From NCBI GenBank assembly GCA_949130485.1, contig OX422204.1:2328876-2392875 (forward strand): a DNA stretch of 64,000 nucleotides, read 5' to 3'. The notes beneath the pieces are model-generated. The model worked only from the letters and a program-made list of their open reading frames with translations, was not told the origin of the DNA and made no database searches. Shown in pieces: positions 1-64,000 of the stretch. Numbering within the stretch: the stretch's first letter is position 1; each line of letters begins with the position of its first letter. The position numbers and the translations under genes were made by a program. The stretch is from Agelas oroides (taxonomy: Eukaryota; Porifera; Demospongiae; Agelasida; Agelasidae).

Positions 1-244
1 ATGATCATGAAAAACCGGATGGTGAAAAGACCAGGGAACGAGGCTCAATGATAGGTGATTGCAAGTTCATTTATTCATCTATTGTTGTGAAGCAGACCAT
101 GCCCAACCATGCCCATGTTTGAGAAAGGGTTGTAATCCTGCAGTGGAAATTGAAGGGGAGAAAGAAAGAAGGAAGAGCCTTTTTACTGTGAAGGGTCTGA
201 GCTATGCAAGGCTAACCCTCATTCCCAGGCTCCTCCCAGCTTTT

Positions 245-658
245 AGGCCATACCAATTTGATCTTTTGATTCACGAGTACGGCGACTCTATTTTTAGAAA
301 GAAGGATTTATAAACATAAATTATTTTATGACGTCACCAATTAATCACGTGAGATGCTAGGCACCGTATACAAGATGTCTGACACGTGTATCCCTTCAGA
401 GTTGTGGGTTGGTGGGGAAGTTAAACGAGGACAAACAACCGTGGTTCCTTCTACGGTAGTTTCTGCGAAGGCTACGGACACTTTGGGGTCTCAGAAGAGC
501 TCTGCGGTGAAACTGTGGAGAAAGTGACCATATCGAGCTCGAGCAGGGCAATATTTATAATGAGATTCATATTTACATTTATGAATATAATTCGACCTAC
601 CTACCCACTTTTTCTGTGAACCCTACTCGTGAATCAAAAGATCAAATTGGTATGGCCT
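245..658. mobile_element. Non-autonomous TIR element (MITE-like) upstream of ARB2A
   Basis: A 35-bp sequence at 245-279 (starting AGGCCATACCAATTTG) returns as its reverse complement at 624-658 with no mismatch that I can see. The ~414-bp interval has no coding sequence, so it looks like a miniature inverted-repeat transposable element. It carries the CRE and E-box at 329-351, so part of the putative ARB2A promoter may be element-derived. I could not define target-site duplications. The rest of 1-1084 holds no gene: a foldback end lies at about 36-50 and a partial foldback at 705-785. Confidence 0.6.
329..352. promoter_or_regulatory. CRE plus E-box upstream of ARB2A
   Basis: A full palindromic CRE (TGACGTCA, 329-336) is followed ten bases later by TAATCACGTGA with a CACGTG E-box (346-351). 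CREs bind CREB/ATF proteins and CACGTG binds USF/Myc/TFE-type bHLH factors in animals. The pair lies about 740 bp before the ARB2A ATG, within the TIR element. Use as a promoter is inferred; a similar CRE and E-box pair lies upstream of DAP near 32.8 kb. Confidence 0.4.
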
Positions 659-704
659 TATCACTGTGCGGTAAACACATCCAATGGCTGTTCACTCCCA
701 TATA

Positions 705-785
705 CTAGCCTCGTTCCCAGGCCTTCCCACTGTCCAGTTTATGATCACTTGCAGTATACAAAAACTGTGGGGAAAGGCCTGGTCC
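705..785. mobile_element. Partial foldback element (TAGCCTCGTTCCC family)
   Basis: TAGCCTCGTTCCCAGG at 707-722 opens a short hairpin whose right arm (GGGGAAAGGCCTGG, ~771-785) pairs with the left arm but lacks the outer TTCCCAGGC complement. It is a truncated member of the foldback family seen across the window. Confidence 0.45.
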
Positions 786-1084
786 ATTTTATCATGTGAA
801 TGACACCAGTGTCCACCTAGGTAGAGGGGTCCCCGATTGAAAGAACGAGCTTTAGACTTTTTCTGGTAGTTTCTGTCCCAAGCTCTGGAGTTTTGAACGT
901 TCGTGAAGTGAAAAACGTACCACTCCTTGTTCAAAACAAAGTACACATACACCATTCTCCCCAGAAATAAGGACATTGCTAAATCAGGACAATATGTTTG
1001 GTCCAAGGGCGGCTGCATTACAAGGGGTCTACTGTAGATAGGTCATGACCATCAACTTTTGAAATAGCTACCCCAGACGTCCCG

Positions 1085-4000
1085 ATGGAGTCACAGCCGG
1101 GGGAGCACTCACAGCAGACGGTTGTGATGGAGGAAGCCTCACAGGATAGTAGCCAAGAGTCTCAGGAAAAGATGCAGCAGTCACAGGAGGGAGCAAGCAG
1201 CCAAGAATCGCCAGCAGCAAGTGGGAAGACATCACCTGAAGCAGGTGACAGGGAATTGTCTCCTGATAAAGGAGGAGGAGAGGAGGAAGAAGAGGAGGAA
1301 GAGGAGTGGCCACCTAAGTTTCCTACCACTCTTGAAGGATTTGGCTATGCTTTCAACAAAGGTAGAGTATAGGTTATGGACTCATTCCCAGACTGATTTC
1401 TTTGTGCATAGGAATGAGACTAAGGCTATATCAAAGTGTCACATGATATTGTCTGCAGCCATAGAAAATATTTAACTTCACTCTGTTTTACAGATGGTCA
1501 GCTACGAAACATAGAGACAGGGGAGCCATTTTTGTTTGAGGTGAAGAAGGGGAAGAAAGCATACAACCAGGCTCACTATGAGGCACTTGGAGAGGTGAGT
1601 GTATTAGGTCTTTTATGGACACTGTATCATGACTAATAATATAGTGCAGGCCAACTACTATGTACATTTCTCAGGGCCTACAATATGAAAATTTTGCATC
1701 AGTAGACTGAGTAGAGTAGCAGAGCCTCTGTCTGGAACGTAGAATCATATAAGGGGGCATCTTCATACATGCAACTCTCTTCTTGTATGAAATTAATTGG
1801 TTGATTGTTAATTTTAGCAAGAGAAGTTCCATCAGCATGGCTGCTGTAATCTATGTATTAATACTTTGTGCTTCATGTATTCATTCTTGTTGCGAAAGAA
1901 AATTAATTGTCTAAAATTTTTTCAGGTCCTCACAGAGGTAGTTTATGGCCTGCTGGAAACTGAGGGGAAGCTCCAGCGAGTGTTTGTACCAGTAAGATCC
2001 TGTTCTTCTCTTCCCACTTGTGTGTTCTTATATAACAACCTTGTAGCCTCACTCGTTCTCACTTTTAGTGTTCGGTTAGTCTCATTTCACTCAGCGTTCT
2101 GTTGCTTGCTTTCTGCAAGCGTTGGAAAGCTAGGTGGGAGCCTGGGAATAAGGCTACCGACCTTGGACCTCTTTCACAGGCCATTGTCATTTCTGTCTGC
2201 TTGTCTGCCCCGCAGTATGACTTCAAACCCAAAGAGCCGCTTTCCTTCATCTTCATGAGTCACGGTGCCCTCACCAACCCAAACAAACTGATGATTCTTA
2301 TCCATGGCAGCGGTGTCGTCAGAGCTGGACAGTGGGCAAGAAGGTGGGCCTAATCTAGTCTCTCTCCATGGTAGGGAAGATGTGAAGTGGATGAAGTGGT
2401 TATTAAAGTGCATGTGGAGTATAAAGCATGCTGTGACCAGAAAATCTTGTTGAGTTTTTTTTGCATGACTAATCTGAAGTGTGTTACATACCAACTAAGT
2501 CCAGTCCAGTCCAGTCCATTCCGTGTAGAGATTGGGCTTTGTATTGAAAGTCGTTAGCAAGTGAGTAAGCAGCCTCATTCCGAGGTCAGTTTGGAATGGA
2601 AACTGATGGCCAGCCCACAAAATCCACACATGGACCTTACACCGTGACCATGATGTAAGCATGGTGCTTCCCATGTGACAAGTTCATTTACTAGGGCAAT
2701 ATTAAACAAAATACGAATAGCATTTCAGCACTAGATGTGACCCAACTAAAGGCATAAAAAGATACACTTCAGTAATGATACAAATGATTTGAAGGGTGAT
2801 ACAACTAACATTTCAGCACAAAGGGGGGGACACTATATAATCTAGTTGTGATGGAGCAGTTAACTGTATAAACAGTACAATAAAAATGTTGACAACTCAC
2901 TGCAAGCATGACTATATATGTATACTCCAGGAACCGTATCAGTATGTTGGTTCAGTATTGGTTCCGTAGTTCACTACTTTGTTCATTCGTATGGTAAGGG
3001 ACGTATGTTCATCAGCGTCAGCGTCACCTTGGAGGGGATCATCAATTTCACTGTCTGCCACAGACCAGGACATGTCTTGATACCGATGTGGGTTCTCCAA
3101 TCTGTCTGGAATTTCAGATGAAGTTGAAAGTTCTCTTCTTCTTTGTTGTGTGCCAGTACTTTGTGTTAGTGGCTGACCCTCGAGTGTTGTTCGCTTAATG
3201 CAGTACTTTTTGCAACAGGCTGATCCAAACAAGGAGTGGTAAACAACATAGCCAACCATGTATGTAAGTGGTAGAAACATAAGTGTATAGGTACAAATCC
3301 AAATTGCATGTTGAAAACCTCTGCGTATTCTAAGATGTGCATATAAATGTTGAATCAAGGTGTTGATGAGAACTAGCAGTACGATGACCAGGAAATCCAG
3401 ACAATTGAAAAATTTCTGCTTGTAGGGTTGGAAAATGGCAAATAGAACTAGCATGCCTATGTATGCAAATACCAGATATGAAAAGAACGAGAGTAAGTCG
3501 TCTATGAGGGATGTGTAGATGATGAAGATTACGATCCTGAACACAAAATACAGCCCTGCGAAACACCGTTCTTTTCCATTCTTGTAGCATCCCTGGAAGG
3601 TATCGATGAACATGTGAAGAGCGGGTGACTGTAGCAGTCTGTAGCGATTCAAACATCTCTGAAATCGTCTGAAAGGGTATAGCAGCAAAAGAATCGGAGG
3701 GATCGCACCAAAGGTCAACAGGACAAAGATTGCTAGCATCGCATAGGGTAGGTGTGCTCGTCCAAAAAATTGGATGCTCGGATCATACCTTAGTACTGTG
3801 TCAGTTATATTTCCTGAGTCATTGAAAACATGACTTGGTGTGAGAAGACTGAGGGAAACTCGGACAAATTTGGTGTAAGAAAGAAGGATGAAGGCTGCAA
3901 ATGCATCCATGATGGACGTTTTTGGCTGCCATGTTCTTCGAAAACGAACAAACAGTAAGCATAGAGGCTTCCACAGACACACAACTGGCCTAAAGTTGCG

Positions 4001-7000
4001 TGCATGTAACTCAATAATGATGAAAGCAAGCATTGACAAAACTAGAGGATAGAGTGCACTAATGTATTGAAGTGCAAGTATATGAAGAACTGAAATGGAT
4101 TGACTGAGACAAAAATCAGGCCCACTTATAGAAGAGAAGTCAAGACTCCAAATGCTGTATGGAAATATTACAATGCCAGACAATAATATGGCTAACCGTG
4201 ATCCTTTGAGCCACAAGTTCCATGATGTTGTAATAAACAATACCTCAAATGGAAGTGAAATGACCTGGCTGAAGAAAATGAAGGCATTTGTTGCTGCACT
4301 TGTTATGCTAATATGGAAGGTGAACACGATCAGAAAGAAGATGGTTAGTGGAACTAGCTCCATTGCAAAATACCTAAGCCAGTTTGTGTATGATTCTTTG
4401 CACTTTACACACTTAAAGCTCGGAGAGTAAACAGCAACACCATAATCCACTTGGCATTTCGAACACAGCCTCCCTCTACGACTCATGTTGCCACAGAATG
4501 AATCGTTTAGCTCATTGATACTCCCCGGAAGTTTTATATATTTCATTGATTCCTGATATCCTGCTGAGAAGGGACAGTAGGTTGCAATTGGAAATCCATC
4601 ACTTTCGTTAAAAGAAATGCAGCCACCAATTATGAGATACGATCTGAACTGCTCAGACTTGCAATGGACAAGCCCTCGAAACCCCCCTCCACAATTACAC
4701 CTCTTTTCTGTTCTATTATACACGAGTCCTGGTGGACACTGCTGGATGTTTATCTTCAGTTCCAAAGACACAGCAATGGTATCAAATGTTTCAAGTGATA
4801 TATTGGCTTGTGTATTAGGAGGCCCATCAACAGTCAGAGAATCATCAGATAAATAGAGTAAATCGAGATTGACTGACGTTGAAGGTTCTAGTAGGGACAC
4901 CGTGAAGACAGTTTGGTTTGTTACATCATGCTTGAGTTCGTCTAGTGCTTGAATATGAAGTGCTTCGGATTTACCTGGGAACAAACTGTGCTTTTTAGAT
5001 TTATTAAAAGAAAACCTGACAGGAGACGTAAGGATTTCATCGGCACAGGTGGAGTTAGGTTTCAGATCTTTGAATTCCCACCCATTCCAACCGCAAAATG
5101 TTTGATTTATATCATATTTAATGAAAGAGGTAGAATTTCGAGGCCAGGTACATGGCAGCAGTGAACTTGTGTGTATCGAGTTCCTTCGTCGGTTGAATGC
5201 AGTGTTGTTTGAGAAGATAAACTTTGAAGTCCAGTTCTGGGGAGGGCAGTAAGGGTCAAAGTAGCGAATGAAGCATGTGTGTGAGTAAGCTATTGAACGC
5301 TGTTCTGTTTGAATGGTATATATTGCACCTCCCTTTTCACTTGCAACATTACTGTGGAATGTAAGTTGTGTTCCTTCATGCACAACAATCCAAGAATTAC
5401 CAAGTATAGCCATGGCACCACCTATGCGGCCCTGGTTCTCAATGAAGCTAATGTTGGCGTTCCTTGCAAACTCGATGCTAGCAGCCTGAGCAACAAGTGC
5501 TGAACCTTTGTTGCCATAGTAGAGTATAGACCCTGAGAAGTAAGTCGGAATTCCTTCCACATACACTGTGGCAAATGTTCTCCCAATTGGTGTATTCCCG
5601 TTCAGGTATGTGTACACACCACCATTTTCACAGAACCTGCAGTTCATAAACCTTGGTGTAGCACAGTAGCCATTTGTAGTCATGTTCGGGAATGACAGCC
5701 AGTGGAAAATGTTGACAGCAGCACCCACCCTACCGACATTACTTTCAAAGTTGCAACCATTGAATTCAGCGACATTTGTGAGTGCTAGTTTGGAGTCTAC
5801 ACTTGTTGAGAGGAAAGCAATGCCTCCCCCCTGGTACGCTTCATTTTGTGTGAAGTTACAAAATTCAAAGACAATGTTGTTGCTGTTGGTTCTAGCCTCT
5901 GGAGAGAGAAGGAAGAAGAGTGCTGCTCCACCACCTGTGGAAAAAGTGCTAGGAGGATAAACTTGTTTATAGCATATGTTCAACACAAAAGTCGTGGATG
6001 CTAGTTTTACTGTGTTGTTTTGGCTTCCATCCTCAATGCTGACTTGTGCACCAGCTCCAATCTCAGCTCGATTGCTGTGAAAGCGGCAGTTAGTCAAAGA
6101 GATGTAGTTATCTTTGGCACACCCCTTGAAGAAGATGGCCAATCCTCCACCTCTCCCGAATGAAAACTGATTCTCACAGCTTGGACGGGAAAAGTGATGT
6201 GCTATGTCAAACTCGCCCGTGGATGCTTCATTTCCATCAAACTGACAACCAGTGATATTGTAGGTTGCATTTGAGATGTAGGTATTTGAAAGTTCAGACT
6301 CACAGTTAATAGGTGGGATAATACATGGTGTAAATTCCACATAAATCCCTCCTCCACCCGGTAAATTGCCAGTGCCATTTGCAGTGTTGTTGACAATCAT
6401 AGAATCCGTGATCTTGACATCACCAATCGCGTTTAAAAAAGCAACTCCTGTCCCATTTGAGCTGTGAACGATAATCTTTGTCAACGTGATGTCCTCACTA
6501 ACTAGAAAAAGAAGAGCAACCTGAAAGTGGAGGTAGGGGAGAGATGAGCTTGTAAAGTTCCTGCTTGTGCTCAAGTGTCTGGCTCCGCAGCCTACAAAGG
6601 AGAGGTTTTCCATCAAAATGTTGGTTGATCTGTTGAATGCAATTCCAGCTAGTGGGTGACATTCAATCACTGCTTCGTTACCATGTCCCAGGATTGATAG
6701 ACTGCTTTTGCCTTGAAATACGATACTTTCTGTCAAGTTGTACTTGCCTGGTTCAATCATGATTTTCACAAAGCCACTGAGAGTTTCAGCACCTTGAAGT
6801 GCAAGGTCGAGACTTGCACAGGGCCACTCAGGACCGACTTCACTCCAGCAACTGTTGTTCAAAGTCCCATTGTGACTGACAAAAATGGTGCGGTTGTACT
6901 CATAGCTTGTACCCTTTTCCACCGCTTGCAATGCTACTAACAGCAAAAGTTGGAGACACACAGGCAGATACATCCTTACAAATCTGAGTAGCTCACCAGT

Positions 7001-10000
7001 TACACAGACTTCCAATGTTAACTGTTTTACCTATAATTGTGTATGCTATTTAGATAAACAGCTATCGTCCCCATGTAGTCTTAAGCACAAGAATGTAAAC
7101 GCTAAAGAAAGGGTATTGTTATTATTTTCAATACCATATCACTGTAGTATTTTTCTCCACTAGTATCTTTTGGTAATGGCAGGAGGGGGTTGAGGTAACA
7201 ATGCATGACTTCTTTGCAAGGCAATGTCCACTAACCTAGTTTTCTCAGTCCTCATGCAGCATTAGCATTAGGTGCTGTAAACAATGAATGCTGCTTGTGG
7301 CCTGGGAACGAGGCTAGTGTTTCACCACATTTGCTATTTTCAGGGCTTCTGTGGTGTATAACCACAACACACTCTAGTATATATAGCAGTGTGCTACTGT
7401 GAGAGATATACACACAATTTTGTGAGAACTGTTGATGCCAAGAGAAAGAGAAATGAATTCAATAACCCAAACCACATACCTTCTGAACACTCATCTGTCT
7501 CAACACTAGCCACACATCTCGTTCCCAGGCTCTCATGCATTGGAGTGAGGCTAGCCACATGTCTCGTTCCAAGACTCTCATGCATTGGAATGAGGTTAGC
7601 CACATGCCTCGTTCCAAGGCTCTCATGCATTGGAATGAGACTAACCACATTCTGGCACTACTGCAATCATACAGACTAGGTCAGATGTTGTGAAGGTGAC
7701 TTGTGATGAACAGTGGTTTTGTGACTCTCCTAATAGTAACATACTTGGCATGGAACACAAATAACATTTCAGCACTAGATGAGACCTTGTCACAGATAAC
7801 TAATGATTTGAGGGGTGATACAAATACACAAAGGGGGGACTCTATATAATCTAATTGTGATCATATACATAATGGAATAGTTAACTGTATAAACAGTACA
7901 GTCTCTACAATAAAAAAATGTTGATAACTCACTGCAAGCATGACTATATAGGTATACTCCAGGAACCGTATCAGTGCATTGGTTCAGTATTGGTTCCGTA
8001 GTTCACTACTTGGTTCGTTTGAATGGTAAGGGACGTACGTTCATCAACATCAGTGCCACTTTGCAAGGGATCATCAATCTCGGTGTCTTTCACAGACCAG
8101 GACATGTCTCGATACTGATGTGGGTTCTCCAATCTGTCCGGAATTTCAGATGAGGTTGAAACTTCTTTTCTTCTTCGTTGTGTTCCAGTACTTTGTGTTA
8201 GTGGCTGACCCTCAGGTGTTGTACATTTAAACTTACTGATGCAGTACTTTTTGCAACAGGCCGATCCAAACAAGGAGCGGTAAACAACATAGCCAATCAT
8301 GTACGTAAGTGGTAGGAACGTAAGTATATAAGTGGCAACCATACTGAAATGTGGGAAACTTCTGTGTGATATAAGACGCATGTATGCATAGAGCGTCAAA
8401 GAATTGATTAGAAGCAACAACACTATCATTGACACGTCCAGACAGTTGAAGAATTTCTGCTTGTAGGGTTGGAATATGACAAACAGAACTAGCATGCCTA
8501 TATATGCAAATACCAGGTACGTAAAGAATAAGGGCAAGTCATTTTTGGCAGATGTGTAGATGGTGAAGATTACTATCCTGAACACAAAATACAGCCCTGC
8601 GAAACACCGTTCTTTTCCAATCTTGTAGCATCCCTGGAAGGTATCGATGAACATGTGAAGAGCGGGTGACTGTAGCAGTCTGTAGCGATTCAAACATCTC
8701 TGAAATCGTCTGAAAGGGTAGAGCAGCAAAAGAATTGGAGGAATTGCACCAAAGGTCAACAGGACAAAAGTTGCTAGGATGGCATAGGGTAGGTGTGCTC
8801 GTCCAAAGTAGTGGATGCTTGGATCATACCTTAGTACTGTGTCAGTTACATTTCCTGAGTCATTGAAAACATGACTTGGTGTCAGAAGACTGAGAGAAAC
8901 TCGGACAAATTTGGTGTAAGAAAGAAGGATGAAGACTGCAAATGCATCCATGGTGGATGTCTTTGGTTGCCATGTTCTTCGAAAGCGAACAAACAGTAAG
9001 CATAGAGGCCTCCACAGACACACAACTGGCCTAAAGTTGCGTGCATGTAACTCAATAATGATGAAAGCAAGCATCGACAAAACTAGAGGATAGACTGCAC
9101 TAATGTACTGAAGTGCAAGAATATGAGCAACTGAAATGGATCGACTGAGACAAAAATCAGGCCCACTTATAGAAGAAAAGTCAAGACTCCAAATGCTGTA
9201 TGGAAATATTACAATGCCAGACAATAATATGGCTAACCGTGATCCTTTGAGCAACATATTCAGTGACGTTGTAATAAGCAGTACCTCAAATGGAAGGGAA
9301 ATGATCTGGCTAAAGAAAATGAAGGCATTTGTTGCAGCACTTGTTATGCTAATGTGGAAGATGAACACGATAAGAAAGAAGATGGTTAGTGGAACTAACT
9401 CCATTGCAAAGTACCTAAGCCAGTTTGTGTATGATTCTTTGCACTTTACACACTTAAAGCTTGGAGAGTAAACGGCAACACCATAACCTGCTTTGCATTT
9501 CGAACACAGCCTCCCTCTGCGACTCAAATTGCCACAGAATGAATCGTTTAGCTCCTTTGGAAGTTTTATGAATTCCATTGATTCCTGATATCCTGCTGAG
9601 AAGGGACAATGGGCTGCAATTGGAAATCCATCACTTTCGTTATAAGAAATACAGCCACCAATCTCGAGATACGATCTGAACTTTTCAGATTTACAACGGA
9701 CAAGCCCTCGAAACCCCTTACCACACTCGCACCTCTTTTCTGTTTCATTATACACGAATCCTGGGGGACATTGCTGGATGTTTATCTTCAGTTCCAAAGA
9801 TACTGCAATGGCACCGAATGTTTCAAGTGATATATTGGCTTGTGTATTAGGAGGCCCGTCAACAGTCAGAGAGTCATCAGATACATAGAGCAAATCAAGA
9901 TCGACTGATGTTGAAGGTTTTAGTAGAGACACTGTGAAGATGGTTTGGTTTGTTACATTATGCTCAAGTTCATCTAGTGCTTGAATATGAAGTGCTTCGG

Positions 10001-13000
10001 ATTTACCTGGGAACAAACTATGAGATCGGCCATTTGTAGTCAACTTGACAGGTGATGTAAGTATTTCATCTGCACAGGTGGAGTTGGGTTCCAGATCTTT
10101 GAATTCCCACCCATTCCAACTGCAAAATGTTTGATTTATATCATATTCGATGGGAGAGGTAGAATTTCGAGGCCAGGTACATGGCAGCAGTGAACTCAGG
10201 TGTATCGAGTTGTTTCGTCGATTGAATGCAGTGTTATTGGAGAAGATAAACTTTGAAGTCCAGTTCTGGGGAGGGCAGTAAGGGTCAAAGTAGCGAATGA
10301 AGCATGTGTGTGAGTAAGCTGTTGAATGCTGTTCTGTTTGAATGACAAATATTGCACCTCCCTTTTCACTTGCAACGTTACTGTGGAATGTAAGCTGCGT
10401 TCCTTCATGCACAACAATCCAAGAATTACCGAGTATAGCCATGGCACCACCAATGCGGCCATGGTTCTCAATGAAGCTAACGTTGGCGTTCCTTGCAAAC
10501 TCGATGCTAGCAGCCTGAGCAACAAGTGCTGAACCTTTGTTGCCATAGTAGAGTATAGACCCTGAGAAGTAAGTCGGAATTCCTTCCACATACACTGTGG
10601 CAAATGTTCCCCCAGTTACTTTTCTTGGTGTATTCCTGTTCAGGTATGTGTACAAACCTCCATTTTCACAGAACCTGCAGTTCATAAACCTTGGTGTAGC
10701 ACAGTAACCATTTGTGGTCATGTTTGAGAATGAGAGCCAGTGGAAAATGTTGACAGCAGCACCCACCCTACCGAAATTTCTTTCAAAGTTGCAACCATTG
10801 AATTCAGCGACATTTGTGAGTGCTAGTTTGGAATCTACACTTGTTGAGAGGAAAGCAATGCCTCCCCCCTGGTAAGCTTCATTTTGTGTGAAGTTACAAA
10901 ATTCGAAGACAATATTGTTGCTGTTGGTTTCAGTTCCTGGATAGAGAAAGAAGAAGAGTGCTGCTCCACCACCGGTAGAAAAGGTGCTAGGAGGAACAAC
11001 TTGTTTATAGCATAGATTTGACACAAATGTCATGGATGCTAGTTTTACTGTGTTGTTTTGGCTTCCATCTTCAATGCTGACTTGTACACCAGCCCCACTC
11101 TTAGCCCGATTGCCATGAAAGCTACAGTTAGTCAAAGAGATGTAGTTATCTTTGGCGCACCACCCCTTGAAGAAAATAGCCAACCCTCCACCTCTCCCGA
11201 ATGAAAACTGTTTCTCACAGCCTGGACGGGAAAAGTGATGTGCTATGTCAAACTCGCCCGTGGATGCTTCATTTCCATCAAACTGACAACCAGTGATATT
11301 GTAGGTTGCATTTGAGATGTAGGTATTTGAAAGTTCAGACTCACAGTTAATAGGTGGGATAATACATGGTGTAAATTCCACATAAATCCCTCCTCCACCC
11401 GGTAAATTGCCAGTGCCATTTGCAGTGTTGTTGACAATCATAGAATCCGTGATCTTGACATCACCAATCGCGTTTAAAAAAGCAACTCCTGTCCCATTTG
11501 AGCTGTGAACGTTAATCTTTGTCAACGTGATGTCCTCACTAACTAGAAAAAGAAGAGCAACCTGAAAGTGGAGGTAGGGGAGAGATGAGCTTGTAAAGTT
11601 CCTGCTTGTACTCAAGTGTCTGGCTCCGCAGCCTACAAAGGAGAGGTTTTCCATCAAAATGTTGGTTGATCTGTTGAAAGCAATTCCAGCTAGTGGGTGA
11701 CATTCAATCACTGCTTCATTGCCATGTCCCAGGATTGATAGACTGCTTTTGCCTTGAAATATGATGCTTTCTGTCAAGTTGTACTGACCTGGTTCAATCA
11801 CAATTTGCACAAAGCCACTGAAAGTTTCAGCACCTTGGAGTGCAAGGTCAAGACTTGCACAGGGCCACTCGGGACTGACTTCACTCCAGCAACTGTTGTT
11901 CAAAGTCCCATTGTGACTGACTAAAATGGTGCGGTTGTACTCATAGCCTGTACCCTTTTCCACTGCTTGCAATGCTACTAGCAGCAAAATTTGGAGACAC
12001 ACAGGCAGAAACATCCTTCAAAATTGATCACAGCAAATATCAATAGCTCTATCCAAACACACAATGCCTGTTTGTTAGCCACTATTTAGGTCAACAATTT
12101 CTGCCCCCATGGAGTCATAACCACAAAAATGTATATACAAAGAGTTTTTTTTTATCCATTTCACCTAATGTGGTATTTTTTGATGGTTGTTGACTACATA
12201 CAAGATAGGTCATGCATGGCAAAAGGGAATTGACAAATCACAGTAGTTTATGTAATAGCCTTGTTCCCCAGGCTCTTGTGCATGGGCCTGTCAACATGGC
12301 TATTTATGGAATCATCTATATACATGAGGTAATGATGCATGAGAATGTAGTCTACTAGCCTGGTTCTCAGGTCTCATGCAGCGTTTATTGCATCATTTCA
12401 TTTCATTGCTTACAGTGCAAAATAAATATACCCTATGAATGCTGCTTCAGGCCAGGGAATGAGGCTAGCAACATTTGCTGTTAACAGGGCTTCTGTATAG
12501 AAGTACCTTATGTTACTTTTAATTGCGCATACTTAATTTAGCAAGTAACATTAAGGTATCTTCCATAACCACAGCACACTCTAATATAGCAAGTGTGCTA
12601 CTGTGAGAGATATAGACACAATTTTGTGAGAGCTGTTGATGCCAATAGAAGAGAAATGACCCAAACCACATACCTTCTGAACACTGATGTGACTCAAGGC
12701 TAGCCACATGTCTCGTTCCAAGGCTCTCATGGATTGGAATGAGGCTAGCCACATGTCTCGTTCCAAGGCTCTCATGCATTGGAATGAGGCTAGCCACATG
12801 TCTCGTTCCAAGGCTCTCATGGATTGGAATGATGCTAGCCACATGTCTCGTTCCCAGGCTCTCATGCATTGGAATGAGGCTAGCCACATGTCTCATTCCC
12901 AGGCTCTCATGCATTGGAATGAGGCTAGCCAACATGTCTCGTTTCAAGGCTCTCATGCATTGGAATGAGACTAGCCACATTCTGGCAATCATACAGACTA

Positions 13001-16000
13001 GGTCAGATGTTGTGAAGGTGACTTGTGATGAACAGTGGTTTTGTGGCTCTCCTAATAGTAACATACTTGGCATGGAACACAAATAACATTTCAGCACTAG
13101 ATGAGACCTTGTCACAGATAACTAATGATTTGAGGGGTGATACAAATACACAAAGGGGGGACTCTATATAATCTAGTTGTGATCATATACGTAATGGAGC
13201 AGTTAACTGTATAAACAGTACAGTCTCTACAATAAAAAATGTTGATAACTCACATGCAAAACATGACTATATAGGTATACTCCCGGAACAGTATCAGTGC
13301 GTTGGTTCAGTATTGGTTCCGTACTTCACTACTTTGTTCATTCGTATGGTTAGGGAGGTATGTTCATCAGCGTCAGCGTCACCTTGGAGGGGATCATTAA
13401 TCTCTGTGTCTGCCACAGACCAGGACATGTCTTGATACCGATGTGGGTTCTCCAATCTGTCCGGAATTTCTGATGTGGTTGAAATGTCCCTTCTTCTTCG
13501 TTGTGTGCCAGTACTTTGTGTTAGTGGCTGACCCTCGGGTGTTATTCGCTTAAACTTACTGATGCAGTACTTTTTGCAACAGGCTGATCCAAACAAGGAG
13601 CGGTAAACAACATAGCCAACCATGTATAGAAGTGGTAGAAACAGAAGTATATAGGTGCAAATCAGGCTCAAATACGGGAATGAGCCTAAGAGGAGAGATA
13701 CATATGCATATAGTGATAATGCATTGATGAGAACCAACAACACTATCATCAACACGTCCAGACAGTTGAAGAATTTCTGCTTGTAGGGTTGGAATATGAC
13801 AAACAGTACCAGCATACCCATGTATGCAAATACCAGGTACGTAAAGAATAAGAGCAAGTCATTTTTGGCAGATGTGTAGATGGTGAAGATTACTATCCTG
13901 AACACAAAATATAGCCCTGCGAAACACCGTTCTTTTCCATTCTTGTAGCATCCCTGGAAGGTATCGATGAACATGTGAAGAGCGGGTGACTGTAGCAGTC
14001 TGTAGCGATTCAAACATCTCTGAAATCGTCTGAAAGGGTAGAGCAGCAAAAGAATCGGAGGAATTGCACCAAAGGTCAACAGGACAAAAATTGCTAGGAT
14101 GGCATAGGGTAGGTGTGCTCGTCCAAAAAAGTGGGTGCTCGGATCATACCTTAGTACTGTGTCAGTTACATTTCCTGAGTCATTGAAAACACGACTTGGT
14201 GTGAGAAGACTGAGGGAAACTCGGACAAATTTGGTGTAAGAAAGAAGGATGAAGGCTGCAAATGCATCCATGATGGACGTTTTTGGCTGCCATGTTCTTC
14301 GAAAGCGAACAAACAGTAAGCATAGAGGCTTCCACAGACACACAACTGGCCTAAAGTTGCGTGCATGTAACTCAATAATGATGAAAGCAAGCATCGACAA
14401 AACTAGAGGATAGAGTGCACTAATGTACTGAAGTGCAAGAATATGAGTAACTGAAATGGATTGACTGAGACAAAAGTTAGGCCCACTTATAGAAGAAAAG
14501 TCAAGGCTCCAAATGCTGTATGGAAATACAACAACGCCAGACAATAATATAGCTAACCGTGATCCTTTGAGCCACAAGTTCCATGATGTTGTAATAAGCA
14601 GTACCTCAAATGGAAGGGAAATCACCTGGCTGAAAAAAATGAAGGCATTTGTTGCAGCACTTGTTATGCTGATGTGAAAGGTGAACACGATCAGAAAGAA
14701 GATGGTTAGTGGAACTAACTCCATTGCAAAATACCTAAGCCAGTTTGTGTATGATTCTTTGCACTTTACACACTTAAAGCTTGGAGAGTAAATGGCAACA
14801 CCATAATCCACTTGGCATTTCGAGCACAGCCTCCCTCTACGACTCATTTTGCCACAGAATAAATTGTTTAGCTCATTGATACTCCCCGGAAGTTTTATAT
14901 ATTTCATTGACTCCTGATATCCTGCTGAGAAGGGACAGTAGGCTGCAATTGGAAATCCATCACTTTCGTTAAAAGAAATGCAGCCACCAATTATGAGATA
15001 AGATCTGAACTTCTCAGATTTGCAATGGACAAGCCCTCGAAATCCCCCACCACACTTGCACCCCTTTTCTGTTCTATTATACACGAATCCTGGTGGACAT
15101 TGCTGGATGTTTATCTTCAGTTCCAAAGATACAGTGATGGCACCAAATGTTTCAAGTGATATATTGGCTTGTGTATTAGGAGGCCCGTTGACAGTCAGAG
15201 AGTCATCAGATACATAGAGCAAATCGAGATCGACCGACGTTGAAGATTCTAGTAGGGACACTGTGAAGACGGTTTGGTTTGTTACATCATGCTTGAGTTC
15301 ATCTAGTGCTTGGATATGAAGCCCTTCGGATCTACCAGGGAATAAATTGTGCTTTTTAGAATTATTTATAGCAAGCCTGACAGGAGACGTAAGGATTTCA
15401 TCTGCACAGGTGGAGTTAGGTTTCAGATCTTTGAATTCCCACCCATTCCAACTGCAAAATGTTTGATTGATATCATATTCAATGCTGGAGGTAGAATTTT
15501 GATGCCAGGTACATGGCAGCAGTGAACTCAGGTGTATCGAGTTGTTTCGTCGATTGAATGCAGTGTTGTTTGAGAAGGTAAACCTTGAAGTCCAGTTCTG
15601 GGGAGGGCAGTAAGGGTCAAAGTAGCGAATGAAGCATGTGTGCGAGTAAGCTGTTGAATGCTGTTCTGTTTGAATGACAAATATTGCACCCCCCTTTTCA
15701 CTTGCAACATTACTGTGGAATGTAAGTTGTGTTCCTTCATGCACAACAATCCGAGAATTACCAAGTATAGCCATGGCACCACCAATGCGGCCATGGTTCT
15801 CAATGAAGCTAACGTTGGCGTTCCTTGCAAACTCAATGCTAGCTGCCTGAGCAACAAGTGCTGAACCGTTGTTGCGATAGTAGAGTATAGACCCTGAGAA
15901 GTAAGTTGGAATTCCTTCCACATACACTGTGGCAAATGTTCTCCCAGTTACATTTCCCTGCAAGTATGTGTACACACCACCATTTTCACAGAACCTGCAG

Positions 16001-19000
16001 TTCATAAACCTTGGTATAGCACAGTAACCATTTGTGGTCATGTTCGGGAATGACAGCCAGTGGAAAATGTCAACAGCACCACCCACCCTTGCAACATTAC
16101 TTTCAAAGTTGCAACCATTGAATTCAGCAACATTTGTGAGTGCCTGTTTGGAGTCTACACTTGTTGAGAGGAAAGCAATACCTCCCCCCTGGTACGCTTC
16201 ATTTTTTGTGAAGTTACAGAATTCAAAGACAACAATGTTGCTGTTGGTTTCCATCTCTGGAGAGAGAAGGAAGAAGAGTGCTGCTCCACCACCGGTAGAA
16301 AAGGTGCTTGGAGGAACAACTTGTTTATAGCATATGTTCAACACAAAAGTCGTGGATGCTAGTTTTACTGTGTTGTTTTGGCTTCCATCTTCAATGCTGA
16401 CTTGTACACCAGCTCCAATCTCAGCCCAATTGCCGTGAAAGCTACAGTTAGTCAAAGAGATGTAGTTATGTTTGGCACACCCCTTGAAGAAAATAGCCAA
16501 CCCTCCACCTCTCCCGAATGAAAACTGTTTCTCACAGCCTGGACGGGAAAAGTGATGTGCTATGTCAAACTCACCTGTGAATGCTTCATTTCCATCAAAC
16601 TGACAACCAGTGATATTGTAGGTTGCATTTGAAATGTAGGTATTTGAAAGTTCAGACTCACAGTTAATAGCTGGGGTAATACATGGTGTAAATTCCACAT
16701 AAATTCCTCCTCCACCCAGTAAATTGCCAGTGCCATTTGCAGTGTTGTTGACAATCATAGAATCTGTGATCTTGACATCACCAATTACGTTTAAAAGAGC
16801 TACTCCTGTCCCATTTGAGCTGTGAACGATAATCTTTGTCAACGTGATGCCCTTGCTAACTAGAAAAAGAAGAGCAACCTGAAAGTGGAGGTAGGGGAGA
16901 GATGAACTTGTAAAGTTCCTGCTTGTACTCAAGTGTCTGGCTCCGCAGCCTACAAAGGAGAGGTTTTCCATCAAAATGTTGGTTGATCTGTTGAATGCAA
17001 TTCCAGCTAGTGGGTAACATTCAATCACTGCTTCATTGCCATGTCCCAGGATTGATAGACTGCTTTTGCCTTGAAATATGATGCTTTCTGTCAAGTTGTA
17101 CTGACCTGGTTCAATCACAATTTGCACAAAGCCACTGAAAGTTTCAGCACCTTGGAGTGCAAGGTCAAGACTTGCACAGGGCCACTCGGGACTGACTTCA
17201 CTCCAGCAACTGTTGTTCAAAGTCCCATTGTGACTGACTAAAATGGTGCGGTTGTACTCATAGCCTGTACCCTTTTCCACTGCTTGCAATGCTACTAGCA
17301 GCAAAATTTGGAGACACACAGGCAGATACATCCTTCAAAATTGATCACAGCAAATATCAATAGCTCTATCCAAACACACAATGCCTGTTTGTTAGCCACT
17401 ATTTAGGTCAACAGTTTCTGCCCCCATGGAGTCATAACCACAAAAATGTATATACAAAGAAGGTTTTTTATCCATTTCACCTAATGTGGTATTTTTTGAT
17501 GGTTGTTGACTACATACAAGATAGGTCATGCATGGCAAAAGGGAATTGACAAATCACAGTAGTTTATGTAATAGCCTTGCTCTTGTGCATGGGCCTGTCA
17601 ACGTGGCTATTTATGGAATCATCTATATACATGAGGTAATGATGCATGACAAGGTAGTCTACTAGCCTGGTTCTCAGGTCTCATGCAGCGTTTATTGCAT
17701 CATTTCATTGCTTACAGTGCAAAATAAATATAATTATGCATGTACCCTATGAATGCTGCTTCAGGCCTGGGAATGAGGCTAGCCATATTTGCTGTTTTCA
17801 GGGCTTCTGTATAGAAGTATCTTCCATAACCACAGCACACTCTAGTATAGCAAGTGTGCTACTGTGAGAGACATACAATGTAGACACAATTTTGTGAGAG
17901 CTGTTGATGCCAATAAAAAGAGAAATGAACCCAAACCACATACCTTCTGAACACTCATCTGTCTCAAGGCTAGCCACATGCCTCGTTCCAAGGCTCTCAT
18001 GCATGGGAATGAGACTAGCCACATGCCTCGTTCCAAGGCTCTCATGCATGGGAATGAGACTAGCCACATGCCTCATTCCCAGGCTCTCATGCATGGGAAT
18101 GAGACTAGCCACATGCCTCGTTCCCAGGCTCTCATACATGCATGGGAATGAGACTAGCCACATTCTGGCACTACTGCAATCCTACAGACTAGGTCAGATG
18201 TTGTGAAGGTGACTTGTGATAAACAGTTGTTTTGTGGCTCTTCTAATAGTAACATACTTGGCATGGAACACAAATAACATTTCAGCACTAGATAAGACCT
18301 TGTCACAGGTAACTAATGATTTGAAGGATGATACAAATAACTTTTCAGCACAAAGGGGGGACTCTATATAATCTAGTTGTGATCATATACGTAATGGAAT
18401 AGTTAACTGTATAAACAGTACAGTCTCTACAATAAAAAATGTTGATAACTCACTGCAAGCATGACTATATAGGTATACTCCAGGAACAGTATCAGTGCGT
18501 TGGTTCAGTATTGGTTCCGTAGTTCACTACTTGGCTCATTCGCACAGTAAGGGACGTATGTTCATCAGCGTCAGGGCCACCGTGCAAGGGATCATCAATC
18601 TCGGTGTCTGCCACAGACCAGGACATGTCTTGATATCGATGTGGGTTTTCTACTCTGTCCGGAATTTCAGATGAAGTTGAAAGTTCTCTTCTTCTTCGTT
18701 GTGTTCCAGTACTTTGTGTTAGTGGCTGATCCTCGGGCGCTGTTCGTTTAAACTTACTGATGCAGTACTTTTTGCAACAGGCTGATCCAATCAAGGAGCG
18801 GTAAACAACATAGCCAACCATGTATAGAAATGGTAGAAACATAAGTGTATAGGTGCCAATCAGGGTCAAATATGGGAAGCTTCCATGTGAGCTCAAGAGG
18901 AGAGATACATATGTATAGAGTGACAATACATTGATGAGAACTAACAACGCTATCATCAACATGTCCAGACAGTTGAAGAATTTCTGCTTGTAGGGTTGGA

Positions 19001-22000
19001 ATATGACAAACAGTACCAGCATACCTATGTTTGCAAACACCAGGTATGTAAAGAACAAGGGCAAGTCACTTTTGGCAGATGTGTAGATGATGAAGGTTAC
19101 AACCCTGAACACAAAATATAGCCCTGCGAAACACCGTTCTTTTCCATTCTTGTAGCATCCCTGGAAGGTATCGATGAACATGTGAAGAGCGGGTGACTGT
19201 AGCAGTCTGTAGCGATTCAAACATCTCTGAAATCGTCTGAAAGGGTAGAGCAGCAAAAGAATCGGAGGAATTGCACCAAAGGTCAACAGGACAAAAGTTG
19301 CTAGGATGGCATAGGGTAGGTGTGCTCGTCCAAAATAGTGGGTGCTCGGATCATACCTTAGTACTGTGTCAGTTATATTTCCTGAGTCATTGAAAACATG
19401 ACTTGGTGTCAGAAGACTGAGAGAAACTCTGACAAATTTGGTGTAAGAAAGAAGGATGAAGGCTGCAAATGCATCCATGGTGGATGTCTTTGGTTGCCAT
19501 GTTCTTCGAAAGCGAACAAACAGTAAGCATAGAGGCCTCCACAGACACACAACTGGCCTAAAATTGCGTGCATGTAACTCAATGATGATGAAAGCAAGCA
19601 TCGACAAAACTAGAGGATAGACTGCACTAATGTACTGAAGTGCAAGTATATGAGCAACTGAAATGGAGTGACTGAGACAAAAATCAGGGCCACTTATAGA
19701 AGAAAAGTCAAGACTCCAAATGCTGTATGGAAATATTACAATGCCAGACAATAATATGGCTAACCGTGATCCTTTGAGCCACAAGTTCAGTGACGTCGTA
19801 ATAAGCAGTACCCCAAATGGAAGTGAAATGACCTGGCTGAAGAAAATGAAGGCATTTGTTGCAGCACTTGTTATGCTAATGTGGAAGATGAACACGATCA
19901 GAAAGAAGATGGTTAGTGGAACTAACTCCATTGCAAAGTACCTAAGCCAGTTTGTGTATGATTCTTTGCACTTTACACACTTAAAGCTCGGAGAGTAAAC
20001 GGCAACACCATAACCTGCTTTACATTTCGAACACAGCCTCCCTCTACGATTAATCTTGCCACAGAATGAATCGTTTAGCTCATAGATGCTCCTTGGGAGT
20101 TTTATGTATTTCATTGATTCCTGATATCCTGCGGTGAAGGGACAGTGGGTCGCAATTGGAAATTTATGATTTTCATCAAGAGAAATGCAGCCACCAATCA
20201 TGACATAAGATCTGAACTTCTCAGATTTGCATTGGACAAGCCCCCGAAACCCCCGACCACAAGTACAACTCTTTTCTGTTTCATTATACACAAACCCTGG
20301 TGGACACGGCTGGATGTTTATTTCTAGTTCCAAAGATACTGCGATGGCACCAAATGTTTCAAGTGATATACTGGCTTGTGTATTAGGAGGCCCATCAACA
20401 GTCAGAGAGTCATCAGATACATAGAGCAAATTGAGATTGACTGACGTTGAAGGTTCTAGTAGGGACACCGTGAAGACGGTTTGGTTTGTTACATCATGCT
20501 TGAGTTCATCTAGTGCTTGAATATGAAGCGCTTCGGATCTACCAGGGAATAAATTATGCATCTTAGATTTGTTAAAAGCAAGTCTGACAGGTGACGTAAG
20601 GATTTCATCAGCACAGGTGGAGTTAGGTTTCAGATCTTTGAATTCCCACCCATTCCAACTGCAAAATGTTTGCTTTATATCATGTTCGATGAGAGAGGTA
20701 GAATTTCGAGGCCAGGTACACGGTAGCAGTGAACTCAGGTGTATCGAGTTCTTTCGTCGGTTGAATGCAGTGTTGTTTGAGAAGATAAACTTTGAAGTCC
20801 AGTTCTGGGGAGGGCAGTAAGGGTCAAAGTAGCGAATGAAGCATGTGTGCGAGTAAGCTGTTGAATGCTGTTCTGTTTGAATGGCAAATATTGCACCTCC
20901 CTTTTCACTTGCAACATTACTGTGGAATGTAAGTTGAGTTCCTTCATGCACAACAATCCAAGAATTACCAAGTATAGCCATGGCACCACCAATGCGGCCA
21001 TGGTTCTCAATGAAGCTAACATTAGCGTTGCTTGCAAACTCAATGCTAGCAGCCTGAGCAACCAGTGCTGAACCTTTGTTGCCATCATAGAGTATAGACC
21101 CTGAGAAGTAAGTTGGAATTCCTTCCACATACACTGTGGCAAATGTTCTCCCAGTTACATTTCCCTGCAAGTATGTGTACACACCACCATTTTCACAGAA
21201 CCTGCAGTTCCTAAACCTTGGTGTAGCACAGTAAACATTTGTAGTTATGTTCGGGAATGACAGCCAGTGGAAAATGTCGACAGCAGCACCCACCCAACCG
21301 ACATTACTTTCAAAGTTGCAGCCATTGAATTCAGCGACATTTGTGAGTGCTAGTTTGGAGTCTACACTTGTTGAGAGTAAAGCAATGCCTCCCCCTTGGT
21401 AAGCTTTGTTTTGTGTGAAGTTACAGAATTCAAAGACAACAATGTTGCTGTTGGTTTCCATCTCTGGAGAGAGAAGGAAGAAGAGTGCTGCTCCACCACC
21501 GGTAGAAAAGGTGCTTGGAGGAACAACTTGTTTATAGCATATGTTCAATACAAAAGTCGTGGATGCTAGTTTTACTGTGTTGTTTTGGCTTCCATCTTCA
21601 ATGCTGACTTGTACACCAGCTCCAATCTCAGCCCAATTGCTGTGAAAGCTACAGTTAGTCAAAGAGATGTAGTTATCTTTGGCACACCCCTTGAAGAAAA
21701 TAGCCAACCCTCCACCTCTCCCGAATGAAAACTGTTTCTCACAGCCTGGACGGGAAAAGTGATGTGCTATGTCAAACTCGCCCGTGGATGCTTCATTTCC
21801 ATCAAACTGACAACCAGTGATATTGTAGGTTGCATTTGAAATGTGAAGTTCAGACTCACAGTTAATAGCTGGGGTAATACATGGTGTAAATTCCACATAA
21901 ATCCCTCCTCCACCCAGTAAATTGCCAGTGCCATTTGCAGTGTTGTCGACAATCATAGAATCTGTGATCTTGACATCACCAATCGCGTTTAAAAAAGCAA

Positions 22001-25000
22001 CTCCTGTCCCATTTGAGCTGTGAACGTTAATCTTTGTCAACGTGATGTCCTTGCTAACTAGAAAAAGGAGAGCAACCTGAAAGTGGAGGTAGGGGAGAGA
22101 TGAGCTTGTAAAGTTCCTGCTTGTACTCAAGTGTCTGGCTCCACAGCCTACAAAGGAGAGGTTTTCCATCACAATGTTGGTTGATCTGTTGAATGCAATT
22201 CCAGCTAGTGGGTGACATTCAATCAGTGCTTCATTACCATGTCCCAGGATTGATAGACTGCTTTTGCCTTGAAATATGATGCTTTCTGTCAAGTTGTACT
22301 GACCTGGTTCAATCACAATTTGCACAAAGCCACTGAAAGTTTCAGCACCTTGGAGTGCAAGGTCGAGACTTGCACAGGGCCACTCAGGACTGGCCTCACT
22401 CCAGCAACTGTTGTTCAAAGTCCCATTGTGACTGACTAAAATGGTGCGGTTGTACTCATAGCCTGTACCCTTTTCCACTGCTTGCAATGCTACTAGCAGC
22501 AAAATTTGGAGACACACAGGCAGATACATCCTTCAAAATTGATCACAGCAAATATCAATAGCTCTATCCAAACACACAATATGTCTTACTTTGTTAGCCA
22601 CTATTTAGGTCAAGAATTACTGCCCCCATGGAGTCATAACCACAAGAATGTATATACAGAAAGGGATTTTTATCCACTTTCACCTAATGTAGTATTTTTG
22701 ATGGTTGTTGACTACATACAAGATAGGTCATGCATGGCAAAAGGGAATTGACAAATCACAGTAGTTTATGTAATAGCCTTGTTCCCCAGGCTCTTGTGCA
22801 TGGGCCTGTCAACATGGCTATTTATGGAATCATCTATATACATGAGGTAATGATGCATGACAAGGTAGTATCCACTAGCCTAGCTCTCAGGTCTCATGCA
22901 GCGTTTATTGCATCATTTCATGCATTGCTTACAGTGCAAAATAAATATATGCATGTACCCTATGAATGCTGCTTCAGGCCAGGGAATGAAGCTGGTGTTC
23001 ACACCACATTTGCTGGTAGCAGGGCTTCTGTGGTGGATAGAAGTACTAACTACTGTACACTCAACCTAGTCTTGTATCCAGGCTAGGAAATGAGCCTGGG
23101 TACAAGGGCATTCTTCATGGTATAGCAACTGTGCATACTGACCATTATGATTTCTAGTACTGTTGAGAGATAGAGGCTCAATTTGTGAGAGCTGTTGACG
23201 CCAAGAGAAATGCATTCCAGAACTAATACCTCTGACACTACGTAGCTAGCCACATCCTGGCACTGCATGATGCAGTCTAGCCTCATTCTCAGGCCTTCCT
23301 ACCATCCATTTTTTGATTGTTTTTTTTTTGTAAGTGATCAAAAACTGGAGATGGGGAAGGCCTGGGAGCAAGGCTAACTGCAGACTAGGTCAGATGTTGT
23401 GATGGTAATTCATGGTCGACAGTCGTTTTGTGAATCTCAGCCTTGGCATGGAACACAACTTCTCATCAGTCATACAGACCCTCGAGAAAAAATTCCAGTG
23501 CATGCTATATAATTATATATAGTTATCTCTAATTGGAATGGGGCATATTTTACTTCCACATTTATATCATCCCAATTACTTTTCGGTATGTATGACAATG
23601 CTCAGCTGTTGTCATATGGGACACAATACTGGAGTGTTATTTCTTGGCAGCCATGGTTATAATACTTTATACTACAGGCTTATTATCAACGACTGCTTAG
23701 ACAGTGGAACTCAGCTGCCATTCATCAAGAGAGCCATGAGGGTAAGTCAACGAGACAGTACCATTGTCAGTTATAGATAGCCTCGTTCCCAGGCCGCGCC
23801 CAGCTTCCCGTCGCTTGCAGTACGGTTAAGCGTACTGCAAGCGACGGGAAGCTGGGCGCGGGCCTGGGAACGAGGCTAAGTTATAGACGTACTTGTTCTG
23901 AAGCCACCACCTCAGCTTGTCATTGAGCTAGACATAGCCTCATTCCCAGGCCCCCCCCCCCCCCCCCCAGTTTTTGAGGAGAGAGCCTGGAACGAGGCTA
24001 AGCAACAAAGCTAGAATGGTACAAGTACTGTTGCAACCAGCGAATAATGAATAATATGCAATTATGGCCACATTACACCTGATGGTCTCCTCCATGTGAG
24101 AGCTACCTTTAGTAAATTAGGTCTTCATGTGGTGAGGGCTTTTGTTTGCACGGTTAGGGTGCTCACCGTGAAGTAGCAGCCTTCAGCCTGAGCATCAAAC
24201 TATGTCTACAACATGCCAGAGGTTATTGCTGAGTGGTAAGAGCATCTCACTGGTGTTCAGAAAGACCCAGCTAGGTTGGAGCCTAGCTGGTTCTCAATTA
24301 TTTATACTCCTGCTAAGTTACAAATTACCTACACGTACATTGTTTCAATACCTTGCATGCTTCACCAATTGTTAGGAAGGCTATGGTGTGTTGGTTCTAA
24401 ACACAAACAGAAACCATGAAGAGGTCAACGGAGAGAACATTCCAATTCGAGTGAGTTTTACTTTACCTACGTAGTTCTAGGGAGTTCTGTAAGTGGTCAG
24501 TGTAAATATACACACAAGTGTGCGCAGTGCAGTCCTGCTACTGTGGGCTTATTCTATCAAGCGAGACCATCTCTTACTAAGCTCATTTCTGGAGGGTGGG
24601 AGATAGTCTAGTTTGACAGAGACCAGCTCAGGCTGTTGAGTGGGATAGCATGCCCACTTATAATTGCATTCATATTATTGTGGCTTCATATGGAAACACA
24701 GCGAAACACAAGGCATACCAGTGGTGTGGTTTTCTGGGAATTATACAAGCACATAGCTCTTTCACGAAGCCTTTCTCCATAGCTTCAGCTTGCGTACTTA
24801 GAACTGTACAAGCAGTAACAAAACAGCTTTTCAGGAAATACATGAAAAACAAAGTCACATGATAAAACCCAACTACTAAGCCTCTTGGCTCATAGCTGAA
24901 GAATATCATCACTACAGAATAAGAATGAGCATCAACAGCGTTACTTACGAACTATGGAGAACAGAAGAGTGCATGCAAGAACACATTAACAGAAGTATGC

Positions 25001-28000
25001 AGCAACTTAGAAAAACTGAGTCCAAATTATTGAGCGTTCAGCCTCAATCTTTATGAATACAAGCAAAAAAAGCGTTTCAGTTGGAGCAATCACAACCTTC
25101 TTGGAGGAGCACCATAGCGGTCAAATGGATCCCTTCGATCAAAGGGATCATCTCGCGGTCGATCGTATCCAGCAGAAGGTGGGGCATACCTATCGAAGAA
25201 ACGCTCCCTCTCGAAGTCTGCATGACGGTACCTCTCAAAGCGATCAGCTGGAGGGGGTTGGGCATATCTATCAAATCGGTCATAGTAGGGGTCTCGTCTT
25301 GGTACAGGGGGCTGGTAACGATCGTAGTAATAGCGCTCAAGTTCCTCCAGACGAGCATAGCGATCATACAGCTCTCTTCGCCTCAAGTACTCCAGTTCAA
25401 GATAATCTCTCTCCCTCGGGTCTCCTGGCCAGGGTTTCGGAGCGCGAGGATCCTCTGTAAGCAGATTGAGCGTAAACATGCATACAGATAAACAAATACC
25501 AAACAAAGTAGAGCCATTATCAGTTAGCTGTTATGAAAGAAGCTTGAGAAAGCATATTCACAGCTTGGGAGTCCAGCATTCAGATAGCATGAGTACTAGG
25601 AGCATGCATAGCTACAATCTTACCTCCAAGAAGCCTCTTCAATGCTGCAGGCTTATCAACCACTGTAGAGAGATTACAGGATAAGTTACAAGAGTGAAAA
25701 TGAAAGTTAATGCAACCACTCAAAAGTTAAAACACAAAGCTAATACTGTAATTTGTCCAGTTATAGTTATTTTTCTAATGCTAACCAGAGGAGGGTGGAC
25801 AAGGTTGACCAAAATACTACCAACTGAATCCAAGTTCCATTACTGGACCAAATCTTGATTTTAAAAGTGAGGGTGTCAGGAAAAATCAACTAACAGTGAC
25901 TCCAGGTATTTACATAGCACTGTCAACATTGTCCACCCTCCTCTGCTAAAAACTGGGTGTATTGAATACCAACAAAGCTGCTGTGAAAATTAACAAAATG
26001 TGTCAAACGAAACTGAAATGGCAGTTACCACTAACTCATTTACCCAGTTTCATGCCACAGAAGTGTACCCCATGCAGTTCTCGAATAGCTTTTCGTGCAC
26101 TCTCCTCCGACTCGTACTGCACGAAACCGTACCCTTGCTGCAGAGAGGTGCCTAAAACCTTCCCAAATGGCTCAAAAAGGTCTTCCACGTCTTTGCGAGA
26201 GGCTTTATCAGTGTTCAGATGGCCCACAAACACACGAGCTCGAATTAGCTTTGGATCAGAGCTGTTTGTACGGGACCACCGCTTTTCATCATCGTCTCTA
26301 TCCCTGTCCCTCCTATCACGCTCCCTTGGTGACCTATTGCCACCTTCATCCTTCTTGCTACTACCGCTACCCTCAGCCCCTTCCTCCTCCTTTTTAGTAT
26401 CCTCATCGTTTTGTGTCTCTCCTTCAGCCTCGTTTTCTATAGCGTCATCCACCTGAAATGGCTCAGCTTCCTCATCAACGTGTAGCAACACCTCGCTGTT
26501 AGCATCCTCGTCTCTCTCTTCCTCTTTTTCTTTTTCGAGCGTCGGCGGCGCCAAACTCGAGGTGGCAGGCTTATCCTGCGTTGGGGGTAACTGAGTTCCG
26601 ATCTGGACCCAAGCCTGAGCTTCGGGTTCCTTGCTTGTGTGAGTGAGAGTAGGCTTTTCGAGCGGAACTAGCTCTTCCATTTTACTCCAGAAACTCAGCG
26701 GAATTTTCCAAAAACGCAGCAACAATGTTTTCTCAGCACTCTGAAGCCTTTAATAAGCACAGAGCTTTTAAATAACTCTTCAGATGTCAAGAAACGAGCA
26801 GAGAAAAGGCAGCTTAGCTATGTAGCAACCACACCGTTCCTTTTTCACAAGTTGAAAAAAAAAAGCGTGCACGCTCACGTGAGATCACGTGACCACAATA
26901 CTGTGTCGGCGCGGCTCCACACCAATCATACGGGAATGAGATCCATTCACGTTTGACCAGAGAATTATTCCCAGACTGAGTCACCAGTCCTCCTCCCTCC
27001 ATTGTGACTAACATGTATGAATCATTCTGCAGGGTAGCTCAACTCCACAAGAGCATGCTCTTTATGTCTGGAAACACTATGTGAAAAAGCAAGCCAAAGC
27101 AAAGAGGATTGACATAGTGGCACACAGCTTTGGAGGGGTGGTCACAGTAGATCTCGTGAGTATGCTACATTAGTGTGAGTTGATATAGTTGTGCGTAAAG
27201 TTACGAGTCACGGGCCAGACTCTCTGAGAGTCTGGCCTGCGAGACTATCTAGCAGCAGTGCTCACATGATGTGAGACTAAGCTGGACACTAACCCGTACA
27301 ACTGATAATGTCAGATCCCTGGCTACCTACTTGCATGTACATACTCCAACTGATAAAGAAATTGAGGAACAGTGCTTGCTTGCTTACTTAGAGGAAATTA
27401 TATGTACAGATGTACTGGACTGGGGTGAGATGGTTGGGTACGAGGCTGCATGGTAAACAACTCGCAATTTTACCCTATACTGTATGCATGTGTGTGTGTT
27501 TGCAGGTGATGAAGTATTTCAGCTACTTCCAGAAGCGGGTGCATAAGATCGCGTTCACTGACTCAGTTCACTCGCTGGATGCACAACAGGTTTCACCAGA
27601 GATCAGGAGGTGGCTGACAGAGGTGCGTAATCACGTACTTCACTGTGTACCAGTAGTTTACTGATGTTTACTGTGGTTTACTGATGTTTACTGTTGTTTA
27701 CTGATGTTTACTGTTGTTTACTGATGTTTACTGATGTTTACTGATGTTTACTGTGGTTTACTGATGTTTACTGATGTTTACTGATGTTTACTGTTGTTTA
27801 CTGATGTTTACTGATGTTTACTGATGTTTACTGATGTTTACTGTTGTTTACTGTGGTTTACTGTGGTTTACTGTGGTTTACTGATGTTTACTGATGTTTA
27901 CTGTTGTTTACTGATGTTTACTGTTGTTTACTGATGTTTACTGTTGTTTACTGATGTTTACTGATGTTTACTGATGTTTACTGTTGTTTACTGATGTTTA

Positions 28001-29503
28001 CTGTTGTTTACTGATGTTTACTGTGGTTTACTGTGGTTTACTGATGTTTACTGATGTTTACTGTGGTTTACTGATGTTTACTGTTGTTTACTGATGTTTA
28101 CTGTGGTTTACTGTGGTTTACTGATGTTTACTGATGTTTACTGTGGTTTACTGATGTTTACTGTGGTTTACTGATGTTTACTGTTGTTTACTGATGTTTA
28201 CTGATGTTTACTGATGTTTACTGTTGTTTACTGATGTTTACTGTGGTTTACTGTGGTTTACTGATGTTTACTGTGGTTTACTATAGTTTACTGATGTTTA
28301 CTGTAGTTTACTGTGGTTTACTGATGTTTACTGTTGTTTACTGATGTTTACTGTTGTTTACTGATGTTTACTGATGTTTACTGATGTTTACTGTTGTTTA
28401 CTGATGTTTACTGTTGTTTACTGATGTTTACTGTGGTTTACTGTGGTTTACTGATGTTTACTGATGTTTACTGTGGTTTACTGATGTTTACTGTTGTTTA
28501 CTGATGTTTACTGTGGTTTACTGTGGTTTACTGATGTTTACTGATGTTTACTGTGGTTTACTGATGTTTACTGTGGTTTACTGATGTTTACTGTTGTTTA
28601 CTGATGTTTACTGATGTTTACTGATGTTTACTGTTGTTTACTGATGTTTACTGTGGTTTACTGTGGTTTACTGATGTTTACTGTGGTTTACTATAGTTTA
28701 CTGATGTTTACTGTAGTTTACTATAGTTTACTGATGTTTACTGTAGTTTACTGATGTTTACTGATGTTTACTGTAGTTTACTGTGGTTTACTATAGTTTA
28801 CTGATGTTTACTGTAGTTTACTGTGGTTTACTGATGTTTACTGTAGTTTACTGATGTTTACTGTGGTTTACTATAGTTTACTGATGTTTACTGTAGTTTA
28901 CTGATGTTTACTGATGTTTACTGTAGTTGGCCTATGCTATAGCACTGCTAATACTATCGTTCTGCCAATGCTAAAACCTAAAACTTAATGCAGTTTCTAA
29001 TACTAGAACAATAGGTTGCCAAATTACCTGGAAATGAGTATTGATAGCTAGCTACCCTGTTCCTAATGGGTACTTTTCTCAGCAGATAAAGTGTGCACAT
29101 TCTTCAAATATCCTCTATATAATATTATAGCATGCAGTGAACTGGATATCCAGCCCCGATCCCCTTGACGTTGAACAGCCCTCTGTCAGAGTAGAAGTGA
29201 AACGCCGATCAGCAGGTATAATATATAGGCCATAGGTCATATCCTGGTATGTAGTCTGGGAATGAGACCAAACAGTCCCTAGCCTCATTCCCTGACTGCC
29301 ATATACTGGCTTGGTGGTATGGAATATGGGATTGAGACTGTAGCATTTAGCTACTCATCACATACCAAGGCCTAAAATTTGTCAAATTGTAAGCCATAAT
29401 ATGATTTCCTTTTCCTTAATTAGGCACACGAAAACATGAAGAAACGTCATGGAGCTCCTTCAACTCCATTTTCACATACTTTGCATCAAAACCACGAAAG
29501 TAA
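1085..29503 (+). CDS. ARB2A: ARB2A/FAM172A homologue (Arb2-domain protein), ten exons
   Basis: Exons: 1085-1361, 1494-1594, 1926-1991, 2216-2343, 23678-23741, 24376-24450, 27033-27155, 27506-27622, 29131-29215, 29424-29503; all junctions are GT-AG and phase-consistent, giving 371 codons. The order matches vertebrate FAM172A (about 416 aa): [13 protein letters not shown], the LTNPNKLM and [14 protein letters not shown] block, [28 protein letters not shown], the alpha/beta-hydrolase nucleophile elbow VAHSFGG, FTDSVHS, and the SWSSF motif near the end. The N-terminus (residues ~1-75) is Ser/Gln/Glu-rich with a run of about ten Glu. Family knowledge: Arb2 domains occur in fission-yeast Argonaute-complex protein Arb2, and mammalian ARB2A links AGO2/chromatin to co-transcriptional splicing. 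A segment between exons 6 and 7 that is present in vertebrates seems missing, so one small exon may have escaped me. Introns 4 and 6 contain antisense genes. Confidence 0.93.
2939..6973 (-). CDS. Beta-helix ectodomain / multi-pass membrane protein, copy 1
   Basis: Single exon, 1344 codons. I start at the ATG at 6973 (MYLPVCLQ) because copies 2-4 start at the homologous ATG; the frame extends upstream only through a TTG. Residues 1-~20 are a signal peptide. About 45-600 hold repeated right-handed beta-helix rungs (NCx[35 protein letters not shown]) with dozens of N-glycosylation sequons. About 744-860 is a Cys-rich module ([29 protein letters not shown]). About 866-1250 contains nine or ten hydrophobic helices, then an ~90-residue polar tail after ACCKKYC. 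Family knowledge: pectin-lyase-fold ectodomains joined to multi-pass regions are seen in basal-animal and protist proteins without assigned function. A cell-surface receptor or sensor is inference. This copy is the most diverged at its N-terminus. Confidence 0.85.
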   Translation of the reverse strand: MYLPVCLQLLLLVALQAVEKGTSYEYNRTIFVSHNGTLNNSCWSEVGPEWPCASLDLALQGAETLSGFVKIMIEPGKYNLTESIVFQGKSSLSILGHGNEAVIECHPLAGIAFNRSTNILMENLSFVGCGARHLSTSRNFTSSSLPYLHFQVALLFLVSEDITLTKIIVHSSNGTGVAFLNAIGDVKITDSMIVNNTANGTGNLPGGGGIYVEFTPCIIPPINCESELSNTYISNATYNITGCQFDGNEASTGEFDIAHHFSRPSCENQFSFGRGGGLAIFFKGCAKDNYISLTNCRFHSNRAEIGAGAQVSIEDGSQNNTVKLASTTFVLNICYKQVYPPSTFSTGGGAALFFLLSPEARTNSNNIVFEFCNFTQNEAYQGGGIAFLSTSVDSKLALTNVAEFNGCNFESNVGRVGAAVNIFHWLSFPNMTTNGYCATPRFMNCRFCENGGVYTYLNGNTPIGRTFATVYVEGIPTYFSGSILYYGNKGSALVAQAASIEFARNANISFIENQGRIGGAMAILGNSWIVVHEGTQLTFHSNVASEKGGAIYTIQTEQRSIAYSHTCFIRYFDPYCPPQNWTSKFIFSNNTAFNRRRNSIHTSSLLPCTWPRNSTSFIKYDINQTFCGWNGWEFKDLKPNSTCADEILTSPVRFSFNKSKKHSLFPGKSEALHIQALDELKHDVTNQTVFTVSLLEPSTSVNLDLLYLSDDSLTVDGPPNTQANISLETFDTIAVSLELKINIQQCPPGLVYNRTEKRCNCGGGFRGLVHCKSEQFRSYLIIGGCISFNESDGFPIATYCPFSAGYQESMKYIKLPGSINELNDSFCGNMSRRGRLCSKCQVDYGVAVYSPSFKCVKCKESYTNWLRYFAMELVPLTIFFLIVFTFHISITSAATNAFIFFSQVISLPFEVLFITTSWNLWLKGSRLAILLSGIVIFPYSIWSLDFSSISGPDFCLSQSISVLHILALQYISALYPLVLSMLAFIIIELHARNFRPVVCLWKPLCLLFVRFRRTWQPKTSIMDAFAAFILLSYTKFVRVSLSLLTPSHVFNDSGNITDTVLRYDPSIQFFGRAHLPYAMLAIFVLLTFGAIPPILLLLYPFRRFQRCLNRYRLLQSPALHMFIDTFQGCYKNGKERCFAGLYFVFRIVIFIIYTSLIDDLLSFFSYLVFAYIGMLVLFAIFQPYKQKFFNCLDFLVIVLLVLINTLIQHLYAHLRIRRGFQHAIWICTYTLMFLPLTYMVGYVVYHSLFGSACCKKYCIKRTTLEGQPLTQSTGTQQRRRELSTSSEIPDRLENPHRYQDMSWSVADSEIDDPLQGDADADEHTSLTIRMNKVVNYGTNTEPTY
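7016..7970. other. Spacer between nested copies 1 and 2
   Basis: No gene seen. It contains a diverged copy-1 5' flank (7016-7320), a foldback end at ~7301-7318 (GCCTGGGAACGAGGCTAG), the 45-bp repeat array at ~7493-7650 and the conserved 3' flank of copy 2 from ~7740. The tract ATATAATCTAATTGTGATC and the following ~120 bp recur before copies 3 and 4. Confidence 0.6.
7493..7650. repeat. 45-bp hairpin repeat array, about three copies
   Basis: Units read GCCACATGTCTCGTTCC ... TTGGAATGAGGCTA. Each unit is itself a short inverted repeat (CTCGTTCCAA against TTGGAATGAG) around CTCATGCA. The unit closely resembles a complete short foldback element of the TAGCCTCGTTCCC family, as if one element had been amplified in tandem. 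ORFs through it on both strands are artefacts of the 45-bp (3 x 15) period. Confidence 0.75.
7971..12014 (-). CDS. Beta-helix ectodomain / multi-pass membrane protein, copy 2
   Basis: Single exon, 1347 codons, start MFLPVCLQ at 12014. It has the same order of parts as copy 1: signal peptide, beta-helix rungs with NCxF/GGG motifs, Cys-rich module ([25 protein letters not shown]), nine or ten membrane helices and a polar tail ending NTEPMH. Distinguishing points are an extra Trp in the KGWCAKDN stretch, a longer loop [11 protein letters not shown] before ATVYVEGIP, and a shorter KLPKELND segment. It agrees with copy 1 in the middle of the ectodomain ([15 protein letters not shown]), but with copy 4 in the membrane region (TSTMDAF, WRPLCLL) and with copies 3 and 4 at the N-terminus ([14 protein letters not shown]). 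The frame is intact throughout 4 kb, which argues for selection on the protein. Confidence 0.85.
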   Translation of the reverse strand: MFLPVCLQILLLVALQAVEKGTGYEYNRTILVSHNGTLNNSCWSEVSPEWPCASLDLALQGAETFSGFVQIVIEPGQYNLTESIIFQGKSSLSILGHGNEAVIECHPLAGIAFNRSTNILMENLSFVGCGARHLSTSRNFTSSSLPYLHFQVALLFLVSEDITLTKINVHSSNGTGVAFLNAIGDVKITDSMIVNNTANGTGNLPGGGGIYVEFTPCIIPPINCESELSNTYISNATYNITGCQFDGNEASTGEFDIAHHFSRPGCEKQFSFGRGGGLAIFFKGWCAKDNYISLTNCSFHGNRAKSGAGVQVSIEDGSQNNTVKLASMTFVSNLCYKQVVPPSTFSTGGGAALFFFLYPGTETNSNNIVFEFCNFTQNEAYQGGGIAFLSTSVDSKLALTNVAEFNGCNFERNFGRVGAAVNIFHWLSFSNMTTNGYCATPRFMNCRFCENGGLYTYLNRNTPRKVTGGTFATVYVEGIPTYFSGSILYYGNKGSALVAQAASIEFARNANVSFIENHGRIGGAMAILGNSWIVVHEGTQLTFHSNVASEKGGAIFVIQTEQHSTAYSHTCFIRYFDPYCPPQNWTSKFIFSNNTAFNRRNNSIHLSSLLPCTWPRNSTSPIEYDINQTFCSWNGWEFKDLEPNSTCADEILTSPVKLTTNGRSHSLFPGKSEALHIQALDELEHNVTNQTIFTVSLLKPSTSVDLDLLYVSDDSLTVDGPPNTQANISLETFGAIAVSLELKINIQQCPPGFVYNETEKRCECGKGFRGLVRCKSEKFRSYLEIGGCISYNESDGFPIAAHCPFSAGYQESMEFIKLPKELNDSFCGNLSRRGRLCSKCKAGYGVAVYSPSFKCVKCKESYTNWLRYFAMELVPLTIFFLIVFIFHISITSAATNAFIFFSQIISLPFEVLLITTSLNMLLKGSRLAILLSGIVIFPYSIWSLDFSSISGPDFCLSRSISVAHILALQYISAVYPLVLSMLAFIIIELHARNFRPVVCLWRPLCLLFVRFRRTWQPKTSTMDAFAVFILLSYTKFVRVSLSLLTPSHVFNDSGNVTDTVLRYDPSIHYFGRAHLPYAILATFVLLTFGAIPPILLLLYPFRRFQRCLNRYRLLQSPALHMFIDTFQGCYKIGKERCFAGLYFVFRIVIFTIYTSAKNDLPLFFTYLVFAYIGMLVLFVIFQPYKQKFFNCLDVSMIVLLLLINSLTLYAYMRLISHRSFPHFSMVATYILTFLPLTYMIGYVVYRSLFGSACCKKYCISKFKCTTPEGQPLTQSTGTQRRRKEVSTSSEIPDRLENPHQYRDMSWSVKDTEIDDPLQSGTDVDERTSLTIQTNQVVNYGTNTEPMH
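12015..13293. other. Spacer between nested copies 2 and 3
   Basis: No gene. 12015-12480 is the 5' flank shared with copies 3 and 4 (TGATCACAGCAAATATCAAT next to the start, the CATGGAGTCATAACCAC tract, a foldback-like TAGCCTTGTTCCCCAGG at ~12261). It is followed by the 45-bp array (~12690-12975) and the conserved 3' flank of copy 3. Promoters of the nested genes must lie in such flanks, but I could not pick a TATA or initiator confidently. Confidence 0.6.
12690..12975. repeat. 45-bp hairpin repeat array, about six copies
   Basis: Same unit as at 7493, with variants (TCTCGTTCCAAGG or TCTCGTTCCCAGG; GCATTGG or GGATTGG). It is the longest of the three arrays. All frames stay open because the unit is 45 bp. 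Confidence 0.8.
13294..17331 (-). CDS. Beta-helix ectodomain / multi-pass membrane protein, copy 3
   Basis: Single exon, 1345 codons, start MYLPVCLQ at 17331. It has the same architecture as copies 1, 2 and 4. The ectodomain resembles copy 4 ([25 protein letters not shown]), while the membrane region and tail resemble copy 1 ([29 protein letters not shown]). This mosaic is best explained by gene conversion or unequal exchange. The loop between the last two helices ([18 protein letters not shown]) differs strongly from the other copies. No stop, frameshift or intron is visible. Confidence 0.85.
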   Translation of the reverse strand: MYLPVCLQILLLVALQAVEKGTGYEYNRTILVSHNGTLNNSCWSEVSPEWPCASLDLALQGAETFSGFVQIVIEPGQYNLTESIIFQGKSSLSILGHGNEAVIECYPLAGIAFNRSTNILMENLSFVGCGARHLSTSRNFTSSSLPYLHFQVALLFLVSKGITLTKIIVHSSNGTGVALLNVIGDVKITDSMIVNNTANGTGNLLGGGGIYVEFTPCITPAINCESELSNTYISNATYNITGCQFDGNEAFTGEFDIAHHFSRPGCEKQFSFGRGGGLAIFFKGCAKHNYISLTNCSFHGNWAEIGAGVQVSIEDGSQNNTVKLASTTFVLNICYKQVVPPSTFSTGGGAALFFLLSPEMETNSNIVVFEFCNFTKNEAYQGGGIAFLSTSVDSKQALTNVAEFNGCNFESNVARVGGAVDIFHWLSFPNMTTNGYCAIPRFMNCRFCENGGVYTYLQGNVTGRTFATVYVEGIPTYFSGSILYYRNNGSALVAQAASIEFARNANVSFIENHGRIGGAMAILGNSRIVVHEGTQLTFHSNVASEKGGAIFVIQTEQHSTAYSHTCFIRYFDPYCPPQNWTSRFTFSNNTAFNRRNNSIHLSSLLPCTWHQNSTSSIEYDINQTFCSWNGWEFKDLKPNSTCADEILTSPVRLAINNSKKHNLFPGRSEGLHIQALDELKHDVTNQTVFTVSLLESSTSVDLDLLYVSDDSLTVNGPPNTQANISLETFGAITVSLELKINIQQCPPGFVYNRTEKGCKCGGGFRGLVHCKSEKFRSYLIIGGCISFNESDGFPIAAYCPFSAGYQESMKYIKLPGSINELNNLFCGKMSRRGRLCSKCQVDYGVAIYSPSFKCVKCKESYTNWLRYFAMELVPLTIFFLIVFTFHISITSAATNAFIFFSQVISLPFEVLLITTSWNLWLKGSRLAILLSGVVVFPYSIWSLDFSSISGPNFCLSQSISVTHILALQYISALYPLVLSMLAFIIIELHARNFRPVVCLWKPLCLLFVRFRRTWQPKTSIMDAFAAFILLSYTKFVRVSLSLLTPSRVFNDSGNVTDTVLRYDPSTHFFGRAHLPYAILAIFVLLTFGAIPPILLLLYPFRRFQRCLNRYRLLQSPALHMFIDTFQGCYKNGKERCFAGLYFVFRIVIFTIYTSAKNDLLLFFTYLVFAYMGMLVLFVIFQPYKQKFFNCLDVLMIVLLVLINALSLYAYVSLLLGSFPYLSLICTYILLFLPLLYMVGYVVYRSLFGSACCKKYCISKFKRITPEGQPLTQSTGTQRRRRDISTTSEIPDRLENPHRYQDMSWSVADTEINDPLQGDADADEHTSLTIRMNKVVKYGTNTEPTH
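17332..18491. other. Spacer between nested copies 3 and 4
   Basis: No gene. The 5' flank (17332-17830) is nearly the same as that of copy 2, with a small deletion in the TAGCCTTG...CTCTTGTGCATGG stretch. The 45-bp array follows at ~17960-18165, then the shared 3' flank from ~18245. Confidence 0.6.
17960..18165. repeat. 45-bp hairpin repeat array, about four copies
   Basis: Units read GCCACATGCCTCGTTCC ... ATGGGAATGAGACTA. Compared with the other arrays the centre has CATGCATGGGAATG, so this array has homogenised internally, as expected for local tandem turnover. Confidence 0.75.
18492..22529 (-). CDS. Beta-helix ectodomain / multi-pass membrane protein, copy 4
   Basis: Single exon, 1345 codons, start MYLPVCLQ at 22529. 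It has a signal peptide, beta-helix ectodomain, Cys-rich module ([16 protein letters not shown]), nine or ten membrane helices and a tail ending NTEPTH. It lacks the short SNTYI stretch present in the other copies ([11 protein letters not shown] here) and has its own [10 protein letters not shown] segment in the Cys-rich part. The variable loop near the C-terminus ([18 protein letters not shown]) is longer than in copy 3. Transcription away from ARB2A exon 5 means the cluster is antisense to the host gene. Confidence 0.85.
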   Translation of the reverse strand: MYLPVCLQILLLVALQAVEKGTGYEYNRTILVSHNGTLNNSCWSEASPEWPCASLDLALQGAETFSGFVQIVIEPGQYNLTESIIFQGKSSLSILGHGNEALIECHPLAGIAFNRSTNIVMENLSFVGCGARHLSTSRNFTSSSLPYLHFQVALLFLVSKDITLTKINVHSSNGTGVAFLNAIGDVKITDSMIVDNTANGTGNLLGGGGIYVEFTPCITPAINCESELHISNATYNITGCQFDGNEASTGEFDIAHHFSRPGCEKQFSFGRGGGLAIFFKGCAKDNYISLTNCSFHSNWAEIGAGVQVSIEDGSQNNTVKLASTTFVLNICYKQVVPPSTFSTGGGAALFFLLSPEMETNSNIVVFEFCNFTQNKAYQGGGIALLSTSVDSKLALTNVAEFNGCNFESNVGWVGAAVDIFHWLSFPNITTNVYCATPRFRNCRFCENGGVYTYLQGNVTGRTFATVYVEGIPTYFSGSILYDGNKGSALVAQAASIEFASNANVSFIENHGRIGGAMAILGNSWIVVHEGTQLTFHSNVASEKGGAIFAIQTEQHSTAYSHTCFIRYFDPYCPPQNWTSKFIFSNNTAFNRRKNSIHLSSLLPCTWPRNSTSLIEHDIKQTFCSWNGWEFKDLKPNSTCADEILTSPVRLAFNKSKMHNLFPGRSEALHIQALDELKHDVTNQTVFTVSLLEPSTSVNLNLLYVSDDSLTVDGPPNTQASISLETFGAIAVSLELEINIQPCPPGFVYNETEKSCTCGRGFRGLVQCKSEKFRSYVMIGGCISLDENHKFPIATHCPFTAGYQESMKYIKLPRSIYELNDSFCGKINRRGRLCSKCKAGYGVAVYSPSFKCVKCKESYTNWLRYFAMELVPLTIFFLIVFIFHISITSAATNAFIFFSQVISLPFGVLLITTSLNLWLKGSRLAILLSGIVIFPYSIWSLDFSSISGPDFCLSHSISVAHILALQYISAVYPLVLSMLAFIIIELHARNFRPVVCLWRPLCLLFVRFRRTWQPKTSTMDAFAAFILLSYTKFVRVSLSLLTPSHVFNDSGNITDTVLRYDPSTHYFGRAHLPYAILATFVLLTFGAIPPILLLLYPFRRFQRCLNRYRLLQSPALHMFIDTFQGCYKNGKERCFAGLYFVFRVVTFIIYTSAKSDLPLFFTYLVFANIGMLVLFVIFQPYKQKFFNCLDMLMIALLVLINVLSLYTYVSLLLSSHGSFPYLTLIGTYTLMFLPFLYMVGYVVYRSLIGSACCKKYCISKFKRTAPEDQPLTQSTGTQRRRRELSTSSEIPDRVENPHRYQDMSWSVADTEIDDPLHGGPDADEHTSLTVRMSQVVNYGTNTEPTH
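22530..23677. other. Upstream flank of copy 4 and end of ARB2A intron 4
   Basis: 22530-23090 repeats the 5' flank of copies 2 and 3 (including TAGCCTTGTTCCCCAGG near 22777), so the duplication unit includes the upstream region. Beyond ~23100 the sequence is single-copy intron with one foldback element at 23278-23382. No gene seen. Confidence 0.55.
23278..23382. mobile_element. Foldback element
   Basis: Left end TAGCCTCATTCTCAGGCC and right end GGCCTGGGAGCAAGGCTA are imperfect inverted repeats. The inner arms CTTCCTACCATCC and GGGGAAGG also pair partly, and the centre is a T-rich loop. It is a member of the family found at 707, 23778 and elsewhere. Confidence 0.6.
23778..23878. mobile_element. 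Near-perfect 101-bp palindromic foldback element
   Basis: Two arms of 47 and 48 bp match as inverted repeats with a single-base indel around a ~6-nt loop (GTTAAG). The ends are TAGCCTCGTTCCCAGGC and its complement. It lies 37 bp after ARB2A exon 5, so it would form a very stable hairpin in the pre-mRNA just beyond the 5' splice site. The near absence of arm divergence suggests a young insertion or continuing arm correction. Half of the same element (same inner sequence, CAGCTTTCCGTCGCTTGC) is at 34848-34900. Confidence 0.8.
23936..24002. mobile_element. Foldback element with poly-C centre
   Basis: TAGCCTCATTCCCAGG opens and GCCTGGAACGAGGCTA closes the element. The arms are separated by a run of more than 20 C and AGTTTTTGAGGAGAGA. 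It looks like an element whose centre has expanded as a C homopolymer. Confidence 0.55.
24222..24292 (+). other. tRNA-like segment (possible tRNA-derived SINE head)
   Basis: TTGCTGAGTGGTAAGAGC resembles a tRNA D-arm/A-box (consensus TGGCNNAGTGG), and GGTTGGAGCC at 24274-24283, about 40 bp later, resembles a B-box (GGTTCGANNCC). The B-box sits in a 9-bp perfect stem, CCAGCTAGG against CCTAGCTGG. No acceptor stem can be drawn, so this is not a functional tRNA gene. A tRNA-derived SINE or tRNA relic fits best. Confidence 0.35.
24376..24450 (+). other. ARB2A: ARB2A exon 6; intron 6 holds the antisense RALY-like gene
   Basis: The exon encodes [13 protein letters not shown] and is phase 0 at both ends. 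The following intron (24451-27032) contains a complete three-exon gene on the opposite strand (25090-26680). 24451-25089 holds nothing else I recognise. Confidence 0.85.
25090..26680 (-). CDS. RALY/hnRNP-C/NCOA5-like RNA-binding protein, three exons, nested in ARB2A
   Basis: Exons on the - strand: 26680-26044, 25662-25624, 25454-25090; phases 1 and 1 agree and the total is 346 codons. The ATG at 26680 is chosen because the longer frame begins only with TTG. Residues ~1-145 are acidic and Ser/Glu-rich, with an Arg/Asp stretch before the RRM. The RRM spans ~146-222 with RNP2 RVFVGHL and RNP1 GYGFVQYES; the LNT...[12 protein letters not shown] spacing is that of the hnRNP-C/RALY/NCOA5 group. The C-terminal exon is a 120-residue Arg/Asp/Tyr-rich region (DRYAPP, FDRY, RDPFDR) likely to be disordered. 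The role is probably nuclear pre-mRNA binding. RALY, hnRNP-C and NCOA5 cannot be separated from this fragmentary comparison. It lies antisense in intron 6 of ARB2A. Confidence 0.82.
26876..26891. promoter_or_regulatory. Paired E-boxes upstream of RALY-like gene
   Basis: Two CACGTG hexamers at 26876-26881 and 26886-26891 (TCACGTGAGATCACGTGA), about 200 bp upstream of the - strand ATG. The ten-base spacing puts both sites on one helical face. The remainder of 26681-27032 shows nothing else. Confidence 0.4.
27651..28928. repeat. 10-bp minisatellite, about 127 units, in ARB2A intron 8
   Basis: The unit is CTGATGTTTA with frequent variants CTGTTGTTTA and CTGTGGTTTA and rarer CTATAGTTTA and CTGTAGTTTA, in unbroken 10-bp register. 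The rare variants cluster in the distal half. A block of 40 units (27911-28310) is repeated unit for unit at 28321-28720 (shift 410 bp), a higher-order duplication. It follows exon 8 by about 30 bp. A 10-bp period near the DNA helical repeat is notable but may be coincidental. 28929-29130 is plain intron. Confidence 0.95.
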
Positions 29504-30158
29504 TGCTTTGCACTGTTTATTTTTTACCTGTACCATTCTGTAATGTGCTTGGTACTCATGAGCCATGACTTTAGTATACACACATCACCATAGCAACATG
29601 CATGTACTGCATGAAAAGGATTATCAAGGGGTTGGAGGGAGAAGCTAGGGGAAGGAGAGAGGAGGAAGGAGGAGGGCCAGAGGGAGGAGAAGGTAGGGGA
29701 AGGAGAGAGGAGGAAGGAGGAGGGCCGGAGGGAGGAGAAGGTAGGGGAAGGAGGGAGGAGGAGGAGGATTGAGGACGGGAAAGAGGAGAAGCGAATAAGG
29801 AATGAAGATATGAAGAAGTGGGAGAGAAATTAAAGCAAGAAGAGATGTACTGGGAGTATAGGCAACTTTCTTCAAAGCCTGCTCTTCAATGCTATTCTTG
29901 TTTGTATAGTAGTACATGTGCAATCATGCATATCACTAGTCTCAGAACCAAACCCTTCTCCACGTGCGAGGGTCTGGCTCCGAGACTAGCATATCACTAA
30001 AAGCTTTCCCAGAAAGTGTCCCATTGCATGCACAAGGCACATGCATGAAAAAAAAAAAAAAAAAAAAAATATGTACTATTGCACATGCATGATTCAACAT
30101 GCAGTCAAGCCTAATTAATCATCAATAATTCACTGCAGCCATGATACACTACAGGGGT
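29504..30158. other. Convergent ARB2A/DAP interval with purine-rich repeat
   Basis: No gene. 29628-29780 is a G/A-rich tract in which a ~48-bp segment (AGGAGGAAGGAGGAGGGC onward) is present about two and a half times. 29938-29990 is a small palindrome (TAGTCTCAGAACC against GGCTCCGAGACTA). 30050-30069 is an A homopolymer. Both genes end here, so their 3' ends and poly(A) sites must lie inside; I see no clean AATAAA. Confidence 0.6.
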
Positions 30159-32668
30159 TCAGTTCATCTTTCTTGGCTGGTTGATTCTGATATTTTGCTT
30201 CATCTTGTTGGGAGAGTGAGCCTTCTCAGTGGTAGGGACTGGTTTGGAGTGCGCTACTCTGACAGCCTCGTTGGAACTCTCTGTGTGTACCTGGAAGGAG
30301 AGGGAGGGGGAGGAGGGGAGGGGAGGGGAGGGGAGGGGGAGGGGATGGGAGGGAGGAGGGGAGGGGAGGGGGACTGATGGTTTCTCCTTCATATACTGGT
30401 CCTTTATGGAAAGAGTTCTTGCCTTCTTGGCTTCGATCACTGTTTGAAACTAACCCTTGACCTTGTACACATCTATCTTGACGGTGACAAAGTGAAAGTC
30501 AAATCGAAGGAAGCAGTCCTTGAATTGCAAATCATTTGTCAGTAGAAACCCACCTCTGAAGGCTAGAGGTTGACCAATCAGGTAATCCACTACCTGATTG
30601 GTCAGGTGTGTACTGATCAGTAATCTGCAATCCACTGTACTACTGCCCTCCTTCCAGAATGCTAGTTAGTGGAAAGATGGATCACTGGTAGACAGCCATA
30701 CTGACCTTGGGGAAGGCAGCTGCAGCCGACATGAGGATGTGCTGATTTCTGCATGGATAAGAAATTGGTGGAAATGCATGAAATAGAGTCATTAATTGCA
30801 TACATACCCTCATGTATTGTGACTGTTGCTTTCATGAGTCGTAAAGCCAACTAATTCACATGTTTGAGTGATTTTCAACAGACTGATAGACAAGCCACAA
30901 CCGATTCTTTCACCCCGCTATGTGCACGCACACACAAGTACACACGGCAAAAATCATTCCAGGGTCTATTAAGAAATTTTACTAGCTAACAGCTTTTGGT
31001 TGCAGCAGGCCAGATGCTCTAATATTGATAGTGTAAGGTTTCACCACATATATACTTAGGTTGTACTTTTATAAAACAGAAGTCATACTGTGCACACACA
31101 GAGGAAGATACTGGCTTCCGTGGCTTCGTTGAAGTGAACTGCATGCCACTACTATCATCACAACCGCAGCATTAACAACAAATGTTGCAGTTTTGCTGAT
31201 TTATTGCTACCTAGCGCTGTTTCAAAGAACATGTTGATGGAGCATAGACATAGCATACAGACTTTCAACAAAAGGTTTTGGCTTGAGAACCTGTTTAACT
31301 GGCAACAACAATTTCCCACTTGATGAATGTTCTTGAGCCAAAATGTTGCAATGATTGAACTTCTTACTTTTGTTTGTCATGTTAAACCTTGCCTCTTCAT
31401 GCAAGGCATTAGCTAATTAATCCTCATGTCCTGAGGACATCAAATCGTTTACTTAGGTACTTCACTGTTTACTTAGCAGTTCAACTGTTATTAAAATGGA
31501 ACATTCCCACCTGCTTGCTGGCAAATAGCCTTGTTCCATTCTTGTGCCCCCATGTTCATTCTTGTGCCCCAGGCCATTCTTGTACCCCTAGGCCATTCTT
31601 GTACCCAGGTCATTCTTGTACCCCCAGGTCATTCTTGTGCCCCAGGTCATTCTTGTACCCCCAGGCCATTCTTGTACCCCAGGTCATTCTTGTACCCCCA
31701 GGCCATTCTTGTACCCCAGGTCATTCTTGTACCCCCAGGTCATTCTTGTACCCCCAGGCCATTCTTGTACCCCAGGTCATTCTTGTACCCCCAGGCCATT
31801 CTTGTAACCCCAGGTCATTCTTGTAACCCCAGGCCATTCTTGTACCCCAGGTCATTCTTGTGCCCCAGGCCATTCTTGTACCCCCAGGCCATTCTTGTAC
31901 CCCAGGTCATTCTTGTACCCCAGGTCATTCTTGTACCCCCATTGCCATTCTTGTACCCCAGGTCATTCTTGTACCCCCAGGCCATTCTTGTAACCCCAGG
32001 CCATTCTTGTACCCCAGGTCATTCTTGTACCCCCAGGCCATTCTTGTACCCCCATTGCCATTCTTGTACCCCAGGCCATTCTTGTACCCCCAGGTCATTC
32101 TTGTAACCCCAGGCCATTCTTGTACCCCCAGGCTGCTTCACCTTGGTGTGTAGTCCTGTGTACTGTGTATTAATCCTTCACCTTGGTGTGTAGTCCTGTG
32201 TACTGGGTTGCCTTTTGTATCTCCATAGCATAACTTGTGTATAAATTTGCTCTGAATTATAGGCATCATAAGTAATGGAAATATTAGCTTAGCAGGCTCA
32301 TTCCCAGGCCTCTTGCCCAAGTTTATGTTGCTTGCAGTCGAAGGGAGGAGCTTGGAAACAGGGTTGTTAGGTTGCCATAGCAACAGCTTTAATCTCAACA
32401 GGTGTACACACAAAATTACTAAAGATGGTCACTTACGGAGGTTCTGGGAGTGAGTCGACATATTTCTGGTCATATGCATCCGAGTCTGGCTCTTCGTGCC
32501 TGTGTTTGGTGACAACCCTCTTGCCTCCTGCCTTCACTGTCAGGTGATGTGCATGCAAGATTGTGTGGGGTGAGGGAGGGAGGACATTTGTAAGTATGTG
32601 TGTGTGTGCACTAAAACCTCACCAGCAGGGGGATGGCCAGCTTTCAGCTCCGTTGGTTCACTGGACAT
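30159..32668 (-). CDS. DAP: Death-associated protein 1 (DAP/DAPL1 family), four exons
   Basis: Exons: 32668-32623, 32536-32437, 30748-30706, 30290-30159; phases 1, 2 and 0 agree and the product is 106 aa (human DAP1 is 102). Recognisable family blocks are MSSEPTELKAGHPPAVKAGG at the N-terminus, RVVTKHRHEE, SAAAAFPK followed by AVRVAHSKP, and the C-terminal INQPRK. Vertebrate DAP1 ends in QQPRK and has FPPAAAQVAHQKP. Family knowledge: DAP1 is a small disordered, mTOR-regulated suppressor of autophagy, and DAP/DAPL1 proteins bind the ribosome exit tunnel in dormant eggs. The gene is too finely split for long ORFs to reveal it. It converges on ARB2A and is divergent from UQCRQ. Confidence 0.92.
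30293..30372 (+). repeat. G-run tract in DAP intron 3
   Basis: About 80 bp of GGGGA/GGAGG repeats begins 3 bp beyond exon 4, on the strand opposite to DAP; on the DAP strand it is a C/T-rich polypyrimidine tract leading into the acceptor. It contains many runs of three to five G, enough for G-quadruplexes. Spelled on the coding strand it doubles as a very long polypyrimidine tract for the splice acceptor. Confidence 0.7.
31535..32135. repeat. ~18-20-bp minisatellite in DAP intron 2
   Basis: About 30 units of CATTCTTGTACCCCCAGGT and variants (GTGCCCC, GTAACCCC, ATTGCC). Unit length alternates between 18 and 20 bp, so all three + frames are partly open (Pro/His/Ser/Cys-rich), which I regard as spurious. 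The array fills much of the 1.7-kb intron between DAP exons 2 and 3 (30749-32436). The remaining intron shows only a foldback half at ~32290 (CATTCCCAGGCCTC). Confidence 0.9.
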
Positions 32669-32806
32669 TCTCCCTCTACTCTGCTCCCCCTCCTCTCTCC
32701 AGTTCAAGTCGAGTTGAAAGACTTATTGTTTTATTGTCTTCGATCCGTGCCTCTCGACTCGAGTTTAGACTGCACGGATAAGGGTTACGGTGCAAAGGTC
32801 ACGTTG

Positions 32807-32842
32807 TGACGTCACGATAAATTGGGTAAGTTTAATCACGTG
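32807..32842. promoter_or_regulatory. CRE plus E-box upstream of DAP
   Basis: TGACGTCA at 32807-32814 is followed by TTTAATCACGTGA with CACGTG at 32837-32842, ~140-175 bp upstream of the DAP ATG and in the interval shared with UQCRQ. The same combination occurs upstream of ARB2A. A second CRE-like TGACGTCAT lies at ~33174. Promoter activity is inferred. Confidence 0.45.
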
Positions 32843-33697
32843 ACATTACACTTACTGCTTTTGTGAAGCGCCTGTTTCCAACAGTACAAGTGAGTTAGTG
32901 ACTAGCAGTTTGTAAGGAGATTGGTGGTTGCATCGAAGAGTTTTTTTACCTAGGCTCGGTTGAACAATAGATGCTTTCCTGCCCTATAAAAGGCCGTATT
33001 TTCTAATTAATGCCCACCAGCGAGTTAGTCGCCCCACAGCAGTACTGGTGGTAGTGGGTTTGACTATACTGTTTTTATTGAAACCAGCAATGGTGGGACC
33101 TGTTGGTTAAGACAGAAATGGTGAAACCACCAGAATTTGCATACCTACATAAGTCAGTATAGAGGGTGTGCATTGACGTCATTGCATCATAGCAACCGTT
33201 GCTATGCCAGGCAACATTGACTGTTTTTAATGGGACTTAAGTACTAGCATGTCGAACTCCCCGCACTAGCAACGATCCTACAAGTAGCATTCCTTTCTTG
33301 TACAGGTATGTTAGCTGTCATGACTAGTTCTCTGCATACTATAAAGTTGAAGCTAAATTAATGCATGCTCCGTACCTCCAAGTGAGCTCGTAGAATAGGC
33401 CTCGCTGAACATTTTCCCTGTTCATTGCCTCTCAATATGGCGGTGCATATACAGAAGTATGCGGAAATATGCAGAAGTTGCCAAATGCACGCCCTCTATA
33501 GTCAATGAGCATACCTCATAAATTTCCTGAGCTTTTACCCAAATTGCAGTAGCCATGATGAGACCCGGCTACAAGGCTATCAGTGTACTACATCTTCACG
33601 TTAGGCATGACTTGTCATAGTCAAGAACTTGACTCATTTTGTACACTAGAATTAGGGCTTGACCACACATAGTTGAGCAGCCATACACCCTGTCACA

Positions 33698-34117
33698 TAC
33701 CGTAAAAGCTCTAATTAAGGCACCTCTCCAATGAAGGCACCCCCTGGAGCTGAAAACACTTTTTCCACTCCAAAGAGGGTGCCCTTTGGGCTTACATTTA
33801 TTTTTTAGGGTGTGCTTTCCAGTTAGACCTGTTCTTGCAATTTTGTGTATGTGTGCAAATGGCATCAATGACAATGTCTTTCCACTACACTTACATGTAC
33901 CTACGCTTCTGCACGTTGCGGCTTGGACTTCAGTGCCCAAATGACTGGTAGGGCGTCTAGAGGCGTATCAAAAACTCGAGCAAAAAGACGCTGTGATAGC
34001 GCCTCTCTAAACAAGGCTCCCCCAAGGGTCTGAAGCACTTTTTTTTCACTCCAAACAGGACACCTTTGAGGATCGTAATTATTTTTTTAACGGTGCTTTA
34101 ATAGAGCTTTTGTGGTA
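33698..34117. mobile_element. TIR element between DAP and UQCRQ
   Basis: CGTAAAAGCTCTAATTAAGG at 33701 pairs with the complement of CTTTAATAGAGCTTTTGTGG near 34096-34115 (about 22 of 25 bases). Inner segments CACTTTTTCCACTCC and CACTTTTTTTTCACTCC are direct, not inverted, so the interior may be a degenerate duplication. It is a non-coding, MITE-like element of ~420 bp. 32843-33697 otherwise shows only a possible 5' UTR exon ending at ~33305 (ACAG|GTATGT). Confidence 0.45.
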
Positions 34118-34240
34118 GATGATAGAACATGTACGTGCTCTATTATCTTATCTCGATGTCATACATATATCATAGGATCCATATCTTCCTCCTCCTCCTT
34201 TTAGAAAGTGTTCTTTGACAAAACTACCACTGCTATTGGA

Positions 34241-34492
34241 ATGGGGAAAGCTTTTGGCACTCTTGGCGTCCACATCAAGCACATAGTCACCTACTCTCTC
34301 TCTCCCTTTGAGCAGCGGGCATTTGGTGGCATACTTCGACACGGCATTCCAAACGTAATTCGGAGATTCTTCGATGAGGTGTTCTATATATTGCCTGGAC
34401 TGACAACGGCTGGGCTGGTATATCACTATGGCACAAAGGACTTTCATCGTAGAAACAGAAAGAACCCAGCAGACTATGAGAATGATGAGTAG
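34241..34492 (+). CDS. UQCRQ: Cytochrome b-c1 complex subunit 8 (UQCRQ/QCR8)
   Basis: 83 codons, close to the 82 aa of the human subunit. Conserved motifs are MGKAFG at the start, HIVTYSLSPFEQRAF, GIPNVIRR, one membrane segment (PGLTTAGLVYHYG), and the C-terminal RKNPADYENDE (human RKNPAAYENDK). It is a supernumerary subunit of mitochondrial complex III next to cytochrome b. The ATG at 34241 is preferred over the upstream in-frame extension because family members begin MGR/MGK. A strong acceptor (pyrimidine tract, then TTTTAG at 34201-34204) 36 bp upstream implies a spliced 5' UTR. Confidence 0.93.
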   Translation: MGKAFGTLGVHIKHIVTYSLSPFEQRAFGGILRHGIPNVIRRFFDEVFYILPGLTTAGLVYHYGTKDFHRRNRKNPADYENDE

Positions 34493-35127
34493 AGTGACCT
34501 TTGTCCTAGGTTGTCATGGACACAGCCACCATGTGTACAACTTGTATCATCTGTAGTGTATAAACAAGTTCTCTTGTACTGTACACACTATATCTTGTGA
34601 TATTCATTGTCAGGAACATGAGCTACCCTGTCTCAAATCTGCATGGTATGTACCAGGTGACTGAACTGGAACACCTGACTGGGAGAGTCAAAGCCATTCA
34701 GGTGTAGTGGAAAAAAAGTAGTCTTGAGTAGGGAGAAAGCAGAAGGAAGGGCTTGAGTGGTGGGGGCAAGGGAAAAATAGCAAGGTATGAAGGAAGGAGG
34801 GTGGAGATGCCTGCTTGTATGGAGAATCATCTTCCTAATCATGAATTAGCCTCATTCCCAGGTCCCGCCCAGCTTTCCGTCGCTTGCAGTATGGAAAAGT
34901 TCATAAAAGTAAGAGTGTGCAACTACCATACGGTTTCTATACCCACCATCTGGACAGTATGATGTAGGCTAGCTTCGTACCCAGGCCACGTGGCCTGGGT
35001 ATGAGGCTAAATGTAGGCAATCAGCAGTGAAAACTCTTTGTGAATGTGCTTGGCTTCTTAAACACTGATGTGAAGTATAACCCAGTGACTTCAAGATTCA
35101 GTACTAGGACATTGCACATGTGAGTGA
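34493..35127. other. UQCRQ 3' flank with foldback fragments
   Basis: No gene. 34848-34975 starts with TAGCCTCATTCCCAGGTC and the inner arm seen at 23778, then a ~60-bp segment (AAGAGTGTGCAACTACCATA on) that recurs at ~59906-59950. 34970-35008 is a complete 39-bp palindrome (GCTTCGTACCCAGGCC against GGCCTGGGTATGAGGC). Confidence 0.5.
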
Positions 35128-35373
35128 TCAGGACCAGCAAATACCAAATACACATTGCCCAACTCCTGAAGAATCTTTCTCCTCCTCCTCCTCCTCTTCC
35201 TCTGTGTGCTGTCTGTTGCTAGGGCTGTTGGTCACGGGAGGGAGAGGCAGAGGGTGGGTGTCTTCCATGAACTCTACCTCTGGTACTGTCACATTGACTT
35301 CAGTCTCCACATCTCCTTCTTCTGGTTTTTCCTCATAGCAGTCTAAGGGATCGGTACATGTGGGGTCGCTGTG

Positions 35374-35380
<7 letters not shown>
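35128..35380 (-). other. Exon-like acidic ORF, unassigned
   Basis: On the - strand a frame opens after an acceptor-like ACAG at about 35375 and runs to a stop at 35128. It encodes an acidic segment (CYEEKPEEGDVETE, VPEVEFMEDTHPLPLPP, then eight Glu). A second possible exon, ~35617-35545 (KIALPWELGRNATAYNSVQF, flanked by CTACAG and GTAAGC), and a third around 35785-35730 lie upstream. I recognise none of them. They could be the 3' part of a gene or relics. A (TG)n tract at 35374-35405 adjoins. Confidence 0.25.
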
Positions 35381-35407
<27 letters not shown>

Positions 35408-35929
35408 ATGAGTATAGGCATAGAAGCGTGCATGTGTGACATAATTGATGATTTAACCACCGTTCATGTCTTGCCTCCCTATCTTGCACCCCAACATTGT
35501 TCATTTCTACCACCTAGTTTGTAGCTGTTTGTGAGTAGGTGCTTACATAATGAACTGTACTGAATTGTAGGCAGTGGCGTTCCTTCCCAGCTCCCATGGC
35601 AAAGCAATCTTGTGTCTGTAGGTGAGATGGGAGAGGAGGGAAGGAGCGAGGAGGAGAGGAGGATGAGAGGAGGATGAAAGAAGGAGGAGAAAAGGAGGGG
35701 AGAAGGAGGAGAGGAGGAAAGAGTTGCAAATTCTTTCACACTGAGGCATGGAGGCCGTATGCTTCTGAACTGAAGAAGAGGGACATACGAGTGAGTGCAG
35801 TTTCAGGGAGAGACCCACTCTTCACTCCCACACACTGCAGCCTCTGCACTCATGTCTGACAGAATCTGGACCCCTGCACAACTCATCACAGCCACACAGT
35901 CCCATCTTCACTAACTAGTCTAGCCTCAT

Positions 35930-35996
35930 TCCCAGGCTCACGTGCATGGGTGGAGAGGCTCTCTTTTCTCCTCCCCCGCACAAGAGCCGAGGCTAT
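35930..35996. mobile_element. Foldback element
   Basis: TAGCCTCATTCCCAGGCTC and CAAGAGCCGAGGCTA form the ends and the middle is pyrimidine-rich. It is a degenerate member of the TAGCCTCGTTCCC family. Confidence 0.45.
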
Positions 35997-36754
35997 AACT
36001 AGTCCTGTTCCCACACATGCAAGAAGGAGGGTCTGGTGTTCTGAGTGACCTCACACCAATTGGAGAGCTCAAATCAAATTGCAGAGCACGTAATTACATA
36101 ATATGCATGAGGTAAGCAATTGTGTTTTGAACCAGACTGAACATGGAGAAAAACTTGTCTTAGCCGCCCCAAGGGATTTTGCCACCTTCTCAAAGTCTAT
36201 AACCCTCACCATGTGGCAGTTTGTATGCAGTGAGCTGCCAGAAAGCTCAAATTGGGGGTGGGGGTGTAAATGCAGTTGTGACATTGTTTGCACAATTGGC
36301 TCTGCCAATCATGATAAGAAATGCCACACAGAATACCAGACCCTCTTCTGTCTTTGGGGAGGGCCTGGAAGAGGTTATTCATCAACCAGGCTCCTTGATC
36401 TCAGCCATACAGTTCGCTCTTCTTCACTGATTACTTTCAGGAAATAGGGTCAGGGAGAAAGCTACACTTACCAGGACAACCTTTCAAGAAGACCCTAGAA
36501 ACCCACTTAGTTAACCCTAGAAACCCCCTTAGTTACGTCACTAGCTCCTCCCTGACTGAACAAGCACACCATTGAGAACAATGTATCACTCTCCCTACCA
36601 CACACAGAGGCGGACACCTTCAAATTATTCATTGAACAGTGAAAGTGCTAACAGGTGCAACTGTCACACTCAGACCAGTTAGTGGCTGTAGGTAGGTTTG
36701 CTTGTTCACAGCTTCTCCAGCTGCTCCCAGGCCTTACTCAGGTTAGCAGTAGGC

Positions 36755-36949
36755 TAGTCTCGTGCCCAGCCCGTATGCGCCTCCCGGCGAGAAACGGTCT
36801 GGTGAAGGAAGTCGAATTTCTTGGGCTTGTTCCCCAAAAGTGGTAATGACCAATGAGATTGCGAGATCGCAAAATGTTTTGAACGTTGCTAGGTAACACT
36901 GTCGCAAAAGTGTGCACAAGCCCAAGAAATTCGACTTGGTTCATCAGAC
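36755..36949. mobile_element. Composite short TIR element
   Basis: GTCGAATTTCTTGGGCTTG near 36809 recurs inverted as CAAGCCCAAGAAATTCGAC near 36917, with flanking GGTCTGGTGAAG and TTCATCAGAC also partly complementary. The left outer end TAGTCTCGTGCCCAG is the same as the end of the neighbouring element at 37198-37506, so one element may have inserted into another. 35997-36754 has nothing else I can support. Confidence 0.5.
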
Positions 36950-37197
36950 ATACTTAGAATCAGAAGTCATCAGAATGAGAAAACCACAGTACAGCAAGAG
37001 ACTAAATTGGGAAGGGAGGGAAGGGGTTAGTCGCATGCCTAGTCTATTTTTCTCTTCGCATGCAGAAAATAAATAGTCTGGGGATGAGAATTGGGGGATG
37101 TAGGGCAAGGGCTTAGAAACATAACTATAACCCAGTCTTGTCTCCGGGTGCTCGGAAAAGCCTATTGTTCCCATAGACAACACTAGCCTTGTTCTCA

Positions 37198-37506
37198 TAG
37201 TCTTGTGCCCAGACCCCACCCGAGAGGAGAGTGTCTGGTGACGTTTGACTGATACCTCGGACTTCATTAATGTTGATGCTTTCTGCGGAGAATTTTCCAA
37301 CTGCCAATCACATTGCAGGAAACACAATCTGTAGTGCAACACCGGAAATCCTTGGCTGCTTTAGCACGATGACACAGCACTTTTTTTGTGCGTAAATTAG
37401 TTATCAGTCCACAACTATGCATACAGTAAGCTTTTTATGAAGCTCGAGGAATCAGCCGAATGTCACCAGACTCTCTCCTCACAGGTGAGGTCTGGGCACG
37501 AGACTA
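37198..37506. mobile_element. TIR element with ~45-bp inverted ends
   Basis: The left end TAGTCTTGTGCCCAGACC through GTCTGGTGAC (37198-37243) matches the reverse complement of 37462-37506 with only a few differences. The 309-bp interior has no coding capacity. It is a MITE-like element. Confidence 0.7.
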
Positions 37507-37658
37507 GGCCTTCACCAGAACCAGTTGTTGATTATTTAAGGTAAGTGATCGGATATTTGCCATCTGCTCTGATAGTATATGAAATTGCCATAAGAATAGA
37601 ATTTAGATGAAATGAGAAATTTAAAAATTAAACAGATGAAATGGGGTGGGACCAGTTA

Positions 37659-38019
37659 TCTGGTGAAGCCAGACCCAAACATAGCGCGAGGGTCTGGTCA
37701 CAAGCATATATTGCGATTTGTACCCGCTGCAGAAATATTGCAGTCCAATCAGATTGCAGAATGCGCAATTACAACATACTGACATCTGGTGAAAACAGTA
37801 GACCTCGTTTGTCAAACGTTGCGTTGTAGCAAACATGCAGAAAGTGTTTGGGAAGCAGTCAGAACTTGGCAGAGGTAGGAACTGGGCTACAACGACCCGA
37901 AGCCTGAATTATTAGGCATTACGTAATCACGTGATAATTGCATTCCTACCGTACAAAACGCAATATTGGCCTGCGACCAGACCCTCGCGCTTCGTGCTCA
38001 GGTCTGGCTTCGCCAGACT
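37659..38019. mobile_element. TIR element with ~65-bp inverted ends
   Basis: Ends of the type TCTGGTGAAGCCAGACC ... GCGCGAGGGTCTGGTC ... ATATTGCG and its complement (… CGCAATATTGGCC, GGTCTGGCTTCGCCAGAC) lie at both sides of a 361-bp non-coding unit. The interior includes GTAATCACGTGATAA, an E-box like that at the ARB2A promoter. It is a second family, distinct from the 37198 element but with the same GGTCTGG motif. Confidence 0.7.
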
Positions 38020-38053
38020 AGACACCAGTGATTAGTTTTGTCAGAATCAGTGT

Positions 38054-38114
38054 AGCCTTGTTCCCAGGCTATCTCCTCAAAAACAGGGAGAGATCATGGA
38101 AACACGGCTAAAAT
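38054..38114. mobile_element. Foldback element
   Basis: TAGCCTTGTTCCCAGGCT and GATCATGGAAACACGGCTA enclose TATCTCCTCAAAAACAGGGAGA, a small degenerate hairpin of the common family. Confidence 0.45.
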
Positions 38115-38220
38115 TAGTGGTGGACACTACCTAGTCTCGCATGACAGACCCACTTTGCGGAAGTGAGTCTGGCTGCCAAGAGGAATGAGTATGGGTATTA
38201 GGATACATTATGGTACATAC

Positions 38221-38497
38221 CGCTCCTCAAGCGATGTGATTTTCTGCTTGACAAGCTCCATTAGTCCATCCACCTCCTCCTTCGATCTTTTCTATACTGA
38301 AAGCATACACAGGTGATCTCTGTGATTCCGAGGTCCAAACACCACTCCAGTGTCTCCAAAAACCCCAGAACAAAAAACTGCTCAAATCCCAGAACATGGC
38401 CTTGAAAGGAACGGCTGTAGTGCATTTTCCTAGCAAATCGTCTATTCCCGTCCATAATATGGCTACATGCCGCGGTATCCGCCCTGCCTTGAGGATC
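38221..38497 (-). pseudogene. DHDDS: DHDDS (cis-prenyltransferase) exon relic with frameshifts
   Basis: Three frames are needed to read one homologous stretch: ILKAGRIPRHVA, then IMDGNRRFARK with FLETLEWCLDLGITEIT, then VYAFSIEKI, then KEEVDGLMELVKQKI. These are the conserved N-terminal blocks of dehydrodolichyl diphosphate synthase, including the catalytic Asp in MDGNRR. The shifts are a one-base loss before IMDGN, a one-base gain before VYAF and a larger indel before KEEVD. A splice donor (GTATGT) and an acceptor-like CTGCAG are still in place, so this arose by DNA-level duplication or decay rather than retroposition. I did not find the remaining exons. A working copy elsewhere is expected, since dolichol synthesis is essential. 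Confidence 0.75.
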
Positions 38498-38729
38498 CTG
38501 CAGCACAGAGAACGCACCCAGCTATTGGCCCAAGTACTCTCCCCGCCTTTCGTTTCTTCTAGTTCTCTCGCTCAAGAGTAGGTCTGGACATAAATAGAGA
38601 ACACCTCCTCACTCACTGCACTAGTCTAGCTATGCAGACGCAAGAGCAAGGCCCCGCCCACTTTCATTGCTAGCGCTAGCGCCGGCAAGCGCAAAATTAT
38701 GCGCAGCTCGTAGCGGGAAAACAAGTAAA

Positions 38730-38822
38730 TGTGATTGGTTAGTTGCGCGCAAGCGCGCCAGTATAGTTGAATCTGATTGGTTGCTTTAAAGCAGCCGGCG
38801 GGATAATGGGAGGGTATATATA
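38730..38822 (+). promoter_or_regulatory. CCAAT/TATA promoter of the 8-aa-repeat ORF
   Basis: Two inverted CCAAT boxes (GTGATTGGTTAG near 38733 and CTGATTGGTTGC near 38771) are followed by TATATATAGG near 38814-38823, ~110 bp before the ORF at 38931. It is the most classical-looking core promoter in the window. The E-boxes and CRE used elsewhere are absent. Confidence 0.5.
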
Positions 38823-38930
38823 GGAGTACCAAGAGCATTGTTCTTCTGCTCAGGTTTGGTATTGTGGTTTGGTGCTTCTCTGTGACTTTCTGGTGGACTT
38901 TTTTGCTGTTTTGCTGCGGGTTTTCTTCTC

Positions 38931-39518
38931 TTGTGGACCTTTACACTGCTGGCCAGTTGTCCTATGATCATCTACATTACTCCAGTCAGCGAGGTGACCA
39001 TCTACGGCAGTGAGGAGGTGACCATCTACGGCAGTGAGGAGGTGACCATCTACGGCAGTGAGGAGGTGACCATCTACGGCAGTGAGGAGGTGACCATCTA
39101 CGGCAGTGAGGAGGTGACCATCTACGGCAGTGAGGAGGTGACCACCTACGGCAGTGAGGTTACCATCTACGGCATTGAGGAAGTTACAATCTACGGCAGT
39201 GAGGTTACCATCTACGGCATTGAGGAAGTTACAATCTACGGCAGTGAGGTTACCATCTACAGCAGTGAGGAAGTTACAATCTACGGCAGTGAGGTTACCA
39301 TCTACAGCAGTGAGGAAGTTACAATCTACGGCAGTGAGGTTACCATCTACAGCATTGAGGAAGTTACAATCTACGGCAGTGAGGTTACCATATACGGCAG
39401 TGAGGAAGTTACAATCTACAGCAGTAAGGAGGTGACAATCTACATTACAGGATGTCTAGCAGAGTCCGAATCCAACCACCACGCTCCTGTGCAAGACAGC
39501 GACCAACCAACACAGTAA
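38931..39518 (+). CDS. Repeat ORF (EVTIYGSE units), function unknown
   Basis: 195 codons from an ATG downstream of a good TATA/CCAAT promoter. The first ~20 residues are hydrophobic (MWTFTLLASCPMIIYI), possibly a signal peptide. The body is about twenty repeats of EVTIYGSE, encoded by a 24-bp/21-bp unit (GAGGTGACCATCTACGGCAG). The alternating beta-prone/turn pattern could form a solenoid or fibre. A donor-like GTAAGT overlaps the stop at 39516. Splicing there would be phase 2 and does not join in frame to the exon at 39878. It may instead be a repeat with a chance ORF. No homologue recognised. 39519-39877 shows nothing further. Confidence 0.4.
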   Translation: MWTFTLLASCPMIIYITPVSEVTIYGSEEVTIYGSEEVTIYGSEEVTIYGSEEVTIYGSEEVTIYGSEEVTTYGSEVTIYGIEEVTIYGSEVTIYGIEEVTIYGSEVTIYSSEEVTIYGSEVTIYSSEEVTIYGSEVTIYSIEEVTIYGSEVTIYGSEEVTIYSSKEVTIYITGCLAESESNHHAPVQDSDQPTQ

Positions 39519-39877
39519 GTTAGACTGACTAGCTACAAGAGCACATATGACATACCTGTACACTCCACTGCACAAACATATTTGTGCATGGTATAGCTAA
39601 CTTTTAGTGTAGTGAAGACAAGTAGTTCCTATTGCAGCACTCACTAGAACATAATTATGCAGTCCATGATAAAATTAGGTTATCAGAGTGCACCCCACTG
39701 CATCGTTGCAAATACATACTCCATGTACACATCTGATGGCTAAAGTCTGTCACCACTCCAGATCACAACAACAAATTGGGTGTTTCGCACAGGTTGTTAG
39801 AGGACCCACAACAATTCATGACAACATTGAGGAGTTATTGAGTTATGAAAAAACTTGTCCATATTATCTCCTTGCAG

Positions 39878-40267
39878 ATGGATCGCAGTGCTATTAAGGC
39901 ATACCTTGCGGCTCCAGCAAGTCATGATGCAGATGGCAACTCATGGTGCCATGTTGACAGTTGTGGAGGCTCTTATGCCTCATACAGAATAAACATCTGG
40001 GGGTTAAAATCACCAGAGGAGAATCGGAAAAAGAATCGTAATCTGATTGCTCAGCAGCTCACCAACATTGAGAATCATCTGGCCAAGGCTCATGGTACGT
40101 TTGTATGAATCTGTGTTAATAGTTGTTCGTGTGTGCGTGTGGGTGTGCGTGTGTGTGCGTGTGTGTGTGCATGTGTGTGTGTGTGTATGTGTGTGTGCAT
40201 GTGTGTGTACATGTGTGTATGTGTATGTGCATGTGTGTGCATATGTGTGTATGTGCATGTGTGTGTG

Positions 40268-40310
<43 letters not shown>

Positions 40311-42883
40311 GTGTTCATTCCTGCATCTGTGGTGTGTGTGTGTGTACGTGTGTGTGTGTACATGTGTGTGTGCATATGTGCGGGCATGTATGCATATATG
40401 ACAATTCTAGCCTCACTAACAGACTCTTAATCCCTAGCTTTCCCTTGCACTAGCCTCGTTCCCAGGCTCTCCCTGCTGGGAACGAGGCTACCCTTGCACT
40501 ATCAATAGCTGTGGTGTGAAAGGTCTATCTTGCGTTGCACAGGCATCCCAAGTCACATGATCACGAGGGAAGTTCTACCCAAGGCCACCCCCCCATTCCC
40601 AGGTACAGTATGTAGTACATAGTTTTCATTTGATCCAAGAAATGTTATTCACAGAAACATGAGATATATATACTTCAATTAACATGAGAGTAGCCTCGTT
40701 CCCAGGCTCTCCAGAACGCGAAATGTGCACGCGTGGAGAGCCTGGTATCTATTCTACGTAGGCATGACGTAATCGAAATAGGACTAAAACAGAAAGGCAA
40801 CGTTTTGCACATTGTTCAACCAACTATGCGTTCAACGCTCAGTGTGTATGATATTCGACCCCCGATAACTAGATACATGTAGTAAGTTGGCCGCTACCTT
40901 CGCTCATTTTTCTGTTCTGAGTCTCAGGTATGCCCACGTGCAATTAAGGTCTTTGTACCGCCTTTCTACCTTTGAGGGTTCTCACGTGAGAATAAATACC
41001 AGGCTCTCTCCGCATGCACAAGTTCAATTTCGCGTTCCGGAGCGGAGGAGCCTGGGAACGAGGCTACATGAGAGTTGTTTTCATTCCCACGCTCACATAC
41101 CACCATTTCCAGACTCACATACCGAATATTTCTGTACTTACAAACTTATTGCTCAGTGGGGAACAAGAAGTGCGCTATATCAGTGTCATGACAAAGGGTT
41201 TCTGATTTTAAAAAAAATATTTGTCCTCTCTCTCTCTATGCAGAAATGCAGGAGCTAGATCGGCTTCGGAGGGAGGTGGCCAACCTCGACAATTTAGTGA
41301 CGACAATGCAGGAGAACCAGCAAAACCTGTATGACGAAATATCAGGGTTGGAGGATGATACACGGCACAACAAGCCATTCATTCCCCCCAACCCTCCCAT
41401 TCATCGAAGAGCCGTAAGTATTTTAATTAATTGTTCAAGCAGTGACTAGATTACATGTAAAACAAATCCAGTCATCAAGGAGGTGGTTGATTTTTTCATG
41501 ATTGTTCTCCAACCCTTGGAAGGGTCGGAGAACAAGACTAAGAATGTGACTACATGAGCTATGACCCCTTCATAGGCAGGAAATAAATGCACATGTACTT
41601 ATGCATCGACAGCAAAGACCATTACAATAGTTTTTGCAATTGTAATTTCCTTGTAAATGCAAATTACACCCCAAGCGGAACAAGACTGTATGTGCCATGA
41701 AAGTTAGCACTATTCTGCCCCAGTCACCCTTACTCCCACCTCAACACATGCACACACACATCCAGTATAGGGACATTTCCAGGCTAAGACAGCTGCTTGC
41801 TGAACGAGAAGAAAAAAATACGGTCCGCTGCACTTCGCAAAACAAAGATTTGACAGAAGAGAGTGAAGAGGAGGATATCTCTTTGAACCCCCCAAAGTGC
41901 GGTTCAAAGAGGAAAGCTCTGGAAGATGAGGATCTTCAACCTCAAAAAAAAAAAAAAAAAGATCAAGAAGACAGTGACTACACTTTGGTAAGTTACTAGA
42001 AGCTGTATCTCCAACCCTATGTTGCTTGTTTGGTGCAGTAGAATCGTTTGTCTGTCAGTACGTACGTAGTCACTTGTAAACTTTGTCCAAGGTACAAAAA
42101 TGAATGAATTTCTCCGTACCACACATTTGTATCCTGCAGAACTCTCCTCCGACCCCCCCGTATCCGGACTTCCATGCATGTATGAATGCACGGGGAAAAC
42201 TACCAAGGGGGTCGTATGAAGGCAAACGTCCGCCTCGACACCAAATGGCAAGCAAAATTCCAGTACCACACCAAGGGGGCCCTGGCCAGGGACCTAGCAA
42301 GCGTCCACTACAGCACCAAGCGGGCCCTGGCCAGGGACCTAGCAAGCGTCCAGTACCACACCAAGCGGGCCCTGGCCAGGGACCTAGCAAGCGTCCAGTA
42401 CCACACCAACCGGGCCCTGGCCAGGGACCTAGCAAGCGTCCAGTACCACACCAAGCGGGCCCTGGCCAGGGACCTAGCAAGCGTCCAGTACCACACCAAC
42501 CGGGCCCTGGCCAGGGACCTAGCAAGCGTCCAGTACCACACCAAGCGGGCCCTGGCCAGGGACCTAGCAAGCGTCCAGTACCACACCAAGCGGGCCCTGG
42601 CCAGGGACCTAGCAAGCGTCCAGTACCACACCAAGCGGGCCCTGGCCAGGGACGCAGTAGATGTCCACTACCACACCAAGCGGGCCCTGGCCAGGGACGC
42701 AGTAGATGTCCGCCCCCACAGCAGAGAGGATCTGGGCTGGGACCCAGTAGATGTCCGCCCCCACAGCAGAGAGGATCTGGGCTGGGGTCACAGCCACTTT
42801 TCAGTGGGGGATTTCGGCCTCCGATCCGGCCACCAACCGGGACCCTGGTGGCAGCCATAAATTCGCTGTCACAAAGAAAATGA
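39878..42883 (+). CDS. Candidate C2H2/BED-like finger, coiled coil and 15-aa-repeat protein, five exons
   Basis: Exons: 39878-40094, 40543-40602, 41244-41413, 41766-41987, 42140-42883; phases 1, 1, 0 and 0 agree, giving about 470 codons. Exon 1 has C24-x4-C29 and H67-x4-H72 (WCHVDSCGG ... NHLAKAH), the ligand pattern of a long-spaced C2H2 or BED-type finger. Exon 3 is a heptad-like coiled coil (EMQELDRLRREVANLDNLV). Exon 4 is another helix, then an acidic and a Lys-rich stretch with a probable nuclear signal (CGSKRKALEDED, KKKKK). Exon 5 carries about nine copies of GPGQGPSKRPVPHQ, then CPPPQQRGSGLGP units. A nuclear DNA-binding role is inferred. The ATG follows an acceptor (CTTGCAG), so an upstream 5' UTR or coding exon is likely. 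The C-terminal end is uncertain. Confidence 0.55.
40115..40395. repeat. (TG)n-rich microsatellite
   Basis: About 280 bp of TG repeats interspersed with CA, TA and CG steps, in intron 1 of the preceding gene. Long Val/Cys and His/Thr ORFs through it are spurious. Confidence 0.9.
40449..40491. mobile_element. Minimal foldback element
   Basis: TAGCCTCGTTCCCAGGCTC and CTGGGAACGAGGCTA with almost no loop. It is the shortest complete copy, showing that the element can consist of little more than its ends. Confidence 0.65.
40691..41068. mobile_element. Long foldback/TIR element
   Basis: The left end TAGCCTCGTTCCCAGGCTC at 40691 and right end GAGCCTGGGAACGAGGCTA ending ~41068 are inverted copies. 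An inner pair GAGAGCCTGGTAT (about 40735) and ATACCAGGCTCTC (about 40997) is inverted as well, so a smaller hairpin element sits at each end of a ~380-bp unit. It lies in intron 2 of the preceding gene, close to exon 3. Confidence 0.6.
42270..42790. repeat. 45-bp coding repeat (exon 5)
   Basis: About nine units of 45 bp (CAAGCGGGCCCTGGCCAGGG in each), then three or four 48-45-bp derivatives with CAGTAGATGTCC. Both strands and several frames are open. The frame continuous with exon 4 encodes GPGQGPSKRPVPHQA. Every unit holds the near-palindrome GGGCCCTGGCCAGGG. Confidence 0.85.
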
Positions 42884-44454
42884 GCTGCAGCTGGCCGAAG
42901 AAAATCAGTAACGTAAGTCTGGTGTTGCTCTGTTAAGTAAACATGATTGTCATCTGCATACAGTATTAGACTTGATACACACTGTTTGCGCATGCGCAAA
43001 GTCTCCTTGGTAACCTGCATACTATCCGTTACACTAAACAGTGTGCCAGGCGTTCCCTCCGATTTTTCGAGCGCCTGGGAACGAGGCTATAGACTTTAGT
43101 AATTTGTCGGATTTGTGTCCATACCTGCCTCACTTACAAAGCATTTTCTTGTTACTTTTCCATGTGCAGGGTGTGATTCGCATATTCTCGTCTGATCCAA
43201 GCTGCGGAGCCACAGTGAATCTGTAGGTGATCTCCTTGAGGTGGGAGCCCTGGTTTCTTGTGAGTTCCTGGTTGGCAGGCCCATCCATATTTAGGGACTT
43301 CCTGTAGAGGTTGGGTGCTAGAAACTGTCCTTAAGTCCTCCCCAGGTTAAATCAGTGTGATTGACGGTAATGTCAATCAGGGTCTTAGGTGGTTGACGGT
43401 GATGTCAATTGTTTTATAGGCTGGGTCAGGGTGATGGCTTTAAGCGTGCGTGTGGGGAGGGAGAGGGGGGTGCGTGCATGTTCACAAACTGTCCTTTTTT
43501 TAAAGGTCCTCCCCAAGTTAAGTCAGTGTGATTGACAGTGATGTCAATCAGGGTCTTAGGTGGTTGACGAAATCAATTGTTTCATAGGGGTCAGGGTGAT
43601 ACGTGTGCTTACATGTGTGTTTGCTTGTTTTACATGTGTGTGTGAGTGTGTGTCTGTGTGTGCGTGTCTCCAGGGAACCATATTCTTATATGCATGTTAA
43701 CGAGCCTGGATCCTCTTTTGACACACATGGTTGCCATGAGACCACAAACAGTAGTCGTTTCTTAAGCAGCCACTGAAACATATCTGTACTCCAAGATTAC
43801 CATTCCCATTTTTTGAGCATTTGAAGGTGACTACTCCTCATATGAATGCAAGTGGGTGTTTGTATGCATGTATATATTATACCAGCCAGCCACACAGCCA
43901 AGAAAAGTAATCAGTAATCTGGGTACACAAAGTCAACATGTTAATTACATTAAGTTCAGTTTGCAATGGTTGTATAATACTAACTTCATGTCACCAGGTG
44001 AGTTAATTGTGTTTTATTCACTATAATGTTACAAATCCTGTTATGTTCACTATCGGCATGTAATCACGTGAGTTGTTTTAACGTCATGTAATCACGTGAG
44101 TTGTTTTAACGTCGTGTAATCACGTGAGCTGTTTTACGTTCACTAACATCCTGCCACCTTGCGAGTTGTGTTTTGCATGCTGCGTTATCACGCGAGTATT
44201 GTTACGTATATATATGTGCTAATTTAAAAGTTTCTGAAACCCTAACTACTAAATAACTAACTACATGCACCTAACTATATCTAAACTTGGCTGGTTTGGT
44301 TAAAAAAACCCACTTGCATTCATCTGAGTATTTTTGTGACCTTCCATTTTTGAGCCTTAGCATGGAATGAGTTAACTCTTGGAGTGTGCATGTGTGTCAG
44401 TGTTTGCTTCAGTAAAATGACTTACTGTTTGTGGTCTTGGCCACAGAATAGTGT
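42884..44454. other. Interval with imperfect duplications, no gene supported
   Basis: 43046-43090 is a foldback right end (GCCTGGGAACGAGGCTA). 43330-43470 and 43495-43610 are imperfect copies of each other (TCCTCCCCA, GTGTGATTGAC, GTCAATCAGGGTCTTAGG). 44060-44130 has three ~29-bp units of TAATCACGTGAGTTGTTTTA, each with an E-box. A short frame after CTGTGCAGG at 43170 (GVIRIFSSDPSCGATVNL) is exon-like but unconnected. Confidence 0.5.
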
Positions 44455-44805
44455 GTGCATTTTAGTCTTTCCTATAATTGTAGTGTTTACATGTTTGTTT
44501 GTCAGTTTTGTGATTGTAGTGTTTACATGTTTGTCAGTTTTGTGATTGTAGTGTTTACATGTTTGTCAGTTTTGTGATTGTAGTGTTTACATGTTTGTCA
44601 GTTTTGTGATTGTAGTGTTTACATGTTTGTCAGTTTTGTGATTGTAGTGTTTACATGTTTGTCAGTTTTGTGATTGTAGTGTTTACATGTTTGTCAGTTT
44701 TGTGATTGTAGTGTTTACATGTTTGTTTGTCAGTTTTGTGATTGTAGTGTTTACATGTTTGTCAGTTTTGTGATTGTAGTGTTTACATGTTTGTGTTTGT
44801 TCATA
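44455..44805. repeat. 31-bp minisatellite
   Basis: About eleven units of TTTGTGATTGTAGTGTTTAC plus ATGTTTGTCAG, some with an extra TTTG. It is AT-rich and nearly identical between units, so recently homogenised. Confidence 0.9.
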
Positions 44806-45169
44806 ATTGTTATGTTTACGTGTATATGTTTGTGAGTGTGGTGTCTTACATGTACATTGTATGTGCATGAGTGAGTGAGTGCATAAGTGAGTGAGTGAGG
44901 AAGTGAGTGAGGCCTTTCTTTTCTCATACGTAAGTAAGGGACATGTCCATGGGTTTTGCTCCGTGGGAGTTGTTTTGGGAGGCAAAACGGGCAGTTGATA
45001 GCACCAATGCTATATAGGAGGTCCCAATAAGTGGATGGTCACTTGCTAACAGGTTCTTACTCAACCTTAACCAGGGGGGTGGGAAAGGAGAGATCCTACT
45101 CGCCAGCTCAAATCCGGTACTGTGGCTCCAAGGTGCGGTGAGGATTTTTAAGGCCCAAGCTGACAGCAT

Positions 45170-45535
45170 CTTCGCTCCTTGGAGGAACCAGAAGACTGGG
45201 TGCTCCCCCCTCACTGGGGAGCGTCTTCGCTCCTGGGGGGAGCCAGAAGACTGGGTGCTCCCCCCTCACTGGGGAGCGTCTTCGCTCCTGGGGGGAGCCA
45301 GAAGACTGGGTGCTCCCCCCTCACTGGGGAGCGTCTTCGCTCCTGGGGGGAGCCAGAAGACTGGGTGCTCCCCCCTCACTGGGGAGCGTCTTCGCTCCTG
45401 GGGGGAGCCAGAAGACTGGGTGCTCCCCCCCCACTGGGGAGCCAGAAGACCGGGTGCTCCCCCCTCACTGGGGAGTGTCTTCGCTCCTGGGGGGAGCCAG
45501 AGGACTGGGTGCTCCCCCCTCACTGGAGATCATCT
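45170..45535. repeat. 55-bp minisatellite
   Basis: About six to seven units (GGAGCCAGAAGACTGGGTGC followed by TCCCCCCTCACTGGGG and GCGTCTTCGCTCC), period 55 bp, one unit shortened at ~45440. The upstream 45000-45170 has an exon-like look on both strands but no family match; CAGCTCAAATCCGGTACT resembles a tRNA B-box only loosely. Confidence 0.9.
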
Positions 45536-45539
45536 TAAG

Positions 45540-46012
45540 GTTTGCTCCTCACAGCATTCCCTCTTCACAGCAATTTCTTCTCACAGCAATTTCTTCTCAC
45601 AGCAATTGCTCCTCATGGCATTCCCTCCTCACGGCAATCGCTCCTCACAGCAATTGCTCCTCACAGCATTCCCTCTCCATGGCACGACATTCCCTCTTCA
45701 CTGCACTGCAATTGCTCCTATCAGCAATTGCTCCTCATGGCATTCCCTCTTCACAGCAATTGCTCTTCACAGCAATTTCTTCTCACAGCAATTGCTCCTC
45801 ATGGCATTCCCTCCTCACAGCATTCCCTTCTCACGCCAATTGCACCTCACAGCATTCCCTCTTCACAGCAATTGCTCTTCACAGCAATTTCTTCTCACAG
45901 CAATTGCTCCTCATGGCATTCCTCCTCACGGCAATCGCTACAATTGCTCTTCAAGGCAATTGCCCCTCACAGCATTCCTTCCTCACAGCAATTGCTCCTC
46001 ACGGCAATCGCT
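45540..46012. repeat. Degenerate ~16-17-bp repeat (AGCAATTGCTCCTCAC)
   Basis: Units such as CAGCAATTGCTCCTCA, CAGCATTCCCTCCTCA and GGCAATCGCTCCTCA in mixed order, without a fixed higher-order pattern. The same motif mix forms the variable block inside every ~600-bp unit of the next array. Confidence 0.85.
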
Positions 46013-46016
46013 CCTC

Positions 46017-49000
46017 GCAGAGGAGTTTGTTCTCTTGTGGCTCTTCACATGCAGCCAGTGCTGTTAGAGCCTCTCTCTACCTTGGGTAGCCATGCAGGCA
46101 TGGCTTACCTATTTGATTCCTTTTTTTGATTCCAATCAACTACAAATACATTAATTGTGATTCTCAATCTTCTAATCAACTATAAAAAGAAAAAACACAA
46201 AAAAATAAACAAAACACAAAAAACCAAAAAAAAAAACATTTGTGATGTAAATGTGATTTGGTGATGGTCTAATGATACAGAATCTGTGTGTGGGTTTGTG
46301 TGTTTGTTTGTTTTGCTTTGCTCCAGCCAGTGTGGACAGGAGTTTTGATCTCCTGTGGCTCTTCACATGACCAGACAGTCACTTGACCTCCTCACCGCGC
46401 TCCTTCATCACTGCGCTCCCTCCTCGCTGCGCTCCCTCCTCGCTGCGCTCCCTCCTCGCTGCGCTCCCTCCTCGCTGCGCTCCCTCCTCACTGCATTCCC
46501 TCCTCACGGCAATCCCTCCTCACTGCATTCCCTCCTCACTGCATTCCCTCCTCACTGCGCTCCCTCCTCACTGGATTCCCTCCTCACGGCAATCCCTCCT
46601 CACAGCAATTGCTCCTCAAGGCAATCGCTCCTCGCAGAGGAGTTTGTTCTCTTGTGGCTCTTCACATGCAGCCAGTGCTGTTAGAGCCTCTCTCTACCTT
46701 GGGTAGCCATGCAGGCATGGCTTACTTATTTGATTCCTTTTTTGATTCCAATCAACTACAAATACATTAATTGTGATTCTCAATCTTCTAATCAACTATA
46801 AAAAGAAAAAACACAAAAAAATAAACAAAACACAAAAAACCAAAAAAAAAAACATTCGTGATGTAAATGTGATTTGGTGATGGTCTAATGATACAGAATC
46901 TGTGTGTGGGTTTGTGTGTTTGTTTGTTTTGCTTTGCTCCAGCCAGTGTGGACAGGAGTTTTGATCTCCTGTGGCTCTTCACATGACCAGACAGTCACTT
47001 GACCTGGATTCCCTCCTCACCGTGCTCCTTCATCACTGCGCTCCCTCCTCACCGCGCTCCTTCATCACTGCGCTCCCTCCTCGCTGCGCTCCCTCCTCAC
47101 CGCGCTCCCTCCTCACCGCGCTCCCTCCTCACTGCATTCCCTCCTCACGGCAATCCCTCCTCACTGCATTCCCTCCTCACTGGATTCCCTCCTCACGGCA
47201 ATCCCTCCTCACAGCAATTGCTCCTCACGGCAATCGCTCCTCACAGAGGAGTTTGTTCTCTTGTGGCTCTTCACATGCAGCCAGTGCTGTTAGAGCCTCT
47301 CTCTACCTTGGGTAGCCATGCAGGCATGGCTTACCTATTTGATTCCTTTTTTGATTCCAATCAACTACAAATACATTAATTGTGATTCTCAATCTTCTAA
47401 TCAACTATAAAAAGAAAAAACACAAAAAAATAAACAAAACACAAAAAACCAAAAAAAAAAAACAGTTGTGATGAAAATGTGATTTGGTGATGGTCTAATG
47501 ATACAGAATCTGTGTGTGGGTTTGTGTGTTTGTTTGTTTCGCTTTGCTCCAGCCAGTGTGGACAGGAAGTTTTGATCTCCTGCGGCTCTTCACATGACCA
47601 GACAGTCACTTGACCTCCTCACCGCGCTCCTTCATCACTGCGCTCCCTCCTCGCTGCGCTCCCTCCTCACTGCATTCCCTCCTCACGGCAATCCCTCCTC
47701 ACTGCATTCCCTCCTCACTGCATTCCCTCCTCACTGCGCTCCCTCCTCACTGGATTCCCTCCTCACGGCAATCCCTCCTCACAGCAATTGCTCCTCAAGG
47801 CAATCGCTCCTCGCAGAGGAGTTTGTTCTCTTGTGGCTCTTCACATGCAGCCAGTGCTGTTAGAGCCTCTCTCTACCTTGGGTAGCCATGCAGGCATGGC
47901 TTACCTATTTGATTCCTTTTTTGATTCCAATCAACTACAAATACATTAATCGTGATTCTCAATCTTCTAATCAACTATAAAAAGAAAAAACACAAAAATA
48001 TAAACAAAACACAAAAAACCAAAAAAAAAAAACATTTGTGATGAAAATGTGATTTGGTGATGGTCTAATGATACAGAATCTGTGTGTGGGTTTGTGTGTT
48101 TGTTTGTTTCGCTTTGCTCCAGCCAGTGTGGACAGGAGTTTTGATCTCTTGTGGCTCTTCACATGACCAGACAGTCACTTGACCTGGATTCCCTCCTCAC
48201 CGCGCTCCTTCATCACTGCGCTCCTTCATCACTGCGCTCCCTCCTCACTGCATTCCCTCCTCACGGCAATCCCTCCTCACTGCATTCCCTCCTCACTGCA
48301 TTCCCTCCTCACTGCGCTCCCTCCTCACTGGATTCCCTCCTCATGGCAATCCCTCCTCACAGCAATTGCTCCTCACGGCAATCGCTCCTCGCAGAGGAGT
48401 TTGTTCTCTTGTGGCTCTTCACATGCAGCCAGTGCTGTTAGAGCCTCTCTCTACCTTGGGTAGCCATGCAGGCATGGCTTACCTATTTGATTCCTTTTTT
48501 GATTCCAATCAACTACAAATACATTAATTGTGATTCTCAATCCTCTAATCAACTATAAAAAGAAAAAACACAAAAAAATAAACAAAACACAAAAAACAAA
48601 AAAAAAACATTTGTGATTTGGTGATGGTTTGATGATACAGAATCTGTGTGTGGGTTAGTGTGTTTGTGTGTTTGTTTGTTTGTTTGTTTCACTTTGCTCC
48701 AGCCAGTGGCCTGGACAGGAGTTTTGATCTCTTGTGGCTATTCACATGACCAGACAGTCACTTGACCTGGATTCCCTCCTCACCGCACTCCTTCATCACT
48801 GCACTCCCTCGTCGCTGCGCTCCTTCATCACTGCGCTCCCTCCTCACCGCGCTCCTTCATCACTGCGCTCCCTCCTCACTGCGCTCCCTCCTCACTGCGC
48901 TCCCTCCTCACTGGATTCCCTCCTCACGGCAATCCCTCCTCACAGCAATTGCTCCTCATGGCAATCGCTCCTCGCAGAGGAGTTTGTTCTCTTGTGGCTC

Positions 49001-49262
49001 TTCACATGCAGCCAGTGCTGTTAGAGCCTCTCTCTACCTTGGGTAGCCATGCAGGCATGGCTTACCTATTTGATTCCTTTTTTGATTCCAATCAACTACA
49101 AATACATTAATTGTGATTCTCAATCTTCTAATCAACTATAAAAAGAAAAAACACAAAAAAATAAACAAAACACAAAAAACCAAAAAAAAAAAACATTTGT
49201 GATGAAAATGTGATTTGGTGATGGTCTAATGATACAGAATCTGTGTGTAGGTTTGTGTGTTT
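46017..49262. repeat. ~570-617-bp satellite, six units
   Basis: Landmark CAGAGGAGTTTGTTCTC occurs at 46017, 46634, 47243, 47813, 48391 and 48974 (spacings 617, 609, 570, 578, 583). Each unit has a conserved ~350-bp part (GCAGCCAGTGCTGTTAGAGC, an A-rich stretch AAAAAGAAAAAACAC, TTTGCTCCAGCCAGTG) and a length-variable block of the CTCCCTCCTCACTGC motif, which explains the spacing differences. Short ORFs recur identically per unit and have no recognisable product. Confidence 0.92.
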
Positions 49263-49286
49263 GTTTTTGTCTGTTTGTTTCGTTTT

Positions 49287-52170
49287 GAACACATGATCTG
49301 ATGATGGACCTTTTGAATCTGTGTTTGCTTGTTTGTTTGTTTGCTTGTTTGTTTGTTTGTTTGTGTTTATGTTGGTATCTTTGTTCTGTGACTATTTGTC
49401 AACTGCTGGACACTCGCTGTGGGCCTTAGCCGGCGCAAGACGTTAACCTACACACACTTGTCACTGTGTTGGAAAGAAGAAACCCAAGATCTGCAAGAAC
49501 CTGCTTGCCACTCGTCACTAGAAACAAATGAATTGTGTTGGAGAGAAAGAACTAAGATCTGAAAGAACCTGCTCGCCACTCGTCACTAGGAACAAATTGT
49601 GTTGAAGATAAGATCTGAAAGAACCTGCTCGCCAGTCGTCACTATGAACAAATGAATTGTTGAGCTTATTGTAGCAGATTGACAACAATTGTTACAGAAT
49701 GTTTCGGTCCGAGGACCTCCATCAGCTGCAATGACTAATAGCACAGATACACAGGAATAAAAATCTGAAGAAACACAAAGAAGAAAAGCAACAAAAAAAA
49801 CAAACATGCTTTTTGAAGAACACATGATCTGATGATGGACCTTTTGAATCTGTGTTTGCTTGTTTGTTTGTTTGCTTGTTTGTTTGTTTGTTTGTGTTTA
49901 TGTTGGTATCTTTGTTCTGTGACTATTTGTCAACTGCTGGACACTCGCTGTGGGCCTTAGCCGGCGCAGGACGTTATCCTACACACACTTGTCACTGTGT
50001 TGGAAAGAAGAAACCCAAGATCTGCAAGAACCTGCTCGCCACTCGTCACTAGAAACAAACGAATTGTGTTGGAGATAATATCTGAAAGAACCTGCTTGCC
50101 ACTCGTCACTAGGAACAAATGAATTGTGTTGGAGATAAGATCTGAAAGAACCTGCTTGCCACTCGTCACTAGGAACAAATTGTGTTGAAGATAAGATCTG
50201 AAAGAACCTGCTCGCCAGTCGTCACTAGGAACAAATGAATTGTTGAGCTTATCGTAGCAGATTGACAACAATTGTTACAGAATGTTTTGGTCCGAGGACC
50301 TCCATCAGCTGCAATGACTAATAGCACAGATACACAGGAATAAACACAAAGAAGAAAAGCAACAAAAAAAACAAACATGCTTTTTGAAGAACACATGATC
50401 TGATGATGGACCTTTTGAATCTGTGTTTGCTTGTTTGTTTGTTTGCTTGTTTGTTCGTTTGTGTTTATGTTGGTATCTTTGTTTGTTCTATGACTATTTA
50501 TCAGCTGCTGGACATTCGCTGTGGGCCTTAGCCGGCGCAGGACGTTAACCTACACACACTTGTCACTGTGTTGGAAAGAAGAAACCCAAGATCTGAAAGA
50601 ACCTGCTTGCCACTCGTCACTAGGAACAAACGAATTGTGTTGGAGAGAAAGAACTAAGATCTGAAAGAACCTGCTCGCCAGTCGTCACTAGGAACAAATG
50701 AATTGTTGAGCTTATCGTAGCAGATTGACAACAATTGTTACAGAATGTTTCGGTCCGAGGACCTCCATCAGCTGTAATGACTAATAGCACAGATACACAG
50801 GAATAAATCTGAAGAAACACAAAGAAGAAAAGCAACTAAGAAAAAAACATGCTTTTCGAAGAACACATGATCTGATGATGGACCTTTTGAATCTGTGTGT
50901 TTGCTTGTTTGTTTGTTTGTTTGTTTGTTCGTTTGTGTTTATGTTGGTATCTTTGTTTGTTCTATGACTATTTATCAGCTGCTGGACACTCGCTGTGGGC
51001 CTTAGCCGGCGCAAGACGTTAACCTACACACACTTGTCACTGTGTTGGAAAGAAGAAACCCAAGATCTGAAAGAACCTGCTCGCCACTCGTCACTAGGAA
51101 CAAATTGTGTTGAAGATAAGATCTGAAAGAACCTGCTCGCCACTCGTCACTAGGAACAAATGAATTGTTGAGCTTATCGTAGCAGATTGACAACAATTGT
51201 TACAGAATGTTTCGGTCCAAGGACCTCCATCAGCTGCAATGACTAATAGCACAGATACACAGGAATAAATCTGAAGAAACACAAAGAAGAAAAGCAACAA
51301 AAAAAAACATGCTTTTCGAAGAACACATGAGCTGATGATGGACCTTTTGAATCTGTGTTTGCTTGTTTGTTTGTTTGTTTGTTTGTTCGTTTGTGTTTAT
51401 GTTGGTATCTTTGTTTGTTCTATGACTATTTATCAGCTGCTGGACACTTGCTGTGGGCCTTAGCCGGCGCAAGACGTTAACCTACACACACTTGTCACTG
51501 TGTTGGAAAGAAGAAACCCAAGATCTGAAAGAACCTGCTCGCCACTCGTCACTAGGAACAAATGAATTGTTGAGCTTATCGTAGCAGATTGACAACAATT
51601 GTTACAGAATGTTTCGGTCCGAGGACCTCCATCAGCTGCAATGACTAATAGCACAGATACACAGGAATAAATCTGAAGAAACACAAAGAAGAAAAGCAAC
51701 TAAAAAAAAAACATGCTTTTTGAAGAACACATGATCTGATGATGGACCTTTTGAATCTGTGTGTTTGCTTGTTTGTTTGTTTGTTTGTTCGTTTGTGTTT
51801 ATGTTGGTATCTTTGTTTGTTCTATGACTATTTATCAGCTGCTGGACACTCGCTGTGGGCCTTAGCCGGCGCAAGACGTTAACCTACACACACTTGTCAC
51901 TGTGTTGGTAAGAAGAAACCCAAGATCTGAAAGAACCTGCTCGCCACTCGTCACTAGGAACAAATTGTGTTGAAGATAAGATCTGAAAGAACCTGCTCGC
52001 CAGTCGTCACTAGGAACAAATTGTGTTGAAGATAAGATCTGAAAGAACCTGCTCGCCACTCGTCACTAGGAACAAACGAATTGTGTTGAAGATAAGATCT
52101 GAAAGAACCTGCTCGCCACTCGTCACTAGGAACAAACAAATTGTGTAAGAAATAAGATCTGAAAGAACCT
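49287..52170. repeat. ~404-571-bp satellite, six units
   Basis: Landmark GAACACATGATCTGATGATG (one copy has GAGCTGATG) at 49287, 49818, 50389, 50861, 51321 and 51725. Units contain GTTTGTTTGTTTGCTTG, GGGCCTTAGCCGGCGCA, one to four copies of a ~54-bp subunit (AGATCTGAAAGAACCTGCTC), and CGGTCCGAGGACCTCCATC with its GGTCCGAGGACC palindrome. Copy number of the subunit drives unit length. The last unit ends in four to five tandem subunits. Confidence 0.92.
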
Positions 52171-52171
52171 G

Positions 52172-52178
52172 CTTGTCA

Positions 52179-52222
<44 letters not shown>

Positions 52223-52225
52223 ATA

Positions 52226-52258
<33 letters not shown>

Positions 52259-52275
52259 TGTCTCTCTCTCTCAAC
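52172..52275. repeat. (CT)n microsatellite
   Basis: About 100 bp of CT repeats with TATCTATC interruptions, directly abutting the preceding satellite. Confidence 0.95.
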
Positions 52276-52657
52276 GTTCATTTTGCCGCCAACTATGCAT
52301 ATGCACCCTCTCCTTGAGTTGTACCAACGTATTTTGTGAACAACAAAAGATGGGGCAAAAAAAAAAAAGAGACGCTACCCCTTGAGCCATTCCTGGTCCC
52401 AACCACATTACTAGCATTTTCATTTTCACTGTAATGCTATCCACAGGACACTGTTATGAATATAGGCCATTGTATTCTTTTTACTCCTGTTTTGTAAGCA
52501 TATTGAAAAAAAAATCACCATCACCCCCCTCATGTTGCTGTCATGCAGTTACCTCTGGACATGTGGCAACTTACTGTCGTCTGATCCAACCGTGACGATA
52601 ACACCTACCTCGAGCCTCTTTGGTGGACGACCGATGGATGGTAGGGAAAAGGTCAGA

Positions 52658-53060
52658 TTCTCGCTGGCTGCAGTCGTCATGTATGCTGTTGATCATGTCC
52701 GAATTATTCCCGAGATGTGTAACGCTTGCTGGTTGCCACCTAACTGATGTGTTCTGGAGTCTTTTGCTGCAGTTTTCAACTGATATCGTCCAATCCAAAT
52801 TCTTGCTGGCTGCAGTCGTCACGTATGCTGCTGATCATGTCCGAAATGTTCCCGAGATGTGTAACGCTTGCTGGTTGCCACCTAACTGATGTGTTCTAGA
52901 GTCTGCTGCAGTTTTCAACTGATATCGTCCAATCCAAATTCTTGCTGGCTGCAGTCATCACGTATGCTGTTGATCATGTCCGAAATGTTCCAGGGGTACG
53001 CAACGCTTGCTGGTTTTCACCTAACTGATGTGTTCTGGAGTCTTTTGCTGCATCTGTGAT
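52658..53060. repeat. ~140-bp direct repeat, three units
   Basis: ATTCTCGCTGGCTGCAGTCG at 52658, and ATTCTTGCTGGCTGCAGTC at 52799 and 52938, each followed by TGTTGATCATGTCCGAA, AACGCTTGCTGGTT and ACCTAACTGATGTGTTC. A short open frame (AAVVTYAVDHVR type) is present in the first two units. No family recognised. 53061-53598 is unremarkable. Confidence 0.85.
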
Positions 53061-53598
53061 CAAAAGAAGTTTTGAGTTTATTGAAACCAGCTGTGACAAC
53101 TTCATAACATAATTGACAGCATTTCATATGGAAAAAAAAATCATCTCATTTCACCATCTCATACTGAAAAAAAAAATCACCTCATTCATCCCGCCATCTC
53201 ATTCACCATCCCCTCACAACCATCATTCATCACCATTGTTTGCATTGTGGTTGAGTGTTTACCAGGCTCTGGCGATAGGCTCTGGCAAAAGAAAAAAAAA
53301 AAAAGAAGAGAAGCCCCCAATATTAAACATTTAACAAATATATATCTGCCAATGTTCACATGAAGTATGCGCACTGATTTCCTCAGTATGCCAATGATAC
53401 ACGTCATTTGCAGTAGCCTAGGTGACTAACGTCTACGTATAGGCCTACCATTGTACATCGCGGCGTGGTTCACAGTGTAATGCATGTACCGGCATGGTTA
53501 GTTAAGTAGCTCACTGGTTATGTCCAGACGGCTGAGACACTTGATAGCTGAGTGATAACATGTCTTACATGATGAGACTTGGATCGCTTGGAGTACAT

Positions 53599-53671
53599 AG
53601 TCTTGTTCCCAGACCCTCGGTAACGGTACACGCACGTGCGTGAACCATACCGAGGGTCTGGGAACGAGACA
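53599..53671. mobile_element. Palindromic foldback element (GTCTTGTTCCCAGACC type)
   Basis: TCTTGTTCCCAGACCCTCGG and CCGAGGGTCTGGGAACGAGA are near-perfect inverted arms around ACGGTACACGCACGTGCGTG. It has the core of the common family (GTTCCCAG) with GACC in place of GGCT ends. It borders the start of the 24-bp array. Confidence 0.65.
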
Positions 53672-53679
53672 AGAGAGGA

Positions 53680-56600
53680 GCTGCTTAGAGTTGGAGAGGA
53701 GCTGCTGAGACTTGGAGAGGAGGAGCTGCTGAGACTTGGAGAAGAGCTGCTGAGACTTGGAGAGGAGGAGCTGCTGAGACTTGGAGAAGAGCTGCTGAGA
53801 CTTGGAGAGGAAGAGCTGCTGAGACTTGGAGAGGAGGAGCTGCTGAGACTTGGAGAGGAAGAGCTGCTGAGACTTGGAGAGGAGGAGCTGCTGAGACTTG
53901 GAGAGGAGGAGCTGCTGAGACTTGGAGAGGAAGAGCTGCTGAGACTTGGAGAGGAGGAGCTCCTGAGACTTGGAGGGGAGGAGCTGCTGAGACTTGGAGA
54001 AGAGGAGCTCCTGAGACTTGGAGAAGAGGAACTGCTGAGACTTGGAGGACTTGGAGGGGAGGAGCTGCTGGACTTGGAAGGGAGGAGCTGCTGAGACTTG
54101 GAGAGGAGGAGCTGCTGAGACTTGGAGAGGAGGAGCTGGTGAGACTTGGAGAGGAGGAGCTGCTGAGACTTGGAGAGGAGGAGCTCCTGAGACTTGGAGG
54201 GGAGGAGCTGCTGAGACTTGGAGAGGAGGAGCTCCTGAGACTTGGAGGGGAGGAGCTGCTGAGACTTGGAGAAGAGGAGCTGCTGAGACTTGGAGAAGAA
54301 GAGCTGCTGAGACTTGGAGAGGAGGAGCTGCTGAGACTTGGAGAGGAAGAGCTGCTGAGACTTGGAGAGGAGGAGCTGCTGAGACTTGGAGAAGAGCTGC
54401 TGAGACTTGGAGAGGAGGAGCTGCTGAGACTTGGAGAAGAGCTGCTGAGACTTGGAGAGGAGGAGCTGCTGAGACTTGGAGAAGAGCTGCTGAGACTTGG
54501 AGAGGAAGAGCTGCTGAGACTTGGAGAGGAGGAGCTGCTGAAACTTGGAGAGGAGGAGCTGCTGAGACTTGGAGAGGAGGAGCTGCTGAGACTTGGAGAG
54601 GAGGAGCTCCTGAGACTTGGAGGGGAGGAGCTGCTGAGACTTGGAGAAGAGAAACTGCTGAGACTTGGAGAGGAGGAGCTGCTGAGACTTGGAGGACTTG
54701 GAGGGGAGGAGCTGCTGGACTTGGAAGGGAGGAGCTGCTGAGACTTGGAGAAGAGGAACTCCTGAGACTTGGAGAAGAGGAACTGCTGAGACTTGGAGGA
54801 CTTGGAGGGGAGGAGCTGCTGAAACTTGGAGGGGAGGAGCTGCTGAGACTTGGAGAGGAGGAGCTGCTGAGACTTGGAGAAGAGGAGCTCCTGAGACTTG
54901 GAGAAGAGGAACTGCTGAGACTTGGAGGACTTGGAGGACTTGGAGGGGAGGAGCTGCTGAAACTTGGAGGGGAGGAGCTGCTGAGACTTGGAGAGGAGGA
55001 GCTGCTGAGACTTGGAGAGGAGGAGCTCCTGAGACTTGGAGGGGAGGAGCTGCTGAGACTTGGAGAGGAGGAGCTGCTGAGACTTGGAGAGGAAGAGCTG
55101 CTGAGACTTGGAGAGGAGGAGCTCCTGAGACTTGGAGGGGAGGAGCTGCTGAGACTTGGAGAAGAGAAACTGCTGAGACTTGGAGAGGAGGAGCTGCTGA
55201 GACTTGGAGGACTTGGAGGGGAGGAGCTGCTGGACTTGGAAGGGAGGAGCTGCTGAGACTTGGAGAAGAGGAGCTCCTGAGACTTGGAGAAGAGGAACTG
55301 CTGAGACTTGGAGGACTTGGAGGGGAGGAGCTGCTGAAACCTGGAGGGGAGGAGCTGCTGAGACTTGGAGAGGAGGAGCTGCTGAGACTTGGAGAAGAGG
55401 AGCTCCTGAGACTTGGAGAAGAGGAACTGCTGAGACTTGGAGAAGAGGAACTGCTGAGACTTGGAGGACTTGGAGGGGAGGAGCTGCTGGACTTGGAAGG
55501 GAGGAGCTGCTGAGACTTGGAGAGGAGGAGCTGCTGAGACTTGGAGAGGAGGAGCTGCTGAGACTTGGAGAAGAGGAGCTCCTGAGACTTGGAGAAGAGG
55601 AGCTCCTGAGACTTGGAGAAGAGGAACTGCTGAGACTTGGAAGACTTGGAGGGGAGGAGCTGCTGGATTTGGAAGGGAGGAGCTGCTGAGACTTGGAGAG
55701 GAGGAGCTGCTGAGACTTGGAGAGGAGGAGCTGCTGAGACTTGGAGAGGAGGAGCTGCTGAGACTTGGAGAGGAGGAGCTCCTGAGACTTGGAGGGGAGG
55801 AGCTGCTGAGACTTGGAGAAGAGAAACTGCTGAGACTTGGAGAGGAGGAGCTGCTGAGACTTGGAGGACTTGGAGGGGAGGAGCTGCTGGACTTGGAAGG
55901 GAGGAGCTGCTGAGACTTGGAGAAGAGGAGCTCCTGAGACTTGGAGAAGAGGAACTCCTGAGACTTGGAGAAGAGGAACTGCTGAGACTTGGAGGACTTG
56001 GAGGGGAGGAGCTGCTGAAACTTGGAGGGGAGGAGCTGCTGAGACTTGGAGAGGAGGAGCTGCTGAGACTTGGAGAAGAGGAGCTCCTGAGACTTGGAGA
56101 AGAGGAACTGCTGAGACTTGGAGGACTTGGAGGGGAGGAGCTGCTGAAACTTGGAGGGGAGGAGCTGCTGAGACTTGGAGAGGAGGAGCTGCTGAGACTT
56201 GGAGAGGAGGAGCTCCTGAGACTTGGAGGGGAGGAGCTGCTGAGATTTGGAGAGGAGGAGCTGCTGAGACTTGGAGAGGAAGAGCTGCTGAGACTTGGAG
56301 AGGAGGAGCTCCTGAGACTTGGAGGGGAGGAGCTGCTGAGACTTGGAGAGGAGGAGCTGCTGAGACTTGGAGAGGAAGAGCTGCTGAGACTTGGAGAGGA
56401 GGAGCTCCTGAGACTTGGAGGGGAGGAGCTGCTGAGACTTGGAGAAGAGAAACTGCTGAGACTTGGAGAGGAGGAGCTGCTGAGACTTGGAGGACTTGGA
56501 GGGGAGGAGCTGCTGGACTTGGAAGGGAGGAGCTGCTGAGACTTGGAGAAGAGGAGCTCCTGAGACTTGGAGAAGAGGAACTGCTGAGACTTGGAGGACT

Positions 56601-58585
56601 TGGAGGGGAGGAGCTGCTGAAACTTGGAGGGGAGGAGCTGCTGAGACTTGGAGAGGAGGAGCTGCTGAGACTTGGAGAAGAGGAGCTCCTGAGACTTGGA
56701 GAAGAGGAACTGCTGAGACTTGGAGGACTTGGAGGGGAGGAGCTGCTGGACTTGGAAGGGAGGAGCTGCTGAGACTTGGAGAGGAGGAGCTGCTGAGACT
56801 TGGAGAGGAGGAGCTGCTGAGACTTGGAGAAGAGCTGCTGAGACTTGGAGAGGAAGAGCTCCTGAGACTTGGAGGGGAGGAGCTGCTGAGACTTGGTGAG
56901 GGGGAACTGCTGAGACTCGGAGAGGGGCTGATAAGACTTGGAGAGGAGCTGCTGAGAGTTGGAGAGTATATAGCTGCTGGAATGGAGGAAACTGCTGCGA
57001 CTTGGAGGGGAGGAACTGCTGAAACTTGGAGAGGAGGAGCTGCTGAGACGTGGAGGGGAGGAGCTGCTGAGACTTGGAGAAGAGGAGCTGCTGAGACTTG
57101 GAGAAGAGGAACTGCTGAGACTTGGAGGACTTGGAGGGGAGGAGCTGCTGAGACTTGGAGGGGAGGAGCTGCTGAGACTTGGAGGGGAGGAGCTGCTGAG
57201 ACTTGGAGGGGAGGAGCTGCTGAGACTTGGAGAAGAGGAGCTCCTGAGACTTGGAGAAGAGGAACTGCTGAGACTTGGAGGACTTGGAGGGGAGGAGCTG
57301 CTGAGACTTGGAGGACTTGGAGAAGAGGAGCTGCTGAGACTTGGAGGACTTGGAGGGGAGGAGCTGCTGAGACTTGGAGATGAGGAGCTCCTGAGACTTG
57401 GAGAAGAGGAACTGCTGAGACTTGGAGGACTTGGAGGGGAGGAGCTGCTGAGACTTGGAGGGGAGGAGCTGCTGAGACTTGGAGGGGAGGAGCTGCTGAG
57501 ACTTGGAGAAGAGGAGCTCCTGAGACTTGGAGAAGAGGAACTGCTGAGACTTGGAGGACTTGGAGGGGAGGAGCTGCTGAGACTTGGAGGACTTGGAGAA
57601 GAGGAGCTGCTGAGACTTGGAGGACTTGGAGGGGAGGAGCTGCTGAGACTTGGAGAAGAGGAGCTCCTGAGACTTGGAGAAGAGGAACTGCTGAGACTTG
57701 GAGGACTTGGAGGGGAGGAGCTGCTGAGACTTGGAGGACTTGGAGAAGAGGAGCTGCTGAGACTTGGAGGACTTGGAGGGGAGGAGCTGCTGAGACATGG
57801 AGATGAGGAGCTCCTGAGACTTGGAGAAGAGGAACTGCTGAGACTTGGAGGACTTGGAGGGGAGGAGCTGCTGAGACTTGGAGGGGAGGAGCTGCTGAGA
57901 CTTGGAGGGGAGGAGCTGCTGAGACTTGGAGAAGAGGAGCTCCTGAGACTTGGAGAAGAGGAACTGCTGAGACTTGGAGAGGAGGAGCTGCTGAAACTTG
58001 GAGAAGAGCTGCTGAGACTTGGAGAAGAGGAACTGCTGAGACTTGGAAGACTTGGAGGGGAGGAGCTGCTGAGACTTGGAGGGGAGGAGCTGCTGAAACT
58101 TGGAGAGGAGGAGCTGCTGAGACTTAGAGAGGAGAAGCTGCTGAGACTTGGAGGACTTGGAGGGGAGGAGCTGCTGAAACTTGGAGAGGGGGAGGTGCTG
58201 AGACATGGAGAGGAGGAGCTCCTGAGACTTGGAGAAGAGGAACTGCTGAGACTTGGAGGACTTGGAGGGGAGGAGCTGCTGAGACTTGGAGGGGAGGAGC
58301 TGCTGAAACTCGGAGAGGAGCTGCTGAGACTTGGAGGACTTGGAGAGGAGGAGCTGCTGAGACTTGGAGGACTTGGAGAGGAGGAGCTGCTGAGACTCTG
58401 AGGGAGGAACTGCTGAGACTTGGAGGGGAGGAGCTGCTGAGACTTGGAGAGGAGGAGCTGCTGAGACTTGGAGCGGGGGGAGCTGCTGAGACTTGGAGCG
58501 GGGGGACTGCTGAGGAGGAGCTGCTGAAACTTGGAGCGGGGGGACTTGGAGGGGAGGAGCTGCTGAGACTTGGATAAGAGGAGGA
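53680..58585. repeat. 24-bp minisatellite, ~4.9 kb
   Basis: The unit is GACTTGGAGAGGAGGAGCTG plus CTGA, about 200 copies with point variants (GAAGAG, GGGGAG, CTCCTGA, CTGCTGG). Shorter units (21 bp) and insertions of GAGGACTTG (giving TTGGAGGACTTGGAGG) are also frequent. Because the unit is a multiple of three and lacks stops in most frames, - strand frames of more than 1500 codons (SSSSPSLS, KSQQLLLS and LQVSAAPP phases) and many + frames (LRLGEEEL, ETWRGGAA) result. Blocks of ~220-270 bp containing GAGGACTTGGAGGGGAGG recur, indicating higher-order amplification. I do not call a gene: there is no start context, promoter, conserved flank or domain, and several frames are equally open. Confidence 0.95.
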
Positions 58586-58749
58586 CTTTAATTGTCACCA
58601 TCTTATCTCCAGTGTATAATAATCAACTCCCCAAACAACTTTAATGAAGCTCCTAAAGGTATATACACTAAAAGCATTCACAGTGTAATGATTCTCACAA
58701 TACATATGTGTCTGCTGTAACTAGTGATCTGTGTGTTTCATCATCCAGC

Positions 58750-59235
58750 AAGAGTTCCCTAATCCATCTCACCATGTACTTTATACTGAAACAGGTATTG
58801 CACTTTAGTCAAGGCGAGCTAGCTTGCTCATTTGTATAACCTGTAGCCTCGTTTTCATGCTGCTTTCTTACAGTTTGTCAAGAGTGCATGATGATGTCAT
58901 TCTTTTATAAATGACATCATCATACATCTTGGTATGTTAAGCAACGAAAAGCTGGGTGAAACTCTGAGAATGTACATGCAGAGTTCTGGTATTCACATGG
59001 ACTAATTCCTAATCCCCCATAGCTCTCCTCGAGGGTAAAACCCACTCCCTCCCACACCGGTACAATCCTGCCATGACCTTTCAAGTGAACCTGGTCTAGC
59101 CCAACTCTCTGCTAGACGGACAGCAGTTGTCCGCTCCACTGCAACAACGGGAGACCTTGGAAGTGGTGGAGCCCAAGCTCAGTTCACCTTCACCATAAAC
59201 AAGCAAACAATCACTCTCAGCTGGTCACCCGGTGC
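58750..59235 (+). pseudogene. Exon-like remnants, unassigned
   Basis: CATCCAG|CAAGAG at 58750 and ACAG|GTATTG at 58794 bound a 45-bp frame QEFPNPSHHVLYTET. A second block after CCCATAG (~59023) reads ALLEGKTHSLPHRYNPAMTFQ and hits a stop at ~59097. A different frame then reads RRTAVVRSTATTGDLGSGGA ending TFTINKQTITLSWSPG. The change of frame suggests a decayed gene. I do not recognise the family. Confidence 0.25.
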
Positions 59236-59449
59236 TGTCTGGAGAAAAAAAGAGGGTTCCTTCTGCTGGTGATACAAGGGAGAGTGCTGTGAAAAAGGTA
59301 AGGGGTTGTGGCAGATAGCACAAGTACAAGGAGAACGAATGAGACTGCAAGGACCTCCTGAACGTATCGAAGTTGTTCTTTGCACTTGACAAGAATGAAG
59401 CAAATGATATAGTAGGATCTTTCTAGATGAGCACATTTCAGGTTGGTTT

Positions 59450-59655
59450 ATCCATCTCTCCTTCCTCCTATCCCCTCCTTCCCCTCTCATCCTCTCCCTC
59501 TCTTCTCCCTTTTCTTCCCCTCATTTTCCTATTCCCCTACCTCTCCCCTCCTCTTTCTCTCCTTCTCCCCCCCATCTTCTCCTCTTTTCTCTCCACTTTT
59601 TCCTATCCTCTTTCCACCCCCCTTTCCCTCTCCCCTCTCCTCCTTCTCCCTTCCT
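59450..59655. repeat. Pyrimidine (C/T) tract
   Basis: About 200 bp almost purely C and T (CTCCTTCCCC, CTCTTTCTCTCC), with potential for triplex/H-DNA. ORFs of Pro/Ser/Leu are spurious. 59656-60065 holds a degenerate foldback (TTGTTCCCAGACTCC ... GGCCTGAGAATGAG) and the ~60-bp segment shared with 34905. Confidence 0.7.
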
Positions 59656-60065
59656 GGCATGCTCATCAACCTCATGGCTGACGGCCACCACAGTGTCATG
59701 CTTAACAGCAACGGAGGAGTCCAGAGCAACTGGTATCTTGTTCCCAGACTCCTCCTGAGCAGATAGTGTGGCACATGTACATTTAGCCTCCATTCCAGTT
59801 TCCACCCCCCTTCTCCTTCTGTTTTTGCATACTACAAGTGATCAAGAGCTTCTGAAGGCGGGAAAGGCCTGAGAATGAGTTAGACCACTCCAAGAGTTTA
59901 TTACAGTAAGAGTGTGCAACTCCCATATGGTTTCTACACCTGCCATGTGGATAGGCAATCTGCTGTGAATATCCTCAGCAGTTACTTAGTATTGAAGCCA
60001 TTCCAGGTGCTAGTGTACATTGGCTATGTGAACAAGCCAACTGTAAGCTCACTTACACTTGCAAC

Positions 60066-60152
60066 TCTGCAGACGGTACTGGACATCTGGAGCTGGCAGA
60101 CAAGCATGAGAAGGAGGCAAGGAAAGGATGGCAACATGCAACTAAAAAGGGT
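60066..60152 (+). pseudogene. Orphan duplicate of the CARD exon end
   Basis: About 85 bp (CTGCAGACGGTACTGGACAT onward) matches the last part of the CARD exon at 62264-62336 with roughly 85% identity, keeping frame (ADGTGHLELADKHEKEARKG) and the splice donor (AAAAAGG|GTATGT). The rest of the CARD is missing upstream. A possible further exon, 60848-60981 (GSEYYATAILKLLHQSF, phase 2, GTGAGT donor), lies downstream. It is either a partial tandem duplication of the CARD/NB-ARC gene or a diverged neighbour. Confidence 0.6.
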
Positions 60153-60202
60153 ATGTGGCGTGACAACTAAATTAATGGATAAAACTAGTGCATAATATCC
60201 AG

Positions 60203-60244
60203 CTCCTCCACAGAAAAAGGAGGAGCCTGGGTATATACGAGGCT
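60203..60244. mobile_element. Short foldback element
   Basis: CCAGCTCCTCC and GGAGGAGCCTGG pair around ACAGAAAAA, with the typical right end ACGAGGCTA. The left terminus is lost. Confidence 0.45.
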
Positions 60245-60681
60245 AAGTGCTTACCTTGTTCCAAATTTGCTTACCTTTATGTCTAGTTGTCACATGAGGT
60301 TTGATGATGACGGTTTCAGAGTGCTAGTTGACATATGCAGCTACATGTAGCTATACTAGTAGTCTAACATGACTTAGCTACGTTACTGTGCTAACAAAGC
60401 ACTGAATTCAAACCTTTACCCTAACCAGATATCCTGCGCAAACTTACACTGTGATGGCCACAGCTGCATGCACTAATTAAAGTATTTCTACAAGTATTAT
60501 ATATTTTGTTATTTGTTTAGTTGTCTGTGTATACGACACAGAATAACATCACACATGGAGAATGGTGTTGCCTTATACCCTGCGCTCTATAATCCATGCT
60601 TATACCAATACAACCAAGTTATACTGCTGTGGCTTGCACACATACAAGACCTGAGAACAAGGCTCTGCATGGCTCTCTAAA

Positions 60682-60724
60682 GCCCAGGCTCTCCCCTTAG
60701 CAGGGAGAGCCTGGGGATGAGGCT
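60682..60724. mobile_element. Short foldback element
   Basis: GCCCAGGCTCTCCC and GGGAGAGCCTGGGGATGAGGC form a tight hairpin around CTTAGCA, with one degenerate outer end. No other feature is supported between 60245 and 60847. Confidence 0.5.
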
Positions 60725-61505
60725 ACACTAATATATTATTGTATACTATGCAGAGGGTGTGGCTTGCACAAGAATATGTGTAGCCATGCATGCAAAAAGC
60801 TTGTGGAGCAAGATCTAGAATGGATTCATAACAACACACAGCTATAGCATGGGGACAGGATCTGAGTATTATGCCACTGCCATTTTGAAGTTGCTGCATC
60901 AAAGTTTCTCTCAAGATGGGAACCATAATGATGACACAAATGAGAGATACTCAGTCATGAGACTCCTGACTGTCTACTATGGTGAGTGTCTGTGGTCTTC
61001 CCTTGAACTCCAGCACAACCGAGTCCAGTTCCCATCTCCTAGACTGGAAGGTGGCCTGTGTCCTCAAGTGTCCAGAAGCCTTGGAACCAGACACAGGGAT
61101 CAGGATCTGAGGAAGGAAAGAAGGAAGGGGAGTACACCAGACCCATATTTGTCAAATCTCAAAACTGATAAATATATTGACTGGTTGTAACAAGTACTTG
61201 AAATTTGAATTGTTGTGACCATGCTTATGCTCTAGCAAGCAGCTACCCAAACACATTTAATAGTAATGTTTCAGACTTTACCAGTCTTCATCATCCATAC
61301 AAAGGTAATGAAGTTCCAGCTATAATATAGCAATATGATCCTCCAAGGGTACATCGAATATGCTGCAAAGAACACATAATTCAGATGCTTCTTTACCCTA
61401 GTCTCTTGAACTAAGCCATCCCTCATCATCCAGAAAAGATAAGTAAGAGGTGGTCTAGCATGCTGCTTTTTATATGGAACATTCGTGTGAGCCCCTCCCC
61501 CTTAC

Positions 61506-61658
61506 GTACATGTGCACGTTCGGTAGTTACTACATTCTCCGGGTCTCCTAGTTTTAAGGTCTGGAACCGCAGAGGCTCCCCCAGCAGGCTGCAGGCACGC
61601 CGGTTGTCCCTCAGTGCCTTCACTGCATCTCTGTAGTAAGCGCTGTGTGCCAAGTTCC
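61506..61658 (-). CDS. COA1-like exon (partial gene)
   Basis: A single - strand exon of 153 bp with acceptor GTACAG|GG and donor TAC|GTAAGG (phase 1 to phase 1), open in one frame: NLAHSAYYRDAVKALRDNRR, then LLGEPLRFQTLKLGDPENVV. It resembles the part of cytochrome c oxidase assembly factor 1 that follows its membrane helix (vertebrate form SRALYYKLAVEQLQ...ALGPPLNIHYLKL). COA1 is a Tim21-like mitochondrial inner-membrane protein. I could not find the exon with the membrane helix or the C-terminal exon, so it is a partial gene or relic. It is head-to-head with the CARD gene, 140 bp away. Confidence 0.45.
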
Positions 61659-61797
61659 CTGTACGAACAGGAATATGTTAACCCCTGCGTGAGTGTGGTG
61701 CGGTATGCATGGTATGTCACAACAGACTCGTGAATAACTGACAACGCAAACAGCAAAATTTGTTCAAGGCTTTAAGCGTTCAAATTTTGGCGGCAGA

Positions 61798-64000
61798 ATG
61801 GTTAGAAGAAGAGCAGCTAGGAAAGGTCAGTGTTCGATAGTCAGAATCGCAAGACACACCCTTCGGCTTCGTTCTGTACGAAGCTCAAAGGGGTGTGGTT
61901 TGCGAGACTTGCATATAGAGGTTCTATTATTTACATGTGAGGAATGGTTATGGACTAATCATAAATCACACAGGTGCAAGGCATGCAGAACATCTGCCTA
62001 ATGCTGCAGCAGGCCTTTCTGCCAAACAGCAGGAACAAGTCTTGGATGCACGTTATCGAGATATTCAAGATTGCTTGAACCTTGACGAAATATTCCCCCA
62101 TCTCTGTCAGCATCACTTATTGACATCTGCTGAGAAGCAGGAGCTCTTGAATCCAATGTACACATCCAATCACAAGATCCACAAGCTAATAACGTGGATA
62201 CCCCGAAAGGGATGTGATGCTCTACATCGCTTTATCATTTGCCTAAAACATTCTGCAGACGGTACTGGACATTTGGAGCTGGCAGATACGCTTGAGAAGC
62301 AGACAAGAAAAGGACGGCAGTACACAACTAAAAAAGGTATAAGATGCTTGCCTTGTTGCCAAACTGTTGTGCCTTTAGTCAAAGTTGTTGGGATCATGAA
62401 GCAGTGCCAGTTATGTATAGCGCTTTTGAGGTTGTATCCATCTTGTACTGCCATCTTGGTGAACCACATGAACATGTTATGGAGATAGCATCTCAGTTTT
62501 TGGGGTTTGAGGCTAATTGGCAGAGCTCTGCTGTTCTTGCATTCTAGCTGGCACGGCAGTATGTAAAGAAGTAGCTAGCTTCACACTATATTTGGTGCAA
62601 TGCTTTTCATTGCAGGTGTAACTGGGGTAGTCCACTACCCATTCGTAAGGACAGCATTTGTTGTCACTCTGGCATGTATCCTGGGTGTGGTACTGTTGTT
62701 TGGTAAGTCAGACATAGTGTATCAGTTCAACCTCCATCATTCCAAAACACTACCATACCCTTTATCAAACTTTGTTGGTCGCACTGTTGAAATGGAAAAA
62801 CTAGATGATCTTTTGGACATCAATAACCAAGATGTTCGCATAGTCAGCATTGTTGGATCTCCAGGATTCGGAAAGAGTACTCTGGCAATTCAGGTTGGAC
62901 ACAATCTAGTACGGAAAGGATTTATTGTTCACTATGTGAACATGATTGAGGTTTTAGCTGTGGAGGCTTTACCAGAAAAGCTCCTCGATGGCGCAGAAAT
63001 AAAAACTAAAAATGCAACTACTGATCGGCTTCTGAAATGGTCACGAGGTTTGCCATATCCAACAGTGATGATCTTTGATAATTGTGACAATATACTTCAC
63101 AGGCAAAAGAATGAACTACAGGGAATAACAAAAAAGCTACTCCAGTCATCTTCAAAGCTAAAAATTATGATGACCAGTAGGCAAAGAACAATGCAGCTCG
63201 CTAATTTTCGATCATTTCCTTTACGTGAGCTTTCAAGAGAAGCTTCATGTTTCTTACTCCAAAATGTAGTGAAAGATCTTGACTCAATGTTTTGTGAACC
63301 AATGACAAATCTGACAGGCAATGTGCCCCTGGCACTGCTGGTAGTTGGGTCACTTTTGAATCTGCCTGACCCACCCACTCCTGATTCCCTCATTACCGAC
63401 CTCAGGGATCATCTCATGGCAACACTCAGTCCTGAAGACCTTCCAGATGAAGATCGAGTCAATGTTTCCATAGCTTTGTCTTACCAGTACTTGAACCAGC
63501 CGGTACAAAAAGTAGGCAGATACCTTGCAAACTTTCCAGGATCATTTGATAAAAAAGCAGCACGTGAAATTTTACTTACTATTTCTCGCAAAGTGGACTC
63601 TGATAGTTGTGATAAAGTGGATGTACACTTGAATACACTTATGCAGCGATCTCTGCTGGAGTACAATCAACGAACAGATCGATACCAGTTTCACCGTCTT
63701 ATCAGAGAATTTTTTAGAAGTGTTCAGAAGTCTATTGGAAAAAATGGCCTCAAAGAAGCAAGGAGGTTTGCTATTGCCTTCCAGCTGTATTACAGCAAAG
63801 TTTTAGGGTCACTTGCCAACCAATTCTCTCACGATTATGCCGATGCCCTCCACATTCTTGACACCGAAAGACATAACATTGAAAAGCTTCTCCTAAGTTT
63901 CAGCTCTGGTATCACCACCCACACAGTTGCTCTATCTACAGTATTGGCAGTAAATTCCGCACTTGGTAAAAGATTACTGCATTGCCGATTTAGTGCAGAA
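61798..64000 (+). CDS. CARD - transmembrane - NB-ARC protein (5' part; runs off window)
   Basis: Exons 61798-61825, 61974-62336 and 62616 to the window edge, phases 1 and 1, about 592 codons so far. A short basic start (MVRRRAARKG) leads into a CARD at ~20-115 (LDARYRDIQDCLNLDEIFPH, LLTSAEKQELL, WIPRKGCDALHRFI, GHLELADTLEK). Exon 3 begins with a hydrophobic helix at ~142-160 (TAFVVTLACILGVVLLFG). The NB-ARC follows: FVGR at its entry, P-loop GSPGFGKST (~211), Walker B VMIFDN (~281), sensor-type MMTSRQR, GLPL-like GNVPLALL (~366) and FHRLIREFF (~487). Known relatives (APAF1, CED-4, NLRs) are cytosolic apoptosome/inflammasome-like ATPases and normally lack a membrane helix. TPR, WD40 or other sensor repeats probably follow beyond 64000. 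A signalling role in immunity or cell death is inferred. Confidence 0.85.

Follow-up and report, generated by a model that had tools for sequence, protein, structure and literature searches.

NB-ARC proteins act in cell death in animals and in disease resistance in plants, and they are taught as soluble, cytosolic switches. The gene at the 3' end of the stretch analysed here (the window, 64,000 nucleotides from the sponge Agelas oroides) reads as a CARD and an NB-ARC ATPase with a hydrophobic helix between them. This raises the questions whether the helix is genuine protein sequence and, if so, on which side of a membrane the ATPase would lie. The reading we favour, with some reserve, is a type II membrane receptor of the STAND class with a cytosolic CARD, an exoplasmic part of NB-ARC, winged helix and TPR-like repeats, and a C-terminal re-entry into the membrane.

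Gene structure and domain organization

For the target gene (locus L008, plus strand) we predict three exons, of which the first is short and carries the start, the second encodes the CARD and the third is long. Exon 1 (61798..61825) holds the start codon and would encode a basic N-terminus, MVRRRAARK(G), followed by a putative donor, gtcagt, at 61826. Exon 2 (61974..62336) contains the CARD (62051..62257, residues 24-92 of the query; PF00619, E 3.8e-7, 30.5 bits, above the cut-off of 23.9) and ends with a basic linker, RKGRQYTTKK(G), and a candidate donor, gtataag. Exon 3 starts at 62616, after the acceptor ttttcattgcag ending at 62615, and remains open beyond the window end at 64000 to 65557 (2579-5557 of the locus), giving 980 amino acids and a protein that would comprise ~1111 residues. 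As predicted from the genomic sequence, the exon 1/2 and exon 2/3 junctions are both in phase 1 and in frame.

Exon 3 encodes, in this order, the hydrophobic helix, NB-ARC, a winged helix, a TPR-like superhelix and C-terminal hydrophobic segments at ~65557. The transmembrane-like helix, TAFVVTLACILGVVLLFG, lies at 62651..62704, 3' of the acceptor and within the exon, has a hydropathy of 2.43, and corresponds to residues 8-28 of the AlphaFold2 model. The first-pass annotation had described a hydrophobic helix between CARD and NB-ARC, encoded at the start of the NB-ARC exon in continuous phase, and the predicted junctions bear this out; domain order and in-frame helix can be read from the genome sequence, given the exons as predicted. 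The NB-ARC domain (62789..63361; PF00931, E 8.2e-9, 35.5 bits, above the cut-off of 23.5) has an intact Walker A motif in its P-loop, GSPGFGKST (62855..62881), of which G80, P82, G85 and K86 are invariant in 15 aligned paralogues and S87 is found in at least 90%; an LDNCD-type Walker B and a GNxPLAL motif are visible in the same alignment. The secondary structure of the model places a winged-helix region, with the motifs RSLL and FHRLI, at 63458..63733, where a match to WHD_ROQ1 is weak and under the cut-off. The target thus has an NB-ARC plus winged-helix fold, as in NB-ARC STAND ATPases, and a NACHT match stays below the cut-off (14.8 against 26.7 bits).

From 63740 the exon encodes a TPR-like helical superhelix, which runs through the window end at 64000 to ~65095. 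Its continuation answers what the first-pass annotation had left to the sequence beyond 64000, namely the sensor repeats: TPR-like helices are followed by the C-terminal hydrophobic segments in a frame open to 65557. The best Foldseek match (E 2.5e-12) is PDB 6mfv, a tetratricopeptide-repeat STAND protein. In the full 980-residue exon, Pfam lists neither WD40 nor LRR families at E <= 0.05, and the repeats appear TPR-like. Another hydrophobic segment, IIITDIILVWFKLFTWIPV, was considered as a membrane helix and is not counted as such, because in the model it falls largely within the final helix of the repeats. As read from the genomic exons, a CARD precedes NB-ARC in the target as in APAF1 apoptosome proteins.

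Conservation of the helix in a paralogue family

Apart from fragments, protein searches of the sponge's own genome recovered 16 paralogous loci whose frame could be used, and we estimate the family at about 16 genes, all genome search counts being lower bounds. Left out of the counts were an APAF1-like NB-ARC gene on C6, which belongs to a different family, a broken copy on C10 (L026), a 28-residue fragment on C3, two matches on C5 that are NACHT genes, and a short third copy (L027). L024 contains one in-frame TAA and was used with its first frame alone, and the partial L015 was counted as far as its frame extends; alignment A3 was made without L024, so that column and cysteine counts are out of 15. 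L016 and L019 score above the Pfam cut-off for NACHT and not above that for NB-ARC, hence the family spans both models. In 10 of the 16 members the frame also encodes hydrophobic segments near its C-terminal end. Outside this genome, relatives were sought in bacterial, archaeal and viral collections, where 24 pattern matches in genome contigs and 57 in viral contigs yielded none that was confirmed; conservation of the helix is therefore demonstrated within one genome.

The target helix peaks at a hydropathy of 2.43 over 19 residues. When a 51-residue stretch was shuffled in 20,000 trials, this value was reached in 0.18% of the shuffles with the composition of the soluble part of the exon and in 0.47% with that of the whole exon. 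All 16 loci carry such a peak (1.73 to 3.45 over 19 residues; 1.91 in L012 when taken from the acceptor onward) at most 75 residues before the NB-ARC F-V-G-R motif, while none of eight NACHT controls has a helix, their peaks over the 120 residues that lead up to the P-loop not exceeding 1.07. Between subfamilies the helices have few residues in common and their hydrophobicity is kept. The dN/dS of the helix region was 0.39-0.43 in three pairs and 0.72-0.97 in the other four of seven; the mixed values would fit selection for hydrophobicity and not for particular residues, which falls short of proof.

Splicing could in principle remove the helix as intronic sequence and leave a soluble CARD/NB-ARC protein. 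Polypyrimidine tracts can mimic a helix, and by eye the tract of an intron in the APAF1-like gene (L014) seems to do so before its NB-ARC exon. Further phase-1 AGs also lie at the start of the helix or inside it in L016, L017, L018, L019, L023 and L025. Against this, all 12 members without an in-frame Death domain have a phase-1 AG before the helix: in the six just named, and by eye as an acceptor shortly upstream in L008, L010, L011, L012, L013 and L015. The remaining four, L020, L021, L022 and L024, read without a break from the latter half of a Death domain through the helix into NB-ARC; removal of the helix would require an intron concealed in that open frame. The low dN/dS of three pairs likewise speaks against an intron, and we regard a soluble mature protein as very improbable. 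For the target itself, a polypyrimidine artefact was rejected, as TAFVVTLACILGVVLLFG sits downstream of the acceptor within exon 3. Since all 16 members keep the helix, and in four of them a Death half and NB-ARC are continuous with it in frame, membrane anchoring of the target and its family, as predicted from these genes, is well supported.

Upstream of the helix exon, homologous CARD exons score above the cut-off in L008, L010, L011 and L012, and a Death domain does so in L015 and L023; in L025 the Death domain passes (9.9e-6) once two adjacent frames are joined, and neither frame alone does. The Death halves of L021 (E 0.0028), L024 (0.0091) and L020 (0.15) lie below the Pfam cut-off, and that of L022, unlisted by Pfam, was found solely with a local HMM built from its relatives. 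Sub-threshold death-fold matches precede the helix exon in L016 (0.0019), L019 (0.0029) and L017 (CARD, 0.084); for L013 and L018 Pfam gave no death-fold match, and their upstream frames look CARD-like by eye. We assign these upstream exons to the genes of the helix exons by assumption, on the grounds of order and strand. In L013 the helix and the FVGR start of NB-ARC are also partly duplicated, at 5189-5440, ~600 bases before the intact exon.

Orientation in the membrane

We compared the 15 residues before and after the helix in the 16 members. The N-terminal flank is more positive in 12, with three ties and one opposite case (L019), and the net charges sum to +29 against -7; L013, L017, L023 and L025 have N-side flanks shorter than ten residues, and L020, L022 and L024 are near-copies in the flank. 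By the positive-inside rule this excess would put the CARD or Death domain in the cytosol and NB-ARC outside.

The second line of evidence comes from glycosylation sequons, for which the N-x-T spacing was compared with nine other spacings in the region from the helix to the winged helix. The control consisted of 28 NACHT genes out of at least 105 scored NACHT matches. A smaller NACHT control that took in the LRR part showed an excess too (77 at +2 against 46-61 at other spacings), which came from the LRR part (67 against 34-51; first 450 residues, 10 against 6-12); the control was therefore limited to the NACHT cores and enlarged to 28 genes. N-x-T occurs 37 times in the family, against a mean of 15.1 at the other spacings, and 21 times against 22.3 in the NACHT cores (Fisher p 0.0008). 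With N-x-S and N-x-T pooled, the family has 73, where other spacings average 40.3, and the NACHT cores have 60, with a mean of 53.1 (p 0.008). The difference from the NACHT cores persists when the family is reduced to eight divergent members (43, mean 21.8; p 0.007); for N-x-S alone the family does not differ from the NACHT cores (p 0.36). Expressed as ratios of observed to other spacings, for all sequons and for N-x-T, the family reaches 1.81 and 2.45 and the NACHT cores 1.21 and 0.99, while the positive control, one of the secreted-type proteins encoded in the window, is stronger than the family with 2.76 and 4.29. These family counts are not independent, because the paralogues have common ancestry. 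Alignment A3 contains 106 sequons across 62 columns; ten CARD or Death sequences contain one in 765 residues, and the APAF1-like gene one in 370. The per-protein density of sequons (1.13 per 100 residues, against 0.44) is given no weight here, being uncorrected for the higher share of asparagine in the family (5.1% against 3.2%). The target gene alone has no sequon excess (5 against 4.9 expected).

A third indirect line comes from a cysteine pair in the winged helix, which is jointly present in 13 of the 15 aligned members and jointly absent in two, the target and its closest relative in the search (49%). As these two are each other's closest relatives, the joint absence probably reflects one event.

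An anchored protein might also keep both CARD and NB-ARC in the cytosol, held by a monotopic or hairpin anchor or by the helix paired with a second short hydrophobic stretch, and assemble like an apoptosome on the surface of an organelle. Classical NB-ARC proteins are cytosolic, and the intact Walker A motif is what one expects where cytosolic ATP is at hand. The missing sequon excess of the target gene points the same way, as does a second hydrophobic stretch seen by eye 3' of the helix in L010. The 16 members, however, have a single hydrophobic run of 15-28 residues as delimited, and the charge bias of 12 in 16 flanks and the family-wide N-x-T excess, which the NACHT cores do not have, also speak against it. 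We consider this arrangement rather unlikely, if a serious competitor. The topology with a cytosolic CARD or Death domain and an exoplasmic NB-ARC is favoured as the likeliest, and we infer the membrane side from these statistics. Of the earlier proposal that CARD and ATPase lie on opposite sides of a membrane, the anchoring is well supported, with the helix in all 16 members, and the sidedness has indirect indications, from charge and sequons.

An upstream frame of L013 (3780-4223) contains MGQTASSS, which we take to resemble an N-myristoylation signal; if it is part of the L013 NB-ARC gene, it would put the N-terminus in the cytosol.

Proposed mechanism

In the favoured topology the target would be a membrane-anchored STAND receptor whose N-terminal CARD, replaced by a Death domain in several other members, faces the cytosol, and whose helix is a signal anchor of type II. 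On the exoplasmic side, in the ER lumen, an endosome or the cell exterior, there would then be the NB-ARC ATPase together with the winged helix and the sensor of TPR-like repeats, and the C-terminal hydrophobic helices would go back into the membrane. Ligand binding to the TPR part may free NB-ARC to exchange nucleotide and oligomerise, and oligomers of the ectodomain may cluster the CARDs on the cytosolic face, where they could recruit CARD proteins such as caspases; the switch and the CARD clustering are assumed from STAND biology. The genome holds at least 89 CARD matches at E <= 0.1, and other CARD proteins among them are possible partners. Apoptosomes and resistosomes oligomerise and cluster domains in solution. 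With its CARDs clustered by an oligomerised ectodomain, we propose, the target would work in the manner of a death receptor whose ectodomain is of the apoptosome type.

The fullest form of this model is an inside-out apoptosome, in which a glycosylated luminal or extracellular NB-ARC and TPR part senses ATP plus ligand and drives cytosolic CARD or Death assembly through one helix. We put it forward tentatively, with slightly less than even confidence. An exoplasmic ATPase has against it that the NB-ARC proteins known to us function in the cytosol, with its plentiful ATP. If the model is true, a STAND switch can signal across a membrane, uniting in one design how death receptors and apoptosomes work, in a genome with many NLR-like genes; it would make the testable prediction of a glycosylated NB-ARC.

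A donor-like site behind the helix and tandem copies

Directly 3' of the helix, at 62703..62708, lies GTAAGT, a candidate splice donor. If some transcripts used it, a short MAVS-type CARD-TM protein would be made besides or instead of the full-length receptor. The third copy, L027 (C22:2405863-2407103; CARD 2864-3193, helix exon 3994-4104), has the identical GTAAGT after its helix, and a tblastn search from that helix to the next gene turned up no NB-ARC. It sits between the target and the neighbouring gene on C22, and its CARD exon, 78% identical, appears constrained (dN/dS 0.28); L027 could be a short MAVS-like CARD-TM gene or a remnant. In the target, however, GTAAG also simply encodes Gly-Lys after the helix, the long exon is open and conserved across the site, and by eye L010, L011 and L012 do not have GTAAGT at the equivalent position. 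A short product of the target gene therefore seems improbable to us, and we retain the full-length receptor.

A second CARD exon fragment at 60063..60152 (plus strand; tblastn, 30 residues with 73% identity to the C-terminal end of the CARD) is probably a relic of tandem duplication, and together with L027 it suggests such a history for the locus. A 4.8-kb minisatellite (53675-58514; unit GAGGAGCTGCTGAGACTTGGAGAG, ~193 copies) ends ~3.3 kb upstream of the target gene and has several open frames on both strands and a GC skew above 0.5.

Elsewhere in the window, four open frames, each 1346-1363 codons long, lie in tandem on the minus strand at 2942-22532. They encode secreted-type, sequon-rich proteins with a hydrophobic stretch at the N-terminus; in the one that was scanned, several hydrophobic segments lie at the C-terminal end, and Pfam lists nothing for it at E <= 0.01. 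In the assembly, a small contig carries COX1 in two pieces ~1.2 kb apart with in-frame TGA codons (G000:C141:13976-16550). It is probably an intron-bearing mitochondrial gene, and the TGA codons fit a code in which TGA is Trp. Another COX1 piece, on C107, is without TGA and possibly bacterial.

Comparison with known systems

The apoptosome proteins APAF1 and CED-4 are soluble; the target has a predicted TM helix between CARD and NB-ARC, TPR-like repeats in place of WD40 repeats and a hydrophobic C-terminus. TNFR-type death receptors and MAVS tether a cytosolic death-fold domain to a membrane, as the target would in the proposed layout. It would differ from them by its type II orientation and by an ectodomain made of an ATPase with TPR-like repeats. 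The structural match PDB 6mfv shares STAND and TPR parts with the target, and its title mentions neither a membrane helix nor a CARD.

The first-pass annotation called the design possibly undescribed, which is too strong, as membrane-bound NLRs have been reported from sponges and also from sea anemones, and a sea cucumber NLR with its NACHT outside the cell has been published. According to PMC12909245, NLRs with TM domains occur in Dysidea avara and, as cited there (Yuen 2014), in Amphimedon. Like the target, these are NLR-type immune proteins with predicted TM segments; they are of the NACHT-LRR type, with no TM position given in the accessible text, whereas the target has NB-ARC and TPR-like repeats and no LRR. 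In a sponge transcriptome, an NLR with a predicted TM domain is described as up-regulated upon microbial challenge (PMC6208332). Actiniarian NLRs with TM helices are reported as one clade, proposed to be membrane-bound (PMC5094078); they share TM helices with the target, but have 3-5 of them at the N-terminus, in contrast to one helix between death-fold and NB-ARC plus C-terminal helices.

Similar to the proposed layout is AjNLR-new of a sea cucumber (2026), described as Ig-TM-NACHT with NACHT extracellular and Ig intracellular and as driving phagocytosis (PMC13133943): a STAND domain outside the cell and a signalling domain inside. CARD or Death, NB-ARC and TPR, which characterize the target, are not mentioned in the accessible text of that report, which places the NACHT domain of a relative, AjNLRC4 (described earlier, PMC8699970), inside. 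If the favoured topology is true, the sponge family would be a second case beside this extracellular NACHT claim, in another animal and another STAND clade. Placozoans are reported to have 39 NB-ARC genes and NLR-like genes with WD40 or TPR, mostly with CARD or Death-like domains, for which the accessible text mentions no TM helix (PMC6321704), and in Acropora NACHT/NB-ARC genes occur with CARD, DED, Death and TPR (PMC4083563). Nor is a TM helix in NB-ARC proteins mentioned in the accessible parts of PMC8260672 and PMC2575513. Membrane-bound NLR-like proteins themselves being known, we place among them, as a variant, the order CARD/Death-TM-NB-ARC-TPR-TMs, of which we found no report in the literature searched, mostly the accessible text of papers outside subscription. 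By its TM helix, assigned from hydropathy, the target takes its place within the membrane-bound NLR-type proteins, to which it is likened by description.
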